Shown here: piece by piece, positions 1-64,000 of the stretch | Position numbering within the stretch: position 1 is the stretch's first letter | Layout of the letters: the number at the start of each line of letters is the position of its first letter | From: Deltaproteobacteria bacterium | Lineage (GTDB): Bacteria; Myxococcota_A; UBA9160; PR03 | Assembly (NCBI GenBank): GCA_035063765.1 | Contig: JAPSFT010000009.1 | Span: 62,001-126,000, forward strand | Direction of reading: 5' to 3' | DNA: 64,000 bases | The notes under the pieces: model-generated | What the model was told of the DNA's origin: nothing | Seen by the model: the letters and a program-made list of their open reading frames with translations, nothing else | The model's database searches: none | Position numbers and translations under genes: made by a program

Positions 1-795
1 GCCCGCCACCGCCGCGAGCACGACCAGGGCCGCCGCGATCGCCGCCAACAGGCGCAGCCCCGGGTGGCGTCGCCACGGAGCCTCGCCACGCAGCTCGAGG
101 GCGCGCCCCACGAGCAGCGCCACGACCAGCCAGGCGAGGGTCACCTGGTACGGGGGATAGGTCGCCAGGGCGAAGCAGGCTCCTGCGAAGCCGAGGCCGG
201 CGCCGCTCGCGACGATTCCGGCCCGGCTTTGCGCGCGCAGCAGCGAGGCGGCCGCCAGGAACACGCCGCCGCCGGCGGCCGCGATCGTCGCGGACTGGAA
301 GTACGACCAGAGCTGGAAGAAGGGCGCTGCGGTGACGGCGAGTGCGCCGATCCCGGCCAGGTCGGCGCGCCCGGCCGACACCACGAAGAGTACGCCGTAC
401 CACACCGCGAACAGCCCGAGAACGCGCGACCACCAGAGCCATGCCACCCCGACGTCGCCGCCCAGGAAGAAGCCCCAGACGGTCGGCCGGAAGGCGACGA
501 GCGGGTGCGCCACGGGCAGCTCGAAGGGCACGAGGGCGCTCTGGCCGAGGGCGATCGACTCGTTCACGAGCGGGAACGGCGGATCGTGCGCGCGCTGAGC
601 GAGCGCGAGCGGCAGGTGCACCTTCCAGTCGTCCGAGCGGATCGACCGGGGCGCCCCGAGCAGCACCTCGCCCGGCTCGCTGCCGTCGATCACCTGGTGC
701 CACATCGCGAGCGAGAAGCCATGCACGCGCAGGCCGACCAGCAGCGCGAAGACGAGCAGCACGCCGGCCGGCACGGCCCAGGGCGAGCGCCTCAT
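1..795 (-). CDS. polytopic membrane protein, 5' part (gene runs off the window edge)
   Basis: The gene starts at ATG 795, overlapping the stop of the upstream gene as ATGA, and stays open to base 1, so the C-terminus is outside the window. The visible 265 residues hold a charged start (MRRSPW), a first membrane helix, a soluble segment containing 'GAPRSIRSDDWKVH', and then several hydrophobic helices. A conserved IRSDDW-like segment after the first helix, followed by many membrane spans, is typical of large bacterial membrane proteins related to GT-C glycosyltransferases and YfhO-like proteins; I use it only as a hint. Coupling to the next GT39-like gene suggests a joint role in surface glycan or lipid glycosylation. 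Confidence 0.6.
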   Translation of the reverse strand, partial: MRRSPWAVPAGVLLVFALLVGLRVHGFSLAMWHQVIDGSEPGEVLLGAPRSIRSDDWKVHLPLALAQRAHDPPFPLVNESIALGQSALVPFELPVAHPLVAFRPTVWGFFLGGDVGVAWLWWSRVLGLFAVWYGVLFVVSAGRADLAGIGALAVTAAPFFQLWSYFQSATIAAAGGGVFLAAASLLRAQSRAGIVASGAGLGFAGACFALATYPPYQVTLAWLVVALLVGRALELRGEAPWRRHPGLRLLAAIAAALVVLAAVAG

Positions 796-2639
796 CGCGT
801 GCCGGGCGCCCGGGCCGGAGCGCTGCCGCCGGCGGTCGGCCAGGCGGCGAAGGCCGCGACCGCGTTGCCCGTGCCGACGCCGGCCTGCTCGATCCGATCG
901 ATCCGCCAGGGGGAGCCCGGCGCGCTGCGGACCAGGAAGAAGCGCTGCTCGAAGGGCGCGCCCTCCGGCGCGGTGAGCGGGAGCGAGACCTCCGCCCGGT
1001 CCGCGTCCACCTCCACCGAGGCCGCCCCGGCGCCGAGCCGGCCCGCGAGTCGGAGGACCGGCCCGCCCGTCTGCACGGCGAGCCAGCCGAGCAGGCGGTC
1101 CTCCGGGCGGACGTCGCGTGCCTCGCCCGCCGTGGCCGCGGTGCCCACCCCGAGGCCGTGCTGCTCGTGGGCGGCCGGGGTGAGGAGCGGCAGCGTGCGG
1201 AGCGGGTCGCGGCCGAGCGCCCGGAGGTAGGCGTAGACGGTCGCCTGCGGGCTCCCTTCCGGGGCGGCCGGGAGCGCGGCGGCGGGAGCTTCCGGGCGCG
1301 GCGCCTCCCACCAGCCCCAACGCGTGGCCCATCCCGCGGCGAGCGCGTAGGCGAGCAGGGCCGCGCGTGCGGCGGCGCGCGCGCCGCCGGGCAGCGAGGC
1401 GGTCCCGAGCGCGAGCAGGAGCGCGAAGGGCAGGAGCGCCGGCAGCAGGTAGCTCGCCTTCACCGCCGAGTAGTAGGGCAGCAGCCAGCTCTGCACGACG
1501 AAGCCGGCGAGCAGCAGCGCCGCGAACAGGAACCACGGCGCGGTCGGGCCGAGCCGGTGGCGCCGGCGCCATGCAGCGCGGGCGCCGAGGCACCCGATGG
1601 CGGTCGGCAGCAGGCCCCCGATCGCGAGCAGCGCCGCCACGCGCGCCACCCGGGGATCCTTCGCCGGCAGCAGCCGGCCATGGCCGTCGGCCCAGGTGCT
1701 GGCGTAGAGGAGCCCCGGCACGGAGGTCACCATGCCCGGCGCATCGTGGAACGGGGCGACGAGGGCCGAGCGCGGGACCCGGAGGTAGTGGGCGAGCGAG
1801 CGGAAGCCGGGTGGCTGCCCCGACATCGCCGCCCGCATCGCCTCGGAGTGCGCGTACCCGCTCAGGGGGGCGAGGAGCGAGCCGCCGTGCGCCAGGAGGC
1901 GGCCGTAATGGGCCCCGAGCAGCAGCACCGCGACCAGCGCCGAGAGGGCGAGCGGGCGCAGCGCCCGCGCGGGGGAGCGGCGCCCCCGCCAGGCCAGCCA
2001 GAGCCAGCTCACACCGACGGCGACGAGGCCGGTGCTCTTGGCGAGCGCTGCCAGGGCGGCGAGCCCGACCGTCCCCATCGCGTGTCGGGACGCGCGAGGG
2101 TCCTCGCTGGCAGGCGTCCGGGCGAGCGCGGCGAGGGCGAGGGTCGTGAAGAGCACGCAGGTGGTCTCGTTGCCGAGCATGCTCGTCGGGAGCGCGAAGA
2201 CGGCGGAGCCCGCGACGAGCGCGATGGCGACCGCCGCGTCGGCGCGCGGCACGAAGCGGGCCAGGGCGCGAGAGGCGACCACGAGCGCCGCGAAGCCCGC
2301 CGCCGCCGACAGCAGGCGGAGCCCCGCGTGGACCGGCACCGCTGCCGGCAGGAGGGACCAGAGCGCCGCGCCCGCGGCATGGAAGAGCGGGGGGTGGAAG
2401 CCCGACCAGGTGGCGGGATCCGGAAGCCGGCCCTGGTACAGGCGGAAGACGTTGAGCGCGTGGCCGGCGCCGTCGAAGTCGTGGAGCGGGGGGAAGGCGA
2501 AGGCATTGTGGACCCGGGCCGCCGCGGCGGCGGCGACCACGACGAGGGAGGCCGCCTGCCAGCGCCGCGCACCGCCGCCGGCCGGGGCTCGATCGGGCCC
2601 CGCAGGGTCGGGCGCGGAGTCCGAGGCGGCGTCGTCCAT
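792..2639 (-). CDS. GT-C/GT39-like membrane glycosyltransferase
   Basis: This 615-residue protein has an Ala/Pro-rich start and a first membrane helix. After that helix comes an acidic loop, 'HDFDGAGHALNVFRLYQGR', followed by 'FHPPLFHAAGAAL' and about ten more hydrophobic helices. An acidic motif after helix 1, then a Tyr/His-Pro-Pro-Leu motif, is the usual architecture of the PMT/ArnT-like (GT39) superfamily, which transfers sugars from polyprenyl-phosphate donors on the periplasmic face. The last ~150 residues are soluble. Its stop overlaps the start of the next membrane protein by four bases, so the two are probably co-translated. Donor and acceptor cannot be told from the sequence. Confidence 0.7.
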   Translation of the reverse strand: MDDAASDSAPDPAGPDRAPAGGGARRWQAASLVVVAAAAAARVHNAFAFPPLHDFDGAGHALNVFRLYQGRLPDPATWSGFHPPLFHAAGAALWSLLPAAVPVHAGLRLLSAAAGFAALVVASRALARFVPRADAAVAIALVAGSAVFALPTSMLGNETTCVLFTTLALAALARTPASEDPRASRHAMGTVGLAALAALAKSTGLVAVGVSWLWLAWRGRRSPARALRPLALSALVAVLLLGAHYGRLLAHGGSLLAPLSGYAHSEAMRAAMSGQPPGFRSLAHYLRVPRSALVAPFHDAPGMVTSVPGLLYASTWADGHGRLLPAKDPRVARVAALLAIGGLLPTAIGCLGARAAWRRRHRLGPTAPWFLFAALLLAGFVVQSWLLPYYSAVKASYLLPALLPFALLLALGTASLPGGARAAARAALLAYALAAGWATRWGWWEAPRPEAPAAALPAAPEGSPQATVYAYLRALGRDPLRTLPLLTPAAHEQHGLGVGTAATAGEARDVRPEDRLLGWLAVQTGGPVLRLAGRLGAGAASVEVDADRAEVSLPLTAPEGAPFEQRFFLVRSAPGSPWRIDRIEQAGVGTGNAVAAFAAWPTAGGSAPARAPGTR

Positions 2640-2710
2640 GGGGCCGCCGAGGGTACACGCCCGGCAGACCGTGTCGCAGGTGGGGAGGGGGGCGTCTCCA
2701 CCCCAGGTGG

Positions 2711-2741
2711 CCGGGGCGGCTCGCGCTTCGGGACGCCCCGG
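2711..2741. terminator. possible hairpin between the GH3 and GT39-like genes
   Basis: An inverted repeat CCGGGGCG (2711-2718) / CGCCCCGG (2734-2741) with a 15-base loop lies in the 211-base gap downstream of the GH3 gene on the minus strand. There is no clear T-run, so termination is only an inference. The rest of this gap shows nothing recognisable. Confidence 0.3.
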
Positions 2742-2850
2742 TCCGTAGCGCCGAGGGTCGCACCGCGCCCGCGCCGAAGGCCGGGAGGGCGCGCCGGTGC
2801 GCCCGCGGTCGGGTGCACACCCCGATCACCGATCGCGAGACGAGCGAGGC

Positions 2851-5343
2851 TCACGGCGTGATCGGGCGAGGTCGCGGTGACCGGCGGAGACGCCGGCTGC
2901 CGAGGAGGGCCACGAGGGCGGCGCAGGATCGAGCCCACCCCACCGGCTCCGGCACGGTGATCGAATCGCCGAGGACGATGTCGCCGGCTGAACGTCCCAC
3001 GTAGACCTGGTACTGGCCGGGGGCGACCTTCCACGCCTGCGTCGCGTCGTCCCAGATTCCCAGGGGATGGTTCGCCGCTGCCGGGTCGATCACGATCTGC
3101 ACGCTCTCCACCTGTCCTGGGTCCAGCCACACCTTCTCGAAGCCGACCAGACGCTTCGGCGGCTCGCCCAGTCCTTCCGGCAGGCCGAGGTACACCTGCG
3201 GCACCTCGGCGCCCCGCCGGCTGCCGGTGTTCTCGACGAGGAACTCCACCGTGATCGGAGGCGTGCCGTCCGAGACCTCCGGCGTCACCTCCAGGCCCGA
3301 GATCTCGAACGTCGTGAAGGACAGGCCGTGGCCGAACGGAAAGGCGGGAGCGATCCCGTTGGCGTCGTACCAGCGATAGCCGACCTCCAGGCCTTCGCGG
3401 TACGTGACCTCGGGCTGGTTGGAGGCGTTCCTCACCCCTGGAAACACCGACGCGTCGCTCCTGGCCCAGTCGAGGAATCCCTGACCGGCCACCGGGAAGG
3501 TGACCGGCAGCCTGCCCGACGGATCGACCACACCGAACAGCAGGTCGGCCACGATGTGGCCGTCCTCCTGTCCGGGGAACCAGACCTCCAGGATGGCTGG
3601 CCCGGCTGGACCCAGCAGGGCGGGATCGATCGCGACGCCGCCGTTGTCCTTGAGCACCAGCGCGGTCTTCGCGGCCATGGGCTTCGCCGTCGTCGAGGTC
3701 GCGGCGAGGATGCCCTCGATCATCGCCACCGTCTGGCTGTCGGCCGGTGGGTTGGATGCCAGCGTCGAGATCTGGTTCGGCCTGGCCACGTACCAATCGA
3801 GGTGATCACCCATCTCCACCACCGCGTTGCCGCTCCCGTCGCTGAACGTCACGCGGTCCGCGCCTTCCTCGGCAATCGTGCCCGCCATGAGGATCACCGC
3901 ATCCGCCGCGGCGGCAGCCGCCTTCGCCGCCTCCAGGTCGCTGTTGTCGTCCTCGACGGTGATCAGCGTGACCGTCGCCGACGCGTTGCCCAGCGCCGCG
4001 AGCACGTCCTCCAGCCCGTCGATCGGGGACACCGTGTAGGCGGGCACCACGTCCGAGCTGCCGCCTCCGGCGCCCATCGGCTCGCCGACCCGGGATCCGC
4101 CGGCCACCGCCTGTTGGGCGTAGACCTGCGTCGCCTTGCCGATCAGGACGACGCTCTCGAGCGTGCTGGCGTCGAAGGGCAGCACCCCGTTGGGGTCCTG
4201 GAGCAGGACTCCACCGTGTCCCCCGATCGTCCGCGCAGCGACCCCGCCCGCGGCGTAGTCGATCGGCGCCTGCACGAGCGGCTGGCGTTCGAAGATGCCC
4301 AGCTCGAACATCTTCGTGTAACGACGCAGGAGCGCCCGGTCGAGGTCGGCGACCTGGAGCTCTCCCGCTGCCAGCGCCACGTCCAGCTCGTCCGCCGTCC
4401 ACGGCGCCGGCACCACCAGGAGCGGCGTCGGAACGGGCATGTGGTGGTCGAGCCCGGCGAGCATCGCGGGTGCCGTGCTGCGGACGGCAAAGAAATCCGA
4501 TTGCACGTAGCCGGCGAAGCCCCACCGGTCGCGCAGGACATCGGTCAGCAGCTCCCGGTTCTCACAGGCCTGGAACCCGTTCACGAAGTTGTAGGCGCAC
4601 ATCACCGCGGCGACGTCGCCATCCCGGACCGACATCTCGAACGGCAACAGGTAGAGCTCGTGCAGGACCCGCGCGCCGACGGTGGTCTGGAGCTCGAACA
4701 TCCGGTTCGTCTCCTGCTCGTTGCCCGCGAAGTGCTTGGCCATCGCGATGACGCCGTGGGCCTGGACCGCCTCGATCTCCGCGACCGCCATCGTGCCCGC
4801 CAGGAAGGGATCCTCGCCGAAGTACTCGAAGTTGCGCCCCAGGACGGGGGTGCGCGCGAGGTTCATGCCCGGCGCTTCGAGGACGTGGAGCGCGAGGTCG
4901 TTGGCTTCGCTGGCGACCACGTCGCCGAAGAGGCCGGCGACGGCGGGATCGAACGACGCCGCGACCGCCGGGGCCGACGGCAGCGCGGTCGCCATCGCCG
5001 ACGAGGGATCGCTGAAGGCCCCGATGCCCGTGACCGACGGGTCGACGCAGTCGTTCTGGCCGATGCCGACGGGCCCGTTGGTGATGCGCAGGGTCGGGAT
5101 GGCCAGCGACGCGATCCCGCGCACGTGCCGCGCGCCCATGCAATCGGGAAGCTCGGGGACGAGCTCGGGGGCGCTGCCGGCGAGCTGCTGCTGCTTCTCC
5201 TCGAGCGTCATGGCGCCGACCAGCAGCGCGGCCCGCGTCTCGGGCGCGAGCGCGGGATCCATCCACGGGAGCGGCTCGGCGCCGGCTCCCGGCGCCAGCA
5301 GCACCGCCGCGATGGCCACGATGGCCGTCCGACTCCTCGCCAC
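2851..5343 (-). CDS. secreted GH3 beta-glucosidase with PEP-CTERM tail
   Basis: This 830-residue glycoside hydrolase family 3 enzyme hydrolyses terminal beta-linked glucose or xylose from oligosaccharides. It has a signal peptide (residues 1-22, ending GAGA-EP) and an N-terminal TIM-barrel domain with 'KHFAGNEQ'. The nucleophile motif is 'GYVQSDF' (Asp near residue 281, SDF where SDW is usual). A C-terminal sandwich domain and a fibronectin-III-like domain ('YRWYDANGIAPAFPFGHGLSFT') follow. The end, 'VPEPVGWARSCAALVALLG' then Arg-rich, is a PEP-CTERM sorting signal, predicting exosortase processing at the envelope. The start is GTG 5343 behind GGGAGGGA. No exosortase or glycan cluster is in the window. 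Confidence 0.93.
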   Translation of the reverse strand: MARSRTAIVAIAAVLLAPGAGAEPLPWMDPALAPETRAALLVGAMTLEEKQQQLAGSAPELVPELPDCMGARHVRGIASLAIPTLRITNGPVGIGQNDCVDPSVTGIGAFSDPSSAMATALPSAPAVAASFDPAVAGLFGDVVASEANDLALHVLEAPGMNLARTPVLGRNFEYFGEDPFLAGTMAVAEIEAVQAHGVIAMAKHFAGNEQETNRMFELQTTVGARVLHELYLLPFEMSVRDGDVAAVMCAYNFVNGFQACENRELLTDVLRDRWGFAGYVQSDFFAVRSTAPAMLAGLDHHMPVPTPLLVVPAPWTADELDVALAAGELQVADLDRALLRRYTKMFELGIFERQPLVQAPIDYAAGGVAARTIGGHGGVLLQDPNGVLPFDASTLESVVLIGKATQVYAQQAVAGGSRVGEPMGAGGGSSDVVPAYTVSPIDGLEDVLAALGNASATVTLITVEDDNSDLEAAKAAAAAADAVILMAGTIAEEGADRVTFSDGSGNAVVEMGDHLDWYVARPNQISTLASNPPADSQTVAMIEGILAATSTTAKPMAAKTALVLKDNGGVAIDPALLGPAGPAILEVWFPGQEDGHIVADLLFGVVDPSGRLPVTFPVAGQGFLDWARSDASVFPGVRNASNQPEVTYREGLEVGYRWYDANGIAPAFPFGHGLSFTTFEISGLEVTPEVSDGTPPITVEFLVENTGSRRGAEVPQVYLGLPEGLGEPPKRLVGFEKVWLDPGQVESVQIVIDPAAANHPLGIWDDATQAWKVAPGQYQVYVGRSAGDIVLGDSITVPEPVGWARSCAALVALLGSRRLRRSPRPRPITP

Positions 5344-5754
5344 GCGGTCCCTCCCGCGGATCCCGATGGCCCGCTTCGAGCCGGAACAGGTCTTCGGATG
5401 CCTCGCGACCGAAGGTAGCGCCCGGGCGCCGGCGGCCGGACTCGAGCCAGGCGATCGAGAGGCAGACCGGGCGCGGTCCGCGGCCCGTGGCCGTCAGGGC
5501 TCGCCGATCCGCTTGCAGTCGAGCCGGATCGGCGCCTTCGCCGCCACGGCCGAGGCGGTGATCGCGGTCATCGGTGGCTTGGTGGTGGCGCTCGTGGGCG
5601 CAGCGGCGCGGCACCGCCGCGCTGGCAGCGCTCGCCGCGATCGGGGCGCGGCGCCGCCGAACCCGCTGCCACTCCCGGTGAGCGCGAGGCATCGGCGCGC
5701 CGCCTGGCAGACGGATCCCGGCGCTGCGCCCTGCTCCGCGGGGCTCGCGACGGC
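5344..5754. other. 411-base gap without a supported gene
   Basis: Between the GH3 gene and the inositol-phosphatase-family gene (both minus strand). It holds the GGGAGGGA ribosome-binding site of the GH3 gene next to 5343. The only other open frames are short and composition-driven; I see no RNA gene, terminator or recognisable repeat. Confidence 0.5.
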
Positions 5755-6549
5755 TCAGCGCAGCAGCGCCACGAGCTCGTCGTGGAGGAGCGCGTTGCTC
5801 GCGAGGATCTCGCGTCCGCTCGCGGGGGCCGCGCCCCCCGCCAGATCGCTCACCCGGCCGCCGGCCTCCTCGACGATCAGGAGGCCAGCCGCGACGTCCC
5901 AGGGATGGAGCTTCAGCTCCCAGTAGCCGTCGAAGCGGCCGCAGGCGACGTAGCAGAGGTCGAGGGCGGCGCTGCCGTCGCGGCGCACGCCGCCGGCGCG
6001 CTTCACGGCACGCACGACCCGGTCGAGGTTGTCGTCGGCGGAGTCGTGGACGTCGTAGGCGAAGCCCGTCGCGAGCAGGGCCCGGCCGACACCGGTGGCC
6101 TTCGAGACCTCGATCGGCTGGCCGTTGCGGCGCGCGCCGCCGCCGCGCACGGCCTCGAAGAGCTCGTCGCGCAGCGCGTCGTAGACGACGCCCACGTGGC
6201 GCCGGCCGTCGTGCTCGACCCCGATCGAGACGCAGAAGCAGGGATAGCCGTGCGCGAAGTTCACCGTGCCGTCGAGGGGGTCGACGACCCAGCGCCAGCG
6301 CGCGCCGGTGTCGGCGTGGGCACCGCCCTCCTCGGCGAGGATGTCGTCACCCGGGCGCTCGCGGCGCAGCGCGCCGACGATCAGCGCCTCGCAGGCGCGG
6401 TCCACCTCGGTGACGAGGTCGATCGGGCGGCTCTTGCTCGCCACCTCGAGCACGGTCTCGTAGCGGGCACGCTGGATCGCGCCGGCCTCGCGCGCGAGCC
6501 GGACGGCGAGCGCGTGGACCGCGCCCGTCTCGGCGTCGATCGCGCTCAC
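5755..6549 (-). CDS. suhB: inositol-monophosphatase family phosphatase
   Basis: This 264-residue member of the Mg2+/Li+-dependent IMPase family hydrolyses inositol-1-phosphate or related sugar phosphates; SuhB also acts as a transcription accessory factor in enterobacteria. Motif A is 'WVVDPLDGTVNFAHG' (Asp90 and Asp93 bind metal), preceded by the metal-binding Glu of 'LAEEGG' (about residue 73). Motif B is 'WDVAAG' near residue 214. The start is GTG 6549, overlapping the tatD stop as GTGA and giving the normal family length. It is the last gene of the spt-holB-metG-tatD run. Substrate choice within the family (inositol, histidinol, fructose-bisphosphate) cannot be fixed; the suhB symbol is by best family fit. 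Confidence 0.88.
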   Translation of the reverse strand: MSAIDAETGAVHALAVRLAREAGAIQRARYETVLEVASKSRPIDLVTEVDRACEALIVGALRRERPGDDILAEEGGAHADTGARWRWVVDPLDGTVNFAHGYPCFCVSIGVEHDGRRHVGVVYDALRDELFEAVRGGGARRNGQPIEVSKATGVGRALLATGFAYDVHDSADDNLDRVVRAVKRAGGVRRDGSAALDLCYVACGRFDGYWELKLHPWDVAAGLLIVEEAGGRVSDLAGGAAPASGREILASNALLHDELVALLR

Positions 6550-7349
6550 GCGGGCCCCGGCGGCGCGGGCAGCCGGAACAGCCGGCGCGCGTTGGCGCTG
6601 CTGGCGCGCGCCACCTCCTCGACCGGGATCCCGCGCGCCCGGGCGATCGCGGCCCCCACGTGCGCGACGTGGGCCGGCTCGTTGCGCCGTCCCCGGTGCG
6701 GGACCGGTGCGAGCAGGGGACAGTCGGTCTCGACCAGGATCCGATCGAGCGGCAGCGCCGCGGCCACCGCCCGCAGGTCGTCGGCGTTGCGGAAGGTGAC
6801 GATGCCCGAGAACGAGATCTCGAGCCGTGCGTCGAGCGCGCGGCGCGCGAAGGCGAGCGAGCCCGTGTAGCAGTGGAGCACGCCGGCCACCTCGCCGCGG
6901 CCCTCGGCGCGCCAGACGTCGAGCAGCTCCTCCCAGGCGGCGGGATCGTCGCCGCGGACGTGGATCGAGACGGGCAGGTCGCGCGCGCGCGCCCAGGCCA
7001 CGTGCTCGGCGAAGACCGCGCGCTGCACGGGGCGGGGCGAGTGGTCGTAGTGGTGGTCGAGGCCGCACTCGCCCACCGCCACCACGCGCGGGCGCTCGAG
7101 CCAGGCGGCGATGCGCGCGCGGCCTTCGTCGTCGAGGGCCTGGGCGTCGTGCGGGTGGACGCCGACGGCGGCCCACACGTCGGGCTCGCTCGCCGCAAGG
7201 GCGACCGCGGCTTCGTTGGCGTCGATCCCCCAGCCCGCGCCGATGGCCAGGAAGCCCGACACACCGGCGTCGCGGGCCCGCTCGAGCACCGCCGTGCGGT
7301 CGGCCCCGAACTCGGGGGCCGTCAGGTGCGCGTGGCTGTCGATCCACAC
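6546..7349 (-). CDS. tatD: TatD family metal-dependent hydrolase/DNase
   Basis: This 267-residue TatD-type TIM-barrel hydrolase belongs to a family of 3'-5' exonucleases that act on single-stranded DNA and RNA. Metal ligands are visible at 'DSHAHL' (residues 4-9), 'GVHPHD', 'GECGLDHHYD', the internal histidines of 'SIHVRG' and 'LHCYTGS', and the late Asp of 'ETDCPLLAP'. It begins with GTG 7349, six bases after the metG stop, and overlaps the phosphatase gene by GTGA. holB-metG-tatD is a widespread bacterial gene order, which supports the assignment. Confidence 0.95.
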   Translation of the reverse strand: MWIDSHAHLTAPEFGADRTAVLERARDAGVSGFLAIGAGWGIDANEAAVALAASEPDVWAAVGVHPHDAQALDDEGRARIAAWLERPRVVAVGECGLDHHYDHSPRPVQRAVFAEHVAWARARDLPVSIHVRGDDPAAWEELLDVWRAEGRGEVAGVLHCYTGSLAFARRALDARLEISFSGIVTFRNADDLRAVAAALPLDRILVETDCPLLAPVPHRGRRNEPAHVAHVGAAIARARGIPVEEVARASSANARRLFRLPAPPGPA

Positions 7350-7355
7350 GCCCGC

Positions 7356-8897
7356 TCAGGCCTCCGCTACGAGCTCGACGCGGGGGAAGAGCGGGGCGCC
7401 CTTGCGCACCGGCGTGCCGGCCACGACGGCGCCGTCCGCGCCGGCGCCGACGCGCGCGGCGATCTCGGCCGCGGCGGCGGGCAGGAAGGGCGCCAGCAGC
7501 GCGGAGAGCCGCCCGAGCGCCAGACAGGCGTGGTGCAGCGTCGTGCGCGCCTGCGGCAGCGTGGCCGGGTCCCGGGCGCCCTTCCACGGCGCGCGCGCAT
7601 CGACGTAGCGGTTGACCGCGCTCGCGTACTCCTGGATCGCCGCGAGCGCGAGGTGCGGCTGGACGGCCTCGAGCGCCGCGTCGACCCGCACCCGCGCCGC
7701 ATCGGCCCCCGCCACGACCGCCAGGTCCGCGTCGCCCGCCGGCCCGGCCTCGGGCAGCACCCCGCCGCAGAGCTTCTCGACGAGGTTGAGCGCGCGGCTC
7801 ACCAGGTTGCCGAGGTTGTTGGCGAGGTCGGCGTTCACGCGCTCGACGAGCGCCTCCTCCGAGAACCCCGCGTCGAGGCCGAAGCTCATCTCGCGGAGCA
7901 GGAACCAGCGGAAGGGCTCGAAGCCGTAGCGCTCGCGCATCGCGAGCGGCGAGACCATGTTGCCGAGGCTCTTCGACACCTTGCGGTCGTCGACGTTCCA
8001 GTAGCCGTGCACGTGCAGGCGCCGGTAGGGTGCGAGGCCGATCGCGCGCAGCATGATCGGCCAGAAGATCGCATGCGGCTTCAGGATGTCCTTGCCGATC
8101 AGGTGCTCGGCGGCAGCCCAGCGCGCCGTGAAGGCGGGCGGCTGCGCGTCGGCCGGTCGCGTGCCGTCGAAGCCGGCCCCGGTCAGGTAGGAGAGGAGGG
8201 CGTCGAACCAGACGTAGCAGACGTGGTCGCGGTCGAAGGGCAGCTCGACGCCCCAGTCGAGACGGGTCTTCGGGCGCGAGATCGAGAGGTCGCCGAGGCC
8301 CGACTCGTCGCGCAGCATCGCGAGCGCCTCGTTGCGGTAGCGCTCGGGGCGGATGAGCTCGGGGTTGCGCTCGATCTGCTCGCGCAGCCAGGCGAACTCG
8401 CGGCTCATCCGGAAGAAGTAGTTGACCTCGCGGCGGCGCTCGGGGACGCGCTCGTGGTCGCGGCAGCGGCCGTCCTCCAGGTCGCGCTCGGTCAGGAAGC
8501 GTTCGCAGCCGACGCAGTAGAGGCCTTCGTACTCGCGCTGCTCGATCCAGCCCGCGTCGTGGACGCGCTGGAGCACGGCCTGGACGTTGCGGACGTGGGC
8601 CGGCTCGGTGGTGCGGACGAAGCGGGAGGGCGCGATGTCGAGCTCGGACCAGGTACGCTGGAAGGCCTCCGAGACGCCCGCCGTGAACACGGCCGGCGAC
8701 ACCCCGCGCGCCCGCGCGGCCTCCACCATCTTCTCGCCGTGCTCGTCGGTTCCCGACACCGAGAATGCGTCGTCTCCACGCTGGCGGCGCCAGCGCACCA
8801 GCACGTCGGCCACCACGGTCGTGTAGGTGTGGCCGATGTGAGGCGCGGCGTTCGCGTAGTAGATCGGCGTGGTGACGAAGACCGTCCGGCCGCTCAT
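7356..8897 (-). CDS. metG: methionyl-tRNA synthetase
   Basis: This 513-residue class I synthetase charges tRNA-Met in the cytoplasm. The HIGH motif is at residues 20-23 ('APHIGHTYT') and the KMSKS-type loop is 'KVSKSLGN' near residue 305. A zinc-knuckle segment 'CVGCERF...GRC' lies in the connective peptide (short, Thermus-like MetG2 form). The protein ends after the anticodon-binding helices and lacks the C-terminal Trbp111-like domain of some bacteria. The start ATG 8897 overlaps the holB stop as ATGA. Confidence 0.97.
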   Translation of the reverse strand: MSGRTVFVTTPIYYANAAPHIGHTYTTVVADVLVRWRRQRGDDAFSVSGTDEHGEKMVEAARARGVSPAVFTAGVSEAFQRTWSELDIAPSRFVRTTEPAHVRNVQAVLQRVHDAGWIEQREYEGLYCVGCERFLTERDLEDGRCRDHERVPERRREVNYFFRMSREFAWLREQIERNPELIRPERYRNEALAMLRDESGLGDLSISRPKTRLDWGVELPFDRDHVCYVWFDALLSYLTGAGFDGTRPADAQPPAFTARWAAAEHLIGKDILKPHAIFWPIMLRAIGLAPYRRLHVHGYWNVDDRKVSKSLGNMVSPLAMRERYGFEPFRWFLLREMSFGLDAGFSEEALVERVNADLANNLGNLVSRALNLVEKLCGGVLPEAGPAGDADLAVVAGADAARVRVDAALEAVQPHLALAAIQEYASAVNRYVDARAPWKGARDPATLPQARTTLHHACLALGRLSALLAPFLPAAAAEIAARVGAGADGAVVAGTPVRKGAPLFPRVELVAEA

Positions 8898-9772
8898 CGC
8901 AGCGCCCCGTGCAGCGCGAGCAGCGCGCGTTCCGCCACCATCTGCGGGTTCGCGTTGCGCTGCGCGAGCGACTGGCGGCAGGCCTGGAGCTCGGCGAAGG
9001 CCGCGAGCTCGCGCTCGAGGTCGCCCGCGCCGGCGCGCGCGGCCACCCGCTCGCGCAGCCAGAGCGACGCGGTGTGGAGGAGCCCGGTGACGGCCTGCGC
9101 CGCCTCGGCGCGGGCTCCCCGGTACTCCTCCGCCCAGTCGAGGAGCTCCGGGACGCGGAGCGCCCCGGCGCCGGCCAGGCGCTCGGCGAGGGCACGCGTC
9201 TCGGGGTCGTCGGCGAGCCGGGCGGGGGGCGTCGCGAAGGGGACGCGCTGGCAGCGCGAGCGCACGGTCGCGAGCAGGCCGCTCGCGGTGGCGGCCACCA
9301 GCACCAGCACGGTGCGGGGCGGCGGCTCCTCGAGCAGGCGCAGGAGCGCGTTCTGGGCCTCCTGGTTCAGCCACTCGGCGTCGGCGACCACCGCGGCCCG
9401 CCAGCCGTCCTCGCGGGCGGCGCGCAGCCGCAGCCGCTCCTGGAGCGCGCGCACCTGTCCGATCCGCACGCGCGTGTCGTCGGCGCCGCGCTCCACCCAG
9501 AGCAGGTCGGGATGGTCCCCGACGTGCCGGTAGAGGGGGCCCTTCCTGCCGGCGCCGTCGATCGCGATCGGCTCGCCCGCGGCCGAGCGCCGGCACGAGG
9601 CGCAGGCCTCGCAGGGGCGCTCGCGCCCAGCCGCCTCGCACGCGAGCCCGCGCACGAAGCGCAGCGCCGCCTCGCGCGGCGCGTCCCCGGGACCCGAGAG
9701 CAGGTAGGCCGAGTGCACCCGCCCCGAGGCGAGCGCACGGCGCAGCAGGTCGTCGGCAGGGGAGCGCTCCAT
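8894..9772 (-). CDS. holB: DNA polymerase III delta' subunit
   Basis: This 292-residue clamp-loader stator subunit takes part in loading the sliding clamp at the replication fork. The P-loop region is degenerate ('LLSGPGDAPREAAL', without the Lys of a working Walker A), as is usual for delta'. It keeps a four-Cys zinc module ('CEACASCRR' plus upstream Cys), the 'ALLRLLEEPPP' segment and the 'VRSRCQR' SRC sensor motif. tmk, a common upstream neighbour, is absent; here the upstream gene is spt, 48 bases away on the same strand. Confidence 0.93.
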   Translation of the reverse strand: MERSPADDLLRRALASGRVHSAYLLSGPGDAPREAALRFVRGLACEAAGRERPCEACASCRRSAAGEPIAIDGAGRKGPLYRHVGDHPDLLWVERGADDTRVRIGQVRALQERLRLRAAREDGWRAAVVADAEWLNQEAQNALLRLLEEPPPRTVLVLVAATASGLLATVRSRCQRVPFATPPARLADDPETRALAERLAGAGALRVPELLDWAEEYRGARAEAAQAVTGLLHTASLWLRERVAARAGAGDLERELAAFAELQACRQSLAQRNANPQMVAERALLALHGALR

Positions 9773-9820
9773 CGGCGCGCGCAGTCTAGCGAGGGCCCGT
9801 GGTCCCGCCGCGCGGAGCCC

Positions 9821-11005
9821 TCAGCGGACGCCCAGCTCGCGCCCGACCCGGGCGATCGCGTCGAGCGCGCGATCGAGGTGCGCCCGCTGGTGGGTGGCCA
9901 TGTAGGAGGTGCGGACCATCGCGCGGTCCTCGGGCACGCCCGGCGAGATCACGCAGTTGACGAAGACGCCCTCCTCGTGGAGTCGCCGCACCATCCGGAG
10001 CGCGCGCATGTCGTCGCCCACGATGATCGGGATCACCGGCGACTCCGAGTCGCCGGTGTCGAAGCCGAGCCCCGCGAGCTCGCGCTTCATGTAGGCGGTG
10101 ACCTCCCAGAGCTGCTTGCGCCGCTCGGGCTCACGCTCGACGATCGCGAGCGCCGCGAGCGCCGCGGCGGCCGAGGCGGGCGGCAGGGCGGCGGAGAAGA
10201 CCGCCGAGCGCGCCGTGTGTCGCACGTAGTCGATCACCGTCGCGTCGCCGGCCACGAAGCCGCCGATCGCCGCCAGCGACTTCGAGAAGGTTCCCATCAC
10301 GAGGTCGACCTCGCCCTCGACGCCGAAGTGCTCGGCCGTGCCGCGGCCCGACGCGCCGAGGACGCCGAGGCCGTGCGCGTCGTCCACCATCAGGCGTGCG
10401 CCGAAGCGCTGCTTCAGCGCCACGATCCCGGGCAGCGGCGCGAGGTCGCCCTCCATCGAGTAGACGCCGTCCACCACGATCAGCCGGCCGCGGTCCTCGG
10501 GCACCGCCGCGAGCTTCGCCTCGAGGCTCGCCAGGTCGTTGTGCCGGAACTTGTAGAGCTTGCCGAAGCCGAGCCGGCAGCCGTCGAGGATGCAGGCGTG
10601 GTCGAGCGCGTCGAGGATCGCGACGTCGTGCCGGCCGAGCAGGCAGGAGAGCGTGCCGAGGTTCACCTGGAAGCCGGTCGAGAAGGTGACGGCGGCCTCG
10701 CGGTGCATGAAGGCGGCGAGCCGCGCCTCGAGCTCCTCGTGCAGGTCGAGCGAGCCGTTGAGCAGGCGCGAGCCCGCGCAGCCGGTGCCGTAGCGGGCGA
10801 GGGCGGCGGCCGCGGCCTCCTTCACCTCCGGGTGGTTCGTGAGGCCCAGGTAGTTGTTGGAGCCGAGCATCACGAGCCGGCGGCCGTCGGCGGTCGTGAC
10901 CTCGGGGTCCTGGGCCGAGGCGAGCGGCCGGTAGTAGGAGTAGACGTCGGCCGCGCGCAGGCTGCGCGCCTGGCCGTAGTCCCGGCACTTGTCGAAGACG
11001 TCCAA
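9821..11005 (-). CDS. spt: serine palmitoyltransferase-like alpha-oxoamine synthase
   Basis: This 394-residue PLP enzyme of the alpha-oxoamine synthase family (with BioF, KBL and HemA) condenses an amino acid with an acyl-CoA. I favour serine palmitoyltransferase, the first step of sphingolipid synthesis. The reasons are the N-terminal 'KCRDYGQ' and 'SYYRPL', the 'GSNNYLGLT' motif, 'YGTGCAGSR', 'DDAHGLGVLG' (PLP-ring Asp) and the PLP-Lys motif 'TFSKSLAAIGGF' (about residue 240), all closest to bacterial SPTs. A KDSR-like reductase diverges from it. The likely start is TTG 11005, seven bases after GGGAGGGA; no ATG or GTG gives a better fit. A BioF or KBL role is the alternative. Confidence 0.8.
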   Translation of the reverse strand: MDVFDKCRDYGQARSLRAADVYSYYRPLASAQDPEVTTADGRRLVMLGSNNYLGLTNHPEVKEAAAAALARYGTGCAGSRLLNGSLDLHEELEARLAAFMHREAAVTFSTGFQVNLGTLSCLLGRHDVAILDALDHACILDGCRLGFGKLYKFRHNDLASLEAKLAAVPEDRGRLIVVDGVYSMEGDLAPLPGIVALKQRFGARLMVDDAHGLGVLGASGRGTAEHFGVEGEVDLVMGTFSKSLAAIGGFVAGDATVIDYVRHTARSAVFSAALPPASAAAALAALAIVEREPERRKQLWEVTAYMKRELAGLGFDTGDSESPVIPIIVGDDMRALRMVRRLHEEGVFVNCVISPGVPEDRAMVRTSYMATHQRAHLDRALDAIARVGRELGVR

Positions 11006-11122
11006 CCCGCGTCCCTCCCGGGGGTGGCCGCATTGTAACGAACAGCGGGGTGGGTCTCGCGCCTTCCGGGACCGTTCTCGCGCGCAGTGGCCCCCGCGGG
11101 CGAAGCCCGGCATCGTTGGGCG

Positions 11123-11938
11123 ATGCCTTCCTCCGCCTTCCGCGACCGGCGCGCGCTCGTGACCGGGGGCTCGAGCGGGATCGGACGCGCGCTCGCGCTC
11201 GCGCTCGCGCGCGCCGGCGCGCACGTCGCGATCGTGGCGCGCCGCGAGGCGCCGCTGCGCGAGGCCGAAGGGGCGCTGCGTGCCGCCGCGCCCGGCGCCG
11301 TCCAGCGCTTCACGGCGATCGCCGCCGACGTGGCCGAGCCCGAGGCGGCGGCGCGCGCCGTCGCCGAGGCGGTGGCGGCGCTCGGCGGGCTCGACCTCGT
11401 CGTCAACAACGCGGGCGTGGCCCGTGCGCTGCGCTTCGAGGACACGCCGCCCGCCGAGTTCCAGCGCCTCGTCGCGGTGAACTACCTCGGCGCCGTCCAC
11501 GTCGTGCGCGCGGCGCTGCCGCACCTCGCGGCGGGTGCGCGGATCGCCAACGTCTCGTCGCTGGCCGGCGCGCTCGCCATCTACGGCTACGCGGCCTACG
11601 CGCCGAGCAAGTTCGCGCTGACCGCCTTCTCGGAGGTGCTGCGCCAGGAGCTGCGCCCGCGCGGGATCGCGGTCTCCGTGCTCCTGCCGCCGGACACCGA
11701 CACGCCGCAGCTCGCCGAGGAGAACCGCGAGAAGCCGGCCGCGACGCGCGCGCTCGCCGGCAACGTCCCGGTGCTCGCGCCCGAGGCGGTGGCCGACGCG
11801 CTGCTCGAGGGGCTCGCGAGCGGGCGGGCCGTGATCGTCCCCGGCTGGCGCGCGCGCGCCACCCTGTGGGCCGCCCGGCTCGCGCCGGGCCTCGTGCGGC
11901 GCATCATCGACCGCGAGATCGCCCGCGCCGGCGGGTAG
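11123..11938 (+). CDS. SDR reductase resembling 3-ketodihydrosphingosine reductase
   Basis: This 271-residue short-chain dehydrogenase has the cofactor motif 'VTGGSSGIG' (residues 13-21), 'NNAG' near 94 and the catalytic 'YAPSK' near 159-163. 'PPDTDTPQLAEENREKP' near residue 189 is strikingly like the signature of eukaryotic 3-ketodihydrosphingosine reductase (KDSR/TSC10 type), which reduces the product of serine palmitoyltransferase. The gene diverges from the spt-like gene across 117 bases, so both may make sphinganine. ATG 11123 gives a normal SDR N-terminus; the upstream in-frame GTG 11087 is less likely. Without the neighbour I would call it a generic SDR. Confidence 0.8.
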   Translation: MPSSAFRDRRALVTGGSSGIGRALALALARAGAHVAIVARREAPLREAEGALRAAAPGAVQRFTAIAADVAEPEAAARAVAEAVAALGGLDLVVNNAGVARALRFEDTPPAEFQRLVAVNYLGAVHVVRAALPHLAAGARIANVSSLAGALAIYGYAAYAPSKFALTAFSEVLRQELRPRGIAVSVLLPPDTDTPQLAEENREKPAATRALAGNVPVLAPEAVADALLEGLASGRAVIVPGWRARATLWAARLAPGLVRRIIDREIARAGG

Positions 11939-12045
11939 CGGGCCCGACGGGCGGTGCCCTCAAGTGGCCCCGCGCTCCGGCCGATCCCACCCCACGTTCC
12001 AGAGGGCCCGGCGCTGCGCGCGGGCCATCCAGGGGGGGGACCGAG

Positions 12046-12447
12046 ATGGCTCTGTTCGGGAATCGCGGCGACGAGGGGACGACCCAGGAGTCCGCCGGCC
12101 TGGCACCGGCGACGACGGCGAGCCGGCAGGCGCTCAGCGCCTTCATCGACCAGGGCTCCGAGTTCGAGGGCAAGCTCAGCTTCAAGGACACCGTCCGGAT
12201 CGACGGCTGCTTCCGCGGCGAGATCGCGAGCGAGAACACGCTCGTGGTCGGCGAGAGCGGCGAGATCTTCGCGACCGTGCGCTCGCGCACGGTGGTGATC
12301 GCCGGCGCCGTGACGGGCGACGTGGTCGCCAGCGACCGCCTGGTGCTCCAGAAGAGCGCGCGCGTCGAAGGCGACGTCGAGGCCGGCTCGCTCCAGATGG
12401 AGGACGGCGCGGTGCTGAACGGCCGGATCTCGATGAAGAAGGGCTAG
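12046..12447 (+). CDS. bactofilin
   Basis: This 133-residue polymer-forming cytoskeletal protein has a short disordered start, then a beta-helix core with the bactofilin pattern 'FEGKLSFKDTVRIDGCFRG' and later 'VVGESGEIFATV' and 'VVIAGAVTGDVVASDRLVL'. Bactofilins self-assemble without nucleotide into filaments at the membrane and help in cell shape, stalk or pilus positioning. ATG 12046 is preceded by a G-rich ribosome-binding site. It lies 107 bases behind the KDSR-like gene. No M23 peptidase partner is adjacent. Confidence 0.92.
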   Translation: MALFGNRGDEGTTQESAGLAPATTASRQALSAFIDQGSEFEGKLSFKDTVRIDGCFRGEIASENTLVVGESGEIFATVRSRTVVIAGAVTGDVVASDRLVLQKSARVEGDVEAGSLQMEDGAVLNGRISMKKG

Positions 12448-12469
12448 GCCGCGCGCAAGCCCGGCGCCC

Positions 12470-12730
12470 TCAGTGTGGATCCGCCGGCACCACCTGCGTG
12501 ACGGCCGGCACCTCGCGCCGCAGCGTCGGCTCGATCACGAGGCGCAGCGTCGCGAGCTGCGCCGGGCAGCGCGCACACGCGCCCTGGAAGAGCAGGCTCA
12601 CGGCACCCTCCTCGTCGACACCCGCCAGCTCGACGTTGCCGCCGTCGAGCACGAGCCCGGGCCGGAGCCGGTCGATCACGGCCTCCACCTGCTGGCGCAT
12701 GCGCCGTACCCACTCGAGGTCGTTGCCCAT
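12470..12730 (-). CDS. NifU C-terminal (Nfu) domain Fe-S scaffold
   Basis: This 86-residue stand-alone Nfu domain carries [4Fe-4S] clusters to apo-proteins. The motifs are 'LVLDGGNVELAGV' and the cluster-binding pair in 'GACARCPAQ' (C-x2-C). It is minus strand, converging with the bactofilin gene and diverging from moaX (59-base gap). It lacks the A-type N-terminal domain of NfuA. The nearby molybdenum-cofactor genes make delivery to Mo/Fe-S enzymes conceivable but unproven. Confidence 0.88.
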   Translation of the reverse strand: MGNDLEWVRRMRQQVEAVIDRLRPGLVLDGGNVELAGVDEEGAVSLLFQGACARCPAQLATLRLVIEPTLRREVPAVTQVVPADPH

Positions 12731-12788
12731 GGGCTGCCTATCGGAAGGCCCGTGGGCTTCGTTGAGCCCGTGGGGTAGCCTGCCCGCC

Positions 12789-13460
12789 ATGCGCGTGACC
12801 GTCCGGCTGTTCGGGCCGATCCGCGAGCTTGCCGGTGCGAAGGAGCTGCACGTCCAGCTTCCGGCCGGCGCGACGGTGGCCGCGCTGCGCGCGCTGCTCG
12901 CCGGGAAGCACCCGGAGATCGCCGCCCTGGGCCCGCGGCTGCGCATCTCCGTGAACCGCGAGCTCGCGGCCGAGGACGCCCCGCTGGCCGACGGCGACGA
13001 GGCGGCGCTCCTGCCGCCGGTGTCGGGCGGCTCCGGTGGGGACCCCCCGCGCTGCACGATCTCGGAGCGCCCGCTCGACCCGGAGGCGGTCGCTGCCCGG
13101 GTGCTCGGGCCCGACGCCGGCGGCGTGGTCAGCTTCGCCGGCGCCGTGCGCGAGCACGCGCGCGGCCACGCGATCGAGCACCTCGAGTACGAGGCGTACC
13201 CGGAGATGGCGGTCCAGGAGATGGAGCGCATCTGCGACGAGGCGGCGCGCCGCTGGCCGGGCGCGCGCGTCGCGATCGCGCACCGGGTGGGCCACCTCGC
13301 GATCGGCGAGCTGGCCGTCGTCGTCGTGGCGGCCGCCGCCCACCGCGCCGAGGCCTTCGACGCCTGCCGCTTCGCGATCGACGCCCTCAAGGAGACCGTG
13401 CCGATCTGGAAGAAGGAGGTCGCGCGCGACGGGTCGTACTGGGTGGACGACCACGCGTGA
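12789..13460 (+). CDS. moaX: fused molybdopterin synthase MoaD-MoaE
   Basis: This 223-residue fusion of both molybdopterin synthase subunits converts cyclic pyranopterin monophosphate to molybdopterin. Residues 1-81 are a MoaD ubiquitin-like fold ending in 'PPVSGG', normally the free C-terminus that becomes a thiocarboxylate. After 'SGGDPPR' a MoaE domain follows, with 'GAVREHARG', 'LEYEAYPEMA' and the active-site lysines in 'KETVPIWKKE' near residues 200-210. In the mycobacterial fusion MoaX, cleavage after the MoaD di-glycine is needed; Gly81 is the likely equivalent. The start is ATG 12789, and its stop overlaps moaB as GTGA. Confidence 0.95.
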   Translation: MRVTVRLFGPIRELAGAKELHVQLPAGATVAALRALLAGKHPEIAALGPRLRISVNRELAAEDAPLADGDEAALLPPVSGGSGGDPPRCTISERPLDPEAVAARVLGPDAGGVVSFAGAVREHARGHAIEHLEYEAYPEMAVQEMERICDEAARRWPGARVAIAHRVGHLAIGELAVVVVAAAAHRAEAFDACRFAIDALKETVPIWKKEVARDGSYWVDDHA

Positions 13461-13999
13461 GCGGGCATCGCGGGCGTGCGGGCGAGCCCTCGAGCGCGGG
13501 CGCCCACCGGAGCGCCGCCCCGCGCCGCGTGCCGTCGGTGGTGATCACGGTGAGCGACACGCGCACGCTCGCCGACGACACGGGCGGGGCGCTGCTGGTC
13601 GAGCTGCTCGAGGGCGCCGGGCACCCGGTCGCCGGCCGCGTGCTGGTGCCCGACGACGTCGGCGCGATCCAGAACGCGCTCGACGAGGCGGTGATGCGCG
13701 ACGACGTCGCCGCGGTGTTCCTGACCGGCGGCACCGGGATCGCGCCGCGCGACGTGACCCCCGAGGCGCTGCTGCCGGTGCTCGACCGGCCGATCCCGGG
13801 CTTCGGCGAGCTGTTCCGGGTGCTCTCCTACCAGGAGATCGGGCCCGCCGCGCTGCTCTCGCGCGCGCTGGCCGGCACCGTGCGCGGCCGGCTCGTGGCC
13901 GCGCTGCCCGGCTCGCGCGCCGCGATCCGGCTCGCCATGGAGAAGCTGCTGCTCCCGGAGCTCGGCCACCTCGCCGCCGAGGCGGTCAAGAAGGGCTGA
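13457..13999 (+). CDS. moaB: MoaB/MogA family molybdopterin adenylyltransferase
   Basis: This 180-residue protein with the MoCF-binding fold is predicted to adenylylate molybdopterin before molybdate insertion. Motifs are 'VITVSDTRTLADDTGG' near the N-terminus and the substrate loop 'FLTGGTGIAPRDVTPEA'. An extra 27 residues precede the domain because of the GTG start (13457) that overlaps the moaX stop. Translational coupling to moaX makes a molybdenum-cofactor mini-operon. Confidence 0.92.
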   Translation: MSGHRGRAGEPSSAGAHRSAAPRRVPSVVITVSDTRTLADDTGGALLVELLEGAGHPVAGRVLVPDDVGAIQNALDEAVMRDDVAAVFLTGGTGIAPRDVTPEALLPVLDRPIPGFGELFRVLSYQEIGPAALLSRALAGTVRGRLVAALPGSRAAIRLAMEKLLLPELGHLAAEAVKKG

Positions 14000-14002
14000 G
14001 GC

Positions 14003-15271
14003 ATGCACGCGGTCGTGTCGGCCTTCCTGGGCATCGCCCTGCTGGCGGCTCCGGCCGCCGCCGAGCTGTGGGTGTGGGTCGACGGCGAGGGCCGCACCCA
14101 CGTCACCGACGACGCCGCCAAGGTCCCGGGCGAGGCGCGCGCGCGCGACGGCGGCGGGGCCGGGCTCGACGCGCTCTGGGGCGGTCGCGTGCGCGGCCCC
14201 GCGCCCGCGCCGGCGGCCCGCGGCTCGAGCCGCCCCGAGGACCGCGCCGCGAGCCTCGTGCGCTCCGCCCTCGACGACCTCCAGCACGGCGAGAGCGGCC
14301 GCGCCGCAGCGGCGCTCGAGGGCGCGCTGCGCGCCGACCCCGGCAACGTCGAGGCGCACTGGTACCTGGCGCTCCTCGACCGCCAGCGCGGGCGCCTCGA
14401 CTCCTCGCAGCGACACCTGGAGGCGTTCCTCGCGCGCGCCGGTGACGAGCACGACGACTGGCGCGAGTCGGCGCGCCGCCGGCTGGCCGCGGTGGGCGAC
14501 GAGAAGCGCCTCGCGGCCGCGCAGGCCGCCGAGGGGCCGCTGCGCCTCGCCGCCGCCGCAAGCCCCCACTTCCGGATCCAGTACGACGAGCGCCTCGGCG
14601 AGGCGCGCGCCGACTACGCCCGCACCGTGACCCGCTACCTCGAGGAGGCCTTCGAGCACGCGCGCCGGCGGCTCGGCGTCGCGCCGGCGGAGCCGACGGG
14701 CGTGGTCTTCTACGGCAAGGCGGCCTACCTGGCCGCCCACCAGCACCGCTTCAGCTTCCCGACCGTCGGCTTCTACGACGGCCGCATCCACGTCGCCTCG
14801 GCCGCGCACCCGGCCGGCGAGCTGCGCGCGCTGCTCTTCCACGAGTACGTCCACGCGGTCTTCGCCGAGCGCACCGGCGGGCACCGGCCGTTCTGGCTGA
14901 ACGAAGGCCTCGCCGAGCTCGCGGAGCGCGCGTCGAGCGCGCAGGAGCCGCTCTCGCGCCGCGAGCGGGCGATCCTGCACGAGCGCATCGCCTCCGGCGA
15001 CTGGACCCCGCTCGGCGAGCTGGTCGCCGGCTTCGGCGGCCTTCGCGAGGGGGCGGCGCGGCTCGCCTATCTCGAGTCGACCGCGGCCGCGGCCTGGGTC
15101 CACGCGCGCACGACACCGTCGGGGATCGCCGCGCTCCTCGACCAGCTCGGCGCCGGCGCCGCGCCCGACGCCGCCCTGCGCGCGGCGGTGGGGACCGACA
15201 CGGCCGGCGTCGACACCGCCGTGCGCGCCGGGATCGAGGCCGAGTTCCCGCGCCAGGCGCAGGCGCCGTAG
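14003..15271 (+). CDS. secreted gluzincin peptidase with DUF4124 and TPR
   Basis: This 422-residue exported protein has a signal peptide (1-20, cut after APAAA). A DUF4124-like patch 'ELWVWVDGEGRTHVTDD' follows, then a TPR-like helical part ('GNVEAHWYLALLDRQRGRLD') and a peptidase-MA-type catalytic domain. Zinc ligands are 'HEYVHAVF' (HExxH, about residue 282) and 'NEGLAEL' downstream, a gluzincin arrangement. It is predicted to act in the periplasm or outer membrane on unknown proteins. It starts three bases after the moaB stop but is functionally unrelated to it. Confidence 0.85.
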   Translation: MHAVVSAFLGIALLAAPAAAELWVWVDGEGRTHVTDDAAKVPGEARARDGGGAGLDALWGGRVRGPAPAPAARGSSRPEDRAASLVRSALDDLQHGESGRAAAALEGALRADPGNVEAHWYLALLDRQRGRLDSSQRHLEAFLARAGDEHDDWRESARRRLAAVGDEKRLAAAQAAEGPLRLAAAASPHFRIQYDERLGEARADYARTVTRYLEEAFEHARRRLGVAPAEPTGVVFYGKAAYLAAHQHRFSFPTVGFYDGRIHVASAAHPAGELRALLFHEYVHAVFAERTGGHRPFWLNEGLAELAERASSAQEPLSRRERAILHERIASGDWTPLGELVAGFGGLREGAARLAYLESTAAAAWVHARTTPSGIAALLDQLGAGAAPDAALRAAVGTDTAGVDTAVRAGIEAEFPRQAQAP

Positions 15272-15328
15272 CGCCCGGGCCGGATTCGCGCACCGGGCTC
15301 GCTCCGGGGCTCACGAGATGGGCTCTAG

Positions 15329-15369
15329 GGAAGATCCGGCGTGTCAAAGCTATTTCGGATACGGAACAC
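15329..15369 (+). repeat. dispersed 41-bp repeat, copy 1
   Basis: This segment matches 58938-58978 at 35 of 41 positions. The outer blocks GGAAGATCCGGCG and CGGATACGGAACAC are identical in both, with a variable centre. It ends at the last base of the DUF99 stop codon on the other strand. It also contains an inverted ATCCG/CGGAT pair that could form a weak hairpin between two convergent genes. Function unknown. Confidence 0.6.
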
Positions 15370-15980
15370 TAGGGCCGCCCGCGCGACTCCCCCGTCGCCA
15401 CGGCGCGCGCGAAGAGGTGCGCGAGGCGCAGTGCCTCGGGGAGGTCGGACTTGCGGCGCGAGGCCGCGACCAGCGCGGCGGCGCGCGCGGGCTCGATCCC
15501 CGCGCACGCGAGCCACGGCCCGCCCTCGATCCGGAACGCGGCCGGACAGGCGGCCACGCTGGCGAGCCGCGCCTCGAGCCCGGCGGCGCGCAGCGCGCCG
15601 GCGAGCCGGTGGTCGGCGGGATCGCGGCGGTTCACGACCAGCACCGGGCGGGCCAGCGCGCGCGCGAGGGCCGGCACGTCGACGACGCCGAGGCCGGCGA
15701 TGGTGACGCCGCCGAGGACCACGCCCGCGAGCCCCTGGGCGAGGCGGAGCGCGCCGATCCAGCCGGCCAGGAAGCCGGTCGCGCCGTCGCCGTCGACCGG
15801 GAAGCGGGTCAGGGCCACGCCTTCCACCTGGTCGGCACCCTCGGTACGCACGGCCACGATCGGGACGTCGCGGTCGCGGTGCTTGTCGAAGGCGCCGTCG
15901 TCGATGCCGAGCAGGTGCGGCCGGAGCCGATCGCCGCGGCGCGCGGGCGCGCCCGCGTCAGCGGCGCACGGCGAAGCCAT
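15369..15980 (-). CDS. DUF99 family protein
   Basis: This 203-residue protein matches the pattern of the DUF99 family: 'LLGIDDGAFDKH' near the start, 'FPVDGDGATGFLAGWI', 'LGGVTIAGLGVVDV' and 'RPVLVVNRRDP'. The family is best known from archaea and is structurally related to endonuclease V; a nucleic-acid role is suspected but not shown. The ATG chosen overlaps the upstream acylphosphatase gene by 23 bases, so a later start is possible. It is bracketed at its stop codon by the dispersed repeat. Confidence 0.7.
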   Translation of the reverse strand: MASPCAADAGAPARRGDRLRPHLLGIDDGAFDKHRDRDVPIVAVRTEGADQVEGVALTRFPVDGDGATGFLAGWIGALRLAQGLAGVVLGGVTIAGLGVVDVPALARALARPVLVVNRRDPADHRLAGALRAAGLEARLASVAACPAAFRIEGGPWLACAGIEPARAAALVAASRRKSDLPEALRLAHLFARAVATGESRGRP

Positions 15981-16239
15981 CGAGGCCTTCGGGCGGCTCG
16001 TCCGCGACGTCCACCTGCTCGACGCGCGCCGCGGGCGGCCCGCGCCGGCAGAAGGCGAGCGCGGCCTCCACCGCCTCGCGCGCGCCCTCGAAGACGGCCT
16101 CGACGCTCCCGTCGGCGCGGTTGCGCACCCAGCCGGCGAGGCCGAGCGCGCGCGCCCGCTCCTCGGTGGCGCCGCGGAACCAGACGCCCTGCACGCGTCC
16201 CTGCACGACCACCCGCCTGCGCACCCGGTCGGCCGCCAT
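15958..16239 (-). CDS. acyP: acylphosphatase
   Basis: This 93-residue small enzyme hydrolyses carboxyl-phosphate mixed anhydrides. The phosphate-binding loop 'GRVQGVWFRG' with its catalytic Arg and the catalytic Asn of 'GWVRNRADGSVEAVFEG' are both present, and the length is typical. It overlaps the DUF99 gene and diverges from the M20 amidohydrolase gene with only 20 bases between, which must hold both start signals. Confidence 0.95.
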   Translation of the reverse strand: MAADRVRRRVVVQGRVQGVWFRGATEERARALGLAGWVRNRADGSVEAVFEGAREAVEAALAFCRRGPPAARVEQVDVADEPPEGLDGFAVRR

Positions 16240-16259
16240 CGCCGCTACGCTAGCCGACC

Positions 16260-17468
16260 ATGTCCACCCGACTCGACGGCCTGCTCGACGAAGCCCGCGA
16301 CCTCCTGCCCGAGCTGGTGCGGCTGCGCCGCCGTCTGCACGAGAACCCGGAGCTCGGCCTGGTCCTCCCCGAGACCCAGAAGGCGGTGCTCGAGGCGCTC
16401 GCGCCGCTCGGGATCGAGACGGCGACCGGCGGCGCCACCAGCGCGGTCGTCGCGACCCTGCGCGGCCGGGCGGCGGGCGCGGGCCCGACGCTCCTGCTGC
16501 GCGCCGACATGGACGCGCTGCCGATGCCCGAGCAGACCGGGCTGCCCTTCGCCTCGCGCCACGACGACCGCATGCACGCCTGCGGGCACGACGCGCACGT
16601 CGCCATGCTGGCGGGCGCCGCGACGCTCCTGGCGCGCCGCCGCGAGGCCCTGCCCGGCACCGTGAAGCTGCTCTTCCAGCCCGGCGAGGAGGGCTACGGC
16701 GGCGCCCGCATCCTGGTCGAGGAGGGCCTGCTCGAGGCCGCCCCCGCCGTCGACGCCGCCTTCGCGATCCACGTCGACTCGACGCTTCCGCCGGGCCGGA
16801 TCGCGCTGCGCCCCGGCCCGATCCTCGCCTCGGCCGACGTGCTCTCGATCGACCTCCACGGCCGCGGCGGGCACGCCTCGATGCCGCACCTGGCGGGCGA
16901 TCCGATCCCCGCGGCCGCCGAGATCGTGCTCGCGCTGCAGAGCTTCGTGACGCGCCGGATCGACGTCTTCGACCCGGTCGTGATCACGGTGACGCGCCTC
17001 CAGGCCGGCACCACGAGCAACGTGATCCCCGCCACGGCGAACCTGCTCGGCACGATCCGCAGCACCTCCGAACGCGCGCGCGCGGCGGCGCACGAGGGCG
17101 TGCGGCGCGTGGCGGCCGGCGTGGCGGCCGCGCACGGGCTCGAGGCGCAGGTGCACGTCCTCCCGGGCTACCCGGTGACCGTGAACGACGCGGGCTTCAC
17201 CGCCTTCACCCGCTTGGTGGGCGGCGAGCTGCTCGGCGAAGCGGCGCTCGTCGAGATGGCGGCGCCGGTGATGGGCGCCGAGGACTTCTCGTTCGTGCTC
17301 CAGCGCGTGCCCGGAGCCCTCGTCTTCCTCGGCGTGCGGCCGCCCGGCGAGCGCGGCGAGCCCCTGCACTCGAACCGCATGACGATCGACGAGGACGCGA
17401 TGGCGCAGGGCGCGGCGCTGCACGCGGCGATGGCCTTGCGCTTCCTCGAGGAGCGAAGCCGGGCGTGA
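16260..17468 (+). CDS. M20 family amidohydrolase
   Basis: This 402-residue metallo-amidohydrolase of the M20D group (hippurate hydrolase, IAA-amino-acid hydrolase, N-acyl-amino-acid deacetylase) has metal ligands in 'HACGHDAHVAMLAGAA' and the catalytic Glu pair in 'PGEEGYGGA'. 'GRGGHASMPHLAGDP' marks the dimerisation lid domain and 'MGAEDFSF' gives a late ligand. No signal peptide is present, so it is cytoplasmic. Substrate cannot be chosen from sequence. Its stop overlaps a small gene by GTGA. Confidence 0.92.
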   Translation: MSTRLDGLLDEARDLLPELVRLRRRLHENPELGLVLPETQKAVLEALAPLGIETATGGATSAVVATLRGRAAGAGPTLLLRADMDALPMPEQTGLPFASRHDDRMHACGHDAHVAMLAGAATLLARRREALPGTVKLLFQPGEEGYGGARILVEEGLLEAAPAVDAAFAIHVDSTLPPGRIALRPGPILASADVLSIDLHGRGGHASMPHLAGDPIPAAAEIVLALQSFVTRRIDVFDPVVITVTRLQAGTTSNVIPATANLLGTIRSTSERARAAAHEGVRRVAAGVAAAHGLEAQVHVLPGYPVTVNDAGFTAFTRLVGGELLGEAALVEMAAPVMGAEDFSFVLQRVPGALVFLGVRPPGERGEPLHSNRMTIDEDAMAQGAALHAAMALRFLEERSRA

Positions 17469-17800
17469 GCCGCGCGTGGCCGCTCTCGCCGCGCGCGGCG
17501 CGGGTCTTCTACAACGCGGCCGACGCCTGGCTCGGGCCGGAGGCGGCCGCCGCCGACCGGGTGGCGGCGCTCGGCCCGCTTCCGGCGGCCGGGCGCCGGC
17601 GGCTCGAGCGCGCGCTCTTCTGGCTCGAGTGGTCGCCGCGCCTGCTGCTGCACTCGCGGCGCGGGCTTGCGTGGCTGCCGCGCGCCGAGCGGCGTGCCTG
17701 GCTCGACCGCCTCGGCGCCGGCCGGCTCTTCCGCCGTCCGGTGGCGGTCGTCCGCCGCCACGTCGAAGCCGTCGCCGCTCAGTCGCGCGACGGCGCGTAG
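17465..17800 (+). CDS. small uncharacterised protein
   Basis: This 111-residue Arg/Leu-rich helical protein starts at GTG 17465 overlapping the amidohydrolase stop. The segment 'RRRLERALFWLEWSPRLLL' followed by 'WLPRAERRAWLDRL' resembles the helical extension in front of some GMC-type oxidoreductases, but no catalytic domain follows. It overlaps the 3' end of rpoH on the other strand by 22 bases. The overlap-type coupling and sustained frame support a gene; function is unknown. Confidence 0.5.
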   Translation: MSRAWPLSPRAARVFYNAADAWLGPEAAAADRVAALGPLPAAGRRRLERALFWLEWSPRLLLHSRRGLAWLPRAERRAWLDRLGAGRLFRRPVAVVRRHVEAVAAQSRDGA

Positions 17801-18747
17801 TACTCGAAGTCCACGAGCTGCTCGCGCAGGTAGTCCCGCAGGCGCGACACCACGCGCGCCTCGAGCTGGCGCACCCGCTCGCGGGTCACGCCGAAGGCGT
17901 CGCCCATCTCCTGGAGCGTCCGCGGCTCCTCGGCGAGGATGCGCTCGTTGACGATGCGCTGCTCGCGCTCGTCGAGCGTCGCGGCGAACTCGCGGACCTT
18001 CTCGAGGAAGACCCGGCGCAGCTCCTCGTCGGCCACGTTCTGCTCGGCCGAGCGCACGCCGGAGGCGAGGAAGTCGCCGAAGGTGGCGCTGCCCTCTTCG
18101 TCGCCGACCGGCGCGTCGATCGAGAGATCGCCCTGGCCGAGGCGCTGCTCCATCTCGCGCACGTCCTCCTCGCTCACGTCGAGCCGCTCGGCGATCAGGC
18201 GCGGCTCCACCTCGAAGCCCTGCCGCTCGAGCTCGCGCTTCTCCTTGTTGAGCCGGAAGAAGAGCTTGCGCTGGGCCCGCGTGGTGCCGAGCCGCACGAG
18301 CCGGATGTTGTCGAGCAGGTACTTGAGGATGTAGGCGCGGATCCAGTAGGCGGCGTAGGAGGAGAGCTTGACGCCCTGGTAGGGATCGAAGCGCTGCACC
18401 GCCTGGAGCAGGCCGACGTTGCCCTCCTGCACCAGGTCGAGGAGGTTCGTCCAGGTGCGGCGGTACTCCATCGCGATCTTCACGACCAGCCGCAGGTTCG
18501 CGAGCACCAGCCGGCGCGCGGCCTCGACGTCGCCGTGCTCGACCCAGCGCAGCGCGAGGGCGTGCTCCTCCTCGCGCGGGATCGGCGCGTGGTGGCGGAG
18601 CTCGGCCATGTAGCGGCCGAGGGCGTCGGCGGGGCCGACGTCGCGGTCCGCGGCGGGCAGCGCAGGCAGACCCGGCGCCGGGGGTGCGAGCGTTGCGGCC
18701 GGCGACGCCGGAGGATCCCGGCGCTCGGGGGGATCGTTCGACGTCAC
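17779..18747 (-). CDS. rpoH: RNA polymerase sigma-32 (heat-shock) factor
   Basis: This 322-residue sigma-70-family group 3 factor starts at GTG 18747. Region 2 reads 'NLRLVVKIAMEYRR', 'LLDLVQEGNVGLLQAVQRFDPYQGVKLSSYAAYWIRAYI'. The RpoH box after region 2.4 is 'QRKLFFRLNKEK', diagnostic of sigma-32. Region 4 ends in the HTH 'TLQEMGDAFGVTRERVRQLE'. A Pro/Ala-rich 35-residue N-terminal extension precedes region 1.2. It directs heat-shock promoters; no upstream RpoH-type promoter was recognised. Confidence 0.92.
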   Translation of the reverse strand: MTSNDPPERRDPPASPAATLAPPAPGLPALPAADRDVGPADALGRYMAELRHHAPIPREEEHALALRWVEHGDVEAARRLVLANLRLVVKIAMEYRRTWTNLLDLVQEGNVGLLQAVQRFDPYQGVKLSSYAAYWIRAYILKYLLDNIRLVRLGTTRAQRKLFFRLNKEKRELERQGFEVEPRLIAERLDVSEEDVREMEQRLGQGDLSIDAPVGDEEGSATFGDFLASGVRSAEQNVADEELRRVFLEKVREFAATLDEREQRIVNERILAEEPRTLQEMGDAFGVTRERVRQLEARVVSRLRDYLREQLVDFEYYAPSRD

Positions 18748-18770
18748 GCGTGCAGGCTAGCGCAAGCGAA

Positions 18771-18807
18771 CGCGCGGGCCGGCAGGCAAAGCCTGCCGGC
18801 CCGCGCG
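18771..18807 (-). terminator. perfect 17-bp hairpin downstream of the cytochrome c gene
   Basis: CGCGCGGGCCGGCAGGC (18771-18787), loop AAA, then its exact reverse complement (18791-18807). It sits 27 bases after the cytochrome c stop (minus strand) and 24 bases before the rpoH start, so it probably ends the cytochrome transcript. There is no U-run; in such GC-rich genomes strong hairpins alone often mark 3' ends. Confidence 0.75.
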
Positions 18808-18833
18808 CCAGCGGGCTCGCGCGACGGCGCGCT

Positions 18834-19220
18834 CTACTGGTGGAAGGTGCGGATGTACGCGACGAGGTCGGCGATCGCCGGGTCGCCGAGGTAGCCCCAG
18901 GGTGCCATCAGCGGCGAGCCGCCGTAGGCGGCGGCGCCGTTCTTGATCACCTGCTCGAGATCGGCGTCGGTGCCGGGCTTGCCGTCCTTGTCCGCGTCGA
19001 ACTTGAAGTCGGCCTTCGTGAAGTCGCGGGGTGCGGTGCCCTGGGCCGCGAGCGCCTGGCCGGTCGGGCCGTCGCCCTTGCCGCTGGTGCCGTGGCAGCT
19101 CGCGCAGTTCGCCTCGAACAGGGTCTTGCCCTTCGCCGCATCGCCCGCCGCCTGGGATGCGGCCGGGAGCAGGAGGCCCAGCACGGCAGCGAGCCCGCCG
19201 ATCGCCAGGAACTTGATCAT
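18834..19220 (-). CDS. monohaem cytochrome c, exported
   Basis: This 128-residue small c-type cytochrome has a signal peptide ending ASQA-AG (about residue 25). The haem site 'CASCH' has Cys39, Cys42 and His43, and the likely distal Met is in 'PLMAPWG' (class I fold). It should shuttle electrons in the periplasm. An Asp/Lys-rich insert 'DFKFDADKDGKPGTDAD' resembles a calcium-binding loop. ATG 19220 has an AGGAGAGG site upstream. It is a single-gene unit closed by the 18771 hairpin. Confidence 0.93.
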   Translation of the reverse strand: MIKFLAIGGLAAVLGLLLPAASQAAGDAAKGKTLFEANCASCHGTSGKGDGPTGQALAAQGTAPRDFTKADFKFDADKDGKPGTDADLEQVIKNGAAAYGGSPLMAPWGYLGDPAIADLVAYIRTFHQ

Positions 19221-19358
19221 CGGAGCCTCTCCTCTGTCGCCCGGCGATCGCATGGCGCGCGCGGGCGCTCGGTGGTGCGACCTTCGACGCGGCCGGAGCC
19301 GCCCGATTCGAGGGTCGGGCGCGGAGCATAAGGAAGTGCAGGGGGGGTGCAAGAACGC

Positions 19359-20882
19359 TCAGCCGAGCCCGAGCCGCGGCCACTCCTGGAGGAGCTGGAC
19401 CAGCAGGCGCACGCCGAAGCCCGTGGCGCCGTAGGGCTGGCAGGGCCCGGCCTTGCTCGTGTAGGCGGTGCCGGCGATGTCGAGGTGCGCCCAGGGCACG
19501 TCGCCGACGAAGCGCGAGAGGAAGGCGGCCGCCGTACACGCGCCGGCGTCGCGGCTGCCGCTCACGTTCTTGAGGTCGGCGACGGGGCTCTTCATCTGCT
19601 CGCGGTGCTCGTCGAAGAGCGGCATCGGCCAGGCGCGCTCGCCGGCCGCGTCGCCCGCGCGGCGCAGCGCGTCGACCAGCCCCTCGTGGGTCCCGAAGAG
19701 CCCGCAGGCCGCGCTGCCGAGCGCGACCACGCAGGCGCCGGTGAGGGTGGCCAGGTCGATCATCGCGGCCGGCTCCCAGGTGGTGCGCGCGTAGTGGAGC
19801 GCGTCGCACAGCACGAGCCGGCCCTCGGCGTCGGTGTTCTGGACCTCGATGGTGAGCCCGGACATGGAGGTGAGGATGTCGCCAGGCCGATAGGCCTCGC
19901 CGCCGGGCAGGTTCTCGGCCGCGGCCAGGATCCCGACCAGGTGCAGCGGCAGGTCGAGGAGCGCCGCCGCGCGCAGCGTCGCGACCACGGTCGCCGCGCC
20001 CGACATGTCGTGCTTCATCTCGTGCATGCCGGCGGAGGGCTTGATCGAGATGCCGCCCGAGTCGAAGGTGATGCCCTTGCCCACCAGGCACACGGTGGGC
20101 CGCGTGCGGCCGCGCCGGGGCTTGTGCTCGAGCACGACGAGGCGCGGCGGGTGCTGGCTGCCCTGGCCCACCCCGAGGAGCGCCCCCATCTTGCGCCGGC
20201 GCAGCTCGGCGACGTCGAGCACGCGGACCGTGAGGCCCACCTCGCCCGCCACCTTGCGCGCCTCGCGGGCGAGGGCCTCGGGGGTGAGCGCGTTGGGCGG
20301 CTCGTTGGAGAGCCGGCGCGCCAGGTTCTGGCACTCGGCGAGGACGGTGCCGAGCTCGGCGGCCTCGCGCGCGGCGGCGAGGTCGGCGGCGCGCTCGACG
20401 AGCAGGGTGGTGCGCGCGACGGGCGGCTTCTCGTCCTCGCGCCGGGTGCGCCAGGGGTCGGAGCGGTAGGCGGCGAGCAGGGCGCCCTCGGCCAGGGCCC
20501 GGGCGGCGGGGCCGGCCGGGACGCGGCGGCTCGCGGGGAGCGCGATCGCGAGCTGGCGGGCGCCGCGGCCGGCGGCGGCGCCGAGCGCGCGGCCCGCGGC
20601 CTGGCGCAGGCCCTCGGCGTCGAGCTTCGCCTCGTCGCCGAGGCCCAGCAGCAGCACGCGGCGCGGGCCGGTCCGGCCGCGCGCGTACACGATCTGGTGC
20701 TCGCCCCGCCGGCCCCGGAAGTCGCCGCTCTGCGCCGCGAGCGCGAGCGCGCCCCCGAGCGCGCGGTCGAGCGCGGCGGCGCGGGCGGGAAGCCGGCCGC
20801 CGGCGGCCAGGGTGGGCAGGGGCAGGGCGAGCAGGTCCGCCTTCACGCGGGCCGGCTCGTGCGAATCGACCGACAGCTTCAT
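19359..20882 (-). CDS. pepA: leucyl aminopeptidase (M17)
   Basis: This 507-residue M17 cytosolic aminopeptidase has a poorly conserved N-terminal domain and a C-terminal catalytic domain with two-metal ligands. 'VGKGITFDSGGISIKP' carries the metal-binding Lys and Asp, 'MKHDMSGAATVVA' follows, and the signature 'NTDAEGRLVLCDAL' is exact. It removes N-terminal residues from peptides. ATG 20882 is preceded by GGAGGACGG. It diverges from tolQ across 89 bases. Confidence 0.96.
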   Translation of the reverse strand: MKLSVDSHEPARVKADLLALPLPTLAAGGRLPARAAALDRALGGALALAAQSGDFRGRRGEHQIVYARGRTGPRRVLLLGLGDEAKLDAEGLRQAAGRALGAAAGRGARQLAIALPASRRVPAGPAARALAEGALLAAYRSDPWRTRREDEKPPVARTTLLVERAADLAAAREAAELGTVLAECQNLARRLSNEPPNALTPEALAREARKVAGEVGLTVRVLDVAELRRRKMGALLGVGQGSQHPPRLVVLEHKPRRGRTRPTVCLVGKGITFDSGGISIKPSAGMHEMKHDMSGAATVVATLRAAALLDLPLHLVGILAAAENLPGGEAYRPGDILTSMSGLTIEVQNTDAEGRLVLCDALHYARTTWEPAAMIDLATLTGACVVALGSAACGLFGTHEGLVDALRRAGDAAGERAWPMPLFDEHREQMKSPVADLKNVSGSRDAGACTAAAFLSRFVGDVPWAHLDIAGTAYTSKAGPCQPYGATGFGVRLLVQLLQEWPRLGLG

Positions 20883-20971
20883 CCGTCCTCCATCGCGCGG
20901 GTTTGAAGGCCCGCGCCCCGTTTCCTACCCTCGGCCGCCAGATCCGACAGGTCTGCTGCAACGAGAGGCAC

Positions 20972-21721
20972 ATGGCGCTGGTTCTCGCCGGGACGCACTG
21001 GGGGGTACGTCTCGCGAGCCTCGACATCCTCGACCTGATCCTTCAGGCGAGTTGGCTCGCCAAGCTCGTCCTCCTCCTGCTCGCCATCGCATCGGTCGTC
21101 AGCTGGGCGATCATCGCCTTCAAGTGGCGCGAGCTCCGGCGAGCGGCCCAAGATAGCGAGACGTTCCTCGAGGTGTACCACGAGGGCTCGCTCGAGTCGG
21201 CCCACGAGGCCGCGCGCGAGCTGTCGTCGAGCCCGCTCGCCCAGGTGTTCCTCGAGGGCTACGGCGAGCTCTCGCGCATCGCACGCTACGCGGGCAAGTC
21301 GCTCGGCGGCGGCCTCGGGGAGCTGCAGCAGCGCGCGCTCGAGCGGGTCGTCGAGTGGAGCGCCGCCAGCGAGGCGCAGCGGCTCGAGCGCGGGCTCGAG
21401 TTCCTCGCCACGACCGGCAGCGCCGCGCCCTTCGTCGGGCTGTTCGGGACGGTGGTCGGCATCATCGCCTCCTTCCACCAGATCGGGGAGGCGGGCAGCG
21501 CGAGCCTCGCGGTGGTGGCGCCCGGCATCGCCGAGGCCCTGATCGCGACGGCGATGGGTCTGTTCGCCGCGATCCCGGCCTCGATCTTCTACAACCACTA
21601 CGTCGGCGAGCTGCGCAAGCTCGGCAACTCGATCGACCTCTTCACCGCGCAGTTCCAGGCCGACCTGCGGGCGCGCGGCCCGCGCGTGGCCGAGGGCGGC
21701 CCGCGCGCGACGGTGGGCTGA
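20972..21721 (+). CDS. tolQ: Tol-Pal proton channel subunit TolQ
   Basis: This 249-residue inner-membrane protein is a TolQ/ExbB/MotA relative. The first membrane helix is '[22 protein letters not shown]'. Later helices carry '[20 protein letters not shown]' and '[19 protein letters not shown]', the conserved channel helices. With TolR it uses the proton motive force to energise TolA during outer-membrane constriction. The start ATG 20972 has AGAGG upstream; the in-frame ATG at 20903 would make an odd extension. The stop overlaps tolR (TGATG). Confidence 0.96.
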
Positions 21722-22131
21722 TGGCGGCGGTCCGGCGCGGCGGGCACGGGGGCCTCAGCGCGGAGATCAACGTCACGCCCTTCGTGGACGTGATGCTGGT
21801 GCTGCTCGTGATCTTCATGGTGACGGCGCCGCTCATGCAGCAGGGCATGGACGTGGACCTGCCCGAGACCACCACCCAGCCCCTGCGCCTGTCCGAGGAG
21901 CCGCTGGTGCTGACCGTGCAGCGCGACGGCCGCACCTTCCTGGCCCGCGAGGAGATCGCGCTCGACGGCCTCGAGGCGAAGCTCGGGGCGGTGTTCGCGG
22001 CCCGGGGCGACAAGGAGCTCTACCTGCGCGCCGACCGCGAAGCCCCCTACGGCCTGGTCGTCCAGGCCATGGCCGCGGCCCGCGGCGCGGGCGCCACCCG
22101 GCTCGGCATCGTGACCGAGCCCGAGCCCTGA
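21721..22131 (+). CDS. tolR: Tol-Pal channel subunit TolR
   Basis: This 136-residue ExbD/TolR-family protein has an N-terminal '[21 protein letters not shown]', where the Asp in the membrane helix is the proton-binding residue. A periplasmic domain ends in '[12 protein letters not shown]'. It pairs with TolQ. Translation is coupled to tolQ by a one-base overlap. Confidence 0.96.
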
Positions 22132-22159
22132 GACCGGGGAGCGGGAGGATCCGACGCTG

Positions 22160-23125
22160 TTGCGCGACCGCTCGCGGAGGCGCTCGATCGACTGGCTGGA
22201 CCCCGACGCCGCGCGGCGCCGGGAGCTGCGGCGCTTCGTCGGGTGGTCGGCCGCCGCGCACGCGCTCGTGCTCGGCGCGCTCGCCTGGAGCCCGGGGCCC
22301 GGGGCCCCGAAGCTGCCGGGGGTCGTGACGGTGGACCTGGTGGCGATGGCGGCCCCGGCGTCGGGGCCGGCCAGCGCGCGTGCGGCGCGCGCGCCGAGCC
22401 CGCGGGCGCCTGCGCGGCCCCAGGCCGCGCCGAAGCCGATCCCGAAGCCCGAGCCGCCGAAGCCGGCGCCCAGGCCCGAGCCCCCGCGCCGCGAGGCGGC
22501 GCTGCCGAAGCCGCAGCCGGCGCCCGAGCCGAAGAAGGCGCGCGAGCGCGCGCAGGCCGACCCGAAGCCCGAGCCGGAGCCCGGGCCCAGGCCCGAGGCG
22601 AAGCCGCGCGAGCCCGCGAAGCCGCAGCCGCCGCCGAAGCCGGAGCCCGCCCGCGCGGCCAAGCCACCCGAGCCTCCGAAGCCGCCGCGCGAGGAGGAGG
22701 CCTACGACGACGTGCTTGCCGAGCTGCGGGCCGAGCGCGGCGAGAGCCGGCCCGCGCCCGTCGCGAGCGCCGCACCCGCGGCGGGCGTCGCCGGCGCAAC
22801 CGGCGTCGCGGGCGCGTCGGCGCGGGGCGCTGGCCAGCCGCTCGACGCCGACGTCGCCTTCTGGCTGCGCGCCGCGAAGCTCCACGTCGAGAGCGCCTGG
22901 ATCCTGCCGCCCGGGATCCAGCGCGCGGCGCTGCGCACGGTCGTGAGCGTGCGCCTCGACGAGGGCGGGCGCGTGCTCGGCGCGCCGCGCGTCACCGAGC
23001 GCTCGGCGAACCCCTGGTACGACGAGAGCGTCGTGCGCGCGATCCAGAAGGCGAGCCCGCTGCCGCCGCCGCCCGAGTCCGGCGAGTGGCGCTTCGAGTT
23101 CACGCCGCCCGGGAGCGCCGGGTGA
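22160..23125 (+). CDS. tolA: TolA/TonB-like energy transducer
   Basis: This 321-residue protein begins at TTG 22160 behind GGGAGGA. It has one N-terminal membrane helix ('VGWSAAAHALVLGALAW') and about 150 residues of Pro/Lys/Glu/Ala-rich repeats ('PKPEPPKPAPRPEPP' style) spanning the periplasm. The C-terminal domain reads 'WLRAAKLHVESAWILPPG...VSVRLDEGGRV...NPWYDESVVRAIQKASPLPPPP', a TonB/TolA C-terminal fold. Position between tolR and tolB identifies it as TolA. The repetitive DNA at 22430-22690 is this linker. Confidence 0.93.
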   Translation: MRDRSRRRSIDWLDPDAARRRELRRFVGWSAAAHALVLGALAWSPGPGAPKLPGVVTVDLVAMAAPASGPASARAARAPSPRAPARPQAAPKPIPKPEPPKPAPRPEPPRREAALPKPQPAPEPKKARERAQADPKPEPEPGPRPEAKPREPAKPQPPPKPEPARAAKPPEPPKPPREEEAYDDVLAELRAERGESRPAPVASAAPAAGVAGATGVAGASARGAGQPLDADVAFWLRAAKLHVESAWILPPGIQRAALRTVVSVRLDEGGRVLGAPRVTERSANPWYDESVVRAIQKASPLPPPPESGEWRFEFTPPGSAG

Positions 23126-24486
23126 GACGCGCCGCCGCCTCGCTCGCCGCACTGGCCCTGCTCGCCGCCGCCGCGGCCGCCCGCGCGCAGGACGAGCGGC
23201 CGACCGTGGTCGTGACCGATCCCAACGCGCGCGCCTTCCGGGCCGCCGTGCAGGAGTTCCTCGCGCAGTCCCCGGGATCCTCCGGGCCTGCGGCGGGGCT
23301 CGACACGGCGCGCTTCCGCAGCGAGCTCGCGGACGCGCTCGACTTCTCGGGCGTCTTCACGAGCCTCGACCCCGCCGCCTTCCTCGCCCCGCGCCGCACC
23401 GCCTCGCTCGACGGCACGCTCGCCTGTGCGGACTGGGCCCCGATCGGCGCGGACGCCGTCGTCGAGGGCGTGACCTCGGGCGGCCCCGCGATCGCGGTCG
23501 ACTTCCGGGTCTGGGACGTCGCGCGCTGCACCGCGCTCCTGCACAAGCGCTACACGGGCGGCGCGAGCGACGCCGGGCGCATCGCCAAGCGCATCGCCGA
23601 CGACGTGGTCGAGGCCTTCACCGGCAAGCGCGGGGTGGCGAGCACGGAGATCGCCTACGTCTCGACGCGCGCGAAGGCCGCCGGGTCCGCGAAGGCTTCC
23701 GCGGGCACGCCCGAGATCTGGGTGATGGATGCCGACGGCGCGAACGCGCGCCAGGCCACCCGCAACCGCTCGATCAACGGCTTCCCGGCCTGGTCGCCCG
23801 ACGGCAAGGCGATCGTCTACATGTCGTATCTCTTCGAGCGCGCGCCGCACCTGTTCCGCCTGGTGCGCGGCGGCGGCCTCCGGGCCGGCCGCATCCTCGA
23901 GGGGCTCGACGCCGGAACCCCCGTGTATCGCGGCGTCTACGACCCGAGCGGCCAGCGGCTGGCCGTGGTCGTGAGCCGCGGCGGCGCGCCCGAGATCTAC
24001 GTCGTCGACGCCGACGGGCGCAACCCGCGCCGGCTCACCCGGCACGACGCGATCGACGTGTCGCCCACCTGGTCGCCCGACGGCCAGCGCATCGCCTTCG
24101 TCTCCGACCGCAGCGGGTCGCCCAACCTCTACGTGATGGACGCCGACGGCGGCAACCTGCGCCGGCTCACCTTCGGGGGCTACCACACGGCGCCGGCGTG
24201 GTCGCCCGACGGGCGCTGGATCGCCTACGAGGTGCGCGCGGGCGGCGGGCAGTTCGACCTCTGGCTCGCCGACCCCGAGGGCAACGGCCAGATGCCGCTC
24301 GTCACCCACCCGCGCAGCGACGAGAACCCGAGCTGGGCGCCGGACTCGCGCAAGCTCGCCTTCCACTCCACGCGCACGGGCCGCCCCGAGATCTTCGTCG
24401 TGGACGTCGACGGCGAGAACGTGCGCCAGATCACCCGGGGTGGCGGCGAGAGCACGGCGCCCGCCTGGGGTCCGTACCCTCGCTGA
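23122..24486 (+). CDS. tolB: Tol-Pal periplasmic beta-propeller TolB
   Basis: This 454-residue protein has a signal peptide (ending ARA-QD) and a TolB N-terminal domain ('RTASLDGTLACADWAPIGADAVVEG'). A six-bladed propeller follows with repeated 'AWSPDGK', 'TWSPDGQRIAFVSDRSG', 'AWSPDGRWIAY' and 'SWAPDSRKLAFHSTR' blades. GTG 23122 overlaps the tolA stop. TolB normally binds Pal; no pal gene follows here. Confidence 0.97.
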   Translation: MRRAAASLAALALLAAAAAARAQDERPTVVVTDPNARAFRAAVQEFLAQSPGSSGPAAGLDTARFRSELADALDFSGVFTSLDPAAFLAPRRTASLDGTLACADWAPIGADAVVEGVTSGGPAIAVDFRVWDVARCTALLHKRYTGGASDAGRIAKRIADDVVEAFTGKRGVASTEIAYVSTRAKAAGSAKASAGTPEIWVMDADGANARQATRNRSINGFPAWSPDGKAIVYMSYLFERAPHLFRLVRGGGLRAGRILEGLDAGTPVYRGVYDPSGQRLAVVVSRGGAPEIYVVDADGRNPRRLTRHDAIDVSPTWSPDGQRIAFVSDRSGSPNLYVMDADGGNLRRLTFGGYHTAPAWSPDGRWIAYEVRAGGGQFDLWLADPEGNGQMPLVTHPRSDENPSWAPDSRKLAFHSTRTGRPEIFVVDVDGENVRQITRGGGESTAPAWGPYPR

Positions 24487-24500
24487 GGAAAGGAGCAGGC

Positions 24501-25361
24501 ATGCGCGACGAACGGGCGAGAAGGGGAGGCGCGCCGGCGCGCGTGCTCGCCGCTGCGTTGGGCGGCGTGCTGGCCGCGGCGGCCCTCGGCGGCTGCGCGA
24601 CCGTGGCCGAGCACCGCAAGCTCGAGCGCGAGGTGCTCGCGATGAAGCGCGGCGGCTCGGGCTCGCGCGTCGCGGACCTCGGCGCGCAGCTCTCCGAGAT
24701 CGAACGCCGGCTCGGCGTGATCGAGGGCCGACTCGAGGAGGTGTCGCACGACGCCGGCCTCGCGCTCGAGGAGGCCCGCAAGGCGCGCGCGGAGGGCGCG
24801 CGCGGGGGCGCGGCTCCGGGTGCGGCGCCGCTGGCCGCGCCCCCGGGCGCCGCGCCGCCGGAGATGCCCCCGGCGCCCGCTGCCGCCGGGCCCGGCGCCG
24901 AGCCGCCGCCGCGCGCCGCGCTCGCGCCGGCGGAGCCCGCGGCGGGCGAGCCTCCCGCGGCGGCCGGGGCGAGCGCGGAGGAGGTGGCCGAGTACCGCGC
25001 AGCGCACGCCGCGTGGCGCGCCGGCGACCTCGACGGCTGCATTGACCGATTCAAGCGCTTCCTGCAAACTCGCCCGACTTCGCCCTACGCGGACGACGCG
25101 GCTTACTGGATGGCGGAGTGTCACTTCAAACAGGGCGACTACAAATCCGCCATCCTCCGCTTCGACGACGTCGTGGCACGCTATCCGGAAGGGGACAAAT
25201 CGGCGGATGCCCTCTATCGCCAGGGCGAGGCGCTCCTGAAGCTCGGGCCGAGCTACTCGAAGGCGGCCGGCAAGGCCTTCGAGCGGGTGATCGAGGAGTA
25301 TCCGAGCTCGCCGCGGGCGGCGGAGGCGAAGCGGCAGCTCGACCTGCTGGGAGCGGGCTGA
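24501..25361 (+). CDS. cpoB: Tol-Pal coordinator CpoB/YbgF-like lipoprotein
   Basis: This 286-residue protein has an apparent lipobox 'LGGC' (about residue 33), then a coiled coil 'LGAQLSEIERRLGVIEGRLEEVS'. A long Ala/Pro linker leads to C-terminal TPR repeats ('AWRAGDLDGCIDRFKRFLQTRP', 'AECHFKQGDYKSAILRFDDVV'). This is the YbgF/CpoB architecture, which links Tol with peptidoglycan synthesis. Most homologues are soluble periplasmic proteins, so the lipobox is a variation. Codon use around 25040-25200 is noticeably less GC-rich than the rest. Confidence 0.9.
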   Translation: MRDERARRGGAPARVLAAALGGVLAAAALGGCATVAEHRKLEREVLAMKRGGSGSRVADLGAQLSEIERRLGVIEGRLEEVSHDAGLALEEARKARAEGARGGAAPGAAPLAAPPGAAPPEMPPAPAAAGPGAEPPPRAALAPAEPAAGEPPAAAGASAEEVAEYRAAHAAWRAGDLDGCIDRFKRFLQTRPTSPYADDAAYWMAECHFKQGDYKSAILRFDDVVARYPEGDKSADALYRQGEALLKLGPSYSKAAGKAFERVIEEYPSSPRAAEAKRQLDLLGAG

Positions 25362-25413
25362 GGCAGGAGGCGGATCCGGAGCCGGATCCACGGATCCACG
25401 GGAGAAGGGCGAG

Positions 25414-25776
25414 TTGAGGAAGCGCGACCTCGAGAAGTTCAAGAAGATCCTGAGCGAGCAGCGCGACCAGCTCGCGGGCAACGCGAAGCGCGCGCTGACC
25501 GGCGACGTGCACCTGGACCCGGACGACTTCCCCGACGAGATGGACGCCGCCTCGTCGGAGATCAACCTCGCCTTCACCGGGCGCCTGCGCGAGCGCGAGC
25601 GCCACCTGCTGGCCAAGATCGAGCAGGCCCTCGAGAAGATCGAGGCCAACGAGTACGGCCTGTGCGAGAGCTGCGGCGAGGAGATCGGGCTCAAGCGCCT
25701 CGAGGCGCGCCCCGTCGCGGAGCTGTGCATCGACTGCAAGTCCGAGCAGGAGCGTCTCGAACGACGCATGGGGTGA
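25414..25776 (+). CDS. dksA: DksA/TraR zinc-finger transcription factor
   Basis: This 120-residue DksA-type protein binds the RNA polymerase secondary channel with ppGpp. It has an N-terminal coiled coil, the tip acidic motif in 'FPDEMDAAS' and a four-Cys finger 'CESCGEEIG...ELCIDCK'. The start is TTG 25414, with GGAGAAGGG upstream, because no ATG fits the family N-terminus. It is followed five bases later by tsaD. Confidence 0.92.
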   Translation: MRKRDLEKFKKILSEQRDQLAGNAKRALTGDVHLDPDDFPDEMDAASSEINLAFTGRLRERERHLLAKIEQALEKIEANEYGLCESCGEEIGLKRLEARPVAELCIDCKSEQERLERRMG

Positions 25777-25781
25777 GGGCG

Positions 25782-26807
25782 ATGCTCGGCGACCGGCCGG
25801 TGCTGGGCATCGAGAGCTCGTGCGACGAGCTGGCCGCCGCGGTGGTGCGCGGCCGCGAGCTGCTCGCGAGCGTGGTGCACGGGCAGGGCGACGTGCACGC
25901 GCCCTACGGCGGCGTCGTGCCGGAGCTCGCGTCGCGCGACCACGCCCGCCACGTCTCGCAGGTGGTCGAGGCGGCGCTGCGCGCGGCCGGCACCGGGCCC
26001 GAGGCGCTCGGCGGCGTGGCGGTGACCGCCGGGCCCGGTCTCGTCGGCTCGCTCCTGGTCGGGCTCTGCTTCGCGAAGGCCTTCGCCGCGCGCTTCGGGC
26101 TGCCGCTCGCCGGTGTGCACCACGTGGCGGGGCACCTGGCGTCGGCCGAGCTGGCCGACCCGGAGCTCGCGCCGCCCTACCTGGGCCTCGTCGTCTCGGG
26201 CGGCCACACGGCGCTCTACCGGATCCGCGCCGACGCGCCGCCCGCGCTGCTCGGCGAGACCCGCGACGACGCCGTCGGCGAGGCCTTCGACAAGGTCGCG
26301 AAGCTGCTGGGGCTCCCCTACCCGGGCGGCCCGGCGCTGGCGCGCGTCGCCGAGACCGGCGACGAGCAGGCGGTGGCGCTCCCGCGGCCGATGCTGGCCG
26401 GGCCCGGCCTCGACTTCTCCTACAGCGGCCTCAAGACCGCCGTCGCGCTCGAGGTCGAGCGGCGGAGCAGCGCGGGCGGTGCCCTCTCCGAGCGCGAGCG
26501 CGCGGATCTAGCGGCGTCGTTCCAGGCCGCGGCCACCGACGCGCTGGTCGCGAAGGCGCGCCGGGCGCTCGCGCGCGAGGGGCTCGGGCGGCTCGCGGTG
26601 GTGGGCGGCGTCGCGGCCAACCAGCGCCTGCGCGAGCGGATCGCGGCGGCCGCCCGTGCCGACGGCTTCCGCGCGACCTTCCCGCCGCTCGCGCTCTGCA
26701 CCGACAATGCCGCCATGATCGCGGCCGCCGGCGCGCGCCGGCTCGCGCGCGGCGAGCGCGACGACTTCTCGCTCGGCGCCTTCGCCCGCGCGCCCGTCCC
26801 GGCATGA
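25782..26807 (+). CDS. tsaD: tRNA N6-threonylcarbamoyladenosine transferase TsaD
   Basis: This 341-residue Kae1/TsaD ASKHA-fold protein transfers the threonylcarbamoyl group to A37 of ANN-decoding tRNAs. Seen are 'LGIESSCDELAAAVV', the metal-binding histidines in 'GVHHVAGHLAS', 'LVVSGGHTAL', 'LDFSYSGLKTA', 'VVGGVAANQRLRER' and the late Asp in 'CTDNAAMIA'. The partner tsaB and tsaE genes are not in the window. Confidence 0.97.
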   Translation: MLGDRPVLGIESSCDELAAAVVRGRELLASVVHGQGDVHAPYGGVVPELASRDHARHVSQVVEAALRAAGTGPEALGGVAVTAGPGLVGSLLVGLCFAKAFAARFGLPLAGVHHVAGHLASAELADPELAPPYLGLVVSGGHTALYRIRADAPPALLGETRDDAVGEAFDKVAKLLGLPYPGGPALARVAETGDEQAVALPRPMLAGPGLDFSYSGLKTAVALEVERRSSAGGALSERERADLAASFQAAATDALVAKARRALAREGLGRLAVVGGVAANQRLRERIAAAARADGFRATFPPLALCTDNAAMIAAAGARRLARGERDDFSLGAFARAPVPA

Positions 26808-26832
26808 GGGCCCGCGGCGGGCGCGCTGCCGC

Positions 26833-27711
26833 GTGAGCGAGCGTGCCGCGATCCGCGCGCTGCTCGCGCGCCGCGGCCTGGCGGCGCACCGCGAGCGCGG
26901 CCAGAACTTCCTGGTCGACCCGGCCCTGGCGGCCGCGATCGCCGACGCCGCGGGCATCGCGCCGGACGACGCGGTGGTCGAGATCGGCCCCGGCCTCGGG
27001 ATCCTGACCCGCGCGCTCGCCGCGCGTGCCGCGCGCGTCGTGGCGATCGAGATCGACGCGGGGCTCGTGCGGGCGCTCGGCGAGGAGGGCGGCCTGCCGG
27101 CGAACGTCGAGCTCCTCCACGCGGACGCGCTCGCCGTGGACCTCGACGCGCTCGCGGGGCGCCTCGGCCCCTCCGTGCGGGTGGTCGCGAACCTGCCGTA
27201 CTCGGCCTCGGCGCCGATCCTGCGCCGGCTCCTCGCGCTGCGCGGGCGCCTGCAGGGCTGGCTCGTGCTCGTGCAGCGCGAGATGGCGCTGCGGCTCGTG
27301 GCGCGGCCGAGCGAGCCCGACTACGGCTCGCTCGCCGTGCTGCACGCGCTCTGCGTGCGCCTCGAGCGGGTGCGCGACCTGCCGGCCGCCTGCTTCCACC
27401 CGGTCCCCAAGGTCACCTCGACGCTCGTGCGGGCCACTCCCCTCGAGGCGGCGCCGATCGCTCCGGCACGCGGACCGGTGGACGAGCTCCGGGACCTCGA
27501 GCGGCTGGTCCGGGCCGCCTTCGGGACCCGGCGCAAGACGCTCGTGAACGCGCTCCGGGCCGGGCTCGCGCCGCCGCCGGCCCAGGAGGAGCTCCATGCC
27601 GCCCTCGACCGCCTCGGGCTCGACCACCGCTGCCGGGCCGAGGCGCTCGCGCCCGAGGCGTTCCTCGCCCTCACCCGGGCCCTCGGGGGATCCCGCCCGC
27701 CAGACCAGTGA
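26833..27711 (+). CDS. rsmA: 16S rRNA dimethyladenosine transferase
   Basis: This 292-residue SAM-dependent enzyme dimethylates two adenines in the 3' hairpin of 16S rRNA. Motifs are 'GQNFLVDPA', the SAM site 'VVEIGPGLGILTRAL', 'NLPYSASAP' (catalytic motif IV) and 'PACFHPVPKVTSTLV'. The start is GTG 26833. The gene order tsaD-rsmA-pilZ-panB suggests one transcript. Confidence 0.96.
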   Translation: MSERAAIRALLARRGLAAHRERGQNFLVDPALAAAIADAAGIAPDDAVVEIGPGLGILTRALAARAARVVAIEIDAGLVRALGEEGGLPANVELLHADALAVDLDALAGRLGPSVRVVANLPYSASAPILRRLLALRGRLQGWLVLVQREMALRLVARPSEPDYGSLAVLHALCVRLERVRDLPAACFHPVPKVTSTLVRATPLEAAPIAPARGPVDELRDLERLVRAAFGTRRKTLVNALRAGLAPPPAQEELHAALDRLGLDHRCRAEALAPEAFLALTRALGGSRPPDQ

Positions 27712-28027
27712 GCGCCGCCGCGACCTGCCGGTGCCGCTGCCGGTCGAGATCCGCAGCCGGGACGGCGCGCTGCGGGTCGAGTACGCGGTGAACGTCTCCT
27801 CGAGCGGCCTCGGCCTGCACCTGCCGCATCCCCTGCCGGCGGGCGAGACGCTCGCGCTCGGCTTCGAGCTCCCCGACGGAGGGGGCCGCATCGAGGCGCG
27901 CGGGCGGGTGGCCTGGGTCGAGGCGATCCGCCGCACCGCGCGCGCCCGCCTGCGCGAGGCCGGCATCCGCTTCGAGGTGCTGCGCGAGGAGGACCGGCGC
28001 CGGCTCGCCCGCTTCGCGGCCCGTTGA
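27596..28027 (+). CDS. PilZ-domain protein
   Basis: The coding frame ends at 28027 and its recognisable part is a PilZ domain: '[17 protein letters not shown]' (Arg motif) and '[12 protein letters not shown]' (D/N-x-S-x-x-G motif), the two c-di-GMP-binding elements. The start is unclear. ATG 27596 lies 116 bases inside rsmA, and the domain itself begins about 27712, right after the rsmA stop, without a good start codon there. The 143-residue form is listed. It could regulate the pilus ATPases found 5 kb away. Confidence 0.65.
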
Positions 28028-28216
28028 CACGTCCGGGGCCGCGTCCCATGCTCGCGACCGCTGCCCGAGGGGTCTCGCAGGTTGCGATCCCCATCGCGGC
28101 CGCAGGTCCGACAGAGCGCGCCGGCGACTCACCCCAGCGCCGGCGCAGGCATGACAGATCGGTGTGGGGCCAACGCTCGGATCCCGGCCACAGGGACCGA
28201 GACGGAGGTTCAGCCC

Positions 28217-29071
28217 GTGTCGTTCCACCCTCGCCCGCCGGCGGCCAGCGTGGCCGCTTCGTCCCACGAGTCCCGGGTCACCGTGCGCACCCTCGCCGCG
28301 CGCAAGCGCCGCGGCGAGAAGCTCACGATGCTGACCGCCTACGACTTCGCCTTCGCGCGCATCCTCGACGCCGCCGGGATCGACCTGCTCCTGGTCGGCG
28401 ACAGCCTCGGCAACGTCGTCCAGGGCCACGATACGACCCTGCCGGTGACGCTCGACGAGGTCGTCTACCACACGCGGCTCGTCGCGCGCGGGGCGCGGCG
28501 CGCGATGGTGATCGGCGACATGCCCTTCGGGTCCTACCAGGTCTCGCCCGAGGACGCCGTGCGCAGCGCGATCCGCCTGGTCAAGGAGGGCGGCGCGCAG
28601 GCCGTGAAGCTCGAAGGCGGCGTCGCCGCGGCCCCTGCGATCACGCGCATCGCGCGCGCCGAGATCCCCGTCTTCGGCCACGTCGGGCTCACGCCCCAGG
28701 CGGTCCACCGCATGGGCGGCTTCCGCGTCCAGGGCCGCACCGACGACGAGCGCGCCCGCGTCCTCGCCGACGCGCAGGCCGTCGAGGAGGCCGGCGCCGT
28801 CGCGGTCGTGCTCGAGGGCATGCCGGCGGAGCTGGCGGCCGACGTGACCCGCAAGCTCGCGATCCCGACGATCGGGATCGGCGCGGGCCCCGCCTGCGAC
28901 GGCCAGGTGCTGGTGCTGCACGACATGCTCGGCCTCGACGACCGGGCGCCGAGCTTCGTGAAGCAGTTCGCCGACCTCGGCGCGGCGGCCGCGCGGGCGG
29001 CGCGCGCCTTCGCCGACGAGGTGACGAGCGGCAAGTTCCCCGCCGAAGAGCACTGCTACCGGGCGCGCTGA
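28217..29071 (+). CDS. panB: ketopantoate hydroxymethyltransferase
   Basis: This 284-residue enzyme makes ketopantoate from 2-oxoisovalerate and methylene-tetrahydrofolate, the first step of pantothenate synthesis. Motifs are '[19 protein letters not shown]', '[19 protein letters not shown]', 'VKLEGG', 'GHVGLTPQ' and '[20 protein letters not shown]'. GTG 28217 is favoured because GGAGG precedes it at the right distance; an upstream ATG (28082) would add an unlikely extension. Its stop overlaps panC (TGATG). Confidence 0.96.
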
Positions 29072-29964
29072 TGGAGCTGCTGCGGACCGTGGCGGAGCTG
29101 CGCGCCTGGAGCGAGGCGCAGCGCAAGGACCCGCTCGCAGGCCCGGGCGGGAGGCGGGTGGCGCTGGTGCCCACGATGGGCGCGCTCCACGCCGGGCACG
29201 TCGCGCTGATCGCCGAAGCGCGCCGGCGCGCCGAGGCGGTGGTGGTCTCGATCTTCGTGAACCCCACCCAGTTCGCGCCCCACGAGGACCTCGCGAGCTA
29301 TCCGCGCGACCTCGAGGGCGACCTCGCCGCGTGCCGGGCCGCGGGCGCCGGCGCCGTCTTCGCGCCCGCGCCCGCCGAGCTCTACCCGCCCGGCGCCCAG
29401 ACCTGGGTCGAGGTGGCGGAGCTCCAGAAGCCCCTGTGCGGCGGCTCGCGGCCGCACTTCTTCCGGGGCGTCGCGACGGTGGTGACGAAGCTCCTGGTGG
29501 CCGCCCGCCCGCACGTCGCCGTCTTCGGCGAGAAGGACTTCCAGCAGCTCCAGGTCGTGCGGCGCCTCGCGCGCGACCTCCTCCTCGACGTCGAGATCGT
29601 GGGGGTGCCCATCGTGCGCGAGCCGGACGGGCTCGCGCTGTCGAGCCGCAACGCCTACCTGGACGGGGCGGCGCGCGCCGAGGCGCGCGTGCTCTCGTGC
29701 GCGCTCGACGCGGCCGAGGCGGCGGTCGCGGCCGGCGAGCGCGACGCGGCGGCGCTCCTCGAGATCGTGCGCAAGGAGATCGCGCGCGCACCGCACGCCG
29801 CCATCGACTACGCCGAGCTGCGCGATCCCGCGACGCTCGCGCCCGTGACCCGCCTCGAGGGCCCCGCCCTCCTGGCCCTCGCCGTGCGTCTTCCGGCGCG
29901 CGCGGCGGGCCCGGCGGCGGTCCGCTTGATCGACAACCGCGTCCTGGAGGCCCCGCGCCGATGA
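29071..29964 (+). CDS. panC: pantothenate synthetase
   Basis: This 297-residue class-I-like ligase joins pantoate and beta-alanine with ATP. The HIGH-like motif is '[13 protein letters not shown]', with 'SIFVNPTQF', '[13 protein letters not shown]' and 'SSRNAYL'. It is translationally coupled to panB and, by four bases, to panD. Confidence 0.97.
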
Positions 29965-30311
29965 CCCGCACGATGCTCAAGTCGAAGATCCACCGCGCCA
30001 CCGTGACCGAGGCCAACCTCGAGTACGAGGGCAGCGTCTCGATCGACACGGACCTGCTCGAGGCGGCCGACATCCTCCCCTACGAGGCCGTCGACATCTG
30101 GGACTGCACGAACGGAGCGCGCCTGCGGACCTACGCGATCCCGGGCGGGAAGGGCACGGGCGAGATCTGCGTCAACGGCGCCGCGGCCCACCGGATCAAG
30201 CCGCACGACGTCGTCATCATCGCGAGCTGGGTGGACGTGCCCGAGGAGCGCGCGCGGGGCTGGCAGGCGCGGCGCGTCTTCGTGGACGCCGAGAACCGCA
30301 TCCGCGAGTAG
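29961..30311 (+). CDS. panD: aspartate 1-decarboxylase
   Basis: This 116-residue pyruvoyl enzyme makes beta-alanine. The self-cleavage site is Gly24-Ser25 in 'YEGSVSID'; the new Ser becomes the pyruvoyl group. Other conserved parts are 'SKIHRATVT', '[10 protein letters not shown]' and '[16 protein letters not shown]'. It completes a compact panBCD operon. Confidence 0.97.
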
Positions 30312-30348
30312 CGCCCGCCGCGCGTCCCGGTTGCTACCTTCCGCCGCG

Positions 30349-30828
30349 ATGGCGGAGGGGGGACGCAAGCTCGCCCAGAAGTTCGTCGCCGTGAACCGGC
30401 GCGCCCGCCACGATTACGAGATCCTCGATACGATCGAGGCCGGGATGGTGCTGGTCGGTCCGGAGGTGAAGTCGCTGCGGCAGGGCAGGGCCAGCCTCTC
30501 CGACGCGTACGCGGTGGTGCGCCGCGGGGAGCTGTGGCTCGTGAACGCCCACGTGAGCCCCTACGAGCAGGCGGGGCGCGACAACCCGAACCCGCGCCGC
30601 GAGCGCAAGCTCCTGGCGCACCGCGCGGAGATCGCGCGGCTGGCCGGGCAGGTGGCGGAGCGAGGGCTCACGCTCGTGCCGCTGTCGCTCTACTTCAAGG
30701 ACGGGCGCGCCAAGGTCGAGCTGGCCCTGGCCCGCGGCAAGCGCAGCGCCGACAAGCGCGACACCATCCGCGAGCGCGAGCAGGCGCGCGAGATCGAGCG
30801 CGCGATGAGCCGCGGGAGGCGCCGGTGA
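30349..30828 (+). CDS. smpB: SsrA-binding protein SmpB
   Basis: This 159-residue OB-fold protein binds tmRNA and delivers it to stalled ribosomes. Typical motifs are 'NRRARHDYEILDTIEAGMVL', 'EVKSLRQGRASLSDAY' and 'SPYEQAG', with a basic C-terminal tail ('KRSADKRDTIREREQ'). ATG 30349 gives the family start; an upstream ATG at 30331 adds six odd residues. The tmRNA gene itself lies about 8.3 kb downstream. Confidence 0.96.
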   Translation: MAEGGRKLAQKFVAVNRRARHDYEILDTIEAGMVLVGPEVKSLRQGRASLSDAYAVVRRGELWLVNAHVSPYEQAGRDNPNPRRERKLLAHRAEIARLAGQVAERGLTLVPLSLYFKDGRAKVELALARGKRSADKRDTIREREQAREIERAMSRGRRR

Positions 30829-32447
30829 CGGGCCCCTGCGCGCGCTGGGCGCTCGCGGCGGTGGCGCTCGCGGCCGCCGGCTGCGGCGCGTACGCCAAGC
30901 CCTCCCGCGAGCCCTTCCTCCCGAGCCGCTACGACTACGCCCGGTTCCGTGACGAGGGTCCGGGCCGGGCCGACGCGCTCCTCGAGCCCAACTACCTGCC
31001 CTTCGCGGCGCACCGGATGGAGCTCGCCGGCCACCGGGAGGACGTGATCGTCTTCTGCCGCTGGGACCAGGACCGCTTCCCGCTCTCGGTCTACGTCTAC
31101 CAGCCGAGCATCCCGGCGGAGCTCCAGAGCGAGTTCCGGACGCAGGACCCCTCCGAGTACGTGGACGCGGCCTGGCGCGCGCTCGCGAGCTGGCAGGAGG
31201 CGGGCACGGGCGCCGTCTCGTTCCAGCGCGCGGCGAACGCCGACGACGCCGACCTGCGCGTGGAGCTGATCGGCGCCGCGGGCCCCGCCCCCGAGGAGGG
31301 CGTGCAGGTGCTCGGCACGACCCCGCTCGCGCGCGCGTGCCGGGTGCAGGGGCGCAGCATCGTCCAGGACCGGCTCGACGTGCGCTTCAAGGTGCCGGTG
31401 ATCCGCATCTACGTGGCCGACCAGCACGGCCTGCTCCCGCCCGACCAGGTGGAGCGCAACGTGCTCCACGAGATGGGGCACGCGCTCGGCATGAAGGGCC
31501 ACAGCCCGATCCCGGCCGATCTGATGTACGAGGTCGCGCGCGACCGGCGCGTCTCGCGCCTGTCGCAGGCCGACGCGAACACGCTGCGCGCCCTCTACGC
31601 GATCCCGAACGGCACGATCTACGCCGAGATGCCGCGCGGCGCGGCGCCCGAGCGGCCCGCGCCGGCGGCGCCCTCCGGGCCGCTCCAGCTCTCGGTGGCG
31701 CCCTACGTCGACGACCGGCTCGGCTTCTCCCTGCACGTCCCGCTCGGCTGGCGCCTGATCCCGGCCCAGCGCGGCGTGGTCGCCATCGACGGGCTCGCCT
31801 GGGACTACGAGGGCTCCTTCCAGGTGATCGTGCACAGCTATGCGACGATCGCGTCCTACCTGCAGCGCCACGGGGAGGGGCACGTGCGCGGGGGCCGGGT
31901 GCTCGACCAGGCGAGCTTCGACCTCGCGGGCCATCCCGCCTTCCGCCTGCGCGTGGCCCAGCGCGGCGACACCCTGATCGAGGAGCACCTCTTCATCGAG
32001 ACCGGCGACGGGCGCCTGATCGTCGTGATCGAGGAGTCGCCGGCCGACCTCTACGCCGGCTTCGCGCCCTGGTTCGAGGCGATCCAGGCCTCGCTCCAGG
32101 TGCTGCCGGCGCAGATCCCGGGCGCGCCGATGCCGAAGGCGAAGGCGGCGAAGAAGGACGGGCGCCCGCGGCGGCCGGTGCAGGCCCGATCCGCGGTGCC
32201 CGCACCCGCGCCGCCGGCGCCGGCCGCTGCGCCCGAGGCCGCCGCGCCCGGGACCGCTGCGCCCGGGACCGCTGCGACCGAAGCGGCCGCGCCCGAGGCC
32301 GCGCCGCTGCCGCAGGCGCCCGCGCTCGGCGTGCCGGTGCCCGCGCCGCCGGCGCCCGCCGCCGCAGCGGCGGAGCCGGCGCCCGAGCCGGCCCCCGCGC
32401 CCAGGCCCCGGCCCCGCCGCCGGGGCGGGCCCGGCGCGCGGCGCTGA
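30825..32447 (+). CDS. matrixin-like metzincin lipoprotein
   Basis: This 540-residue protein has the lipobox 'LAAAGCG' (Cys near residue 20). A metalloprotease domain carries 'HEMGHALGMKGH' (HExxHxxGxxH metzincin site) and a downstream 'DLMYEV' Met-turn. A second domain follows ('RLGFSLHVPLGWRLIP'), and then a ~120-residue Ala/Pro tail ending in Arg. GTG 30825 overlaps the smpB stop. It is predicted to be anchored in the outer membrane; the substrate is unknown. Its stop abuts the stop of pilT on the opposite strand with no spacer. Confidence 0.85.
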   Translation: MTGPCARWALAAVALAAAGCGAYAKPSREPFLPSRYDYARFRDEGPGRADALLEPNYLPFAAHRMELAGHREDVIVFCRWDQDRFPLSVYVYQPSIPAELQSEFRTQDPSEYVDAAWRALASWQEAGTGAVSFQRAANADDADLRVELIGAAGPAPEEGVQVLGTTPLARACRVQGRSIVQDRLDVRFKVPVIRIYVADQHGLLPPDQVERNVLHEMGHALGMKGHSPIPADLMYEVARDRRVSRLSQADANTLRALYAIPNGTIYAEMPRGAAPERPAPAAPSGPLQLSVAPYVDDRLGFSLHVPLGWRLIPAQRGVVAIDGLAWDYEGSFQVIVHSYATIASYLQRHGEGHVRGGRVLDQASFDLAGHPAFRLRVAQRGDTLIEEHLFIETGDGRLIVVIEESPADLYAGFAPWFEAIQASLQVLPAQIPGAPMPKAKAAKKDGRPRRPVQARSAVPAPAPPAPAAAPEAAAPGTAAPGTAATEAAAPEAAPLPQAPALGVPVPAPPAPAAAAAEPAPEPAPAPRPRPRRRGGPGARR

Positions 32448-33512
32448 TCACTCGGCGGGCGCGTACTGCTCGAAGCGCGCCTTGTCGGTTGCCTTGAAGT
32501 AGGCGTCCGCGGGGCGGATCCGGTTGGCCTGGACGAGCGCGAGGAGGGCGTCGTCCATGGTCTGCATGCCGGCGGCCTTCCCGGACTGCATGATGTTGAG
32601 CAGCATCGGCGTGTTGCCCTCGCGGATCACGTTGGCGAGGCCGCTCGTGCGGATCAGGACCTCGTTGGCGGCGCAGCGGCCCTTGCCGTCGGCGGTGCGC
32701 AGGAGCTGCTGCGACACCACCCCGGCGAGCGACTCCGAGAGCGAGAGCCGCGCCTGGGGCTGCTCGTCGGCCGGGAAGGCGTCGATCACGCGGTCGATGG
32801 TCTTGGCGGCGCCGTTCGTGTGCAGGGTGCCGAAGACGAGCGCCCCCATCTCGGCCGCGGCGAGCGCCAGCGAGATGGTCTCGTAGTCGCGCATCTCGCC
32901 GACCAGGATCACATCGGCGTCCTCGCGCAGGGCCGCGCGCAGCGCCGGCGCGAAGCCGCGGCTGTGGATCCCGACCTCCCGGTGCGAGAACACGCAGCGC
33001 TTGTTCGGGTGCACGAACTCGATCGGGTCCTCGATCGTGAGCACGTGCTTGGCGTAGGCCTCGTTGATCTCGTTGATGATCGCGGCGAGCGTCGTCGACT
33101 TGCCCGAGCCGGTCGGGCCGGTGACCAGCACGAGCCCGCGGTCCAGGTGGGCGAACGAGTGGGCCGCCTTCGGCAGCGCCAGCTCCTCGAGGGTCAGGAT
33201 CTCCTCGGGGATGATCCGGAACACGGCGCCCGCGCCGTTCTCGTGGGCGAAGTAGTTGGCGCGGAAGCGCGCCACGCCGGGGATCCCGTAGGCGAAGTCG
33301 AGGTCGTTCTGCTGCTCGTAGCTCTCCCACTGCGCGGGGGTCGCGATCTCGCGCAGGAGCGCGCGCACGCCGGCGTCGTCGAGCGGCGCCGCGCCCTCGA
33401 TCGGGTCGAGCGAGCCCTTGCGGCGCATGCGCGGCGGCTGGCCGGCGGCGAGGTGCAGGTCCGAGCCGCCCTGCTCGCGCAGCGCGACGAGCATCTCCGT
33501 CAGGCTCCCCAT
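32448..33512 (-). CDS. pilT: twitching-motility retraction ATPase PilT
   Basis: This 354-residue hexameric secretion-type ATPase powers type IV pilus retraction. The N-terminal PAS-like domain has 'GGSDLHLAAGQPPRMR', Walker A is 'GPTGSGKST' near residue 133, the Asp box is 'TIEDPIEFVH', and 'GEMRDYETISLALAAAEMGALVFGTLHTN' is present. A C-terminal AIRNLIRE-like segment reads 'SGLANVIREG'. It is coupled to the preceding ATPase gene by a one-base overlap. Confidence 0.95.
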   Translation of the reverse strand: MGSLTEMLVALREQGGSDLHLAAGQPPRMRRKGSLDPIEGAAPLDDAGVRALLREIATPAQWESYEQQNDLDFAYGIPGVARFRANYFAHENGAGAVFRIIPEEILTLEELALPKAAHSFAHLDRGLVLVTGPTGSGKSTTLAAIINEINEAYAKHVLTIEDPIEFVHPNKRCVFSHREVGIHSRGFAPALRAALREDADVILVGEMRDYETISLALAAAEMGALVFGTLHTNGAAKTIDRVIDAFPADEQPQARLSLSESLAGVVSQQLLRTADGKGRCAANEVLIRTSGLANVIREGNTPMLLNIMQSGKAAGMQTMDDALLALVQANRIRPADAYFKATDKARFEQYAPAE

Positions 33513-35116
33513 CACGCGCCTCCCGCGCCGCCGAAGCGCTTCGGGTCCTCGCAGTGCCGGCGCGCCTCCTCCTGGGTGATCGTGCCGCTCTTCACGAGGC
33601 CCTCGAGCGAGGTGTCGAGCAGGCACATGCCCTGGCTGGCGCCGGTCTGGAGGATCGAGCGGATCTGGAAGGTCTTGTTCTCCCGGATCAGGTTCGAGAC
33701 CGCCTTGTTCACCACCAGCACCTCGAGCGCAGGCACGCGGCCCTGGCCGTCGGCGCGGCGCACGAGCCGCTGCGACACCACCGCGCGCAGCGACTCCGAG
33801 AGCATCGTGCGCACCTGGCTCTGCTGATCGGGCGGGAAGACCCCGATCAGGCGGTCGATCGTGCGCACCGTGCTGTTCGTGTGGAGCGTGCCGAGCACGA
33901 AGTGGCCGGTCTCGGCGGCGGTGAGCGCGAGCGAGATGGTCTCGAGGTCGCGCAGCTCGCCGATCGCGATCACGTCGGGGTCCTCGCGCAGGGCGGCGCG
34001 CAGCGCGCGGGCGAAGGTCTCCGTGTGCGCGCGCACCTGGCGCTGGTTCACGAGGCAGCGCTGCGAGGGATGCAGCACCTCGATCGGGTCCTCGATGGTG
34101 AGGATGTGGTCGGTGCGCTCGCCGTTCACGAGGTGGAGGAAGGCCGCCATCGTGGACGACTTCCCGCAGCCGGCGGGCCCCGTCACGAGCACCATGCCCT
34201 GGTGGTAGTTGGTGAGCCGCGCGAGCGTCGTCGGCAGGCCCAGCTCCTGGAGCGAGGGCGGGTGGTCGGGCACCACGCGGAAGACGCCGTCGAGGCCGCG
34301 CTGCTGGCGGTAGACGTTGGCGCGGAAGCGCCCTACGCCGGGAAGGGTATAGGCGAGGTCGACCTGGCCGTCGGCGTCGAGCGCGGCGGCCTGCTCGGGC
34401 GTCAGGATCGAGCGCAGGAGCGCCTCGCCGCGGGCGGCGTCGAGCGCCTCGCTGCCCTGGGTCTCGAGCACGCCGTGGCGGCGCCAGCGCAGGGGTGCGC
34501 CGCCGTGGAGGTGCAGGTCGGAGGCGCCCGCCGCGACGCCCGCGCGCAGGATCTCGTGCATCGCCTCGCGCGCGGCGCCGTCGCCGGGCGCGGCCGCCGG
34601 GGCGCCGGGCGCGGCGGCCCCGGCGGCCGTGGGCTTCGCCGCCGGCGCCGTGACCCCGCGCGCGCTCGCCTCGCCGGCGGTGGGCTTCGCCGCGGGCGCC
34701 GGCGGCGCGGTGGGCCGGGCAGCCGGGGGGGTCTGGGCGGGAGACTTCGCCGCAGGCGCCGGCCCACTGGCCGGTGCGGGCGCTGCGCCCGGGCGCGCCT
34801 GCGCCTGCGTCGCGGGCGCCGGCAGCGTACGGGCGGTCACCGCCCCCGGCTCGGGCCCGGGCACCAGGGCCGCCGCCACCTCGCCGGCGCGCTTCGCGGC
34901 CTGCTTCGCGAGCACCTGCTTCTGCGCCACCAGGAGCTTCTGGAGCTGCGTCGGCGTCAGGAATCCCTTCTCGACCAGGATCTCGCCGAGGCGCAGGCGG
35001 CCGCCGCTGCGGCCCTGCTCGTCGGTGGCCTCCTCGAGCTGGGCAGGCGTCAGGAGCTTGTTGTGGAGGGCGATGCGGCCGAGCAGCACGTCGTTGTCGG
35101 GCGGCGGCGGAGGCAT
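33512..35116 (-). CDS. PilT/PilU-like ATPase with MshEN-like N-terminus
   Basis: This 534-residue protein has an N-terminal ~60-residue module containing 'LLGRIALHNKLLTPAQLEEA' and 'RLGEILVEKGFLTPTQLQ', the paired pattern of MshEN/T2SSE-N domains that can bind c-di-GMP. A long Ala/Pro linker (about residues 80-170) leads to a full PilT-type ATPase ('GASDLHLHGGAPLRWR', Walker A 'GPAGCGKSS' near 315, 'TIEDPIEVLHP', 'GELRDLETISLALTAAETGHFVLGTLHTN'). It probably works with PilT in retraction, perhaps under c-di-GMP control. Confidence 0.88.
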   Translation of the reverse strand: MPPPPPDNDVLLGRIALHNKLLTPAQLEEATDEQGRSGGRLRLGEILVEKGFLTPTQLQKLLVAQKQVLAKQAAKRAGEVAAALVPGPEPGAVTARTLPAPATQAQARPGAAPAPASGPAPAAKSPAQTPPAARPTAPPAPAAKPTAGEASARGVTAPAAKPTAAGAAAPGAPAAAPGDGAAREAMHEILRAGVAAGASDLHLHGGAPLRWRRHGVLETQGSEALDAARGEALLRSILTPEQAAALDADGQVDLAYTLPGVGRFRANVYRQQRGLDGVFRVVPDHPPSLQELGLPTTLARLTNYHQGMVLVTGPAGCGKSSTMAAFLHLVNGERTDHILTIEDPIEVLHPSQRCLVNQRQVRAHTETFARALRAALREDPDVIAIGELRDLETISLALTAAETGHFVLGTLHTNSTVRTIDRLIGVFPPDQQSQVRTMLSESLRAVVSQRLVRRADGQGRVPALEVLVVNKAVSNLIRENKTFQIRSILQTGASQGMCLLDTSLEGLVKSGTITQEEARRHCEDPKRFGGAGGA

Positions 35117-35297
35117 GGCCCGGCACTCATCGGCCGCGGCTGCGCAGGCATTGAATCGGGCCTGCGCCAGGCTCCCAGAAGAATGGGACCCCGTGGGGAG
35201 CCAATCCGTGCGGGCCCTTCTGGATCCCGGAGCGCCGGACGTGCGCGGCGCCAGGCTGGCTACCCTCGGCCGCCCATCCCCAGCAGGAGCCCCGCCG

Positions 35298-36524
35298 ATG
35301 GCCATCGACTTCCGCTTCCCCGAAGAGATCGAGCTCGTCCGCACCAAGGTCCGCGAGTTCTGCGAGCAGGTCGTGCGGCCGGCGGAGAAGGAGATCGCGG
35401 CGCACGAGGGCGACCGCAAGGTGCTCGTCGAGCAGGTGATCCGGATGCGCAAGGCCGCCCAGGAGTGGGGCCTGTGGCTGCCGCACATGCCCGAGGAGTG
35501 GGGCGGGATGGGGCTCGGGCACGTCGCGATGGCGGCGGTGTCGGCGGAGGCGGCGAAGACCCGCTTCGGGCCCTTCGCGCTGAACGCGCAGGCGCCCGAC
35601 GAGGGCAACATGCACACGCTCCTGCACTGGGGCACGCCGGCGCAGAAGGAGAAGTACCTGCGGCCGCTCTGCCAGGGCCGCGCCCGCTCGTGCTTCGCGA
35701 TGACCGAGCCCGAGGTGGCGGGCTCCGACCCGACCCTGATCCAGACCCGCGCCGTCCCGGACGGCGACGACTGGGTGATCGAGGGCCACAAGTGGTTCAT
35801 CTCGGGCGCGCACGGCGCACAGTTCGCGATCCTGATCGCGCGCACCGAGGAGGACCCCGCCGTGCCGCAGGCGGTGACCAGCGCCTTCCTCGTCGACCTG
35901 CCGAGCCCCGGCTGGGAGTTCGTGCGCGACATCCACACCATGAGCGGAAGCCACAACCACTGCGAGGTGCGGATCCACGGGCTGCGCGTGCCCGGCGCGA
36001 ACCTCCTCGGCGGGCGCGGCGACGGGCACCGCCTCGGCCAGTACCGGCTCGGCCCCGCGCGGCTCGCGCACTGCATGCGCTGGATCGGCCAGGCCGAGAT
36101 GGCGCTCGACATGACCATCGACCGCGCCATGAAGCGCTACGCGCACGGCTCGCTGCTCGGCGAGAAGCAGGGCATCCAGTGGATGATCGCCGACAGCACC
36201 CTGGAGCTGTACCAGTGCAAGCTCATGGTGCTCCACGCCGCCTACAAGGTGGACCGCGGCGAGGACTTCAAGAGCGAGGTCTCGATGGCCAAGCACTTCG
36301 TCGCGGGCGCGCTCAACCGCATCGTCGACCGCGCGATCCAGGTCCACGGCGCGCTCGGCTACTCGAGCGACACGCCGCTCGCCCAGATGGCCACCCAGGC
36401 ACGCTGGGCACGCTTCGCCGACGGCGCCGACGAGGTCCACCAGTGGCGGATCGCCCAGCGCGCGATCGAGGCCTACACCAAGACCGGCAGCGTCGGACCG
36501 GCGGCGGGGGATCTGCCGATCTAG
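35298..36524 (+). CDS. acyl-CoA dehydrogenase
   Basis: This 408-residue FAD enzyme catalyses alpha,beta-dehydrogenation of acyl-CoA. It has 'MTEPEVAGSDPTLIQTRA', 'WVIEGHKWFISGA', 'HTMSGSHNHCEVRIHGLRVP' and 'QVHGALGYSSDTPLAQMATQARWARFADGADEVH', most like the ACAD10/11-type branch. ATG 35298 is preceded by GGAG. It stands alone between pilus genes and the accessory region. Chain-length preference is unknown. Confidence 0.92.
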   Translation: MAIDFRFPEEIELVRTKVREFCEQVVRPAEKEIAAHEGDRKVLVEQVIRMRKAAQEWGLWLPHMPEEWGGMGLGHVAMAAVSAEAAKTRFGPFALNAQAPDEGNMHTLLHWGTPAQKEKYLRPLCQGRARSCFAMTEPEVAGSDPTLIQTRAVPDGDDWVIEGHKWFISGAHGAQFAILIARTEEDPAVPQAVTSAFLVDLPSPGWEFVRDIHTMSGSHNHCEVRIHGLRVPGANLLGGRGDGHRLGQYRLGPARLAHCMRWIGQAEMALDMTIDRAMKRYAHGSLLGEKQGIQWMIADSTLELYQCKLMVLHAAYKVDRGEDFKSEVSMAKHFVAGALNRIVDRAIQVHGALGYSSDTPLAQMATQARWARFADGADEVHQWRIAQRAIEAYTKTGSVGPAAGDLPI

Positions 36525-36604
36525 CTAGGGCGCGAGGAGCTCGCGAGCGGTCCCTGGCCCCCCAGCGGGCGCATTCGAATGTCGGGTCTCGCAGGCGCCG
36601 CCCG

Positions 36605-38647
36605 TCAGGTGATCCCTGGCTCGAGGAGCGGCAGACGCCGTATCACCTCCGTCATCTCCGCGAGCAGCCCAGAGGGCGTGCCGTGGCCGGTGACGACGAG
36701 CTTCACCTGGGCACGCGTCGCGCCCACGTAGAAGCGAGCACGCGACTCGCGGTCGGTGCCGAAGCCCTGCGCGTTGACGAGGAAGACGACCGGTGCGTCG
36801 TAGCCCTTGGCGGCATGGACGGTCGAGAGTGTCAGCCGCCCCTCCTCGAACACGAGACGATCCCTGTCCCTGCGGCTCTTCGGTACCCGGCAAGCCACTC
36901 CGGCCTCCTCGAGACCCGCCCGGAACGGCTCGAGCGCCTGCCAGCCGTAGTCGGACTGGATGAGGATCTCCTCGGGACGCACCTGCTCGCAGTGCAGGAG
37001 GTCCCGGACTCCGGTGACGACCTCGTTCACCTCTTCGGCCACGTTCTCGAGAACGTGCAGGAGCGGAGCGGCACCTGGTCGTTGAGCAAACTCGATGACG
37101 ACACCATTCTCGGTCTCGAGGAACTGATCGCTGTCGCGTAGCGACTGGACGTCCGCAAATCCTCGCATGCCGACACGATCGGACTCGGCGGAAGCCGTAC
37201 CGAGCAGGACGTTGAAGGCGAAGGTCGCGATCGGTCTCGAGGTGCGCCGGCTCCTATTCATTGCAACGGTGCGCCCGCCTGTCACGTGAATGCCCAGGTC
37301 ACGCCAGACCGGCCGGGGGCGCCCATAGAGGTTCTGGGCATCGTCGTAGAAGAAGGCGATGCCCCGCTCCTGCGTCTTCGGGTGGAGGCGGCTGAGACGA
37401 TGGAGGATGCGCAGCGCTTGCGGGTGGAGGTCCTGCGCCTCGTCCACGAAGACGAAGTCGAAGAGCAGCTCGTGCTCGAGCGCCTCGTCTCCATCGAGCA
37501 GTTCTTCGACTTGGTCGAAGACGAAGGGGAGGCGCTCCTCGTCGGGGGTCTTCTTGCAGGAGGGCACCTCGAGACCCCACTCCTTCCCCATGCGGGTGAG
37601 AAGACCCTCGAAGTGGGAGAAGGTCAGGTCCGAGGCGTCCAACTCGAGTCGCGCCATGCTTGCAAACGCATGGACGTCTCGGCAGAGCAGCGGGACGAGG
37701 GCGCGGTTGAAGCAGGTCACGAGGATCCGCGGGCGAGGGGCGCCAGGCTCTGCGTGAGCATGGCGGGATTCCAACAGGTCGACGAGGCCCTTGGCCAGGA
37801 GGATCGACTTGCCACTGCCCGCCACGCCGCGCACGAGCGTCGGGTGCCCGTCGAGGGGACGCAGGGCGATCCTGCGCTGGTCTGGATAGAGACAGTTGCC
37901 GTCCTTGAGCCGGTCGATCTCTTCCCCGACGCCAGCCGATCGACGCTCCTTCCTGAGATCGCGGAGATTCGGCGGCAGAAGGCCGAGCGTGCGGTCGAGG
38001 AGCTCGATCGACCGGGATGAGGTGGGAAGCCGTCGTCGAGAACCTTCGCAGCCGCGTCGAGCCGCTCGTGCTAGCGCGCTGCGCAAGGCCTCAGGCTCCA
38101 ACGTCTCTTCGAAGAGGAGATGGTCGTAGGGGATCTGCTGGTCCGCGAAGGGACAGGCAGCCAAGTCCTTCTGGGATACGCGAGGAAGGACCACGGCAAA
38201 CGAGACCGGGGGATATGGGATCTCGAGCTTCCGACTCTGCTCCTCCAGCTTCCTGAGCAGGAATCTCAAGCTGCCGTCCACCTGTTCGAACACCGTCCTA
38301 TGACGATTCCCGTAACGGACCGTGAGGCCTCGACCGCTCCAGCCGAGCTCACGGACCGGATGCCCCTTCACCTCGATGACAACGGCCCCGATCGTCGGGT
38401 TTGCCACCAAGATGTCGGCTGTCTCGTAGACGGGGCTTCGCGGATCGCGCACGCTGTAGTAGACCGAGGTGGTCTTCTCGTTGCAATACGCCTCGAGGGT
38501 CGCAGTCAACACCTGCAACTCGCACTCGACACCACCATGTGATGGATCGATGCTCGCGTGCGATGGCCCCAGGAAGCGATTCCCTCGCTGGCAGAAGATC
38601 TCCCTGGCTTTGGCGAACCTGCGGAGCACTTCGGTGTAGTTTGCCAT
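36605..38647 (-). CDS. NERD-domain superfamily I (UvrD-like) helicase
   Basis: This 680-residue protein has an N-terminal nuclease-related NERD domain ('YETADILVANPTIGAVVIEVKG'), then a UvrD-type motor. Walker A is 'LVRGVAGSGKSILLAKGL' (near 273), motif II 'FDFVFVDEAQDLHP' (near 402), a later motif is 'SRRTSRPIATFAFNVL', and motif V/VI is 'STVHAAKGYDAPVVFLVNA' with 'FYVGATRAQVKLVVTG'. NERD-helicase proteins occur in defence loci such as Nhi-like systems. Its composition is less GC-rich than neighbours, marking the edge of the accessory region. It is the first gene on the 5' side of the tmRNA. Confidence 0.88.
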   Translation of the reverse strand: MANYTEVLRRFAKAREIFCQRGNRFLGPSHASIDPSHGGVECELQVLTATLEAYCNEKTTSVYYSVRDPRSPVYETADILVANPTIGAVVIEVKGHPVRELGWSGRGLTVRYGNRHRTVFEQVDGSLRFLLRKLEEQSRKLEIPYPPVSFAVVLPRVSQKDLAACPFADQQIPYDHLLFEETLEPEALRSALARAARRGCEGSRRRLPTSSRSIELLDRTLGLLPPNLRDLRKERRSAGVGEEIDRLKDGNCLYPDQRRIALRPLDGHPTLVRGVAGSGKSILLAKGLVDLLESRHAHAEPGAPRPRILVTCFNRALVPLLCRDVHAFASMARLELDASDLTFSHFEGLLTRMGKEWGLEVPSCKKTPDEERLPFVFDQVEELLDGDEALEHELLFDFVFVDEAQDLHPQALRILHRLSRLHPKTQERGIAFFYDDAQNLYGRPRPVWRDLGIHVTGGRTVAMNRSRRTSRPIATFAFNVLLGTASAESDRVGMRGFADVQSLRDSDQFLETENGVVIEFAQRPGAAPLLHVLENVAEEVNEVVTGVRDLLHCEQVRPEEILIQSDYGWQALEPFRAGLEEAGVACRVPKSRRDRDRLVFEEGRLTLSTVHAAKGYDAPVVFLVNAQGFGTDRESRARFYVGATRAQVKLVVTGHGTPSGLLAEMTEVIRRLPLLEPGIT

Positions 38648-39103
38648 CGATCCTCCAAGGGAGACCTCGAGGATCGGTCGACGTGGCGTCGTGTCTTAGA
38701 TTCTGCCTACAAGAGATGCGATCTTCGCCGGGCTTTCGTTGCCGCTTTCCTACGGTGCGCGAGCCGTGCTCACGCAGAACGTTGGCCAGCGCGCGAAGGC
38801 TGGCGTTGTCGTGGCAGTCCGCGAGCCGACGGATGCGGTCGTCGTCCGCGAAGCAGGCCGCCTCCTGGCGCTCGAAGAAGGGGTCCGGGACACCGGGCGC
38901 GGGGTTGGCCGCCTTCCCGCAGGCCCAAGCGGAGTGGCCCGTCGAACAGGCGCGCCTCGCACGAGGCGAAGCGCCGATCGAGGCCGTCGAGCACACGCCG
39001 GAAGCAGGCCAGGATCGAGGGGGTGGGGTGCGGCCCGAGGGGCAGGGCCGTGTCGGGTTGACATCCCCTCGACCGCCCATAGCCTCTCGCGGTTCCCGAG
39101 AAA
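38648..39103. other. 456-base gap with decayed minus-strand coding traces
   Basis: No intact gene. On the minus strand, two frames read like natural protein when joined: 'VLDGLDRRFASCEARLFDGPLRL' in one (about 38890-38990), then 'FFERQEAACFADDDRIRRLADCHDNASLRALANVLREHG' in another (about 38770-38880). This suggests a gene broken by a frameshift. I do not recognise the family. The left end carries the helicase start region. Confidence 0.35.
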
Positions 39104-40549
<1,446 letters not shown>

Positions 40550-40550
40550 G

Positions 40551-40754
40551 CTAAGCCTTCCTCCGATCTCCACTCGTGGAGACGTCCCGATCGTCCTCGC
40601 GGGCGGCTTGTTCCATCAGGCGCACGTACTCCCGAGCGAGGTCCTCGGCGATGTGGTCGAGGAGCGCTGCCACGGCGGGATCGATGGAGGCAGGCCGGGC
40701 GGGTCCTTCCCGGCTCGTCCTCACCTTCACGGCCGCCGTCTTCGATCGTGCCAC
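40551..40754 (-). CDS. small protein ahead of the recombinase
   Basis: This 67-residue protein starts at GTG 40754, which follows AGAGGAG; the longer ATG start at 40778 would sit inside the operator dyad and is less likely. The sequence has a basic start and a helix 'AVAALLDHIAEDLAREYVRLMEQAA'. Its stop is one base before the recombinase ATG, so it is co-transcribed. Unrecognised; small proteins in this place often assist or regulate the recombinase. Confidence 0.6.
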   Translation of the reverse strand: MARSKTAAVKVRTSREGPARPASIDPAVAALLDHIAEDLAREYVRLMEQAAREDDRDVSTSGDRRKA

Positions 40755-40763
40755 CGCTCCTCT

Positions 40764-40792
40764 AGAAATGATAGTCATTGTCTATCATTTCT
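40764..40792. promoter_or_regulatory. operator dyad 1 for the MerR-like regulator
   Basis: A perfect 11-bp inverted repeat AGAAATGATAG / CTATCATTTCT around TCATTGT. Its core TGATAGTCATTGTCTATCA (40769-40787) recurs at 41400-41418 with only two changes. It lies between the regulator's 3' end and the start of the small gene plus recombinase, where it would control their transcription. Confidence 0.75.
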
Positions 40793-40803
40793 GGAGAGCA
40801 CTG

Positions 40804-41409
40804 TCAAACCTCGAGAGGGAGGTCCTGCGCGATGTGGGTGACGCTGATCTCGACCCGCGTGTGCCGGCTGCGTTCCGGCCCGCCGAAGTCATCTGCACCG
40901 GAGGCTCGGCCAGGGGGTGGCGCGGGCTTGACGAGCCTCAGCTTGGGTCGAGAGCCAGCGGCCGTCGTCCCTTCCTTCAAGCCATCCAAGTCGATCCCGC
41001 CGTAGACCTTCGGGGGTCCACCCGCAGCACCGAGCGTGAAGTAGAGGCGCCGCCCGTCACCGATCACCACGCGCAGGTCGGGCGCGTTCTTCGCCTGCAG
41101 GCTCTCGGGGAGCCGGAAGCCGCGGATCTCCCTTCCCACCGCAGCCTCGAAGGCCCGCATCACGTGAACCACCGCGCCGATCAGCGTGGCCGGAAGCTCC
41201 AGATCCCGCAGCCGCAACGCCACCGCCAACTCGAGCAGGTTCCGGCTCGAGAACCTCCGGCTGCTGCCTCGGCCCTCCGCGTCCTGGAGGTCGGGCTCCA
41301 CCACGCCCTTCTCGCACAGGTAGATCAGCCGGTGCTGCGGCTCGTCCAGGAGCCGCGCCGCCTCCGTCAGCGTCCAGTCGCCCGTTTCGTGCGCCATCGT
41401 GATAGGCAT
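40804..41409 (-). CDS. MerR-like HTH regulator
   Basis: This protein of 201 residues (197 if ATG 41397 is used) has an N-terminal winged HTH of MerR style: 'WTLTEAARLLDEPQHRLIYLCEKGVV' then 'SSRRFSSRNLLELAVALRLRDLELP'. The rest has no clear ligand domain; a middle part 'LRVVIGDGRRLYFTLGA' looks like beta-strands. Its start codon lies in operator dyad 2 and dyad 1 is just downstream, so it probably regulates itself and the recombinase unit. No ribosome-binding site is evident; translation could be leaderless. Confidence 0.75.
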   Translation of the reverse strand: MPITMAHETGDWTLTEAARLLDEPQHRLIYLCEKGVVEPDLQDAEGRGSSRRFSSRNLLELAVALRLRDLELPATLIGAVVHVMRAFEAAVGREIRGFRLPESLQAKNAPDLRVVIGDGRRLYFTLGAAGGPPKVYGGIDLDGLKEGTTAAGSRPKLRLVKPAPPPGRASGADDFGGPERSRHTRVEISVTHIAQDLPLEV

Positions 41410-41418
41410 CGTCTATCA
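41400..41418. promoter_or_regulatory. operator dyad 2 at the regulator start
   Basis: TGATAGGCATCGTCTATCA differs from dyad 1 at 2 of 19 positions and keeps the 6-bp arms TGATAG/CTATCA with a 7-base spacer. It covers the start codon of the MerR-like gene (ATG 41409) and lies upstream of the divergent defence operon, so autoregulation is likely. Confidence 0.75.
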
Positions 41419-41428
41419 TGAGGCTCGC

Positions 41429-41468
41429 CCGGTCAAGGCCACCCCGCGGCGGAGCGGCCCTTGACCGG
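41429..41468. promoter_or_regulatory. second inverted repeat and possible promoter of the defence operon
   Basis: CCGGTCAAGG (41429-41438) and its exact reverse complement CCTTGACCGG (41459-41468) are 20 bases apart. The right arm contains TTGACC, a fair -35 box; TCTACT 17 bases further on could be the -10. It could be the promoter/operator of the 41542-52335 operon. Confidence 0.45.
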
Positions 41469-41541
41469 AAACGCCTGGGGATGTCTACTTTCGTCTGCAC
41501 TGACCGACTTTCGTTGGCAGGGGTGCGGGAGGTGCGGCTAA

Positions 41542-41796
41542 GTGGCGCCGGACGAGCGCTGGGTCGGCGTCGACGACGTGGCCGCGCATCTCGGCGTGGG
41601 CAAGGACTCCATCTACCGCTGGGTCGAGAACCGCGGTCTTCCTGCCCGCAAGGTGGGGCGCCTCCTCCGCTTCAGGCTCTCGGAGGTGGACGCTTGGGTC
41701 GAGGCGGGGGAGGGCGAGCGACCCGCCGAGCCTCCGCCTCCCGCGCCGGCCCCTAGGCGCGGCAGGCGCAGCAAGAAGAAGGACGGCGGGCGATGA
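41542..41796 (+). CDS. excisionase-type HTH protein
   Basis: This 84-residue protein has an HTH_17/excisionase motif: '[47 protein letters not shown]'. A Pro-rich linker and a basic tail (RRGRRSKKK) follow. GTG 41542 is behind GGGAGG. It is the first gene of the restriction operon and may control it or act as a recombination directionality factor for the island. Confidence 0.8.
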
Positions 41797-41855
41797 GCCA
41801 GGCGTCGCGGTGTCGGGCCAGGGAACGAACCCACGATCGGAAGGCGGGGTAGGGG

Positions 41856-44675
<2,820 letters not shown>

Positions 44676-44679
<4 letters not shown>

Positions 44680-45746
44680 AGCGTGAGGCGAAACTGCTCC
44701 TGGCCAAGGCGAGCGACTCGCTGGTCCTGGCCATCGAGATTTTCAACCGCCCTCATGATCGGGGTCGAGTCAGCAGCACACTGATCCAGCTCGATCATGG
44801 CTTCGAGATGCTGATGAAGGCCGCGATCCTGCACCGAGGAGGACGCATCCGTGAGAAGCGGGCCAAGGAGACAATCGGCTTCGACGCCTGCGTACGACGG
44901 TCGCTCAGCGACGGCAAGATCAGGTACCTGACCGAGGAGCAGGCCCTCGTACTTCAGACGCTCAACGGCCTGCGCGATGCCGCACAGCATCACTTGCTCG
45001 ATATCTCCGAAGGTCAGCTCTACGTGCACGTGCAGTCGGGCGTCACGCTGTTCCGTGACCTCTTGAAGAACGTGTTCGACCAGGACTTTGCAGGCGAATT
45101 GCCGGCACGCGTGCTCCCGGTCTCGACGGCGCCCCCCACGGACCTAGCGACCCTGTTTGAATCCGAGGTTGCCGAGATCAAGAAGCTCTTGAAGCCAGGT
45201 CGACGTCGTCACGTTGAAGCCTTGGCCCGACTTCGTCCGCTGGCGATCCTGGACGCGACGATCCAGGGCGAGAAGGGCCAGCCCAGCGATGGAGACCTAC
45301 GACGGATCGGCAAAGAGGTTTTGCAGGGTCGCGCATGGGAAAAGGTGTTCCGCGGTGCAGTGGCGGTTGAGATCGCGGCGGATGGCACGGGACCGAGCCT
45401 GTCTCTGCGATTGTCGAAGAAGGAGGGCATTCCCATTCAGCTGGTGGCCGAGGGAACCCCAGGTGCGTCGGTCGTCGCCGTAAAGCGCGTCGATGAACTG
45501 GGGTTCTACAGTCTCGGCGCGAAGCAGCTCGCCGAGAAGGTTGGATTGACGATGCCGAAGGCGGTCGCGGTGGTTGATTATCTCGGTCTTCGCGACAAGG
45601 CTGAGTGCTACAAGGAAATCAAGATCGGCAAGGCTGTGTTCAAGCGCTATTCCCCGAGGGCCATCGACGAGGTCAAGCAAGCACTGCAGCATGAGAGCGC
45701 CGATAAGATCTGGGCGAAGCGCAATGGAGGTGGCCGCAAGCAATGA
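44676..45746 (+). CDS. DUF3644 protein inside the type I operon
   Basis: This 356-residue protein has the DUF3644 pattern near the start: '[39 protein letters not shown]', '[10 protein letters not shown]', '[38 protein letters not shown]'. The C-terminal part has a winged-helix look ('[37 protein letters not shown]'). It overlaps hsdS and hsdR by four bases each, so it is made with the restriction complex. The domain is common in defence islands; its activity is not established. Confidence 0.85.
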
Positions 45747-48700
45747 GCGGGCACTTCACCGAATCAACCGTCGAGCAGGCCGCCCTCGCCTGGCTGGAGG
45801 CCGGCGGCTGGCAGGTCGCCCACGGCCCCGTCATCGCCCCCGACATGCCCGCCGCCGAGCGCGCCGACTACGGCGAGGTGGTCCTCGCCCACCGGCTGCG
45901 CGACGCGCTCACGCGCCTCAATCCCGACCTCCCTACCGAAGCGCTGGAGGACGCCTTCCGCAGACTGTCGCGTCCCGAAGGCGCGGAGCTGATCCAGCGC
46001 AACCGGGCACTGCACCGGCTGCTGGTGGACGGTGTGACGGTCGAGTACCGCGACGCCGACGGTGCGATCCGTGGCGCGCAGGCGCGCGTGATCGGATTCG
46101 AGGACGTACAGGCCAACGACTGGCTGGCGGTCAACCAGTTCACGGTGGTCGAGAACAGGCACACGCGCCGACCGGACGTCGTGCTGTTCGTCAACGGCCT
46201 GCCACTCGCGGTGCTGGAGCTCAAGAACGCCGCCAGCGAGGATGCCACGATCTGGACCGCCTTCCAGCAGCTTCAGACCTACAAGTCCGAGCTGCCGGCA
46301 CTCTTCGCGACCAACGCCGTGCTGGTCGTGTCGGACGGTGTCGAAGCCCGCGTCGGGACGCTCTCGGCCGGTCAGGAGTGGTTCAAGCCCTGGCGCACGA
46401 TATCGGGCGAGGCGGTGGCCGACGCGCACGTGCCCGAGCTCCAGGTCGTGATCGAGGGGTTGCTGGCGCCGCGGCGCTTCCTGGATCTGGTGCGTGACTT
46501 CATCGTGTTCGAGGACGACGGCGGCCGCGTCGTCAAGAAGATGGCGGGCTACCACCAGTTCCACGCCGTGCAGGTGGCGGTGGGCGAGACGCTGCGGGCC
46601 GCCGAGCTGGCGCGCGCGGATCACGTGGCCGAGGGCGGCGGGCGCTACGAGGCGGGGCGCAGGCCGGGCGGCAAGCCCGGCGACCGGCGCGTCGGCGTGG
46701 TCTGGCACACCCAGGGCTCGGGAAAGAGCCTGACCATGGCCTTCTACGCCGGCCGCATCGTTCGCGAGCCGGCGATGGAGAACCCGACGATCGTGGTGCT
46801 CACCGATCGCAACGACCTCGACGACCAGCTCTTCGGCACCTTCTCACGCTGCCAGGACCTGCTGCGACAGCCGCCGGTGCAGGCCGAGAGCCGCGCGCAT
46901 CTGCGCGAGCTGCTCGCGGTGCAGGCGGGCGGCGTGGTCTTCACGACCATCCACAAGTTCTTCCCCGAGGAGAAAGGCGACCGGCACCCGACACTCTCGG
47001 AGCGCCGCAACATCGTGGTGATCGCCGACGAGGCGCACCGCAGTCAGTACGACTTCATCGACGGCTACGCGCGCCACATGCGCGATGCCCTACCGCACGC
47101 CTCGTTCATCGGCTTCACCGGCACGCCGATCGAGCTGCAGGACGCCAACACGCGCGCCGTGTTCGGCGGCTACATCAGCGTCTACGACATCCAGCGTGCG
47201 GTGGAGGACGGCGCCACGGTGCCGATCTACTACGAGAGCCGGCTTGCGAAGCTGGCGCTCGATGAGGCGGAACGGCCGAGGATCGACCCCGACTTCGAGG
47301 AAGCCACCGAGGGCGAGGAGGTCGAGCGCAAGGAGAAGCTCAAGACCAAGTGGGCGCAGCTCGAAGCCGTGGTGGGCTCACAGAAGCGGCTGGAGATCGT
47401 GGCGCGCGACATCGTCGAGCACTTCGAGAAGCGGCTGGACGCGAGGGACGGCAAGGCCATGGTCGTGTGCATGAGCCGGCGCATCTGCGTCGAGCTGTAC
47501 GACGAGATCGTCAAGCTGCGGCCCGATTGGGCGGGCGACGAGGACGGCGTTTCCGATGAGCGGGGCGCCATCAAGGTCGTCATGACCGGCTCGGCCTCCG
47601 ATCCGGTCGAGTGGCAGAAGCACATCCGCAACAAGCCCCGGCGCGAGGCGCTGGCCAACCGTTTCCGCGACCCCGCGGATCCGCTGCGCATGGTGCTCGT
47701 GCGCGACATGTGGCTCACCGGCTTCGACGCGCCGAGCCTGCACACGATGTACGTGGACAAGCCGATGCGCGGGCATGGGCTGATGCAGGCGATCGCGCGC
47801 GTCAACCGGGTGTTCGAGCGCAAGCTCGGCGGGCTCGTCGTGGACTATCTGGGGCTGGCGCACGAGCTGAAGCGGGCGCTCGCGACCTACACCGAGAGTG
47901 GCGGCACCGGGCGCACGGCCCTCGACCAGGACGAAGCCGTGGCCGTGATGCTGGAGAAGTACGAGGTCTGCTGCGGGCTCTTCCACGGCTTCGACCGTGG
48001 CAAGTGGACCACCGGCACACCGCAGGAGCGGCTCGGCCTGCTGCCGCCGGCCCAGGAGCACATCCTCGCCCAGGAGAACGGCAAGGACCGCTGCCTGCGT
48101 GCCGTCCGTGAGCTGTCGCAGGCCTTCGCGCTGGCGGTGCCGCACGAGGAGGCGCTGCGCATCCGCGACGACGTGTCGTTCTTCCAGGCCGTGGCTGCCG
48201 TGCTCGCCAAGCGCGCGCCCGGCGAGGCCCGGCCGGAGGAGGACCTCGATCACGCGGTCCGCCAGATCATCTCCCGCGCGGTGGCCCCCGAAGGCGTCGT
48301 GGACATCTTCGCCGCGGCCGGGCTCGAGAAGCCCGAGATCTCGATCCTGTCGGACGAGTTCCTCGCCGAGGTGCGCGGCATGCCGCAGCGCAACCTGGCG
48401 GTCGAGCTGCTGCAGAAGCTGCTCAAGGGAGAGCTGGCCACGCGGCGACGAAAGAACGTCGTCCAGGCCCGTTCCTTCGCCGAGATGCTGGAGCAGACCA
48501 TCCGGCGCTACCAGAACCGCGCGATCGAGGCGGCGCAGGTGATCGAGGAGCTGATCCAGCTCGCGAAGGATATGCGGGCGGCGAACGCGCGCGGCGAGAC
48601 GCTCGGTCTCTCGGAAGACGAGCTCGCCTTCTACGACGCCCTGGAGACGAACGACAGCGCGGTGAAGGTGCTCGGCGACGAGACCCTGCGCGGCATCGCC

Positions 48701-48895
48701 CGCGAGCTGGTCGAGACCGTGCGGAACAATGTGACCATCGACTGGACGCTGCGGGAGAACGTGCGTGCCCAGCTCCGGGTGCTCGTCAAGCGCATCCTCC
48801 GCAAGCACGGATACCCGCCGGACAAGCAGGAGAAGGCAACGCAGACCGTGCTCGAGCAGGCGGCGTTGCTGTCCGAAGTCTGGGCCACGGCGTGA
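45743..48895 (+). CDS. hsdR: type I restriction endonuclease HsdR
   Basis: This 1050-residue motor-nuclease has the PD-(D/E)xK core '[21 protein letters not shown]' (Asp145, Glu159, Lys161). Walker A is '[13 protein letters not shown]' near residue 320, the DEAH box is '[13 protein letters not shown]', motif III-like 'GFTGTPIE' and motif VI '[10 protein letters not shown]' follow, and a C-terminal helical domain contacts the methylase core. It translocates and cuts unmodified DNA. The gene looks intact. Confidence 0.97.
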
Positions 48896-48905
48896 GCTCG
48901 TGGGC

Positions 48906-50999
48906 ATGATCGAGCGGGGCGTGCGCTACGACGCGGAGCGCGCCCTGGAGCTGCTCCGCCTGGGATCGGGGCGGCGCGATGCCGTGTTCCGCGAAGGGCA
49001 GGGGGAGGCGATCCGTCACATTGTCGAAGGCGCCGGGCGGCTGCTCGTGGTGCAGAAGACGGGCTGGGGGAAGAGCTTCGTCTACTTTATCGCGACGAAG
49101 CTGCTGCGTGAAGCTGGTCTGGGCCCTGCGATCCTCATCTCGCCGCTGCTGGCCCTGATGCGCAACCAGATCCTCGCCGCCGAGCGCATGGGCGTACGCG
49201 CCCGGACCATCCACTCCGGCAATCAGGAGGAATGGGAGGAGGTCGAGCGCGCGATCCGGCGCGACGAAGTGGACATCCTGCTCGTCTCTCCCGAGCGGCT
49301 CGCCAACGAGCGCTTCCGCGAAGAGGTCTTGGCGCAGGTCGCCGATCGGGTTGCCCTGCTCGTGATCGACGAGGCCCACTGCATCTCCGATTGGGGGCAC
49401 GACTTCCGCCCGCACTACCGGCTGCTCGAGCGCATCGTGGGCACCCTCCCGTCGAGCCTGCGGCTGCTCGCGACGACCGCCACCGCGAACGACCGGGTGA
49501 TGGAGGATCTGGCGGCCGTGCTCGGGCCCGACCTGGCGATCTCTCGGGGAGACCTTCAGCGCCCCTCGCTTGCGCTCCAGACGATCCGCCTGCCGAGCCA
49601 GGCCGAGCGTCTGGCCTGGCTCGCGGAGCACGTGCCGGCGCTTCCGGGCAACGGCGTCATCTACACGCTGACTGTTCGCGACGCGGGGCAGGTGGCCGCA
49701 TGGCTCCGGTCGCGCGGGATCGATGTCGAGGCATACACCGGCGACACGGGCGATCGCCGTGCCGAGCTCGAGCAGGCGCTCCTCGAGAACCGCGTGAAGG
49801 CGCTGGTGGCGACGACTGCGCTGGGCATGGGATTCGACAAGCCTGACCTGGCTTTCGTCATCCACTACCAGACGCCGGGCTCGGTGGTGGCCTACTACCA
49901 GCAGGTGGGCCGCGCGGGCCGCGCACTCGATGCGGCCTACGGCGTGCTGCTGTCCGGCGAGGAGGAGACCGACATCACCGACTACTTCATCGAGAGCGCG
50001 TTCCCCACGCCCGAAGAGGTCGGTGCGGTGCTCGAGGCACTCGAGGCGGCGCCGCAGGGTCTTTCGGTGCGGGAGCTGATGGGCGAGGTCAATGTCAGCT
50101 TTGGGCGGATCCAGAAGACCATCGACCTGCTCTCGCTGGAGTCGCCCGCCCCGATCGCCAAGCAGGGCGCGAAGTGGCAGCTCACCGCCGCGAACCTGAG
50201 CGATGCCTTCTGGGCGCGCGCCGAGCGGCTCACGGCGCTGCGACGGGCGGAGCAGGGCCACATGCAGGAGTACGTGACCCTGGGTTCTGGGCACATGGAG
50301 TTCTTGATCCGGGCGCTCGACGGACCGCCCGGCGAGCTCTCACAGCCGGTTCTGCCGCCCCTGCCAACCACGGTAGATCCGGGGCTCGTCCGCGATGCGA
50401 TCGAGTTCCTGCGACGTACGAGCCTGCCCATCGAGCCGCGGAAGCAGTGGCCGGCCGGAGGTCTGCCGCGCTACGGCGTCTCCGGTCGCATCCCGAAGGA
50501 GCTCCAGGCCCAGCCGGGCAAGGCGCTCTGCGTGTGGGGCGATGCCGGCTGGGGGGCCTCGGTCCGGCTCGGGAAGTATCATGACGGTCGGTTCTCGGAT
50601 GATCTCGTTGAGGCTTGTCGGCAGCTCGTCGAGCAATGGGGCCCGGACCCGGCCCCGACGTGGGTGACTTGCGTGGCCTCACGGCGCCACCCTGACCTCG
50701 TGCCGGATTTCGCGCGACGGCTCGCCGGTGCACTCGGGTTTGCGTTCGAGTCGGTCCTGGTGAGGACGGATGACCGCCCGGAGCAGAAAACCATGGCCAA
50801 CAGCACCCAGCAGGCACGGAACGTTGATGGGTCACTGGAGGTTCGCGGCCGGGTGCGGGGCGAGCCCGTGCTGCTGGTAGACGACATGGTGGATTCGCGG
50901 TGGACCCTCACCGTGGCCGCCTGGCTGCTGCGCTCGCATGAGAGCGGCGTGGTCTGGCCGCTTGCCCTGGCCCAGACGGGATCGGGCTCCAATGACTGA
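48906..50999 (+). CDS. RecQ-like helicase fused to a phosphoribosyltransferase-like domain
   Basis: This 697-residue protein has a RecQ motor with Walker A 'KTGWGKS' (51-57), '[19 protein letters not shown]', '[12 protein letters not shown]', '[13 protein letters not shown]' and '[13 protein letters not shown]'. Then comes a winged-helix-like middle, and at the end a PRTase-type domain with the PRPP loop '[14 protein letters not shown]' (about 660-675). RecQ's usual zinc-binding and HRDC domains are not evident. The next gene, overlapping by eight bases, is DprA-like. PRTase plus DprA is the ShosT/ShosA pairing of a known anti-phage toxin-antitoxin-like system; here a helicase is joined to the PRTase. 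Confidence 0.87.
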
Positions 51000-52335
51000 C
51001 GCGCTCTCGCCGAACACGAAGGCGATCTTGCTGCTGACGGCCCCGTTGATCACCGGGCGCAGCAAGAAGTCCAGCGATCTCCTCACACCGGGCGAGTACA
51101 AGAAGCTCGCCAAGCACCTGCTCGAGCTGGGAGCGAAGCCCGCCGATTTTCTGGCCCCTGCAGCCGACCAGCTCCTCGGCGATTGCCACCGCGTGATCGA
51201 CAAGGCCCGACTCGAGCGCCTGCTGGCCCGGGGCTTCCTCCTGAGCCAGGCTGTCGAACGCTGGCATGCCCGGGCGATCTGGGTGGTGAGCCGGGCCGAC
51301 GGCACGTACCCACAGAGACTGAAGGCGCGTCTGCGCGAGAATGCTCCGGCCGTTCTCTACGGCTGCGGAGACAGGAAGCTCCTGGAGAGCGGTGGTCTGG
51401 CTGTCGTGGGCTCGCGCAACGTCGACGACGCACTGATCGAGTACACGCAGGAGATCGGCCGGCTCGCGGCGTCGGCCGGGCGAACGCTGGTTTCCGGGGG
51501 CGCCCGGGGCATCGACCAGGCGGCCATGCGCGGTGCCCTGGAAACGGGCGGCAGGGTGACGGGCGTGCTCGCGGACAGCCTCGAGAAGACAGCCATGCAG
51601 CGAGAACACCGGAATATGCTGCTGGAGGATCAGCTCGTCCTGGTCTCTCCCTATGACCCGAGTGCGGGGTTCAACGTCGGCCATGCGATGCAACGCAACA
51701 AGCTGATCTACGCCCTGGCCGATGCCGCTCTGGTCGTGAGCGCAGACCGCGGCAAGGGCGGCACGTGGGCCGGTGCGATCGAGCAGCTCGAGACGCTGCA
51801 CCTGGTGCCCGTCTTCGTGCGCACGACAGCGGGATCCTCCGCCGGGCTCGATGCGCTTGCTGAGAAGGGGGCGCTGGCTTGGCCGGAGCCGGTCGATGCC
51901 GATGGTCTGGCCGCCGCGATCGCGACGCCAGCCCCCGAGCACAGGCCTCCGGCGGACCAGGGGCAGCTCTCCTTCCCGCCGCCTCGGGATGGCGCGGGGG
52001 AGGTCCGAGAAGCGGGGACTCCCGCTTCCGTGTCTCCAGCGAGCTTTCCTCCAGCGGACCAACGCGAGCTCTTGGCTGCCGATGAGCTGTTCTCGACTGT
52101 GCGTTCGCTGGTCGTTCGGCTCGTGCGCGGACCCACGAAGGCAGCCGAGATCGCCCGCGGCCTGGGAGTCACCGGACCTCAGGCCCAGAAATGGCTGAAG
52201 CGTCTCGTGGAGGAAGGTGTGCTGGAGAAGAACAAGAAGGATGCGCGCTATTCGATCTCCCAGGCGCGTCTGTTCGAATCCGAGGGTGCGCGCGAGCCGG
52301 CCGCCAAGACCAAGCCTGCAGGAACAGGGGAGTGA
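50992..52335 (+). CDS. DprA/Smf-like protein with C-terminal winged helix
   Basis: This 447-residue protein has an N-terminal helical part and a Rossmann-like DprA/LOG domain ('[16 protein letters not shown]', '[23 protein letters not shown]', '[23 protein letters not shown]'). A low-complexity linker leads to a winged helix ('[33 protein letters not shown]'). Classic DprA loads RecA on incoming single strands. Here the operon context and the coupled RecQ-PRTase gene point to a defence role like ShosA rather than competence. Confidence 0.88.
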
Positions 52336-52423
52336 AGTCCGACACCACCGAGCCAGGCCTCGAGCGGTCGTTGCCGACCGGGAAGCGCAGGCGGGCAGGG
52401 GAGCGGCCCGCGCTGGCCTCCTT

Positions 52424-52624
52424 TCAGCGGCGAGCGGTCGCTCGAAGCCAACGAATCGCCTTGGCGACCGTCTTGTCGGTGACGCCGAGCCGGGCGGCGA
52501 TCACCGGGTCGGTCAAGCCAAGCTCGCGCAGTTGAAGAGCTTTCGAGGCGATGGCCTGGTCGACGGGCGGCTCCGAGGTCGCGACCAGCGCCACCTCGAA
52601 TGGCTGCGCCCCGGCGGTTCGAAT
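52424..52624 (-). pseudogene. C-terminal HTH fragment cut off by IS66
   Basis: An open frame from the left edge of the IS element to a TGA at 52424 reads 'PFEVALVATSEPPVDQAIASK' and then 'LGVTDKTVAKAIRWLR', a helix-turn-helix end. Such HTH tails occur at the C-termini of some recombinase/zinc-ribbon proteins, so it may be the relic of a second recombinase. The part that should continue on the other side of the IS was not found. Confidence 0.5.
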
Positions 52625-52697
52625 GTAACTGCTCGCCGCGCCCCGTCTCGACGCTCGGTGGTGCGCGGAGCAGCCTGTGCGCTCGATGGCGGTGGGA

Positions 52698-54215
52698 TCA
52701 GCCGAGGTCGCTGGGCAGCGTGACGGTGCCAGGCGTGGCGATGGCGCGGCGCGTGGCCTCGGCGAGATAGGCGGCGGGCTCGAGGCCAGCGAGCTTGGCC
52801 GACTCGAGCAGCGAGTAGAAGAGCGCCGCCACCTGGGTCCCGCGCAGGGACTTCGAGCCGTAGTGGTTCTTGCGCCCGACGACGAGGCCTCGCAGCGCGC
52901 GCTCGGTGGCGTTGTTGTCGAGCGGGATGGCCGGGTCGTCGAGGAAGCGCACGAGCCCGGGCCACAAGCCGTCGGCGTAGGCGATGGCCCGGCCGAGCCC
53001 GGACTGGGGCAGCACGCGCTGCGCGAGCATCCAGGCGCGGAGCTCTGCGACGAGCGGCGCCGAGCGCTCGCGGCGAAGGCGCGCGAGGTACGCAGCGGGA
53101 TCGTCGACCGTGGCCTTCTTCGCACAGGCCTCGACGTCGTAGAGCCGCCCGATCAGATCGAGGGCCTCGCCGGCCTGCGGGAAGGCGGGCTCGCACTCGA
53201 GGAGCTTCCTCCTCACGTGCGCCCAGCAGTGGGCGAGCGTGAAGCGGGCGGCCTCGGGCCCGTCGCGCATCTTGGCGAGCGTCGCGTAGCCGCTATAGCC
53301 GTCGCATACGACCACACCCGCGTAGTCGCGCAGGATCGCGCCCGCAGCCTGGGCGGAGCGCGAGGGGTCGATGCGATAGAAGACGCTGTCCGGGGCGGTG
53401 ATCGACCAGGCATACCAGCGTTTGCCGCCGCCGCGCTCGAGCAGCGGCCAGACCGTCTCGTCGGCCCCGACGACCGGCGCCGCAAGGACGTGCCCGTGCA
53501 GGGCCTCGTAGGTCGGGGCGAGGTGGTGGTGGAGGGCGAGGAGCTGGTCGAAGAGGGTCTGGGTCTCGACCGTGAGCCCGCCGCGCGCCATCTGGCGCAC
53601 CTGGCGGGCGAGCGGGAGATGGTCGGCGTACTTGGCAACGGCCACCGCGACGGCGAAGTCGACCGAGTAGCGGCCACCGGGCCGGAGCTTGGGCGCCCCG
53701 AGGGCGGTCTCGACGCACCCGCCGCAGCGGCAGCGGTACTTCTGGCGCCGGTGGCGGACGATCCGGAAGCTGCGCTCGACGACGTCGACCTCCTCGCTCT
53801 CCTCGTACTGGCCCGCCATCTCCGTGAGGGCGCCCCCGCAGGCGGTGCAGGCCTGGTCGGCCGGGTCGAGGGTGTGGAGGACCTCGACGAGCGGGAGCTT
53901 GGGCTGGGGGCGCGGGCCGTGGCCGCGGCGCGCTGCGGGCGGCGGAGGCGGCGGGGGTGCGTCGGGCGCCGGTGCGTCCGCCGCGGGGCGCTGCTCGGCG
54001 GAGCGGCCGAAGAGCTTGCGCTGCATCTGTGCGAGCTGCGTGCGCAGCGCCTCGAGCTCGAGCTGGAGCGCCACGCTGGCGTCCTTGCCCTCGAGCGCGG
54101 CGAGGCGCGCTACGAGTGTGGCGATGCGCTGGTGAAGCTTCGTGTTCTCCTGCTGCTGCAGGAGCGCCACCTGGCGCAGCACGTCGAGACGCGACTCGGT
54201 GGCGAGATCGATCAC
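52698..54215 (-). CDS. tnpC: IS66 transposase TnpC
   Basis: This 505-residue DDE transposase has an N-terminal leucine-zipper-like coiled coil ('KLHQRIATLVARLAALEGK') and a zinc finger ('CTACGG...CRCGGC'). The catalytic core has 'VGADETVWPLL' (first Asp), 'VVCDGYSGYATL' (second Asp) and 'PLDNNATERALRGLVVGRKN' (Glu). A C-terminal IS66 signature follows. It looks intact. Confidence 0.95.
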   Translation of the reverse strand: MIDLATESRLDVLRQVALLQQQENTKLHQRIATLVARLAALEGKDASVALQLELEALRTQLAQMQRKLFGRSAEQRPAADAPAPDAPPPPPPPAARRGHGPRPQPKLPLVEVLHTLDPADQACTACGGALTEMAGQYEESEEVDVVERSFRIVRHRRQKYRCRCGGCVETALGAPKLRPGGRYSVDFAVAVAVAKYADHLPLARQVRQMARGGLTVETQTLFDQLLALHHHLAPTYEALHGHVLAAPVVGADETVWPLLERGGGKRWYAWSITAPDSVFYRIDPSRSAQAAGAILRDYAGVVVCDGYSGYATLAKMRDGPEAARFTLAHCWAHVRRKLLECEPAFPQAGEALDLIGRLYDVEACAKKATVDDPAAYLARLRRERSAPLVAELRAWMLAQRVLPQSGLGRAIAYADGLWPGLVRFLDDPAIPLDNNATERALRGLVVGRKNHYGSKSLRGTQVAALFYSLLESAKLAGLEPAAYLAEATRRAIATPGTVTLPSDLG

Positions 54216-54224
54216 GGCGGCGAC

Positions 54225-54581
54225 TTACACCGATCTACGTCTCTCCGCAAGGGGCTGCGGCCGAATCGTGCGCGGCGAGAGGGCAACCCGCCCGATCATG
54301 CGGCTGCCCTCGAGATAGAGCGCGAGCTCGCTCATCGTAAGCTCGAGTGCGATCCCGTCCGCACGTTCCCACGGCGCCGCGAAGCGGCCCGCCTCGAGCC
54401 GCTTGTGGTAGAGGCAAAGACCCGTGCCGTCGTAATGGAGAACCTTCGCGCGCGTGCGCGTCTTGCTCGTGAAGAGGAAACACTCGCCCGAGAGGGGATC
54501 GCGCCCGAGCGCCGAGGCGACCAGCGCCGAGAGCCCATCGAAGCCCTTGCGCAGGTCCGCCGGCGCCGCGTAGGCGAACAC
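54225..54581 (-). CDS. tnpB: IS66 accessory protein TnpB
   Basis: This IS66 Orf2-type protein has 'APADLRKGFDGLSALV', 'FLFTSKTRTRAKVLHYDGTGLCLYHKRLEAGRF' and 'ELALYLEGSRMIGR'. The first usable start is GTG 54581 (118 residues), slightly short at the N-terminus; the natural family start lies about six codons earlier, where no start codon exists. The gene may have lost its start or be made by frameshifting from tnpA, whose frame overlaps it. Confidence 0.8.
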   Translation of the reverse strand: MFAYAAPADLRKGFDGLSALVASALGRDPLSGECFLFTSKTRTRAKVLHYDGTGLCLYHKRLEAGRFAAPWERADGIALELTMSELALYLEGSRMIGRVALSPRTIRPQPLAERRRSV

Positions 54582-54949
54582 CCGCAGTGCCCGCGTGCTC
54601 CCGATCGAGCGAGCGCCCGCACCACCTCGAGCGCCTCGCCGAGCGAGAGGCCCTCGACCCGATGCCCCGCACGGGTGACCACCGAGAGTTCGTGCGACGG
54701 CTGCGGCGGCGCCACGACCCGCACGCGGCGCAGCGTCGAGACCTGCGCGTCGCGCCGGCGCCAGCGCGTCAGCGCGCTCTTCGAGAGCCCGAGCGTCGCT
54801 GTGATCTCGGCCCACGGCCGCCCCACGCCGCGCGCCTCGGCCACATAGCGCAACACCTCCCGGCGCACCGCGTCCGGGATCCGCTGCCGCACGCCCCGTC
54901 GTCCGAGCGACCGCACCGCCGCCCGTGCTCGCCTCGCGCTCGTCTCCAT
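54332..54949 (-). CDS. tnpA: IS66 accessory protein TnpA, reading on into tnpB
   Basis: The first ~110 residues form a TnpA: an HTH 'EITATLGLSKSALTRWRRRD' after a basic start, and an end like 'AGHRVEGLSLGEALEVVRALA', where TnpA normally stops next to tnpB. Here no stop follows and the frame runs about 250 bases further through tnpB as Arg/Ser-rich nonsense. A lost stop or a frameshift-linked fusion is likely. Confidence 0.7.
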   Translation of the reverse strand: METSARRARAAVRSLGRRGVRQRIPDAVRREVLRYVAEARGVGRPWAEITATLGLSKSALTRWRRRDAQVSTLRRVRVVAPPQPSHELSVVTRAGHRVEGLSLGEALEVVRALARSGARGHCGCSPTRRRRTCARASMGSRRWSPRRSGAIPSRASVSSSRARRARARRFSITTARVFASTTSGSRRAASRRRGNVRTGSHSSLR

Positions 54950-55176
54950 CTCATGCCCTCCTCGTGCCCCGCATCCTCCACGCGCAGGGCGCCGAGCTCA
55001 AGACGGGGGACGGCGAGCAGTTACGACCGAAGCGGCCCCGCAACGACGACGATGCCAACCCGCATCGATCCGGCGGCGTGTCGCTCGGGAGCCACGTGTG
55101 CGGGACGGACAGCAGGTGTTCGTGAGCCGGGCCGCGCGCGGCCGTGAGGGCCGGATCGGGGTCGCTCCCGCGCCGT

Positions 55177-55983
55177 CTAGCGCCTCCGCCGACGCAGCGC
55201 CAGCGCGAACAAGGCGGCTGCGCCGAGCGCCTGCGGCGTCGGTTCGGGCGTCGGGATCACCGTGTTCGTGCCCGACCATCGATAGTCCGCGTCGCCGAGG
55301 CCGCCGCCGGACACGTGGACCCAGAGCCCCCCGCTCGCGCTCGAGCTGCTCTCCCCGTCCGCCGCGAAGAGCTCGAGCGTCGCGCTCACCTGCCCCGCGA
55401 CGTCGATCTCGTAGCTCCGGGCGGCGAGCTCCTCGAGCGTGAAGGTGCGCGTGACCGTTCCCTCGCCCGCCGATCCCGCCGGACACCAGCCCGAGGGGGC
55501 GGCGTCGGTGGAAACGCTCGCGGCGCAGGTCTCGCTGAAGGGCTCGATCTGCACCTGCCCGGAGGCCTTGGCGACCGTCCCGCCGAGAAGGACAGCGAGA
55601 TCCGCCGCGATGCCCGCCGTCACGGTCACGGGACCGCTGGGAAAGGGATGCGGCGGTCCGAGGCGGATCGTCTCTTCGATGCGTGCCGTCGCGCTGTGGC
55701 TGATCGGAGCGAAGGGCGGAATCCCGACCGACTCCGCATGAGCGGAGAGCGCACCGTCACCCCACGCGCTGGCCGTGTAGCTCTCGTGCGACGCGCTGGG
55801 CTCGAGCGGATTCAGGTAGCTGGCGGAGAGGGCATCTATGGAAATGTCCGATGTCGCCTGCTGGTCGCCTCCGGCATAGGCCGACAACGAGTAGTTGTAG
55901 GCATCAGCGCGCGCGGCGTGGAGCAGCAGGACCACGCCGGCCATGAGCCGTATCGCAATCGCTTCGTGCGTCGTCCGTGTCAT
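55177..55983 (-). CDS. exported PEP-CTERM protein
   Basis: This 268-residue protein starts at ATG 55983, set by GGAGGA directly upstream. It has a signal peptide (ending ARADA-YN), a beta-rich middle with two Cys, and the C-terminal sorting tail 'TPEPTPQALGAAALFALALRRRRR' (PEP motif, helix, Arg cluster). It should be processed by an exosortase and exposed at the envelope. The function of the middle is unknown. Confidence 0.85.
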   Translation of the reverse strand: MTRTTHEAIAIRLMAGVVLLLHAARADAYNYSLSAYAGGDQQATSDISIDALSASYLNPLEPSASHESYTASAWGDGALSAHAESVGIPPFAPISHSATARIEETIRLGPPHPFPSGPVTVTAGIAADLAVLLGGTVAKASGQVQIEPFSETCAASVSTDAAPSGWCPAGSAGEGTVTRTFTLEELAARSYEIDVAGQVSATLELFAADGESSSSASGGLWVHVSGGGLGDADYRWSGTNTVIPTPEPTPQALGAAALFALALRRRRR

Positions 55984-56057
55984 CTGGGTTCCTCCAGGAC
56001 CGCTTCCGCGGAGACCCGCAGTCCCGGTGAGCATTCGCCGTGAAGCGATGGGGCTAG

Positions 56058-56546
56058 CTAGGCCGAGGGCCTGCCGTCGGCGGCGAGCTCGAGCGTGGCG
56101 ATGTCGATCTTGCGCATCTCCAGCATGGCTTGCATGGCGCGGCGAGCGCGGCCCTCGTCGGGGTCGGCCAGCAGCTCGGTCAGGCGCCGCGGAACGATCT
56201 GCCACGAGCAGCCCCAGCGGTCCTTGAGCCAGCCGCAGGCGCTCTCCTGGCCGCCGTTGGCGATCAGTGCCGTCCAGAGCCGGTCGGTCTCGGCCTGGTC
56301 GGCGGTCTCGATCTGGAACGACACCGCCTCGGTGAACGGGAACTGCGGTCCGCCGTTGAGCCCGACGAACTTCTGTCCGGCCAGGGTGAAGTCGACCAGG
56401 AGCGGGTAGCCCTCCGGGCCGGAGGGCGTGGCGGCCGGCGAACGCAGGACCCTGTCGACCCGCGAATCGGGCAGCAGAGCCACGTAGAAGCGGGCCGCCT
56501 CCTCGGCCTGGCCGTCGTACCAGAGGCAGGGGGTGATCTTGGACAT
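56058..56546 (-). CDS. VOC-superfamily PhnB-like protein
   Basis: This 162-residue protein of the 3-demethylubiquinone-methyltransferase-like/PhnB branch of the glyoxalase fold has 'ITPCLWYDGQAEEAARFYVALLPDSR', 'FTLAGQKFVGLNGGPQFPFTEAVSF', 'ALIANGGQESACGWLKDRWGCSWQIVP' and 'AMQAMLEMRKIDIATLE'. ATG 56546 follows GGGAGGG. Members mostly lack a proven substrate. It diverges from the next gene. Confidence 0.9.
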   Translation of the reverse strand: MSKITPCLWYDGQAEEAARFYVALLPDSRVDRVLRSPAATPSGPEGYPLLVDFTLAGQKFVGLNGGPQFPFTEAVSFQIETADQAETDRLWTALIANGGQESACGWLKDRWGCSWQIVPRRLTELLADPDEGRARRAMQAMLEMRKIDIATLELAADGRPSA

Positions 56547-56699
56547 GGGTCCCTCCCTTCGCTGCTGGGCGCAAGCGGATGGTCGCTCTCCGGGGTGATG
56601 ACGAACGGGGGGGTACGGATTCGACCCGGCAGCGTTCGCCGGTGTCGGCGCGGACGTGCTACCGAGCCTCTCGTGGGGCCCGCGCCGAGGAGCCGCTCG

Positions 56700-57281
56700 A
56701 TGAACCAGGGCAAGCCGCGATCCATCGTGGCAACGATCGTGGGTCTCGTGGCCCTGGGCGCCGGGCTGGCCGCCTTCCTGGTTCCCCTCCGGCACGCGGG
56801 TCCCTACGGAATCCCCGGGCTCGGCCTGGTGGGCGGGCTCCTGTGCTTCGTGATCTCCGGAGCGCTGCTCGCGCGCGGCGCGCCGGCGCCCGCCCGGGTC
56901 ACCGCCCTGGTGGCGTCCCCGTTCGTCCTGTTCCTGGCGCTCTACGGCGCCCTCGCGGAGCTCGAGGAGGTCGTCGTCCTCTACAGCGGGGACGCCGAGC
57001 TGCGCTTGTGGGTCGTCGATGCCGACGGGGTCCCGTGGGTCTCGATGGCGCGCGCCAAGGCGGAGCGGCACGCGCTCGACGGCGCAAGGCTCGAGCTGCT
57101 GCGCGGCGGCGTGACGCGTTGCGTGGTCCCTCGGATCGTCGACGATCCGGTGGCGAACCGGCGCACCTTCGATCTGCGGCAGGAGAAGTATGCGATCCAG
57201 CGGCTGGGAGGCGTTCTCGGCATGTTCGGCGACGGACCCGGCCGCGACACGATCACGTTGCGCCTCGATCCTTGCGGGTGA
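56700..57281 (+). CDS. small membrane-anchored uncharacterised protein
   Basis: This 193-residue protein has three predicted membrane helices in the first 85 residues ('IVATIVGLVALGAGLAAFLV', 'GLVGGLLCFVISGALLA', 'ALVASPFVLFLALYGAL'). A soluble C-terminal domain with 'ELRLWVVDADGVPWVSMARAKAE' follows, which looks like a split-barrel (PNPOx/F420-type) strand pattern. No cofactor motif is clear, so I leave function open. ATG 56700 has GAGGAG upstream. Confidence 0.65.
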   Translation: MNQGKPRSIVATIVGLVALGAGLAAFLVPLRHAGPYGIPGLGLVGGLLCFVISGALLARGAPAPARVTALVASPFVLFLALYGALAELEEVVVLYSGDAELRLWVVDADGVPWVSMARAKAERHALDGARLELLRGGVTRCVVPRIVDDPVANRRTFDLRQEKYAIQRLGGVLGMFGDGPGRDTITLRLDPCG

Positions 57282-57341
57282 GCAGCCCGGAGCATCGCAG
57301 CGACGATCGGCCCATGGCCCTCGGGCGTCCGCCTGCCGCCC

Positions 57342-58010
57342 TCAGTCGGCTTCGGTGACCGAGTCCTGGACCCGGGCAGTCCAGTCCTTGGTCTTGTTCA
57401 TCGCGTCGGAGAGCGCAGCGTTGGCCGTGGCGGCGTCCCGCTTCGACTCCGCGAGGCGAGCCGCGACGAGCCGCGCCTTCGTCTCCTGCACGGGCAGGTC
57501 GATCTCGAGGTAGCCGACCCCCCGGCTCGCCTCGACGATGTCGGCCTCGGCATCCACGCTGGGCTCGGCGACCAGCTTGCCCTTCAGCTTCTCGAGCCTG
57601 GTGTGGGTGTCGGCCACCTCCACGCCGGTCACCTCCTTCACGTCGTCGAGCACGCCCATCACGGGAACGACGTCGTCCCCCTTGGCCTTCCTGGCCTTGT
57701 GACGGTGGAGCAGGTTGGCGAGCGCGGCGCGATAGCTCTGGCGCGGGCTCAGGCCGTCGAGAAGCAGCAGCGCGTGCTCGGTCTCGCGGGCCGCGGTCGC
57801 GAAGTCCGACGACGTCGCCATCGCCTTCTGCGCCGCGGCGATGTGATCCATGATGGCCTGTCCGGTCTTGCCATAGGAGACGCGCACGTCCTGGCTCATC
57901 GCCGAGACGGCGACGACATCCTCGGTCTCCGCGCGGGTGACACCGGGGAGCAAGGTGCCGGCGAGCGCCAGCGCCCCGGCGGCGGCGATCCAGATCCTGA
58001 TCGGTTGCAT
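57342..58010 (-). CDS. YfdX-like periplasmic protein
   Basis: This 222-residue protein has a signal peptide (ending TRA-ET), followed by an all-helical Ala-rich body: 'SYGKTGQAIMDHIAAAQKAM', 'ARETEHALLLLDGL', 'VVPVMGVLDDVKEVTGVEV' and a late helix 'ARLVAARLAESKRDAATANAAL'. The pattern and size fit the YfdX family, stress-linked periplasmic proteins. ATG 58010 follows AGGAGAG. Confidence 0.65.
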   Translation of the reverse strand: MQPIRIWIAAAGALALAGTLLPGVTRAETEDVVAVSAMSQDVRVSYGKTGQAIMDHIAAAQKAMATSSDFATAARETEHALLLLDGLSPRQSYRAALANLLHRHKARKAKGDDVVPVMGVLDDVKEVTGVEVADTHTRLEKLKGKLVAEPSVDAEADIVEASRGVGYLEIDLPVQETKARLVAARLAESKRDAATANAALSDAMNKTKDWTARVQDSVTEAD

Positions 58011-58129
58011 GGGGGTCTCTCCTGTTGGTCGGGTCCGGAAGTCGGACATGGAGCGAAGGGAGCGAGTGTACGAAACTGGCGACGCAGCGCGGGCGGGCGC
58101 CGGGTGGGCTTCGAATGGGATGGCGTCGA

Positions 58130-58819
58130 ATGACAGGACGGGCGGATCCGGGCCGCAGATCGCTTCTCGAACGCTACCGCGCGAAGCGCTTCGCCTGGCT
58201 GTTCTTCACCTTGCTGCTGGCGTTGGCTCTTCACCCCATCTTCGAGGCGGCGCTGCCCCGCCTGCATCCGATGGACTGGCTGCTGGGGCTCACCCTGGCG
58301 GTCGCGGTCGCCGGCGTGGAGCAGGGTCGCCACACCCGCGCGTTGCTGGTGCTCGCTGCCGGCTTCGTCGCGGCGCGGCTCCTGGACCCGCTGCTCGGAG
58401 ACGCCCGCCTGCACTCGCTCAGTCAGCTCTGCTGGGCAGCGGCGAGCATGATCGCGGCGGCGCTCTGCGTCCGCCACGCCTTCCGCTCGCGCGGCGCCGG
58501 AACGGACGCCGAGCGGATCTTCGCCGCGCTCGACGCCTACCTGCTGGCCGGGCTTGCGTTCGGCAGCCTCTACTGGGTGCTCGAGCGCGAGCTGCCGGGC
58601 TCGTTCGGGCCGGCGCCGCTCGAGCTGACACCGCAGCTCGCGGTCTACGTGAGCCTGGCGACCATGAGCACGCTCGGACCCGGAAACGTCGTCGCGATGA
58701 ACGGGCCCGCGCGCGGGCTCATGACCTTCGAAGCCGTCGCTGGCCAGATCTATCTAGCGGTGCTCGTGGCGCGGCTCGTGAGCCTGTACGGACAGCCGAA
58801 GGGGGGCCAGGCGGGTTGA
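58130..58819 (+). CDS. ion-channel-like membrane protein
   Basis: This 229-residue protein has about five hydrophobic helices in the first 150 residues. A pore module follows: 'YVSLATMSTLGPGNVVAMN' (pore helix and filter near residue 181), then the last helix 'FEAVAGQIYLAVLVARLVSLY'. The arrangement is that of two-helix potassium channel pores, but the filter reads TLGPG-N instead of T-x-GYG-D. An alternative ATG is 58115. Ion choice is unknown. Confidence 0.75.
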   Translation: MTGRADPGRRSLLERYRAKRFAWLFFTLLLALALHPIFEAALPRLHPMDWLLGLTLAVAVAGVEQGRHTRALLVLAAGFVAARLLDPLLGDARLHSLSQLCWAAASMIAAALCVRHAFRSRGAGTDAERIFAALDAYLLAGLAFGSLYWVLERELPGSFGPAPLELTPQLAVYVSLATMSTLGPGNVVAMNGPARGLMTFEAVAGQIYLAVLVARLVSLYGQPKGGQAG

Positions 58820-59417
58820 GGGCGCCGGCGCACCGCGCCGCAGCCGGCCGATCCCGGGACGTAGCTGGTCCAGCCCGGCGTCGCGTCACCGATCACGAGC
58901 TGCGTGATCGGCGCGGCGTCCGTCCGCGAGATCCGCCGGAAGATCCGGCGAGTCGACGCATTGTCGGATACGGAACACAGGCCCACGTCCATCGCCTTGG
59001 CAAGCTCACGCCTCTGGCCGCGCCGCTCGACTCCAAGGTCTCGAACGCCCTTGGCCGGTGAAGCGAGCGGCGTTGCTCGAGCACAGCACCATCCACCTCA
59101 CGGGACGCGTCATTGTCGCGACGGAAGGAAGGGCCTGGAATGCAGGGTTGATCCCGTCACCCGACGAAAGGCCCGTGAAGGGTCGTCTCCCTCTCGGCTG
59201 CGAACGCGGCATGACGTCGGAACCCGGGCGGGGGGACCGGCGATCGCAGCTCGCGCAGCGCCAGGCGCCACCCTGTGGCCGGGAAGCGCACGCCCCCCGA
59301 GGTGTCGTCACGAGGGGTGGAATTCCCGCGCTTTCCCCCGCCCGTTCCCGTATGATCCGGCCCGTGCTGCGAGATCCGCGTGCCCCCCCGGCCCGTGGAA
59401 GCGCGCCGGAGGGCCCC
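58820..59417. other. 598-base gap carrying repeat copy 2
   Basis: No supported gene. It contains the 41-bp dispersed repeat (58938-58978) and, at the right end, the GGAGGG ribosome-binding site of the PHP-domain gene. The long plus-strand frames running through it have no coding character. Confidence 0.5.
58938..58978 (+). repeat. dispersed 41-bp repeat, copy 2
   Basis: Same orientation as 15329-15369, 35 of 41 bases identical; the six changes are all in the central 14 bases. It lies 118 bases after the channel gene in a non-coding gap. Confidence 0.6.
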
Positions 59418-62400
59418 ATGAAGCTGCGTCACGTCCTGCTCACCCCGTTCCTGCTCGTCCCGTTCGCCCTCGGGAGCACCTGCGAGCCGGCGATCGTCTC
59501 CGTGAGCCCCGGCGACGGAACGGTGATCGCGACGCCGAGCTTCCAGGTGCAGGTGGAGCTCGGATCGACCGCGGTACCCGCGACGCTGGAGGTGACGCTG
59601 AACGGCGTGCCGCTGGCCATGACCGGCGGGCCTCCGTCCTACGCCGCCACGCTGGTGCCGGGCGCGCCGCTGCTCGACGACAACCATCTCGCCGTCTCGG
59701 TGAATCTGACCAGCGGCGTGCGCTTCACGGAGAACCGGCACTTCGTCTACGCGCCGCCCAAGGCCCGCGCGCGCCGCATCACGTCCGAGAGCGAGCGGAT
59801 CCGGGGCCCTCTCGGCCACAGCCGGATCGGCGACTGGCTGCTCGAGAACGACGTCGCGCGCTTCGCGGTCCAGGACGCCCCGCAGCGCGACCTGCACAGC
59901 GTCGGGCAGTACGGCGGCAACCTGATCGACGCCGAGCTCGTCGGCCGCGAGGACCGGGACGCCTTCTTCGAGGTGCAGCCGGCGATCAACGTCGAGACGG
60001 TCCTGAACGCCGAGTTCGTGGAGGTGGTGAACGACGGCCAGGACGGCACGGCGGCGATCCTGCGCGCCTGCGGTCCCGACGACCTGAACGACTACATCAA
60101 CCCCTCGTCCCAGCTGTCCTCGCTCGGCCTCACGCTCCCCAACTTCCTGGCCGCCGCCGACGATCGCGACTACGACGTCGAGGCGTGCACCGAGTACCGG
60201 CTCGAGCCCGGCGACCGCCACGTGGCGATGGAGACGACCGTCACGAGCTACGAGCCGGTGCCGATCGTCCAGTACGTCGGGTACTACATCAACGGGATGG
60301 GCACGCTCGAGCAGTTCATCCGCGGCGGGCTCCCGCCGATGGGTCTCGGCGAGCCGCTGCTCAGCCCGATCACCGAGGTGCTCGGCTTCTTCGGCTACGA
60401 CAGCAGCGAGGGCATCGACTACGGCCTCGTGCCGATCGCCTTCGCGGGCGGCCAGCCCTCGTCGAGCTCCTTCAGCACCTCGGGCGTCAGCTTCATGATG
60501 CACAGCCAGAACCTCGTCTTCGTGCTCGCGGCCGACGCCCCTGCCGTCTTCGCGGTCCCGGCCAACGGCTCGAAGTCGTTCCTCAGCTACTTCAGCGTGG
60601 GCGACGGCAGCGTCGCCAACAGCGTCGGCCTCGAGGCCGAGGTGAAGGGCCTCGCCACCGGCCGGATCGAGGGCTGCGTGACCGTGGCCGGCGCGCCGGC
60701 GCCCGGCGCACGGGTGGCGGTGGGGCCGCTCGCGAGCGGCCGCATCCGGACGCTCACGGCCCACTTCGTGACGGACGCGGCCGGTTGCTACGGCGGCCGC
60801 ATCGAGGCCGGCACCTACGGGCTTGCCGGCGCCCGCGACGGCGTGCCCTACGAGGGCGGGGGGCTCGCCCCGACCTATCACACCGTGACGGTGCCCGCGG
60901 GCGGCACGGTCGTGCAGGACATCGCGCTGCCCGCCACGGGCCGCGTGCGCGTGGCGGTCGCCGACGAGAACGGCGCGCCGCTCCCGGCGCGCGTCAGCGT
61001 GGTCGGGGCGATCACCGTGACGAGCTCGTCGGATCCGCGCTACGGCACCTCGAACCCGAGCCCAGACCCGCTCTTCCTGCTCTCCGTGCTCAGCGCCAAC
61101 GACACGCGCACGGGTATGTTCTACGACCAGACCGATCGGCCGACCCCGGGCTACGCGAAGGTCGCCTACGCCGACGCGAGCGGCGTCGCGGAGTTCGACC
61201 TCCAGCCCGGCAGCTACGAGGTCGTGGTCTCGCGCGGCGACGAGTATTCGGTCCACCGGCAGCCGGTCACGACCACGGCCGGGGTGACCACCACGGTGGA
61301 CGCCCGGATCGCCCGCGTGCTGGACACGCCGGGCTTCGTGTCCGCCGACTTCCACGTGCACATGCTGAACAGCCCGGACGCGCGGGTGGCGCTCACGACG
61401 CGCGCGCTCTCCTTCGCGGCGGAGGGCGTGGAGAACCTGGTCGCCACCGACCACGACGCGATCACCGACCTCAACCCGACGATCGCTTCGATGGGGCTCG
61501 CGCCGTACCTGATCTCGACGATCGGCGAGGAGATCACCTCCTTCGACTACGGGCACTTCAACTCGTATCCGCAGGGCGTGGACCCGACGCGGGTGTCGAA
61601 CGGCTCGACGGACTGGGGCGGGGCGGCGCCGATCGGCGAGGACTTCCCGAGCCTTGGCAACTACGTGCTCACGCCCGCCCAGATCGAGGCTGCCGCGCTC
61701 GCGAAGCCGCAGAACGCGGGGCTCGAGACGGTGGTCCAGGTCAACCACATCGGGAGCCACTTCGGCCCGCTGCAGATCGACACCGGCGTGACGCCGCCGC
61801 AGTCGTTCCTCCCCGATCCGACGATCTTCCGGCTCGATCCGTCGGTCGCGAACTTCTTCCATCCCTTCAAGGCGCTCGAGCTGTGGAACGGCAACCACAA
61901 CTCGCACCAGAACCGCTTCCTGAACGAGTGGATCGGGATCTGGATGAACCTGCTCAACCAGGGCTACGCGACCACGGCGCTCGCGGCCACCGACACCCAC
62001 ACCGTGCTCAACCTCGACAGCGCCGGGGCGCGGAGCTGGACGGCCTCGTCCACGGACGATCCGCCCGCGATCCTGCCGGCGCAGGTCGGGCAGGCGGTGA
62101 AGACCCAGCGGCTGGTCGGCGGGCAGGGCCTGTACGTCCAGACCCGCCTCGTCGCCGGCCCGGCCACGGCGCACCTCGGGCTCGGGGGCGACACCCTGGT
62201 GACCACCAACACCGGCTCCGTGGATCTCGAGATCCGGGTCCAGGCCCCGGTCTGGGCGCCCTACGATCGGATCGAGATCTACCGCAACGCGCAGACCGCC
62301 GTCACCGGGACCACCGGCGGCACGCCGACCTCCTACAGCGCCATCCCGAGCCAGGTGCTGACGCTCGGCGGCGGCGACTTTGCTCGCGCCACGGTGAACG

Positions 62401-62699
62401 TGCACCCCTCCGTGCCAGGCGCCGAGCGCTACGAGACCAACCTCGTGGTCCCGCTCACCGGCCTCAGCGCGGACGAGTGGGTGGTGGTGGTCGCGCGCGG
62501 GACGGTCGGCAACTCGCCGCCGATGTTCCCGATCTACGGCGGCAACCTGAACGTCGGTGGCAACCTGACGCTCGCGAACCTCACCACGCTCGACCCGGCC
62601 GAGTCCGGGGTGCGCGCGCTCGGCTTCACGAACGCGCTGTACGTCGACGTCGACGGCAACGGCGTCTTCGATCCGCCGGGCGTCCAGGTCGCGCCCTGA
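59418..62699 (+). CDS. large secreted PHP-domain (CehA/McbA-like) protein
   Basis: This 1093-residue protein starts at ATG 59418, fixed by GGAGGG and by a signal peptide (MKLRHVLLTPFLLVPFALGS). It has an N-terminal Ig-like domain and a long beta-rich part. Carboxypeptidase-regulatory-like modules follow ('GRIEGCVTVAGAPAPGARV', 'TGRVRVAVADENGAPLPARV'). The PHP metal site has 'DFHVHMLNSPDA' (near 644), 'LVATDHDAITDL', 'GEEITSFDYGHFN' and later 'ATDTHTVLN'. The C-terminus ends in 'VDVDGNGVFDPP'. PHP proteins of this type are phosphoesterases or carboxyl-hydrolases. It is coupled to the next gene. Confidence 0.85.
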   Translation: MKLRHVLLTPFLLVPFALGSTCEPAIVSVSPGDGTVIATPSFQVQVELGSTAVPATLEVTLNGVPLAMTGGPPSYAATLVPGAPLLDDNHLAVSVNLTSGVRFTENRHFVYAPPKARARRITSESERIRGPLGHSRIGDWLLENDVARFAVQDAPQRDLHSVGQYGGNLIDAELVGREDRDAFFEVQPAINVETVLNAEFVEVVNDGQDGTAAILRACGPDDLNDYINPSSQLSSLGLTLPNFLAAADDRDYDVEACTEYRLEPGDRHVAMETTVTSYEPVPIVQYVGYYINGMGTLEQFIRGGLPPMGLGEPLLSPITEVLGFFGYDSSEGIDYGLVPIAFAGGQPSSSSFSTSGVSFMMHSQNLVFVLAADAPAVFAVPANGSKSFLSYFSVGDGSVANSVGLEAEVKGLATGRIEGCVTVAGAPAPGARVAVGPLASGRIRTLTAHFVTDAAGCYGGRIEAGTYGLAGARDGVPYEGGGLAPTYHTVTVPAGGTVVQDIALPATGRVRVAVADENGAPLPARVSVVGAITVTSSSDPRYGTSNPSPDPLFLLSVLSANDTRTGMFYDQTDRPTPGYAKVAYADASGVAEFDLQPGSYEVVVSRGDEYSVHRQPVTTTAGVTTTVDARIARVLDTPGFVSADFHVHMLNSPDARVALTTRALSFAAEGVENLVATDHDAITDLNPTIASMGLAPYLISTIGEEITSFDYGHFNSYPQGVDPTRVSNGSTDWGGAAPIGEDFPSLGNYVLTPAQIEAAALAKPQNAGLETVVQVNHIGSHFGPLQIDTGVTPPQSFLPDPTIFRLDPSVANFFHPFKALELWNGNHNSHQNRFLNEWIGIWMNLLNQGYATTALAATDTHTVLNLDSAGARSWTASSTDDPPAILPAQVGQAVKTQRLVGGQGLYVQTRLVAGPATAHLGLGGDTLVTTNTGSVDLEIRVQAPVWAPYDRIEIYRNAQTAVTGTTGGTPTSYSAIPSQVLTLGGGDFARATVNVHPSVPGAERYETNLVVPLTGLSADEWVVVVARGTVGNSPPMFPIYGGNLNVGGNLTLANLTTLDPAESGVRALGFTNALYVDVDGNGVFDPPGVQVAP

Positions 62700-63961
62700 G
62701 AGTTCGCTGCGCGCTCTGGGCCTTCGTTGCGCTCGCCACCGCGCTGGCCGGTGGGGCGTCGGGCGCGCCCCCGGCGGCGGGCGCGCCCCCGGCGGCGGGC
62801 GGCCACGAGCTGCTGTCCGCTGCCGAGGGCGCCTCCGTGGTCGTCGTGGGCCGCGTCGGGGCGCCCGGGCCGTTGGACCGCAACGGCTGGCGCGCGACGC
62901 TGGTGGTGGAGCGCACGCTCGTCGGGCCGCACGCGCCCGGCGAGCCCCTCGTGATTGCGTGGGAGGAGCTGGGCTCGCGGCGGCCGCCGCGCTTCGCGGA
63001 CGGCGCGCGGGTCCTCGTGGCGCTCGAGCCGCTGCCGCCAGGCTCGCTGTGGACGAAGCGCTTCCCGCTGCGCGACGCCCTCGCGATCGCCGCGCGCGGC
63101 GAGGGCTTCCTGCGCGATCCCGACCCGGTGACCCTCGACGGTCTCGAGGCCTGGCTGCGACTACCCGGCGAGGAGCGCGGTGGGCCGCCGGGCGTCGAGG
63201 CGCTCGCGCGCCTGGCAGCGGGCGGGGAGCCGCGGGTCGCCAGCGCCGCCCTCGCGCGGCTCGACGGGACGCCGGGGCTCGCCGAGGCCACGGGCGGCGC
63301 GGCCGACGCGGCGCTCGCGCAGCTCGTGACGGACGGCGGGCGGCCGCTCGAGCTGCGCCGCGCCGCGATCGCGCTCGCCGGCCGGCGGAGCCTCGAGGCG
63401 CTCGTGCCGACCCTCGAGGCGATCGCGACAGCACCCTCTCCGCTGCAGGGTGACGCCCTCGACGCGCTCGGGCAGATGCGGGGTGGGCTCGCGCCCACCC
63501 ACGTCGCGGAGCTCCTCCACGCCGCGGATCCTTCGGTGCGCGCGGCGGCCGTGCGCCGCTCGGGTCCGGCGATCGACGGCGGCCGGCTGCGCTCGCTCTT
63601 GCGCAACGACCCGGCCGGTGAGGTGCGGGCCGCCGCCGCCTTGACGCTGGCCGCGCGCGAGGCGTCCGGCGCCAGCGACGACCTCGTGCGGGCGCTCCGG
63701 GACGACGCGCCGCCGGTCCGTCAGGCTGCGATGCAGGCGCTCGCGATGCTCGGCCCGGGCGGGATCCCGGCCCTCCAGCGCGAGATCTGGGAGGCGGCGC
63801 CGGCGGACCCGTCCGCGAAGCCGGCCACGGCGGTCCTCACCCTCGGCCTGCTCGGCCCGGAAGGCGTCGCGGAGCTCGAGCGCATCGCTCACGAGCACCC
63901 GAGCCTTCAGGTCCGCCGGCTCGCGGAGCTCGCGCTCGGCCGCCTCCCCGAAGACCACTGA
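62696..63961 (+). CDS. exported HEAT-repeat protein
   Basis: This 421-residue protein is read from a probable CTG at 62696 that overlaps the previous stop (CTGA); no ATG, GTG or TTG serves, and this start gives a proper signal peptide ('RVRCALWAFVALATALAGG'). A beta-type domain (about 40-140) is followed by HEAT-like repeats ('ADPSVRAAAVRRSGP', 'GEVRAAAALTLAAREA', 'APPVRQAAMQALAMLG', 'LQVRRLAELALG'). It is probably a scaffold working with the PHP protein. A 16-bp tandem duplication at 62764-62795 encodes APPAAGAPPAAG. Confidence 0.75.
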   Translation: MRVRCALWAFVALATALAGGASGAPPAAGAPPAAGGHELLSAAEGASVVVVGRVGAPGPLDRNGWRATLVVERTLVGPHAPGEPLVIAWEELGSRRPPRFADGARVLVALEPLPPGSLWTKRFPLRDALAIAARGEGFLRDPDPVTLDGLEAWLRLPGEERGGPPGVEALARLAAGGEPRVASAALARLDGTPGLAEATGGAADAALAQLVTDGGRPLELRRAAIALAGRRSLEALVPTLEAIATAPSPLQGDALDALGQMRGGLAPTHVAELLHAADPSVRAAAVRRSGPAIDGGRLRSLLRNDPAGEVRAAAALTLAAREASGASDDLVRALRDDAPPVRQAAMQALAMLGPGGIPALQREIWEAAPADPSAKPATAVLTLGLLGPEGVAELERIAHEHPSLQVRRLAELALGRLPEDH

Positions 63962-64000
63962 GGCCACTCCGCAGGGCGATGGCGCCCGCGCGCGCCTCGA

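Follow-up and report, generated by a model that had tools for sequence, protein, structure and literature searches.

Does a bacterium that carries an SPT-type synthase beside a KDSR-like reductase make sphingolipids in the order of steps used by eukaryotes? The pair that raises this question lies in a window of 64,000 nucleotides (the whole stretch of DNA analysed here) within contig C9 of a 4.4 Mb MAG, which comprises 57 contigs and is 96% complete. The initial annotation described an SPT-type synthase diverging from an SDR across 117 bases, and the gap between the two reading frames has exactly that length. The features of the locus are:

9821-11005, minus strand: SPT-type ORF, 394 aa, TTG start, stop codon at 9821-9823
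11006-11122: divergent intergenic region of 117 bases, read from the sequence; order common to four relatives (G001, G002, G005 and G025)
11123-11938, plus strand: classical SDR of KDSR type, 271 aa, ATG at 11123, stop at 11938
11165-11185, plus strand: cofactor-binding segment GGSSGIG, residues 15-21, invariant in 9 aligned rows
11597-11611, plus strand: catalytic Y159-x-x-x-K163 (YAPSK), Y and K invariant in 9 rows
11687-11737, plus strand: KDSR-type segment PPDTDTPQLAEENREKP, read from the sequence and compared with a presumed human KDSR sequence and with 8jat

The most likely start of the synthase is the TTG at 11005 (MDVFDKC...), as in its orthologues, and both promoters presumably lie in the gap at 11006-11122. 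On either side lie housekeeping genes, at 8894-9772 for a delta-type subunit of DNA polymerase III and at 12046-12447 for a bactofilin. Elsewhere in the window, the region 36000-54600 has a G+C content of 66-69%, against about 75% to its left, and holds a tmRNA (39104-39465), the HsdM (41856-43439) and HsdR (45743-48895) genes of a type I restriction system and, at 52698-54215, a transposase of the IS66 type. This region is probably a genomic island.

The synthase groups with SPTs

Searched against solved structures with phmmer, the synthase matched the SPT of S. multivorum (3a2b) with 447 bits and E. coli Kbl with 289 bits; the cysteate acyltransferase 28eh was also among its PDB matches (280 bits). 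With the NCBIfam equivalog model for Bacteroidota-type SPT (NF047600) it scored 543.6 bits, below the cut-off of 640, and it also missed the cut-offs of NF047599 (405 of 500 bits) and NF047603 (317.5 of 670 bits). We therefore file it as an SPT-clade enzyme and not as a member of those models. In a tree of 28 rows, the enzyme fell within a 22-row SPT clade (support 96/88), together with the SPTs of Sphingobacterium (3a2b), Parabacteroides, Prevotella, Roseomonas and Rubrobacter. Kbl, BioF and a second synthase of the same genome fell outside, so that the grouping with KBL/BioF named at the outset as contrary evidence was not seen. Of 97 related genomes, 56 carry a copy of the synthase that is at least 61% identical, at 57 places in all. 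An SPT-clade enzyme that is 52% identical is also found on a Bacillota plasmid, from Priestia megaterium (8004-9218), where methyltransferase and acyltransferase genes adjoin it.

The reductase belongs to the KDSR clade

The window SDR matches PF00106 with 168 bits and has both the GxxxGxG and the Y-x-x-x-K motifs of classical SDRs; its predicted structure (pLDDT 89.3) shows the classical SDR fold. General searches did not single out a KDSR. NCBIfam made no KDSR call, fold searches with the model gave many ties, with TSC10 absent among the matches listed, and in phmmer a clavulanate dehydrogenase ranked above TSC10; by profile, TSC10 (PDB 8jat) came at rank 6.

The initial annotation had recognised in the segment PPDTDTPQLAEENREKP the KDSR signature PPDTDTP-x-x-AEEN-x-x-KP, which is indeed present at 11687-11737. 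The same motif is kept, and aligns with PPDTDTPQLAEENREKP, in what we take to be the human KDSR sequence, and TSC10 has a partial match, PGF-x-x-ENRTKP, at the same place. The pattern PPD[TV]xTP occurred in only four of the 80 SDR loci kept from a named scan of public genomes (L121, L123, L126 and L127), and in none of 12 other translated SDR segments of the own genome, several of which end before that region. Judged from these counts, the segment match is more than chance.

A tree of 56 rows, for which the rows from the scan were picked by hand (18 of the 80 loci as a generic set, plus L121-L126; L128, a row with a stop, was left out), placed the window SDR in a clade of 17 rows with support 99/99. 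This clade holds the presumed human KDSR, fungal TSC10 (the 8jat segment) and SPT-adjacent bacterial SDRs, and leaves outside FabG, 12 other SDRs of the own genome and the generic SDRs. When the motif columns were removed, the clade was kept (90/88) with one extra row; in both trees the branching inside it was unresolved. The Prevotella record gave no SDR match, so that the tree contains no Bacteroides-type KDSR.

Ranking by score pointed the same way. Queried with the presumed human KDSR, 14 of the 15 bacterial rows of the clade scored above every generic SDR tested (the fifteenth, from G030, was not among the matches listed); the window SDR had 144 bits, the best generic SDR 112 and TSC10 110. 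Conversely, a profile of seven SPT-adjacent bacterial SDRs gave the presumed human KDSR 248 bits and the best generic SDR 197, with TSC10 at 132 bits, below many generic SDRs. Neither the trees nor the human KDSR ranking thus showed the grouping with generic fatty-acid SDRs that had been set as the outcome contrary to the annotation.

The pairing with SPT is conserved

With an E-value limit of 1e-42, an SDR match is present in 11 of the 97 related genomes. All five copies with at least 57% identity, in the own genome and in G001, G002, G005 and G025, stand divergent beside SPT; those of the four relatives are the closest orthologues of the window SDR. The SDR was absent near the other 25 of 30 SPT loci examined, within flanks of at most 1.5 kb, some of them ended by contig ends. 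Weaker SDR matches with KDSR-like segments were found in G007, G013, G030, G045, G057 and G092. Moreover, in two Chloroflexota contigs, Chloroflexi RBG_16_57_11 (L122) and Anaerolineales UBA6092 (L123), the SDR lies directly upstream of SPT in the same direction. A search of plasmids with the query P0002 gave no match at 1e-25. Two Roseomonas assemblies (L126 and L127) have a KDSR-type SDR and an SPT-like gene within 8 kb of each other; in L126 an ORF of 2,414 residues resembling a polyketide synthase stands between the two, an arrangement that calls to mind the PfSga cluster.

No match to the known bacterial ceramide synthase family in this genome

The bacterial ceramide synthase (bCerS) family was set by gene order: on a Rubrobacter plasmid, its member is a protein of GNAT type that neighbours SPT and a CerR of epimerase type. 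The family also occurs on a Roseomonas plasmid, and G092 has an SPT-GNAT-CerR trio. The family, known here from these three gene orders, would correspond to the bCerS of Caulobacter. Whole SPT-CerS-CerR-type sets are carried by plasmids of Rubrobacter radiotolerans (L048) and Roseomonas mucosa (L045), and the pathway may therefore be mobile. Another family, PF04339 (FemAB_like), had been considered first as the ceramide synthase and has one protein in the own genome (contig C28, 448 bits). It was dropped because the Rubrobacter and Roseomonas synthases belong to another GNAT family, with an hhalign probability of 0.4% between the two.

At E 1e-8, a 3-row bCerS profile was positive in 15 of the 97 relatives, including G003 of the same family as our organism, and gave no match in the own genome (a MAG that is 96% complete), G001, G002, G005 or G025. 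A single-sequence query also gave no match in the own genome. The initial annotation had seen no ceramide synthase in the window, in agreement with a 14-row bCerS profile, which gave no match there or across 70 kb of the genome's other contigs. PF03798 (Lag1, TLC domain) matched in none of the 97 genomes, and its controls were silent as well.

We considered whether KDSR and bCerS strictly exclude each other. Within the order, bCerS was found in none of the five KDSR genomes and in 12 of 51 other SPT genomes, a difference that is not significant (P 0.57), and Chloroflexota genomes that have the SPT-KDSR pair do carry bCerS homologues: a KDSR-type SDR and bCerS homologues occur in one genome in the Chloroflexota G097 and G098, and also in G099. 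We therefore do not claim strict exclusion. Another 25 genomes with both SPT and LptFG have neither bCerS nor a KDSR match at E 1e-42. Either KDSR is dispensable in most of the order, or distant KDSRs were missed; if ceramide is made in these genomes, the order must have an additional enzyme for N-acylation, or bCerS members so divergent that they score under the threshold.

Head-group and export genes lie on another contig

Contig C6 of the same genome codes for a fused LptF-LptG permease, beside a DAGK-domain gene, a metallophosphoesterase, ELM1-type genes and a nucleotidyl transferase. It thus holds the LptF/LptG, lipid kinase, nucleotidyl transferase and metallophosphoesterase genes of a phosphosphingolipid head-group and export cluster, and gene groups of C6 are common to the sphingolipid-type plasmid cluster of Roseomonas mucosa (L045). 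The stretch C6:1-34000, with its two ELM1-type genes, also has a sulfotransferase and a protein of 322 aa that has no Pfam match and by eye resembles a nucleotidyltransferase (FYGSC). In relatives G003 and G025, a fused LptF-LptG, a CDP-alcohol transferase and a nucleotidyl transferase lie beside SPT. G013 has the permease and the transferase beside SPT; elsewhere SPT lies near MlaA/MlaC. Fused LptFG is found in 50 of the 97 genomes, and within the order in 44 of 56 genomes with SPT against 6 of 23 without (Fisher P 2e-5, uncorrected for relatedness).

Caulobacter has LptF/LptG-type permease and head-group genes like the own genome (PMC11087976, PMC11324152), in a region comparable to this cluster (PMC11324152). 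Its CpgB, encoded among the ceramide phosphoglycerate genes, is described as a DAGK-type ceramide kinase (PMC10331486), to which the DAGK-domain gene beside LptFG on C6 is alike by domain. Unlike the two genes of Caulobacter, LptFG of C6 is fused, and no CDP-alcohol transferase was found in the C6 stretch.

A proposed pathway in the eukaryotic order

The two sequences, their family membership, their conserved pairing and the presence of head-group and export genes are observed. We consider it probable that the two gene products catalyse steps one and two of a sphingolipid pathway that runs as in eukaryotes, with N-acylation, addition of a head group by the C6 genes and export through LptFG to follow. 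The position of the SDR in the KDSR/TSC10 clade, together with its conserved pairing with SPT, makes SPT followed by KDSR the likely order of reactions. These data are the basis of the following inferences about substrates, order of steps, cofactor, N-acylation and end product. The SPT-type enzyme would condense L-serine with an acyl thioester to give 3-ketosphinganine. In the cytoplasm, the SDR would use NADPH to reduce this to sphinganine, which would then be N-acylated by an enzyme outside the known bacterial ceramide synthase family. The ceramide may be phosphorylated and given a head group by the C6 cluster, with its lipid-kinase-like, nucleotidyl transferase, metallophosphoesterase and glycosyltransferase-like genes, and the fused LptF-LptG permease would export the product.

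It is unlikely that N-acylation comes first, with the SDR reducing 3-keto-ceramide in the role of CerR. This order is backed in Caulobacter by enzyme localisation (PMC11087976), and the genomes of the two Chloroflexota and G099 that hold both a KDSR-type SDR and bCerS homologues agree with it; gene content therefore does not fix the order of steps. However, in the trees the SDR falls among reductases of the free base, CerR is of an epimerase-type family distinct from that of the SDR, and the KDSR genomes of the order gave no bCerS match. Slightly less probable again is an SPT relative that uses alanine, glycine or cysteate, with the SDR giving a deoxy-sphingoid or sulfonolipid base. The missed NF047600 cut-off and the match to the cysteate acyltransferase are in its favour, as is the proposal that the 1-deoxyceramides of the Black Sea may come from Desulfobacterota and Bacteroidota (PMC11334938). 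Yet the S. multivorum SPT scored far higher, the enzyme falls among SPTs in the tree, and a cluster of phosphosphingolipid type uses the C1 hydroxyl that serine supplies.

Very improbable, and already disfavoured, is a reading in which the SDR acts as a generic oxidoreductase that stands beside SPT by accident. Classical SDRs are abundant in the own genome (42 matches), and neither the fold search nor phmmer set TSC10 apart; the KDSR clade in the trees, the reciprocal ranking by the presumed human KDSR and the pairing with SPT in five genomes of the order and two Chloroflexota contigs all stand against it.

Relation to known systems

Eukaryotic KDSR and TSC10 share with the window SDR the classical SDR family, one clade, the PPDTDTP...EEN..KP segment, Y-x-x-x-K and GGSSGIG; identity to the presumed human KDSR is 38% over 229 residues. 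The window SDR differs in being bacterial and SPT-paired and in lacking a hydrophobic N-terminal stretch ahead of the Rossmann fold.

Bacterial KDSRs are not new in themselves, since activity is reported for BT_0972 (PMC9278070) and the function is proposed for PfSgaC (PMC12134224). BT_0972 of Bacteroides thetaiotaomicron is a bacterial SDR for the same proposed reaction, active in vitro and in E. coli; unlike the window SDR, it is not clustered with its SPT, and the report on it also mentions homologues in Bdellovibrio and Myxococcus (PMC9278070). In Pseudomonas fluorescens MYb115, the KDSR homologue PfSgaC is proposed beside an SPT-type enzyme, with a eukaryote-like step termed unusual in bacteria (PMC12134224). 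That cluster belongs to a polyketide-synthase pathway, whereas the window pair has no adjoining PKS. In the open-access literature we found no report of SPT-KDSR pairs in Chloroflexota or in the group of our organism.

The Caulobacter route through SPT, bCerS and CerR, as given in PMC11087976 and PMC11324152, begins with the same type of enzyme. It differs in that bCerS was not found in the own genome and the reductase beside SPT is a classical SDR, not an epimerase-type CerR; the contrast drawn with this route in the initial annotation is correct in the light of PMC11087976. The same source describes the order of the last two bacterial ceramide steps as disputed, and both orders are described in work on Prevotella copri (PMC10865984).

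The pair suggests that, in some bacteria, sphingolipid synthesis follows the eukaryotic order instead of the bacterial route that has been studied most. BT_0972, the one bacterial KDSR for which we found an assay, is a partial homologue and lies apart from SPT (PMC9278070). With its fixed place next to SPT in two phyla, the KDSR-clade enzyme offers a clean system for testing the eukaryotic order in bacteria, and the pair also directs attention to a ceramide synthase that is missing. The sphingolipid pathways of bacteria and eukaryotes have been described as convergent, and there is debate over where the eukaryotic one came from (PMC12872458), a question on which the shared KDSR clade bears. 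It is possible, although doubtful, that the order has seen an exchange in the later half of ceramide synthesis: some members would keep the bCerS type, whereas the family of our organism would use SPT, KDSR and a third type of ceramide synthase and feed the same phosphosphingolipid export line. If so, the bacterial SPT-KDSR pair and the first half of the pathway in eukaryotes would be homologous rather than only convergent.

Follow-up and report, generated by a model that had tools for sequence, protein, structure and literature searches.

The window analyzed here, a stretch of 64,000 nucleotides from a deltaproteobacterial genome, carries two adjacent genes that bring together a RecQ-type helicase, a phosphoribosyltransferase (PRTase) domain, and a DprA-like protein. 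The question is whether this pair is a helicase-fused variant of the ShosTA system that is still under-described, as the original prediction had it, or a member of a known family. PADLOC assigned the two proteins to PsyrT (E 2.1e-269, 893 bits, protein residues 10-694, model positions 5-687 of 689) and PsyrA (E 4.8e-135, 449 bits, model positions 3-396 of 398), and not to ShosTA; the ShosA model gave the second protein 89 bits (E 6.5e-26). Because both matches are nearly full-length and the PsyrA score far exceeds that of ShosA, the pair belongs to PsyrTA. Judged by its sequence, it is an ordinary PsyrTA (RqlHI) locus, that is, a new locus of an already described system.

The name PsyrTA, taken from Pseudomonas syringae, reportedly goes back to Sberro 2013. 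Published lists place PsyrTA both among the toxin-antitoxin families, with its validation credited to Sberro et al. 2013 (PMC8790059), and among the known defense systems (PMC10855318, PMC10121019); according to the literature, DefenseFinder detects it as well. The association of helicase, PRTase, and DprA was noticed in a comparative-genomics paper of 2017 (PMC5512222). The candidate therefore drops off the list of unknown systems, since PADLOC already detects the pair and its E. coli relative RqlHI has been studied genetically. Of lasting value are the question of how the PRTase head works as an enzyme, the disappearance of the RecQ zinc site from a whole clade, and the recurrence of the pair in type I operons.

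Organization of the Locus

Re-reading of the open reading frames reproduced exactly the previously proposed extent of the pair (48906-52335) and its eight-base overlap, the sequence of which is ATGACTGA. PsyrT starts with ATG and has 697 amino acids, and PsyrA has 447 (Table 1). The placement directly behind hsdR in an island also held, with 10 bases between the hsdR stop (48895) and the PsyrT start on the same strand. Upstream on this strand, hsdM is followed by hsdS, a DUF3644 gene, and hsdR, each overlapping the next at its end, and together with PsyrT and PsyrA these genes look like one predicted operon of six genes. For hsdS, a later ATG (near 43429-43432) was taken as the start; with TTG 43423 the open frame would be longest. 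The DUF3644 gene, situated between hsdS and hsdR, matches a PADLOC candidate family. Directly downstream of the pair lies an IS66-family transposase gene.

Table 1. Features of the PsyrTA locus and its surroundings (window positions for genes, residues for protein parts).
Feature	Position	Strand	Evidence or remarks
NERD + UvrD-like helicase gene	36605-38647	-	PADLOC candidate C3a187, E 2.8e-18; GC 0.65
tmRNA gene	39104-39465	+	recombinase remnant beside it
Large serine recombinase remnant	39287-40573	-	recombinase and zinc-ribbon domains; frame runs into tmRNA antisense
hsdM	41856-43439	+	profile matches
hsdS	43432-44679	+	profile matches
DUF3644 gene within hsd operon	44676-45746	+	PADLOC candidate PDC-S19, E 3e-154
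hsdR, type I restriction subunit	45743-48895	+	profile matches; immediately 5' of PsyrT
PsyrT (RqlH-like), RecQ-type SF2 helicase with C-terminal PRTase domain	48906-50999	+	PADLOC PsyrT; structure model
PsyrT, helicase	~10-430
PsyrT, PRTase domain	~500-690
PsyrT, PRPP loop	659-667		DDMVDSRWT
PsyrA (RqlI-like), DprA-like	50992-52335	+	PADLOC PsyrA; PF02481; fold matches
PsyrA, helical region	N-terminal
PsyrA, DprA/LOG Rossmann	~92-294		followed by a linker
PsyrA, winged helix	~370-425
IS66-family transposase	52698-54215	-

Domain Architecture of PsyrT and PsyrA

The helicase part of PsyrT contains the Pfam domains PF00270 (DEAD) and PF00271 (Helicase_C), with the Walker A motif GWGKS (K56) and a DEAH box at 155-158. 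The protein misses the equivalog cut-offs for RecQ (254 vs 640 bits) and for DpdF of the Dpd system (165 vs 550 bits). In the full window protein the Pribosyltran domain is sub-threshold (E 9e-4, residues 602-679), but Pfam detects it in 11 of 13 isolated C-termini of relatives (best 4.7e-7). A profile built from the aligned C-terminal parts of these 13 divergent relatives matched PRPP synthetases in PDB (E 1e-5) and, with poorer scores, other phosphoribosyltransferases. The AlphaFold2 single-chain model of the whole protein has a pLDDT of 93.4 and a pTM of 0.91; when it was submitted to Foldseek, the matches listed were RecQ helicases only, which is uninformative on the PRTase part. Taken together, Pfam, the relatives' C-termini, the PDB profile, and the model bear out the proposal of a RecQ motor and a PRPP-loop domain in one chain, and by these profile and model data the PRTase fold in the PsyrT C-terminus is real. 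Phosphoribosyl transfer by this domain is an unproven prediction.

Kinship with ShosTA, as proposed earlier, is confirmed only in part. The PADLOC ShosT model matches the isolated PRTase domain in 12 of the 13 relatives (E 1.5e-5), so a distant relationship of the PRTase domains stands, and a DprA-like partner is likewise common to PsyrTA and the ShosTA (DprA-PRTase) systems. However, ShosT is a single PRTase (a model of 237 positions) with no helicase, whereas the PRTase of the window is fused to a helicase part of about 500 amino acids and the best near-full-length match is PsyrTA. A variant of ShosTA was rejected on these grounds of profile scores and architecture. PADLOC models PDLC02866 and PDLC02869, labeled DpdF, also match the PRTase part of each of the 13 relatives. 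Either the domain is present in DpdF too, or RecQ-PRTase proteins underlie some of the DpdF models.

The PRPP loop of the window protein has Arg at the position of the usual Gly. A PRTase inactivated by this residue is an unsupported reading, because many family members have Arg and the E. coli copy, with Ala at this position, is of a toxic type.

The second gene encodes a DprA/LOG domain with a winged helix, as anticipated: PF02481 (DprA) matches PsyrA at E 1e-36, in fold it is best matched by ShosA (8zva) and Streptococcus pneumoniae DprA (3uqz), and the Pfam matches to the C-terminal winged-helix region fall under the curated cut-offs. Both DprA and PRTase domains are known among competence genes (PMC5512222), and the pair could be imagined as a DNA-uptake module of DprA and a ComF-like PRTase. 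We rejected this reading as extremely improbable. PsyrA misses the DprA equivalog cut-off (TIGR00732, 92 vs 191 bits), the genome has a separate and more canonical DprA elsewhere (234 bits vs 129 for PsyrA), and no competence family occurs among the first 25 of 63 and the first 25 of 54 neighbor families.

Family Survey

A genome scan for homologues returned 80 loci. About 25 of them are 64-77% identical although they come from many phyla, which points to horizontal spread. In 69 of the 80 loci PsyrA is the gene directly downstream of PsyrT, and several others stop at a contig edge; a domain order and a gene pair recurring so often are not due to chance. Nearly all aligned sequences have a PRPP loop of the form DDxx(D/N/G)S(R/G/A/K/T)WT, and in the alignment of 64 sequences D659, S664, W666, and T667 are invariant and D660 nearly so. 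Among the genes adjacent to PsyrTA elsewhere are BrxL, JetD, HamA, and GmrSD.

The RecQ zinc cysteines (CGxCxxC) divide the family. They are missing in 19 of the 64 sequences, including the window PsyrT and that of P. syringae, and are kept in the remaining 45, in most cases all four of them. The sequences that lack them form a single clade (support 100/100) comprising the window PsyrT, those of L001-L020 that were aligned, L073, L074, and L091. On this alignment and tree, loss of the zinc cysteines is a clean subfamily mark. The P. syringae locus (L074) belongs to the same subclade, its PsyrT being 71% identical to that of the window, and has the same RecQ-PRTase toxin followed by a DprA-like antitoxin. 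It differs in context, as the window pair follows hsdR immediately and in the same orientation, and the hsd operon there includes a DUF3644 gene.

The RqlHI pair of E. coli has the same domains, order, and tested residues, and the window PsyrT is about 50% identical to the ST131 homologue L089. Two differences separate them. All four zinc cysteines are retained in the E. coli copies and missing from the window PsyrT. The location differs as well: the ST131 and EDL933 records that were examined have the pair in the core genome, with gntU and yhgN on either side and no restriction-modification genes, whereas the window pair lies at the end of an hsd operon.

Distribution and Genomic Island

PsyrT is a single-copy gene, and the other RecQ-like genes of the genome are at most 41% identical to it over the helicase part. 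No PsyrT match at E 1e-100 was found in 60 relatives, the same genus included. In a profile search of the phylum (379 genomes), 16 of the matches listed reach the PRTase end of the model. Six of these 16 are genuine PsyrTA loci with adjacent PsyrA (the window and L138-L142), one (L143) stops at a contig edge, and the other nine resemble the window PsyrT in the helicase part only and have no PsyrA. The RecQ-like proteins of L144-L152, which match the PsyrT profile to its PRTase end and have no PsyrA neighbor, resemble the RqlH-only pattern of Gram-positive bacteria.

The module has a GC content of 0.68-0.69, compared with 0.75 in the flanks. On the left, the flank at 27-35 kb shares synteny with a genome of the same genus to shortly before the tmRNA gene of that genome; nothing there matches downstream of tmRNA, and the counterpart of the right flank (59.4 kb onward) is on another contig. 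Thus, the region 39.5-59 kb is variable. No direct repeats marking an island end were found within the window. The tmRNA gene probably served as an integration site. In one relative (G003) the same contig carries its final 29 bases again, 25 kb downstream; in G001 they recur on another contig, and in the genome itself they are single-copy. A large serine recombinase remnant runs into the tmRNA gene in antisense, and a catalytic resolvase domain was not found in this remnant. Just before the tmRNA, the stretch with the NERD/UvrD-like gene does not align to the same-genus genome.

Genetics of Relatives and Proposed Mechanism

A pair of this kind, in the order rqlH-rqlI, was studied as RqlHI in extraintestinal E. 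coli F11 by Russell and Mulvey in 2015 (PMC4670107). RqlH without RqlI causes SOS induction, filamentation, and growth loss; this toxicity is abolished by deletion of the PRTase domain or by D663A, and the isolated PRTase domain is insufficient for it (PMC4670107). RqlI neutralizes RqlH in E. coli, its winged helix being dispensable, and co-precipitates with RqlH only when the PRTase domain is present (PMC4670107). The residues tested in RqlH are conserved in the window: D663 of F11 is the second Asp of DDIVDS in L089 (ST131, same numbering) and corresponds to D660, and the helicase residues K49 and D148 are K56 and D155 in the window protein. Most Gram-positives carry RqlH without RqlI (PMC4670107), so the partner is not always needed.

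Anti-phage activity has been reported for this class of system. Protection against T7 and lambda is provided by a DprA-PRTase pair (PMC9122126). ShosT is reported to be a phosphoribosyl transferase and pyrophosphatase that upsets purine metabolism, with T7 Gp0.7 as the trigger (PMC12593503); by analogy, PsyrT might act through similar chemistry. We consider it likely that the two genes of the window form a toxin-antitoxin module of the anti-phage class, namely PsyrTA (RqlHI), with PsyrT as the toxin and PsyrA as the antitoxin; for this organism we infer both the anti-phage function and the trigger. In such a module the RecQ motor of PsyrT would engage DNA and deliver or regulate the PRTase head, which would do the damage, probably on nucleotides or DNA-associated bases, leading to DNA stress and growth arrest. 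PsyrA, a predicted nucleotide- or single-stranded DNA-binding protein translated from the overlapping start, would hold the PRTase head inactive. An infection that disturbs the complex, through single-stranded DNA, host takeover, or lost PsyrA synthesis, would free PsyrT and result in abortive infection.

Another scenario is DNA maintenance, in which PsyrT processes or modifies DNA or nucleotides during repair, PsyrA resolves the product, and toxicity is a by-product of partner loss. This model was proposed by Russell and Mulvey and agrees with their SOS data (PMC4670107). The core-genome site in ST131 and EDL933 speaks in its favor, as does a native E. coli PsyrTA for which phage protection was not detected (PMC12409345). 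Expression of that native pair caused a growth defect (PMC12409345). However, the window pair is sporadic, not having been found in the 60 relatives, and lies in a low-GC island with a type I restriction-modification system, and the neighbors elsewhere include BrxL, JetD, HamA, and GmrSD. We regard DNA maintenance as unlikely for this locus, and favor the anti-phage toxin-antitoxin reading.

Linkage to Type I Restriction Systems

In unrelated lineages, too, the pair is found next to or within type I operons. Type I genes lie beside PsyrTA or within 10 kb of it in 9 of the 80 loci (L001, L002, L003, L006, L021, L033, L053, L050, and L060). In Vibrio, Providencia, and an E. coli IncF plasmid the pair is nested between hsdS and hsdR, the order in the plasmid being N-6 methylase, hsdS, PsyrT, PsyrA, hsdR. 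L002 has a neighboring hsdR with 66-68% identity to the window hsdR, in a reversed gene order. Insertion of toxin or defense genes into hsd operons is also seen for PrrC, which is located within a type IC operon, and for DarTG2 and TgvAB; these are other toxins, and the window pair follows hsdR and does not lie between hsdS and hsdR.

Such placement raises the possibility of a guard, with PsyrTA restrained while HsdRMS works and released when a phage blocks it, as for PrrC with EcoprrI. The position of PsyrT 10 bases behind hsdR would fit a guard, as would the nested loci, the first seven of the nine loci above, a 52-amino-acid hsdM remnant adjoining the pair in L039, and the precedents of PrrC and DarTG2. 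On the other hand, most PsyrTA loci have no type I genes nearby, and gene order varies among the loci. In the phylum sample not chosen by neighborhood, type I genes are near the pair in none of five PsyrTA loci; coupling to type I systems is therefore optional, and an obligate coupling was rejected. The original suggestion that RecBCD or HsdR products could be sensed by the pair is a conjecture and overstated. The gap between hsdS and hsdR also takes unrelated cargo such as DarTG2, so simple clustering explains the linkage. We judge a guard to be quite improbable and treat the linkage as ordinary island clustering, although its repeated occurrence makes the guard hypothesis testable.

A narrower version of the guard concerns the zinc-less PsyrT clade, in which HsdR or HsdRMS might keep PsyrT silent until phage anti-restriction releases it, making PsyrT a DNA-damaging counterpart of PrrC; we hold this to be very doubtful. 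In the closest relative of the window locus by the tree (L001), hsdM and hsdS lie upstream of the pair and hsdR downstream.
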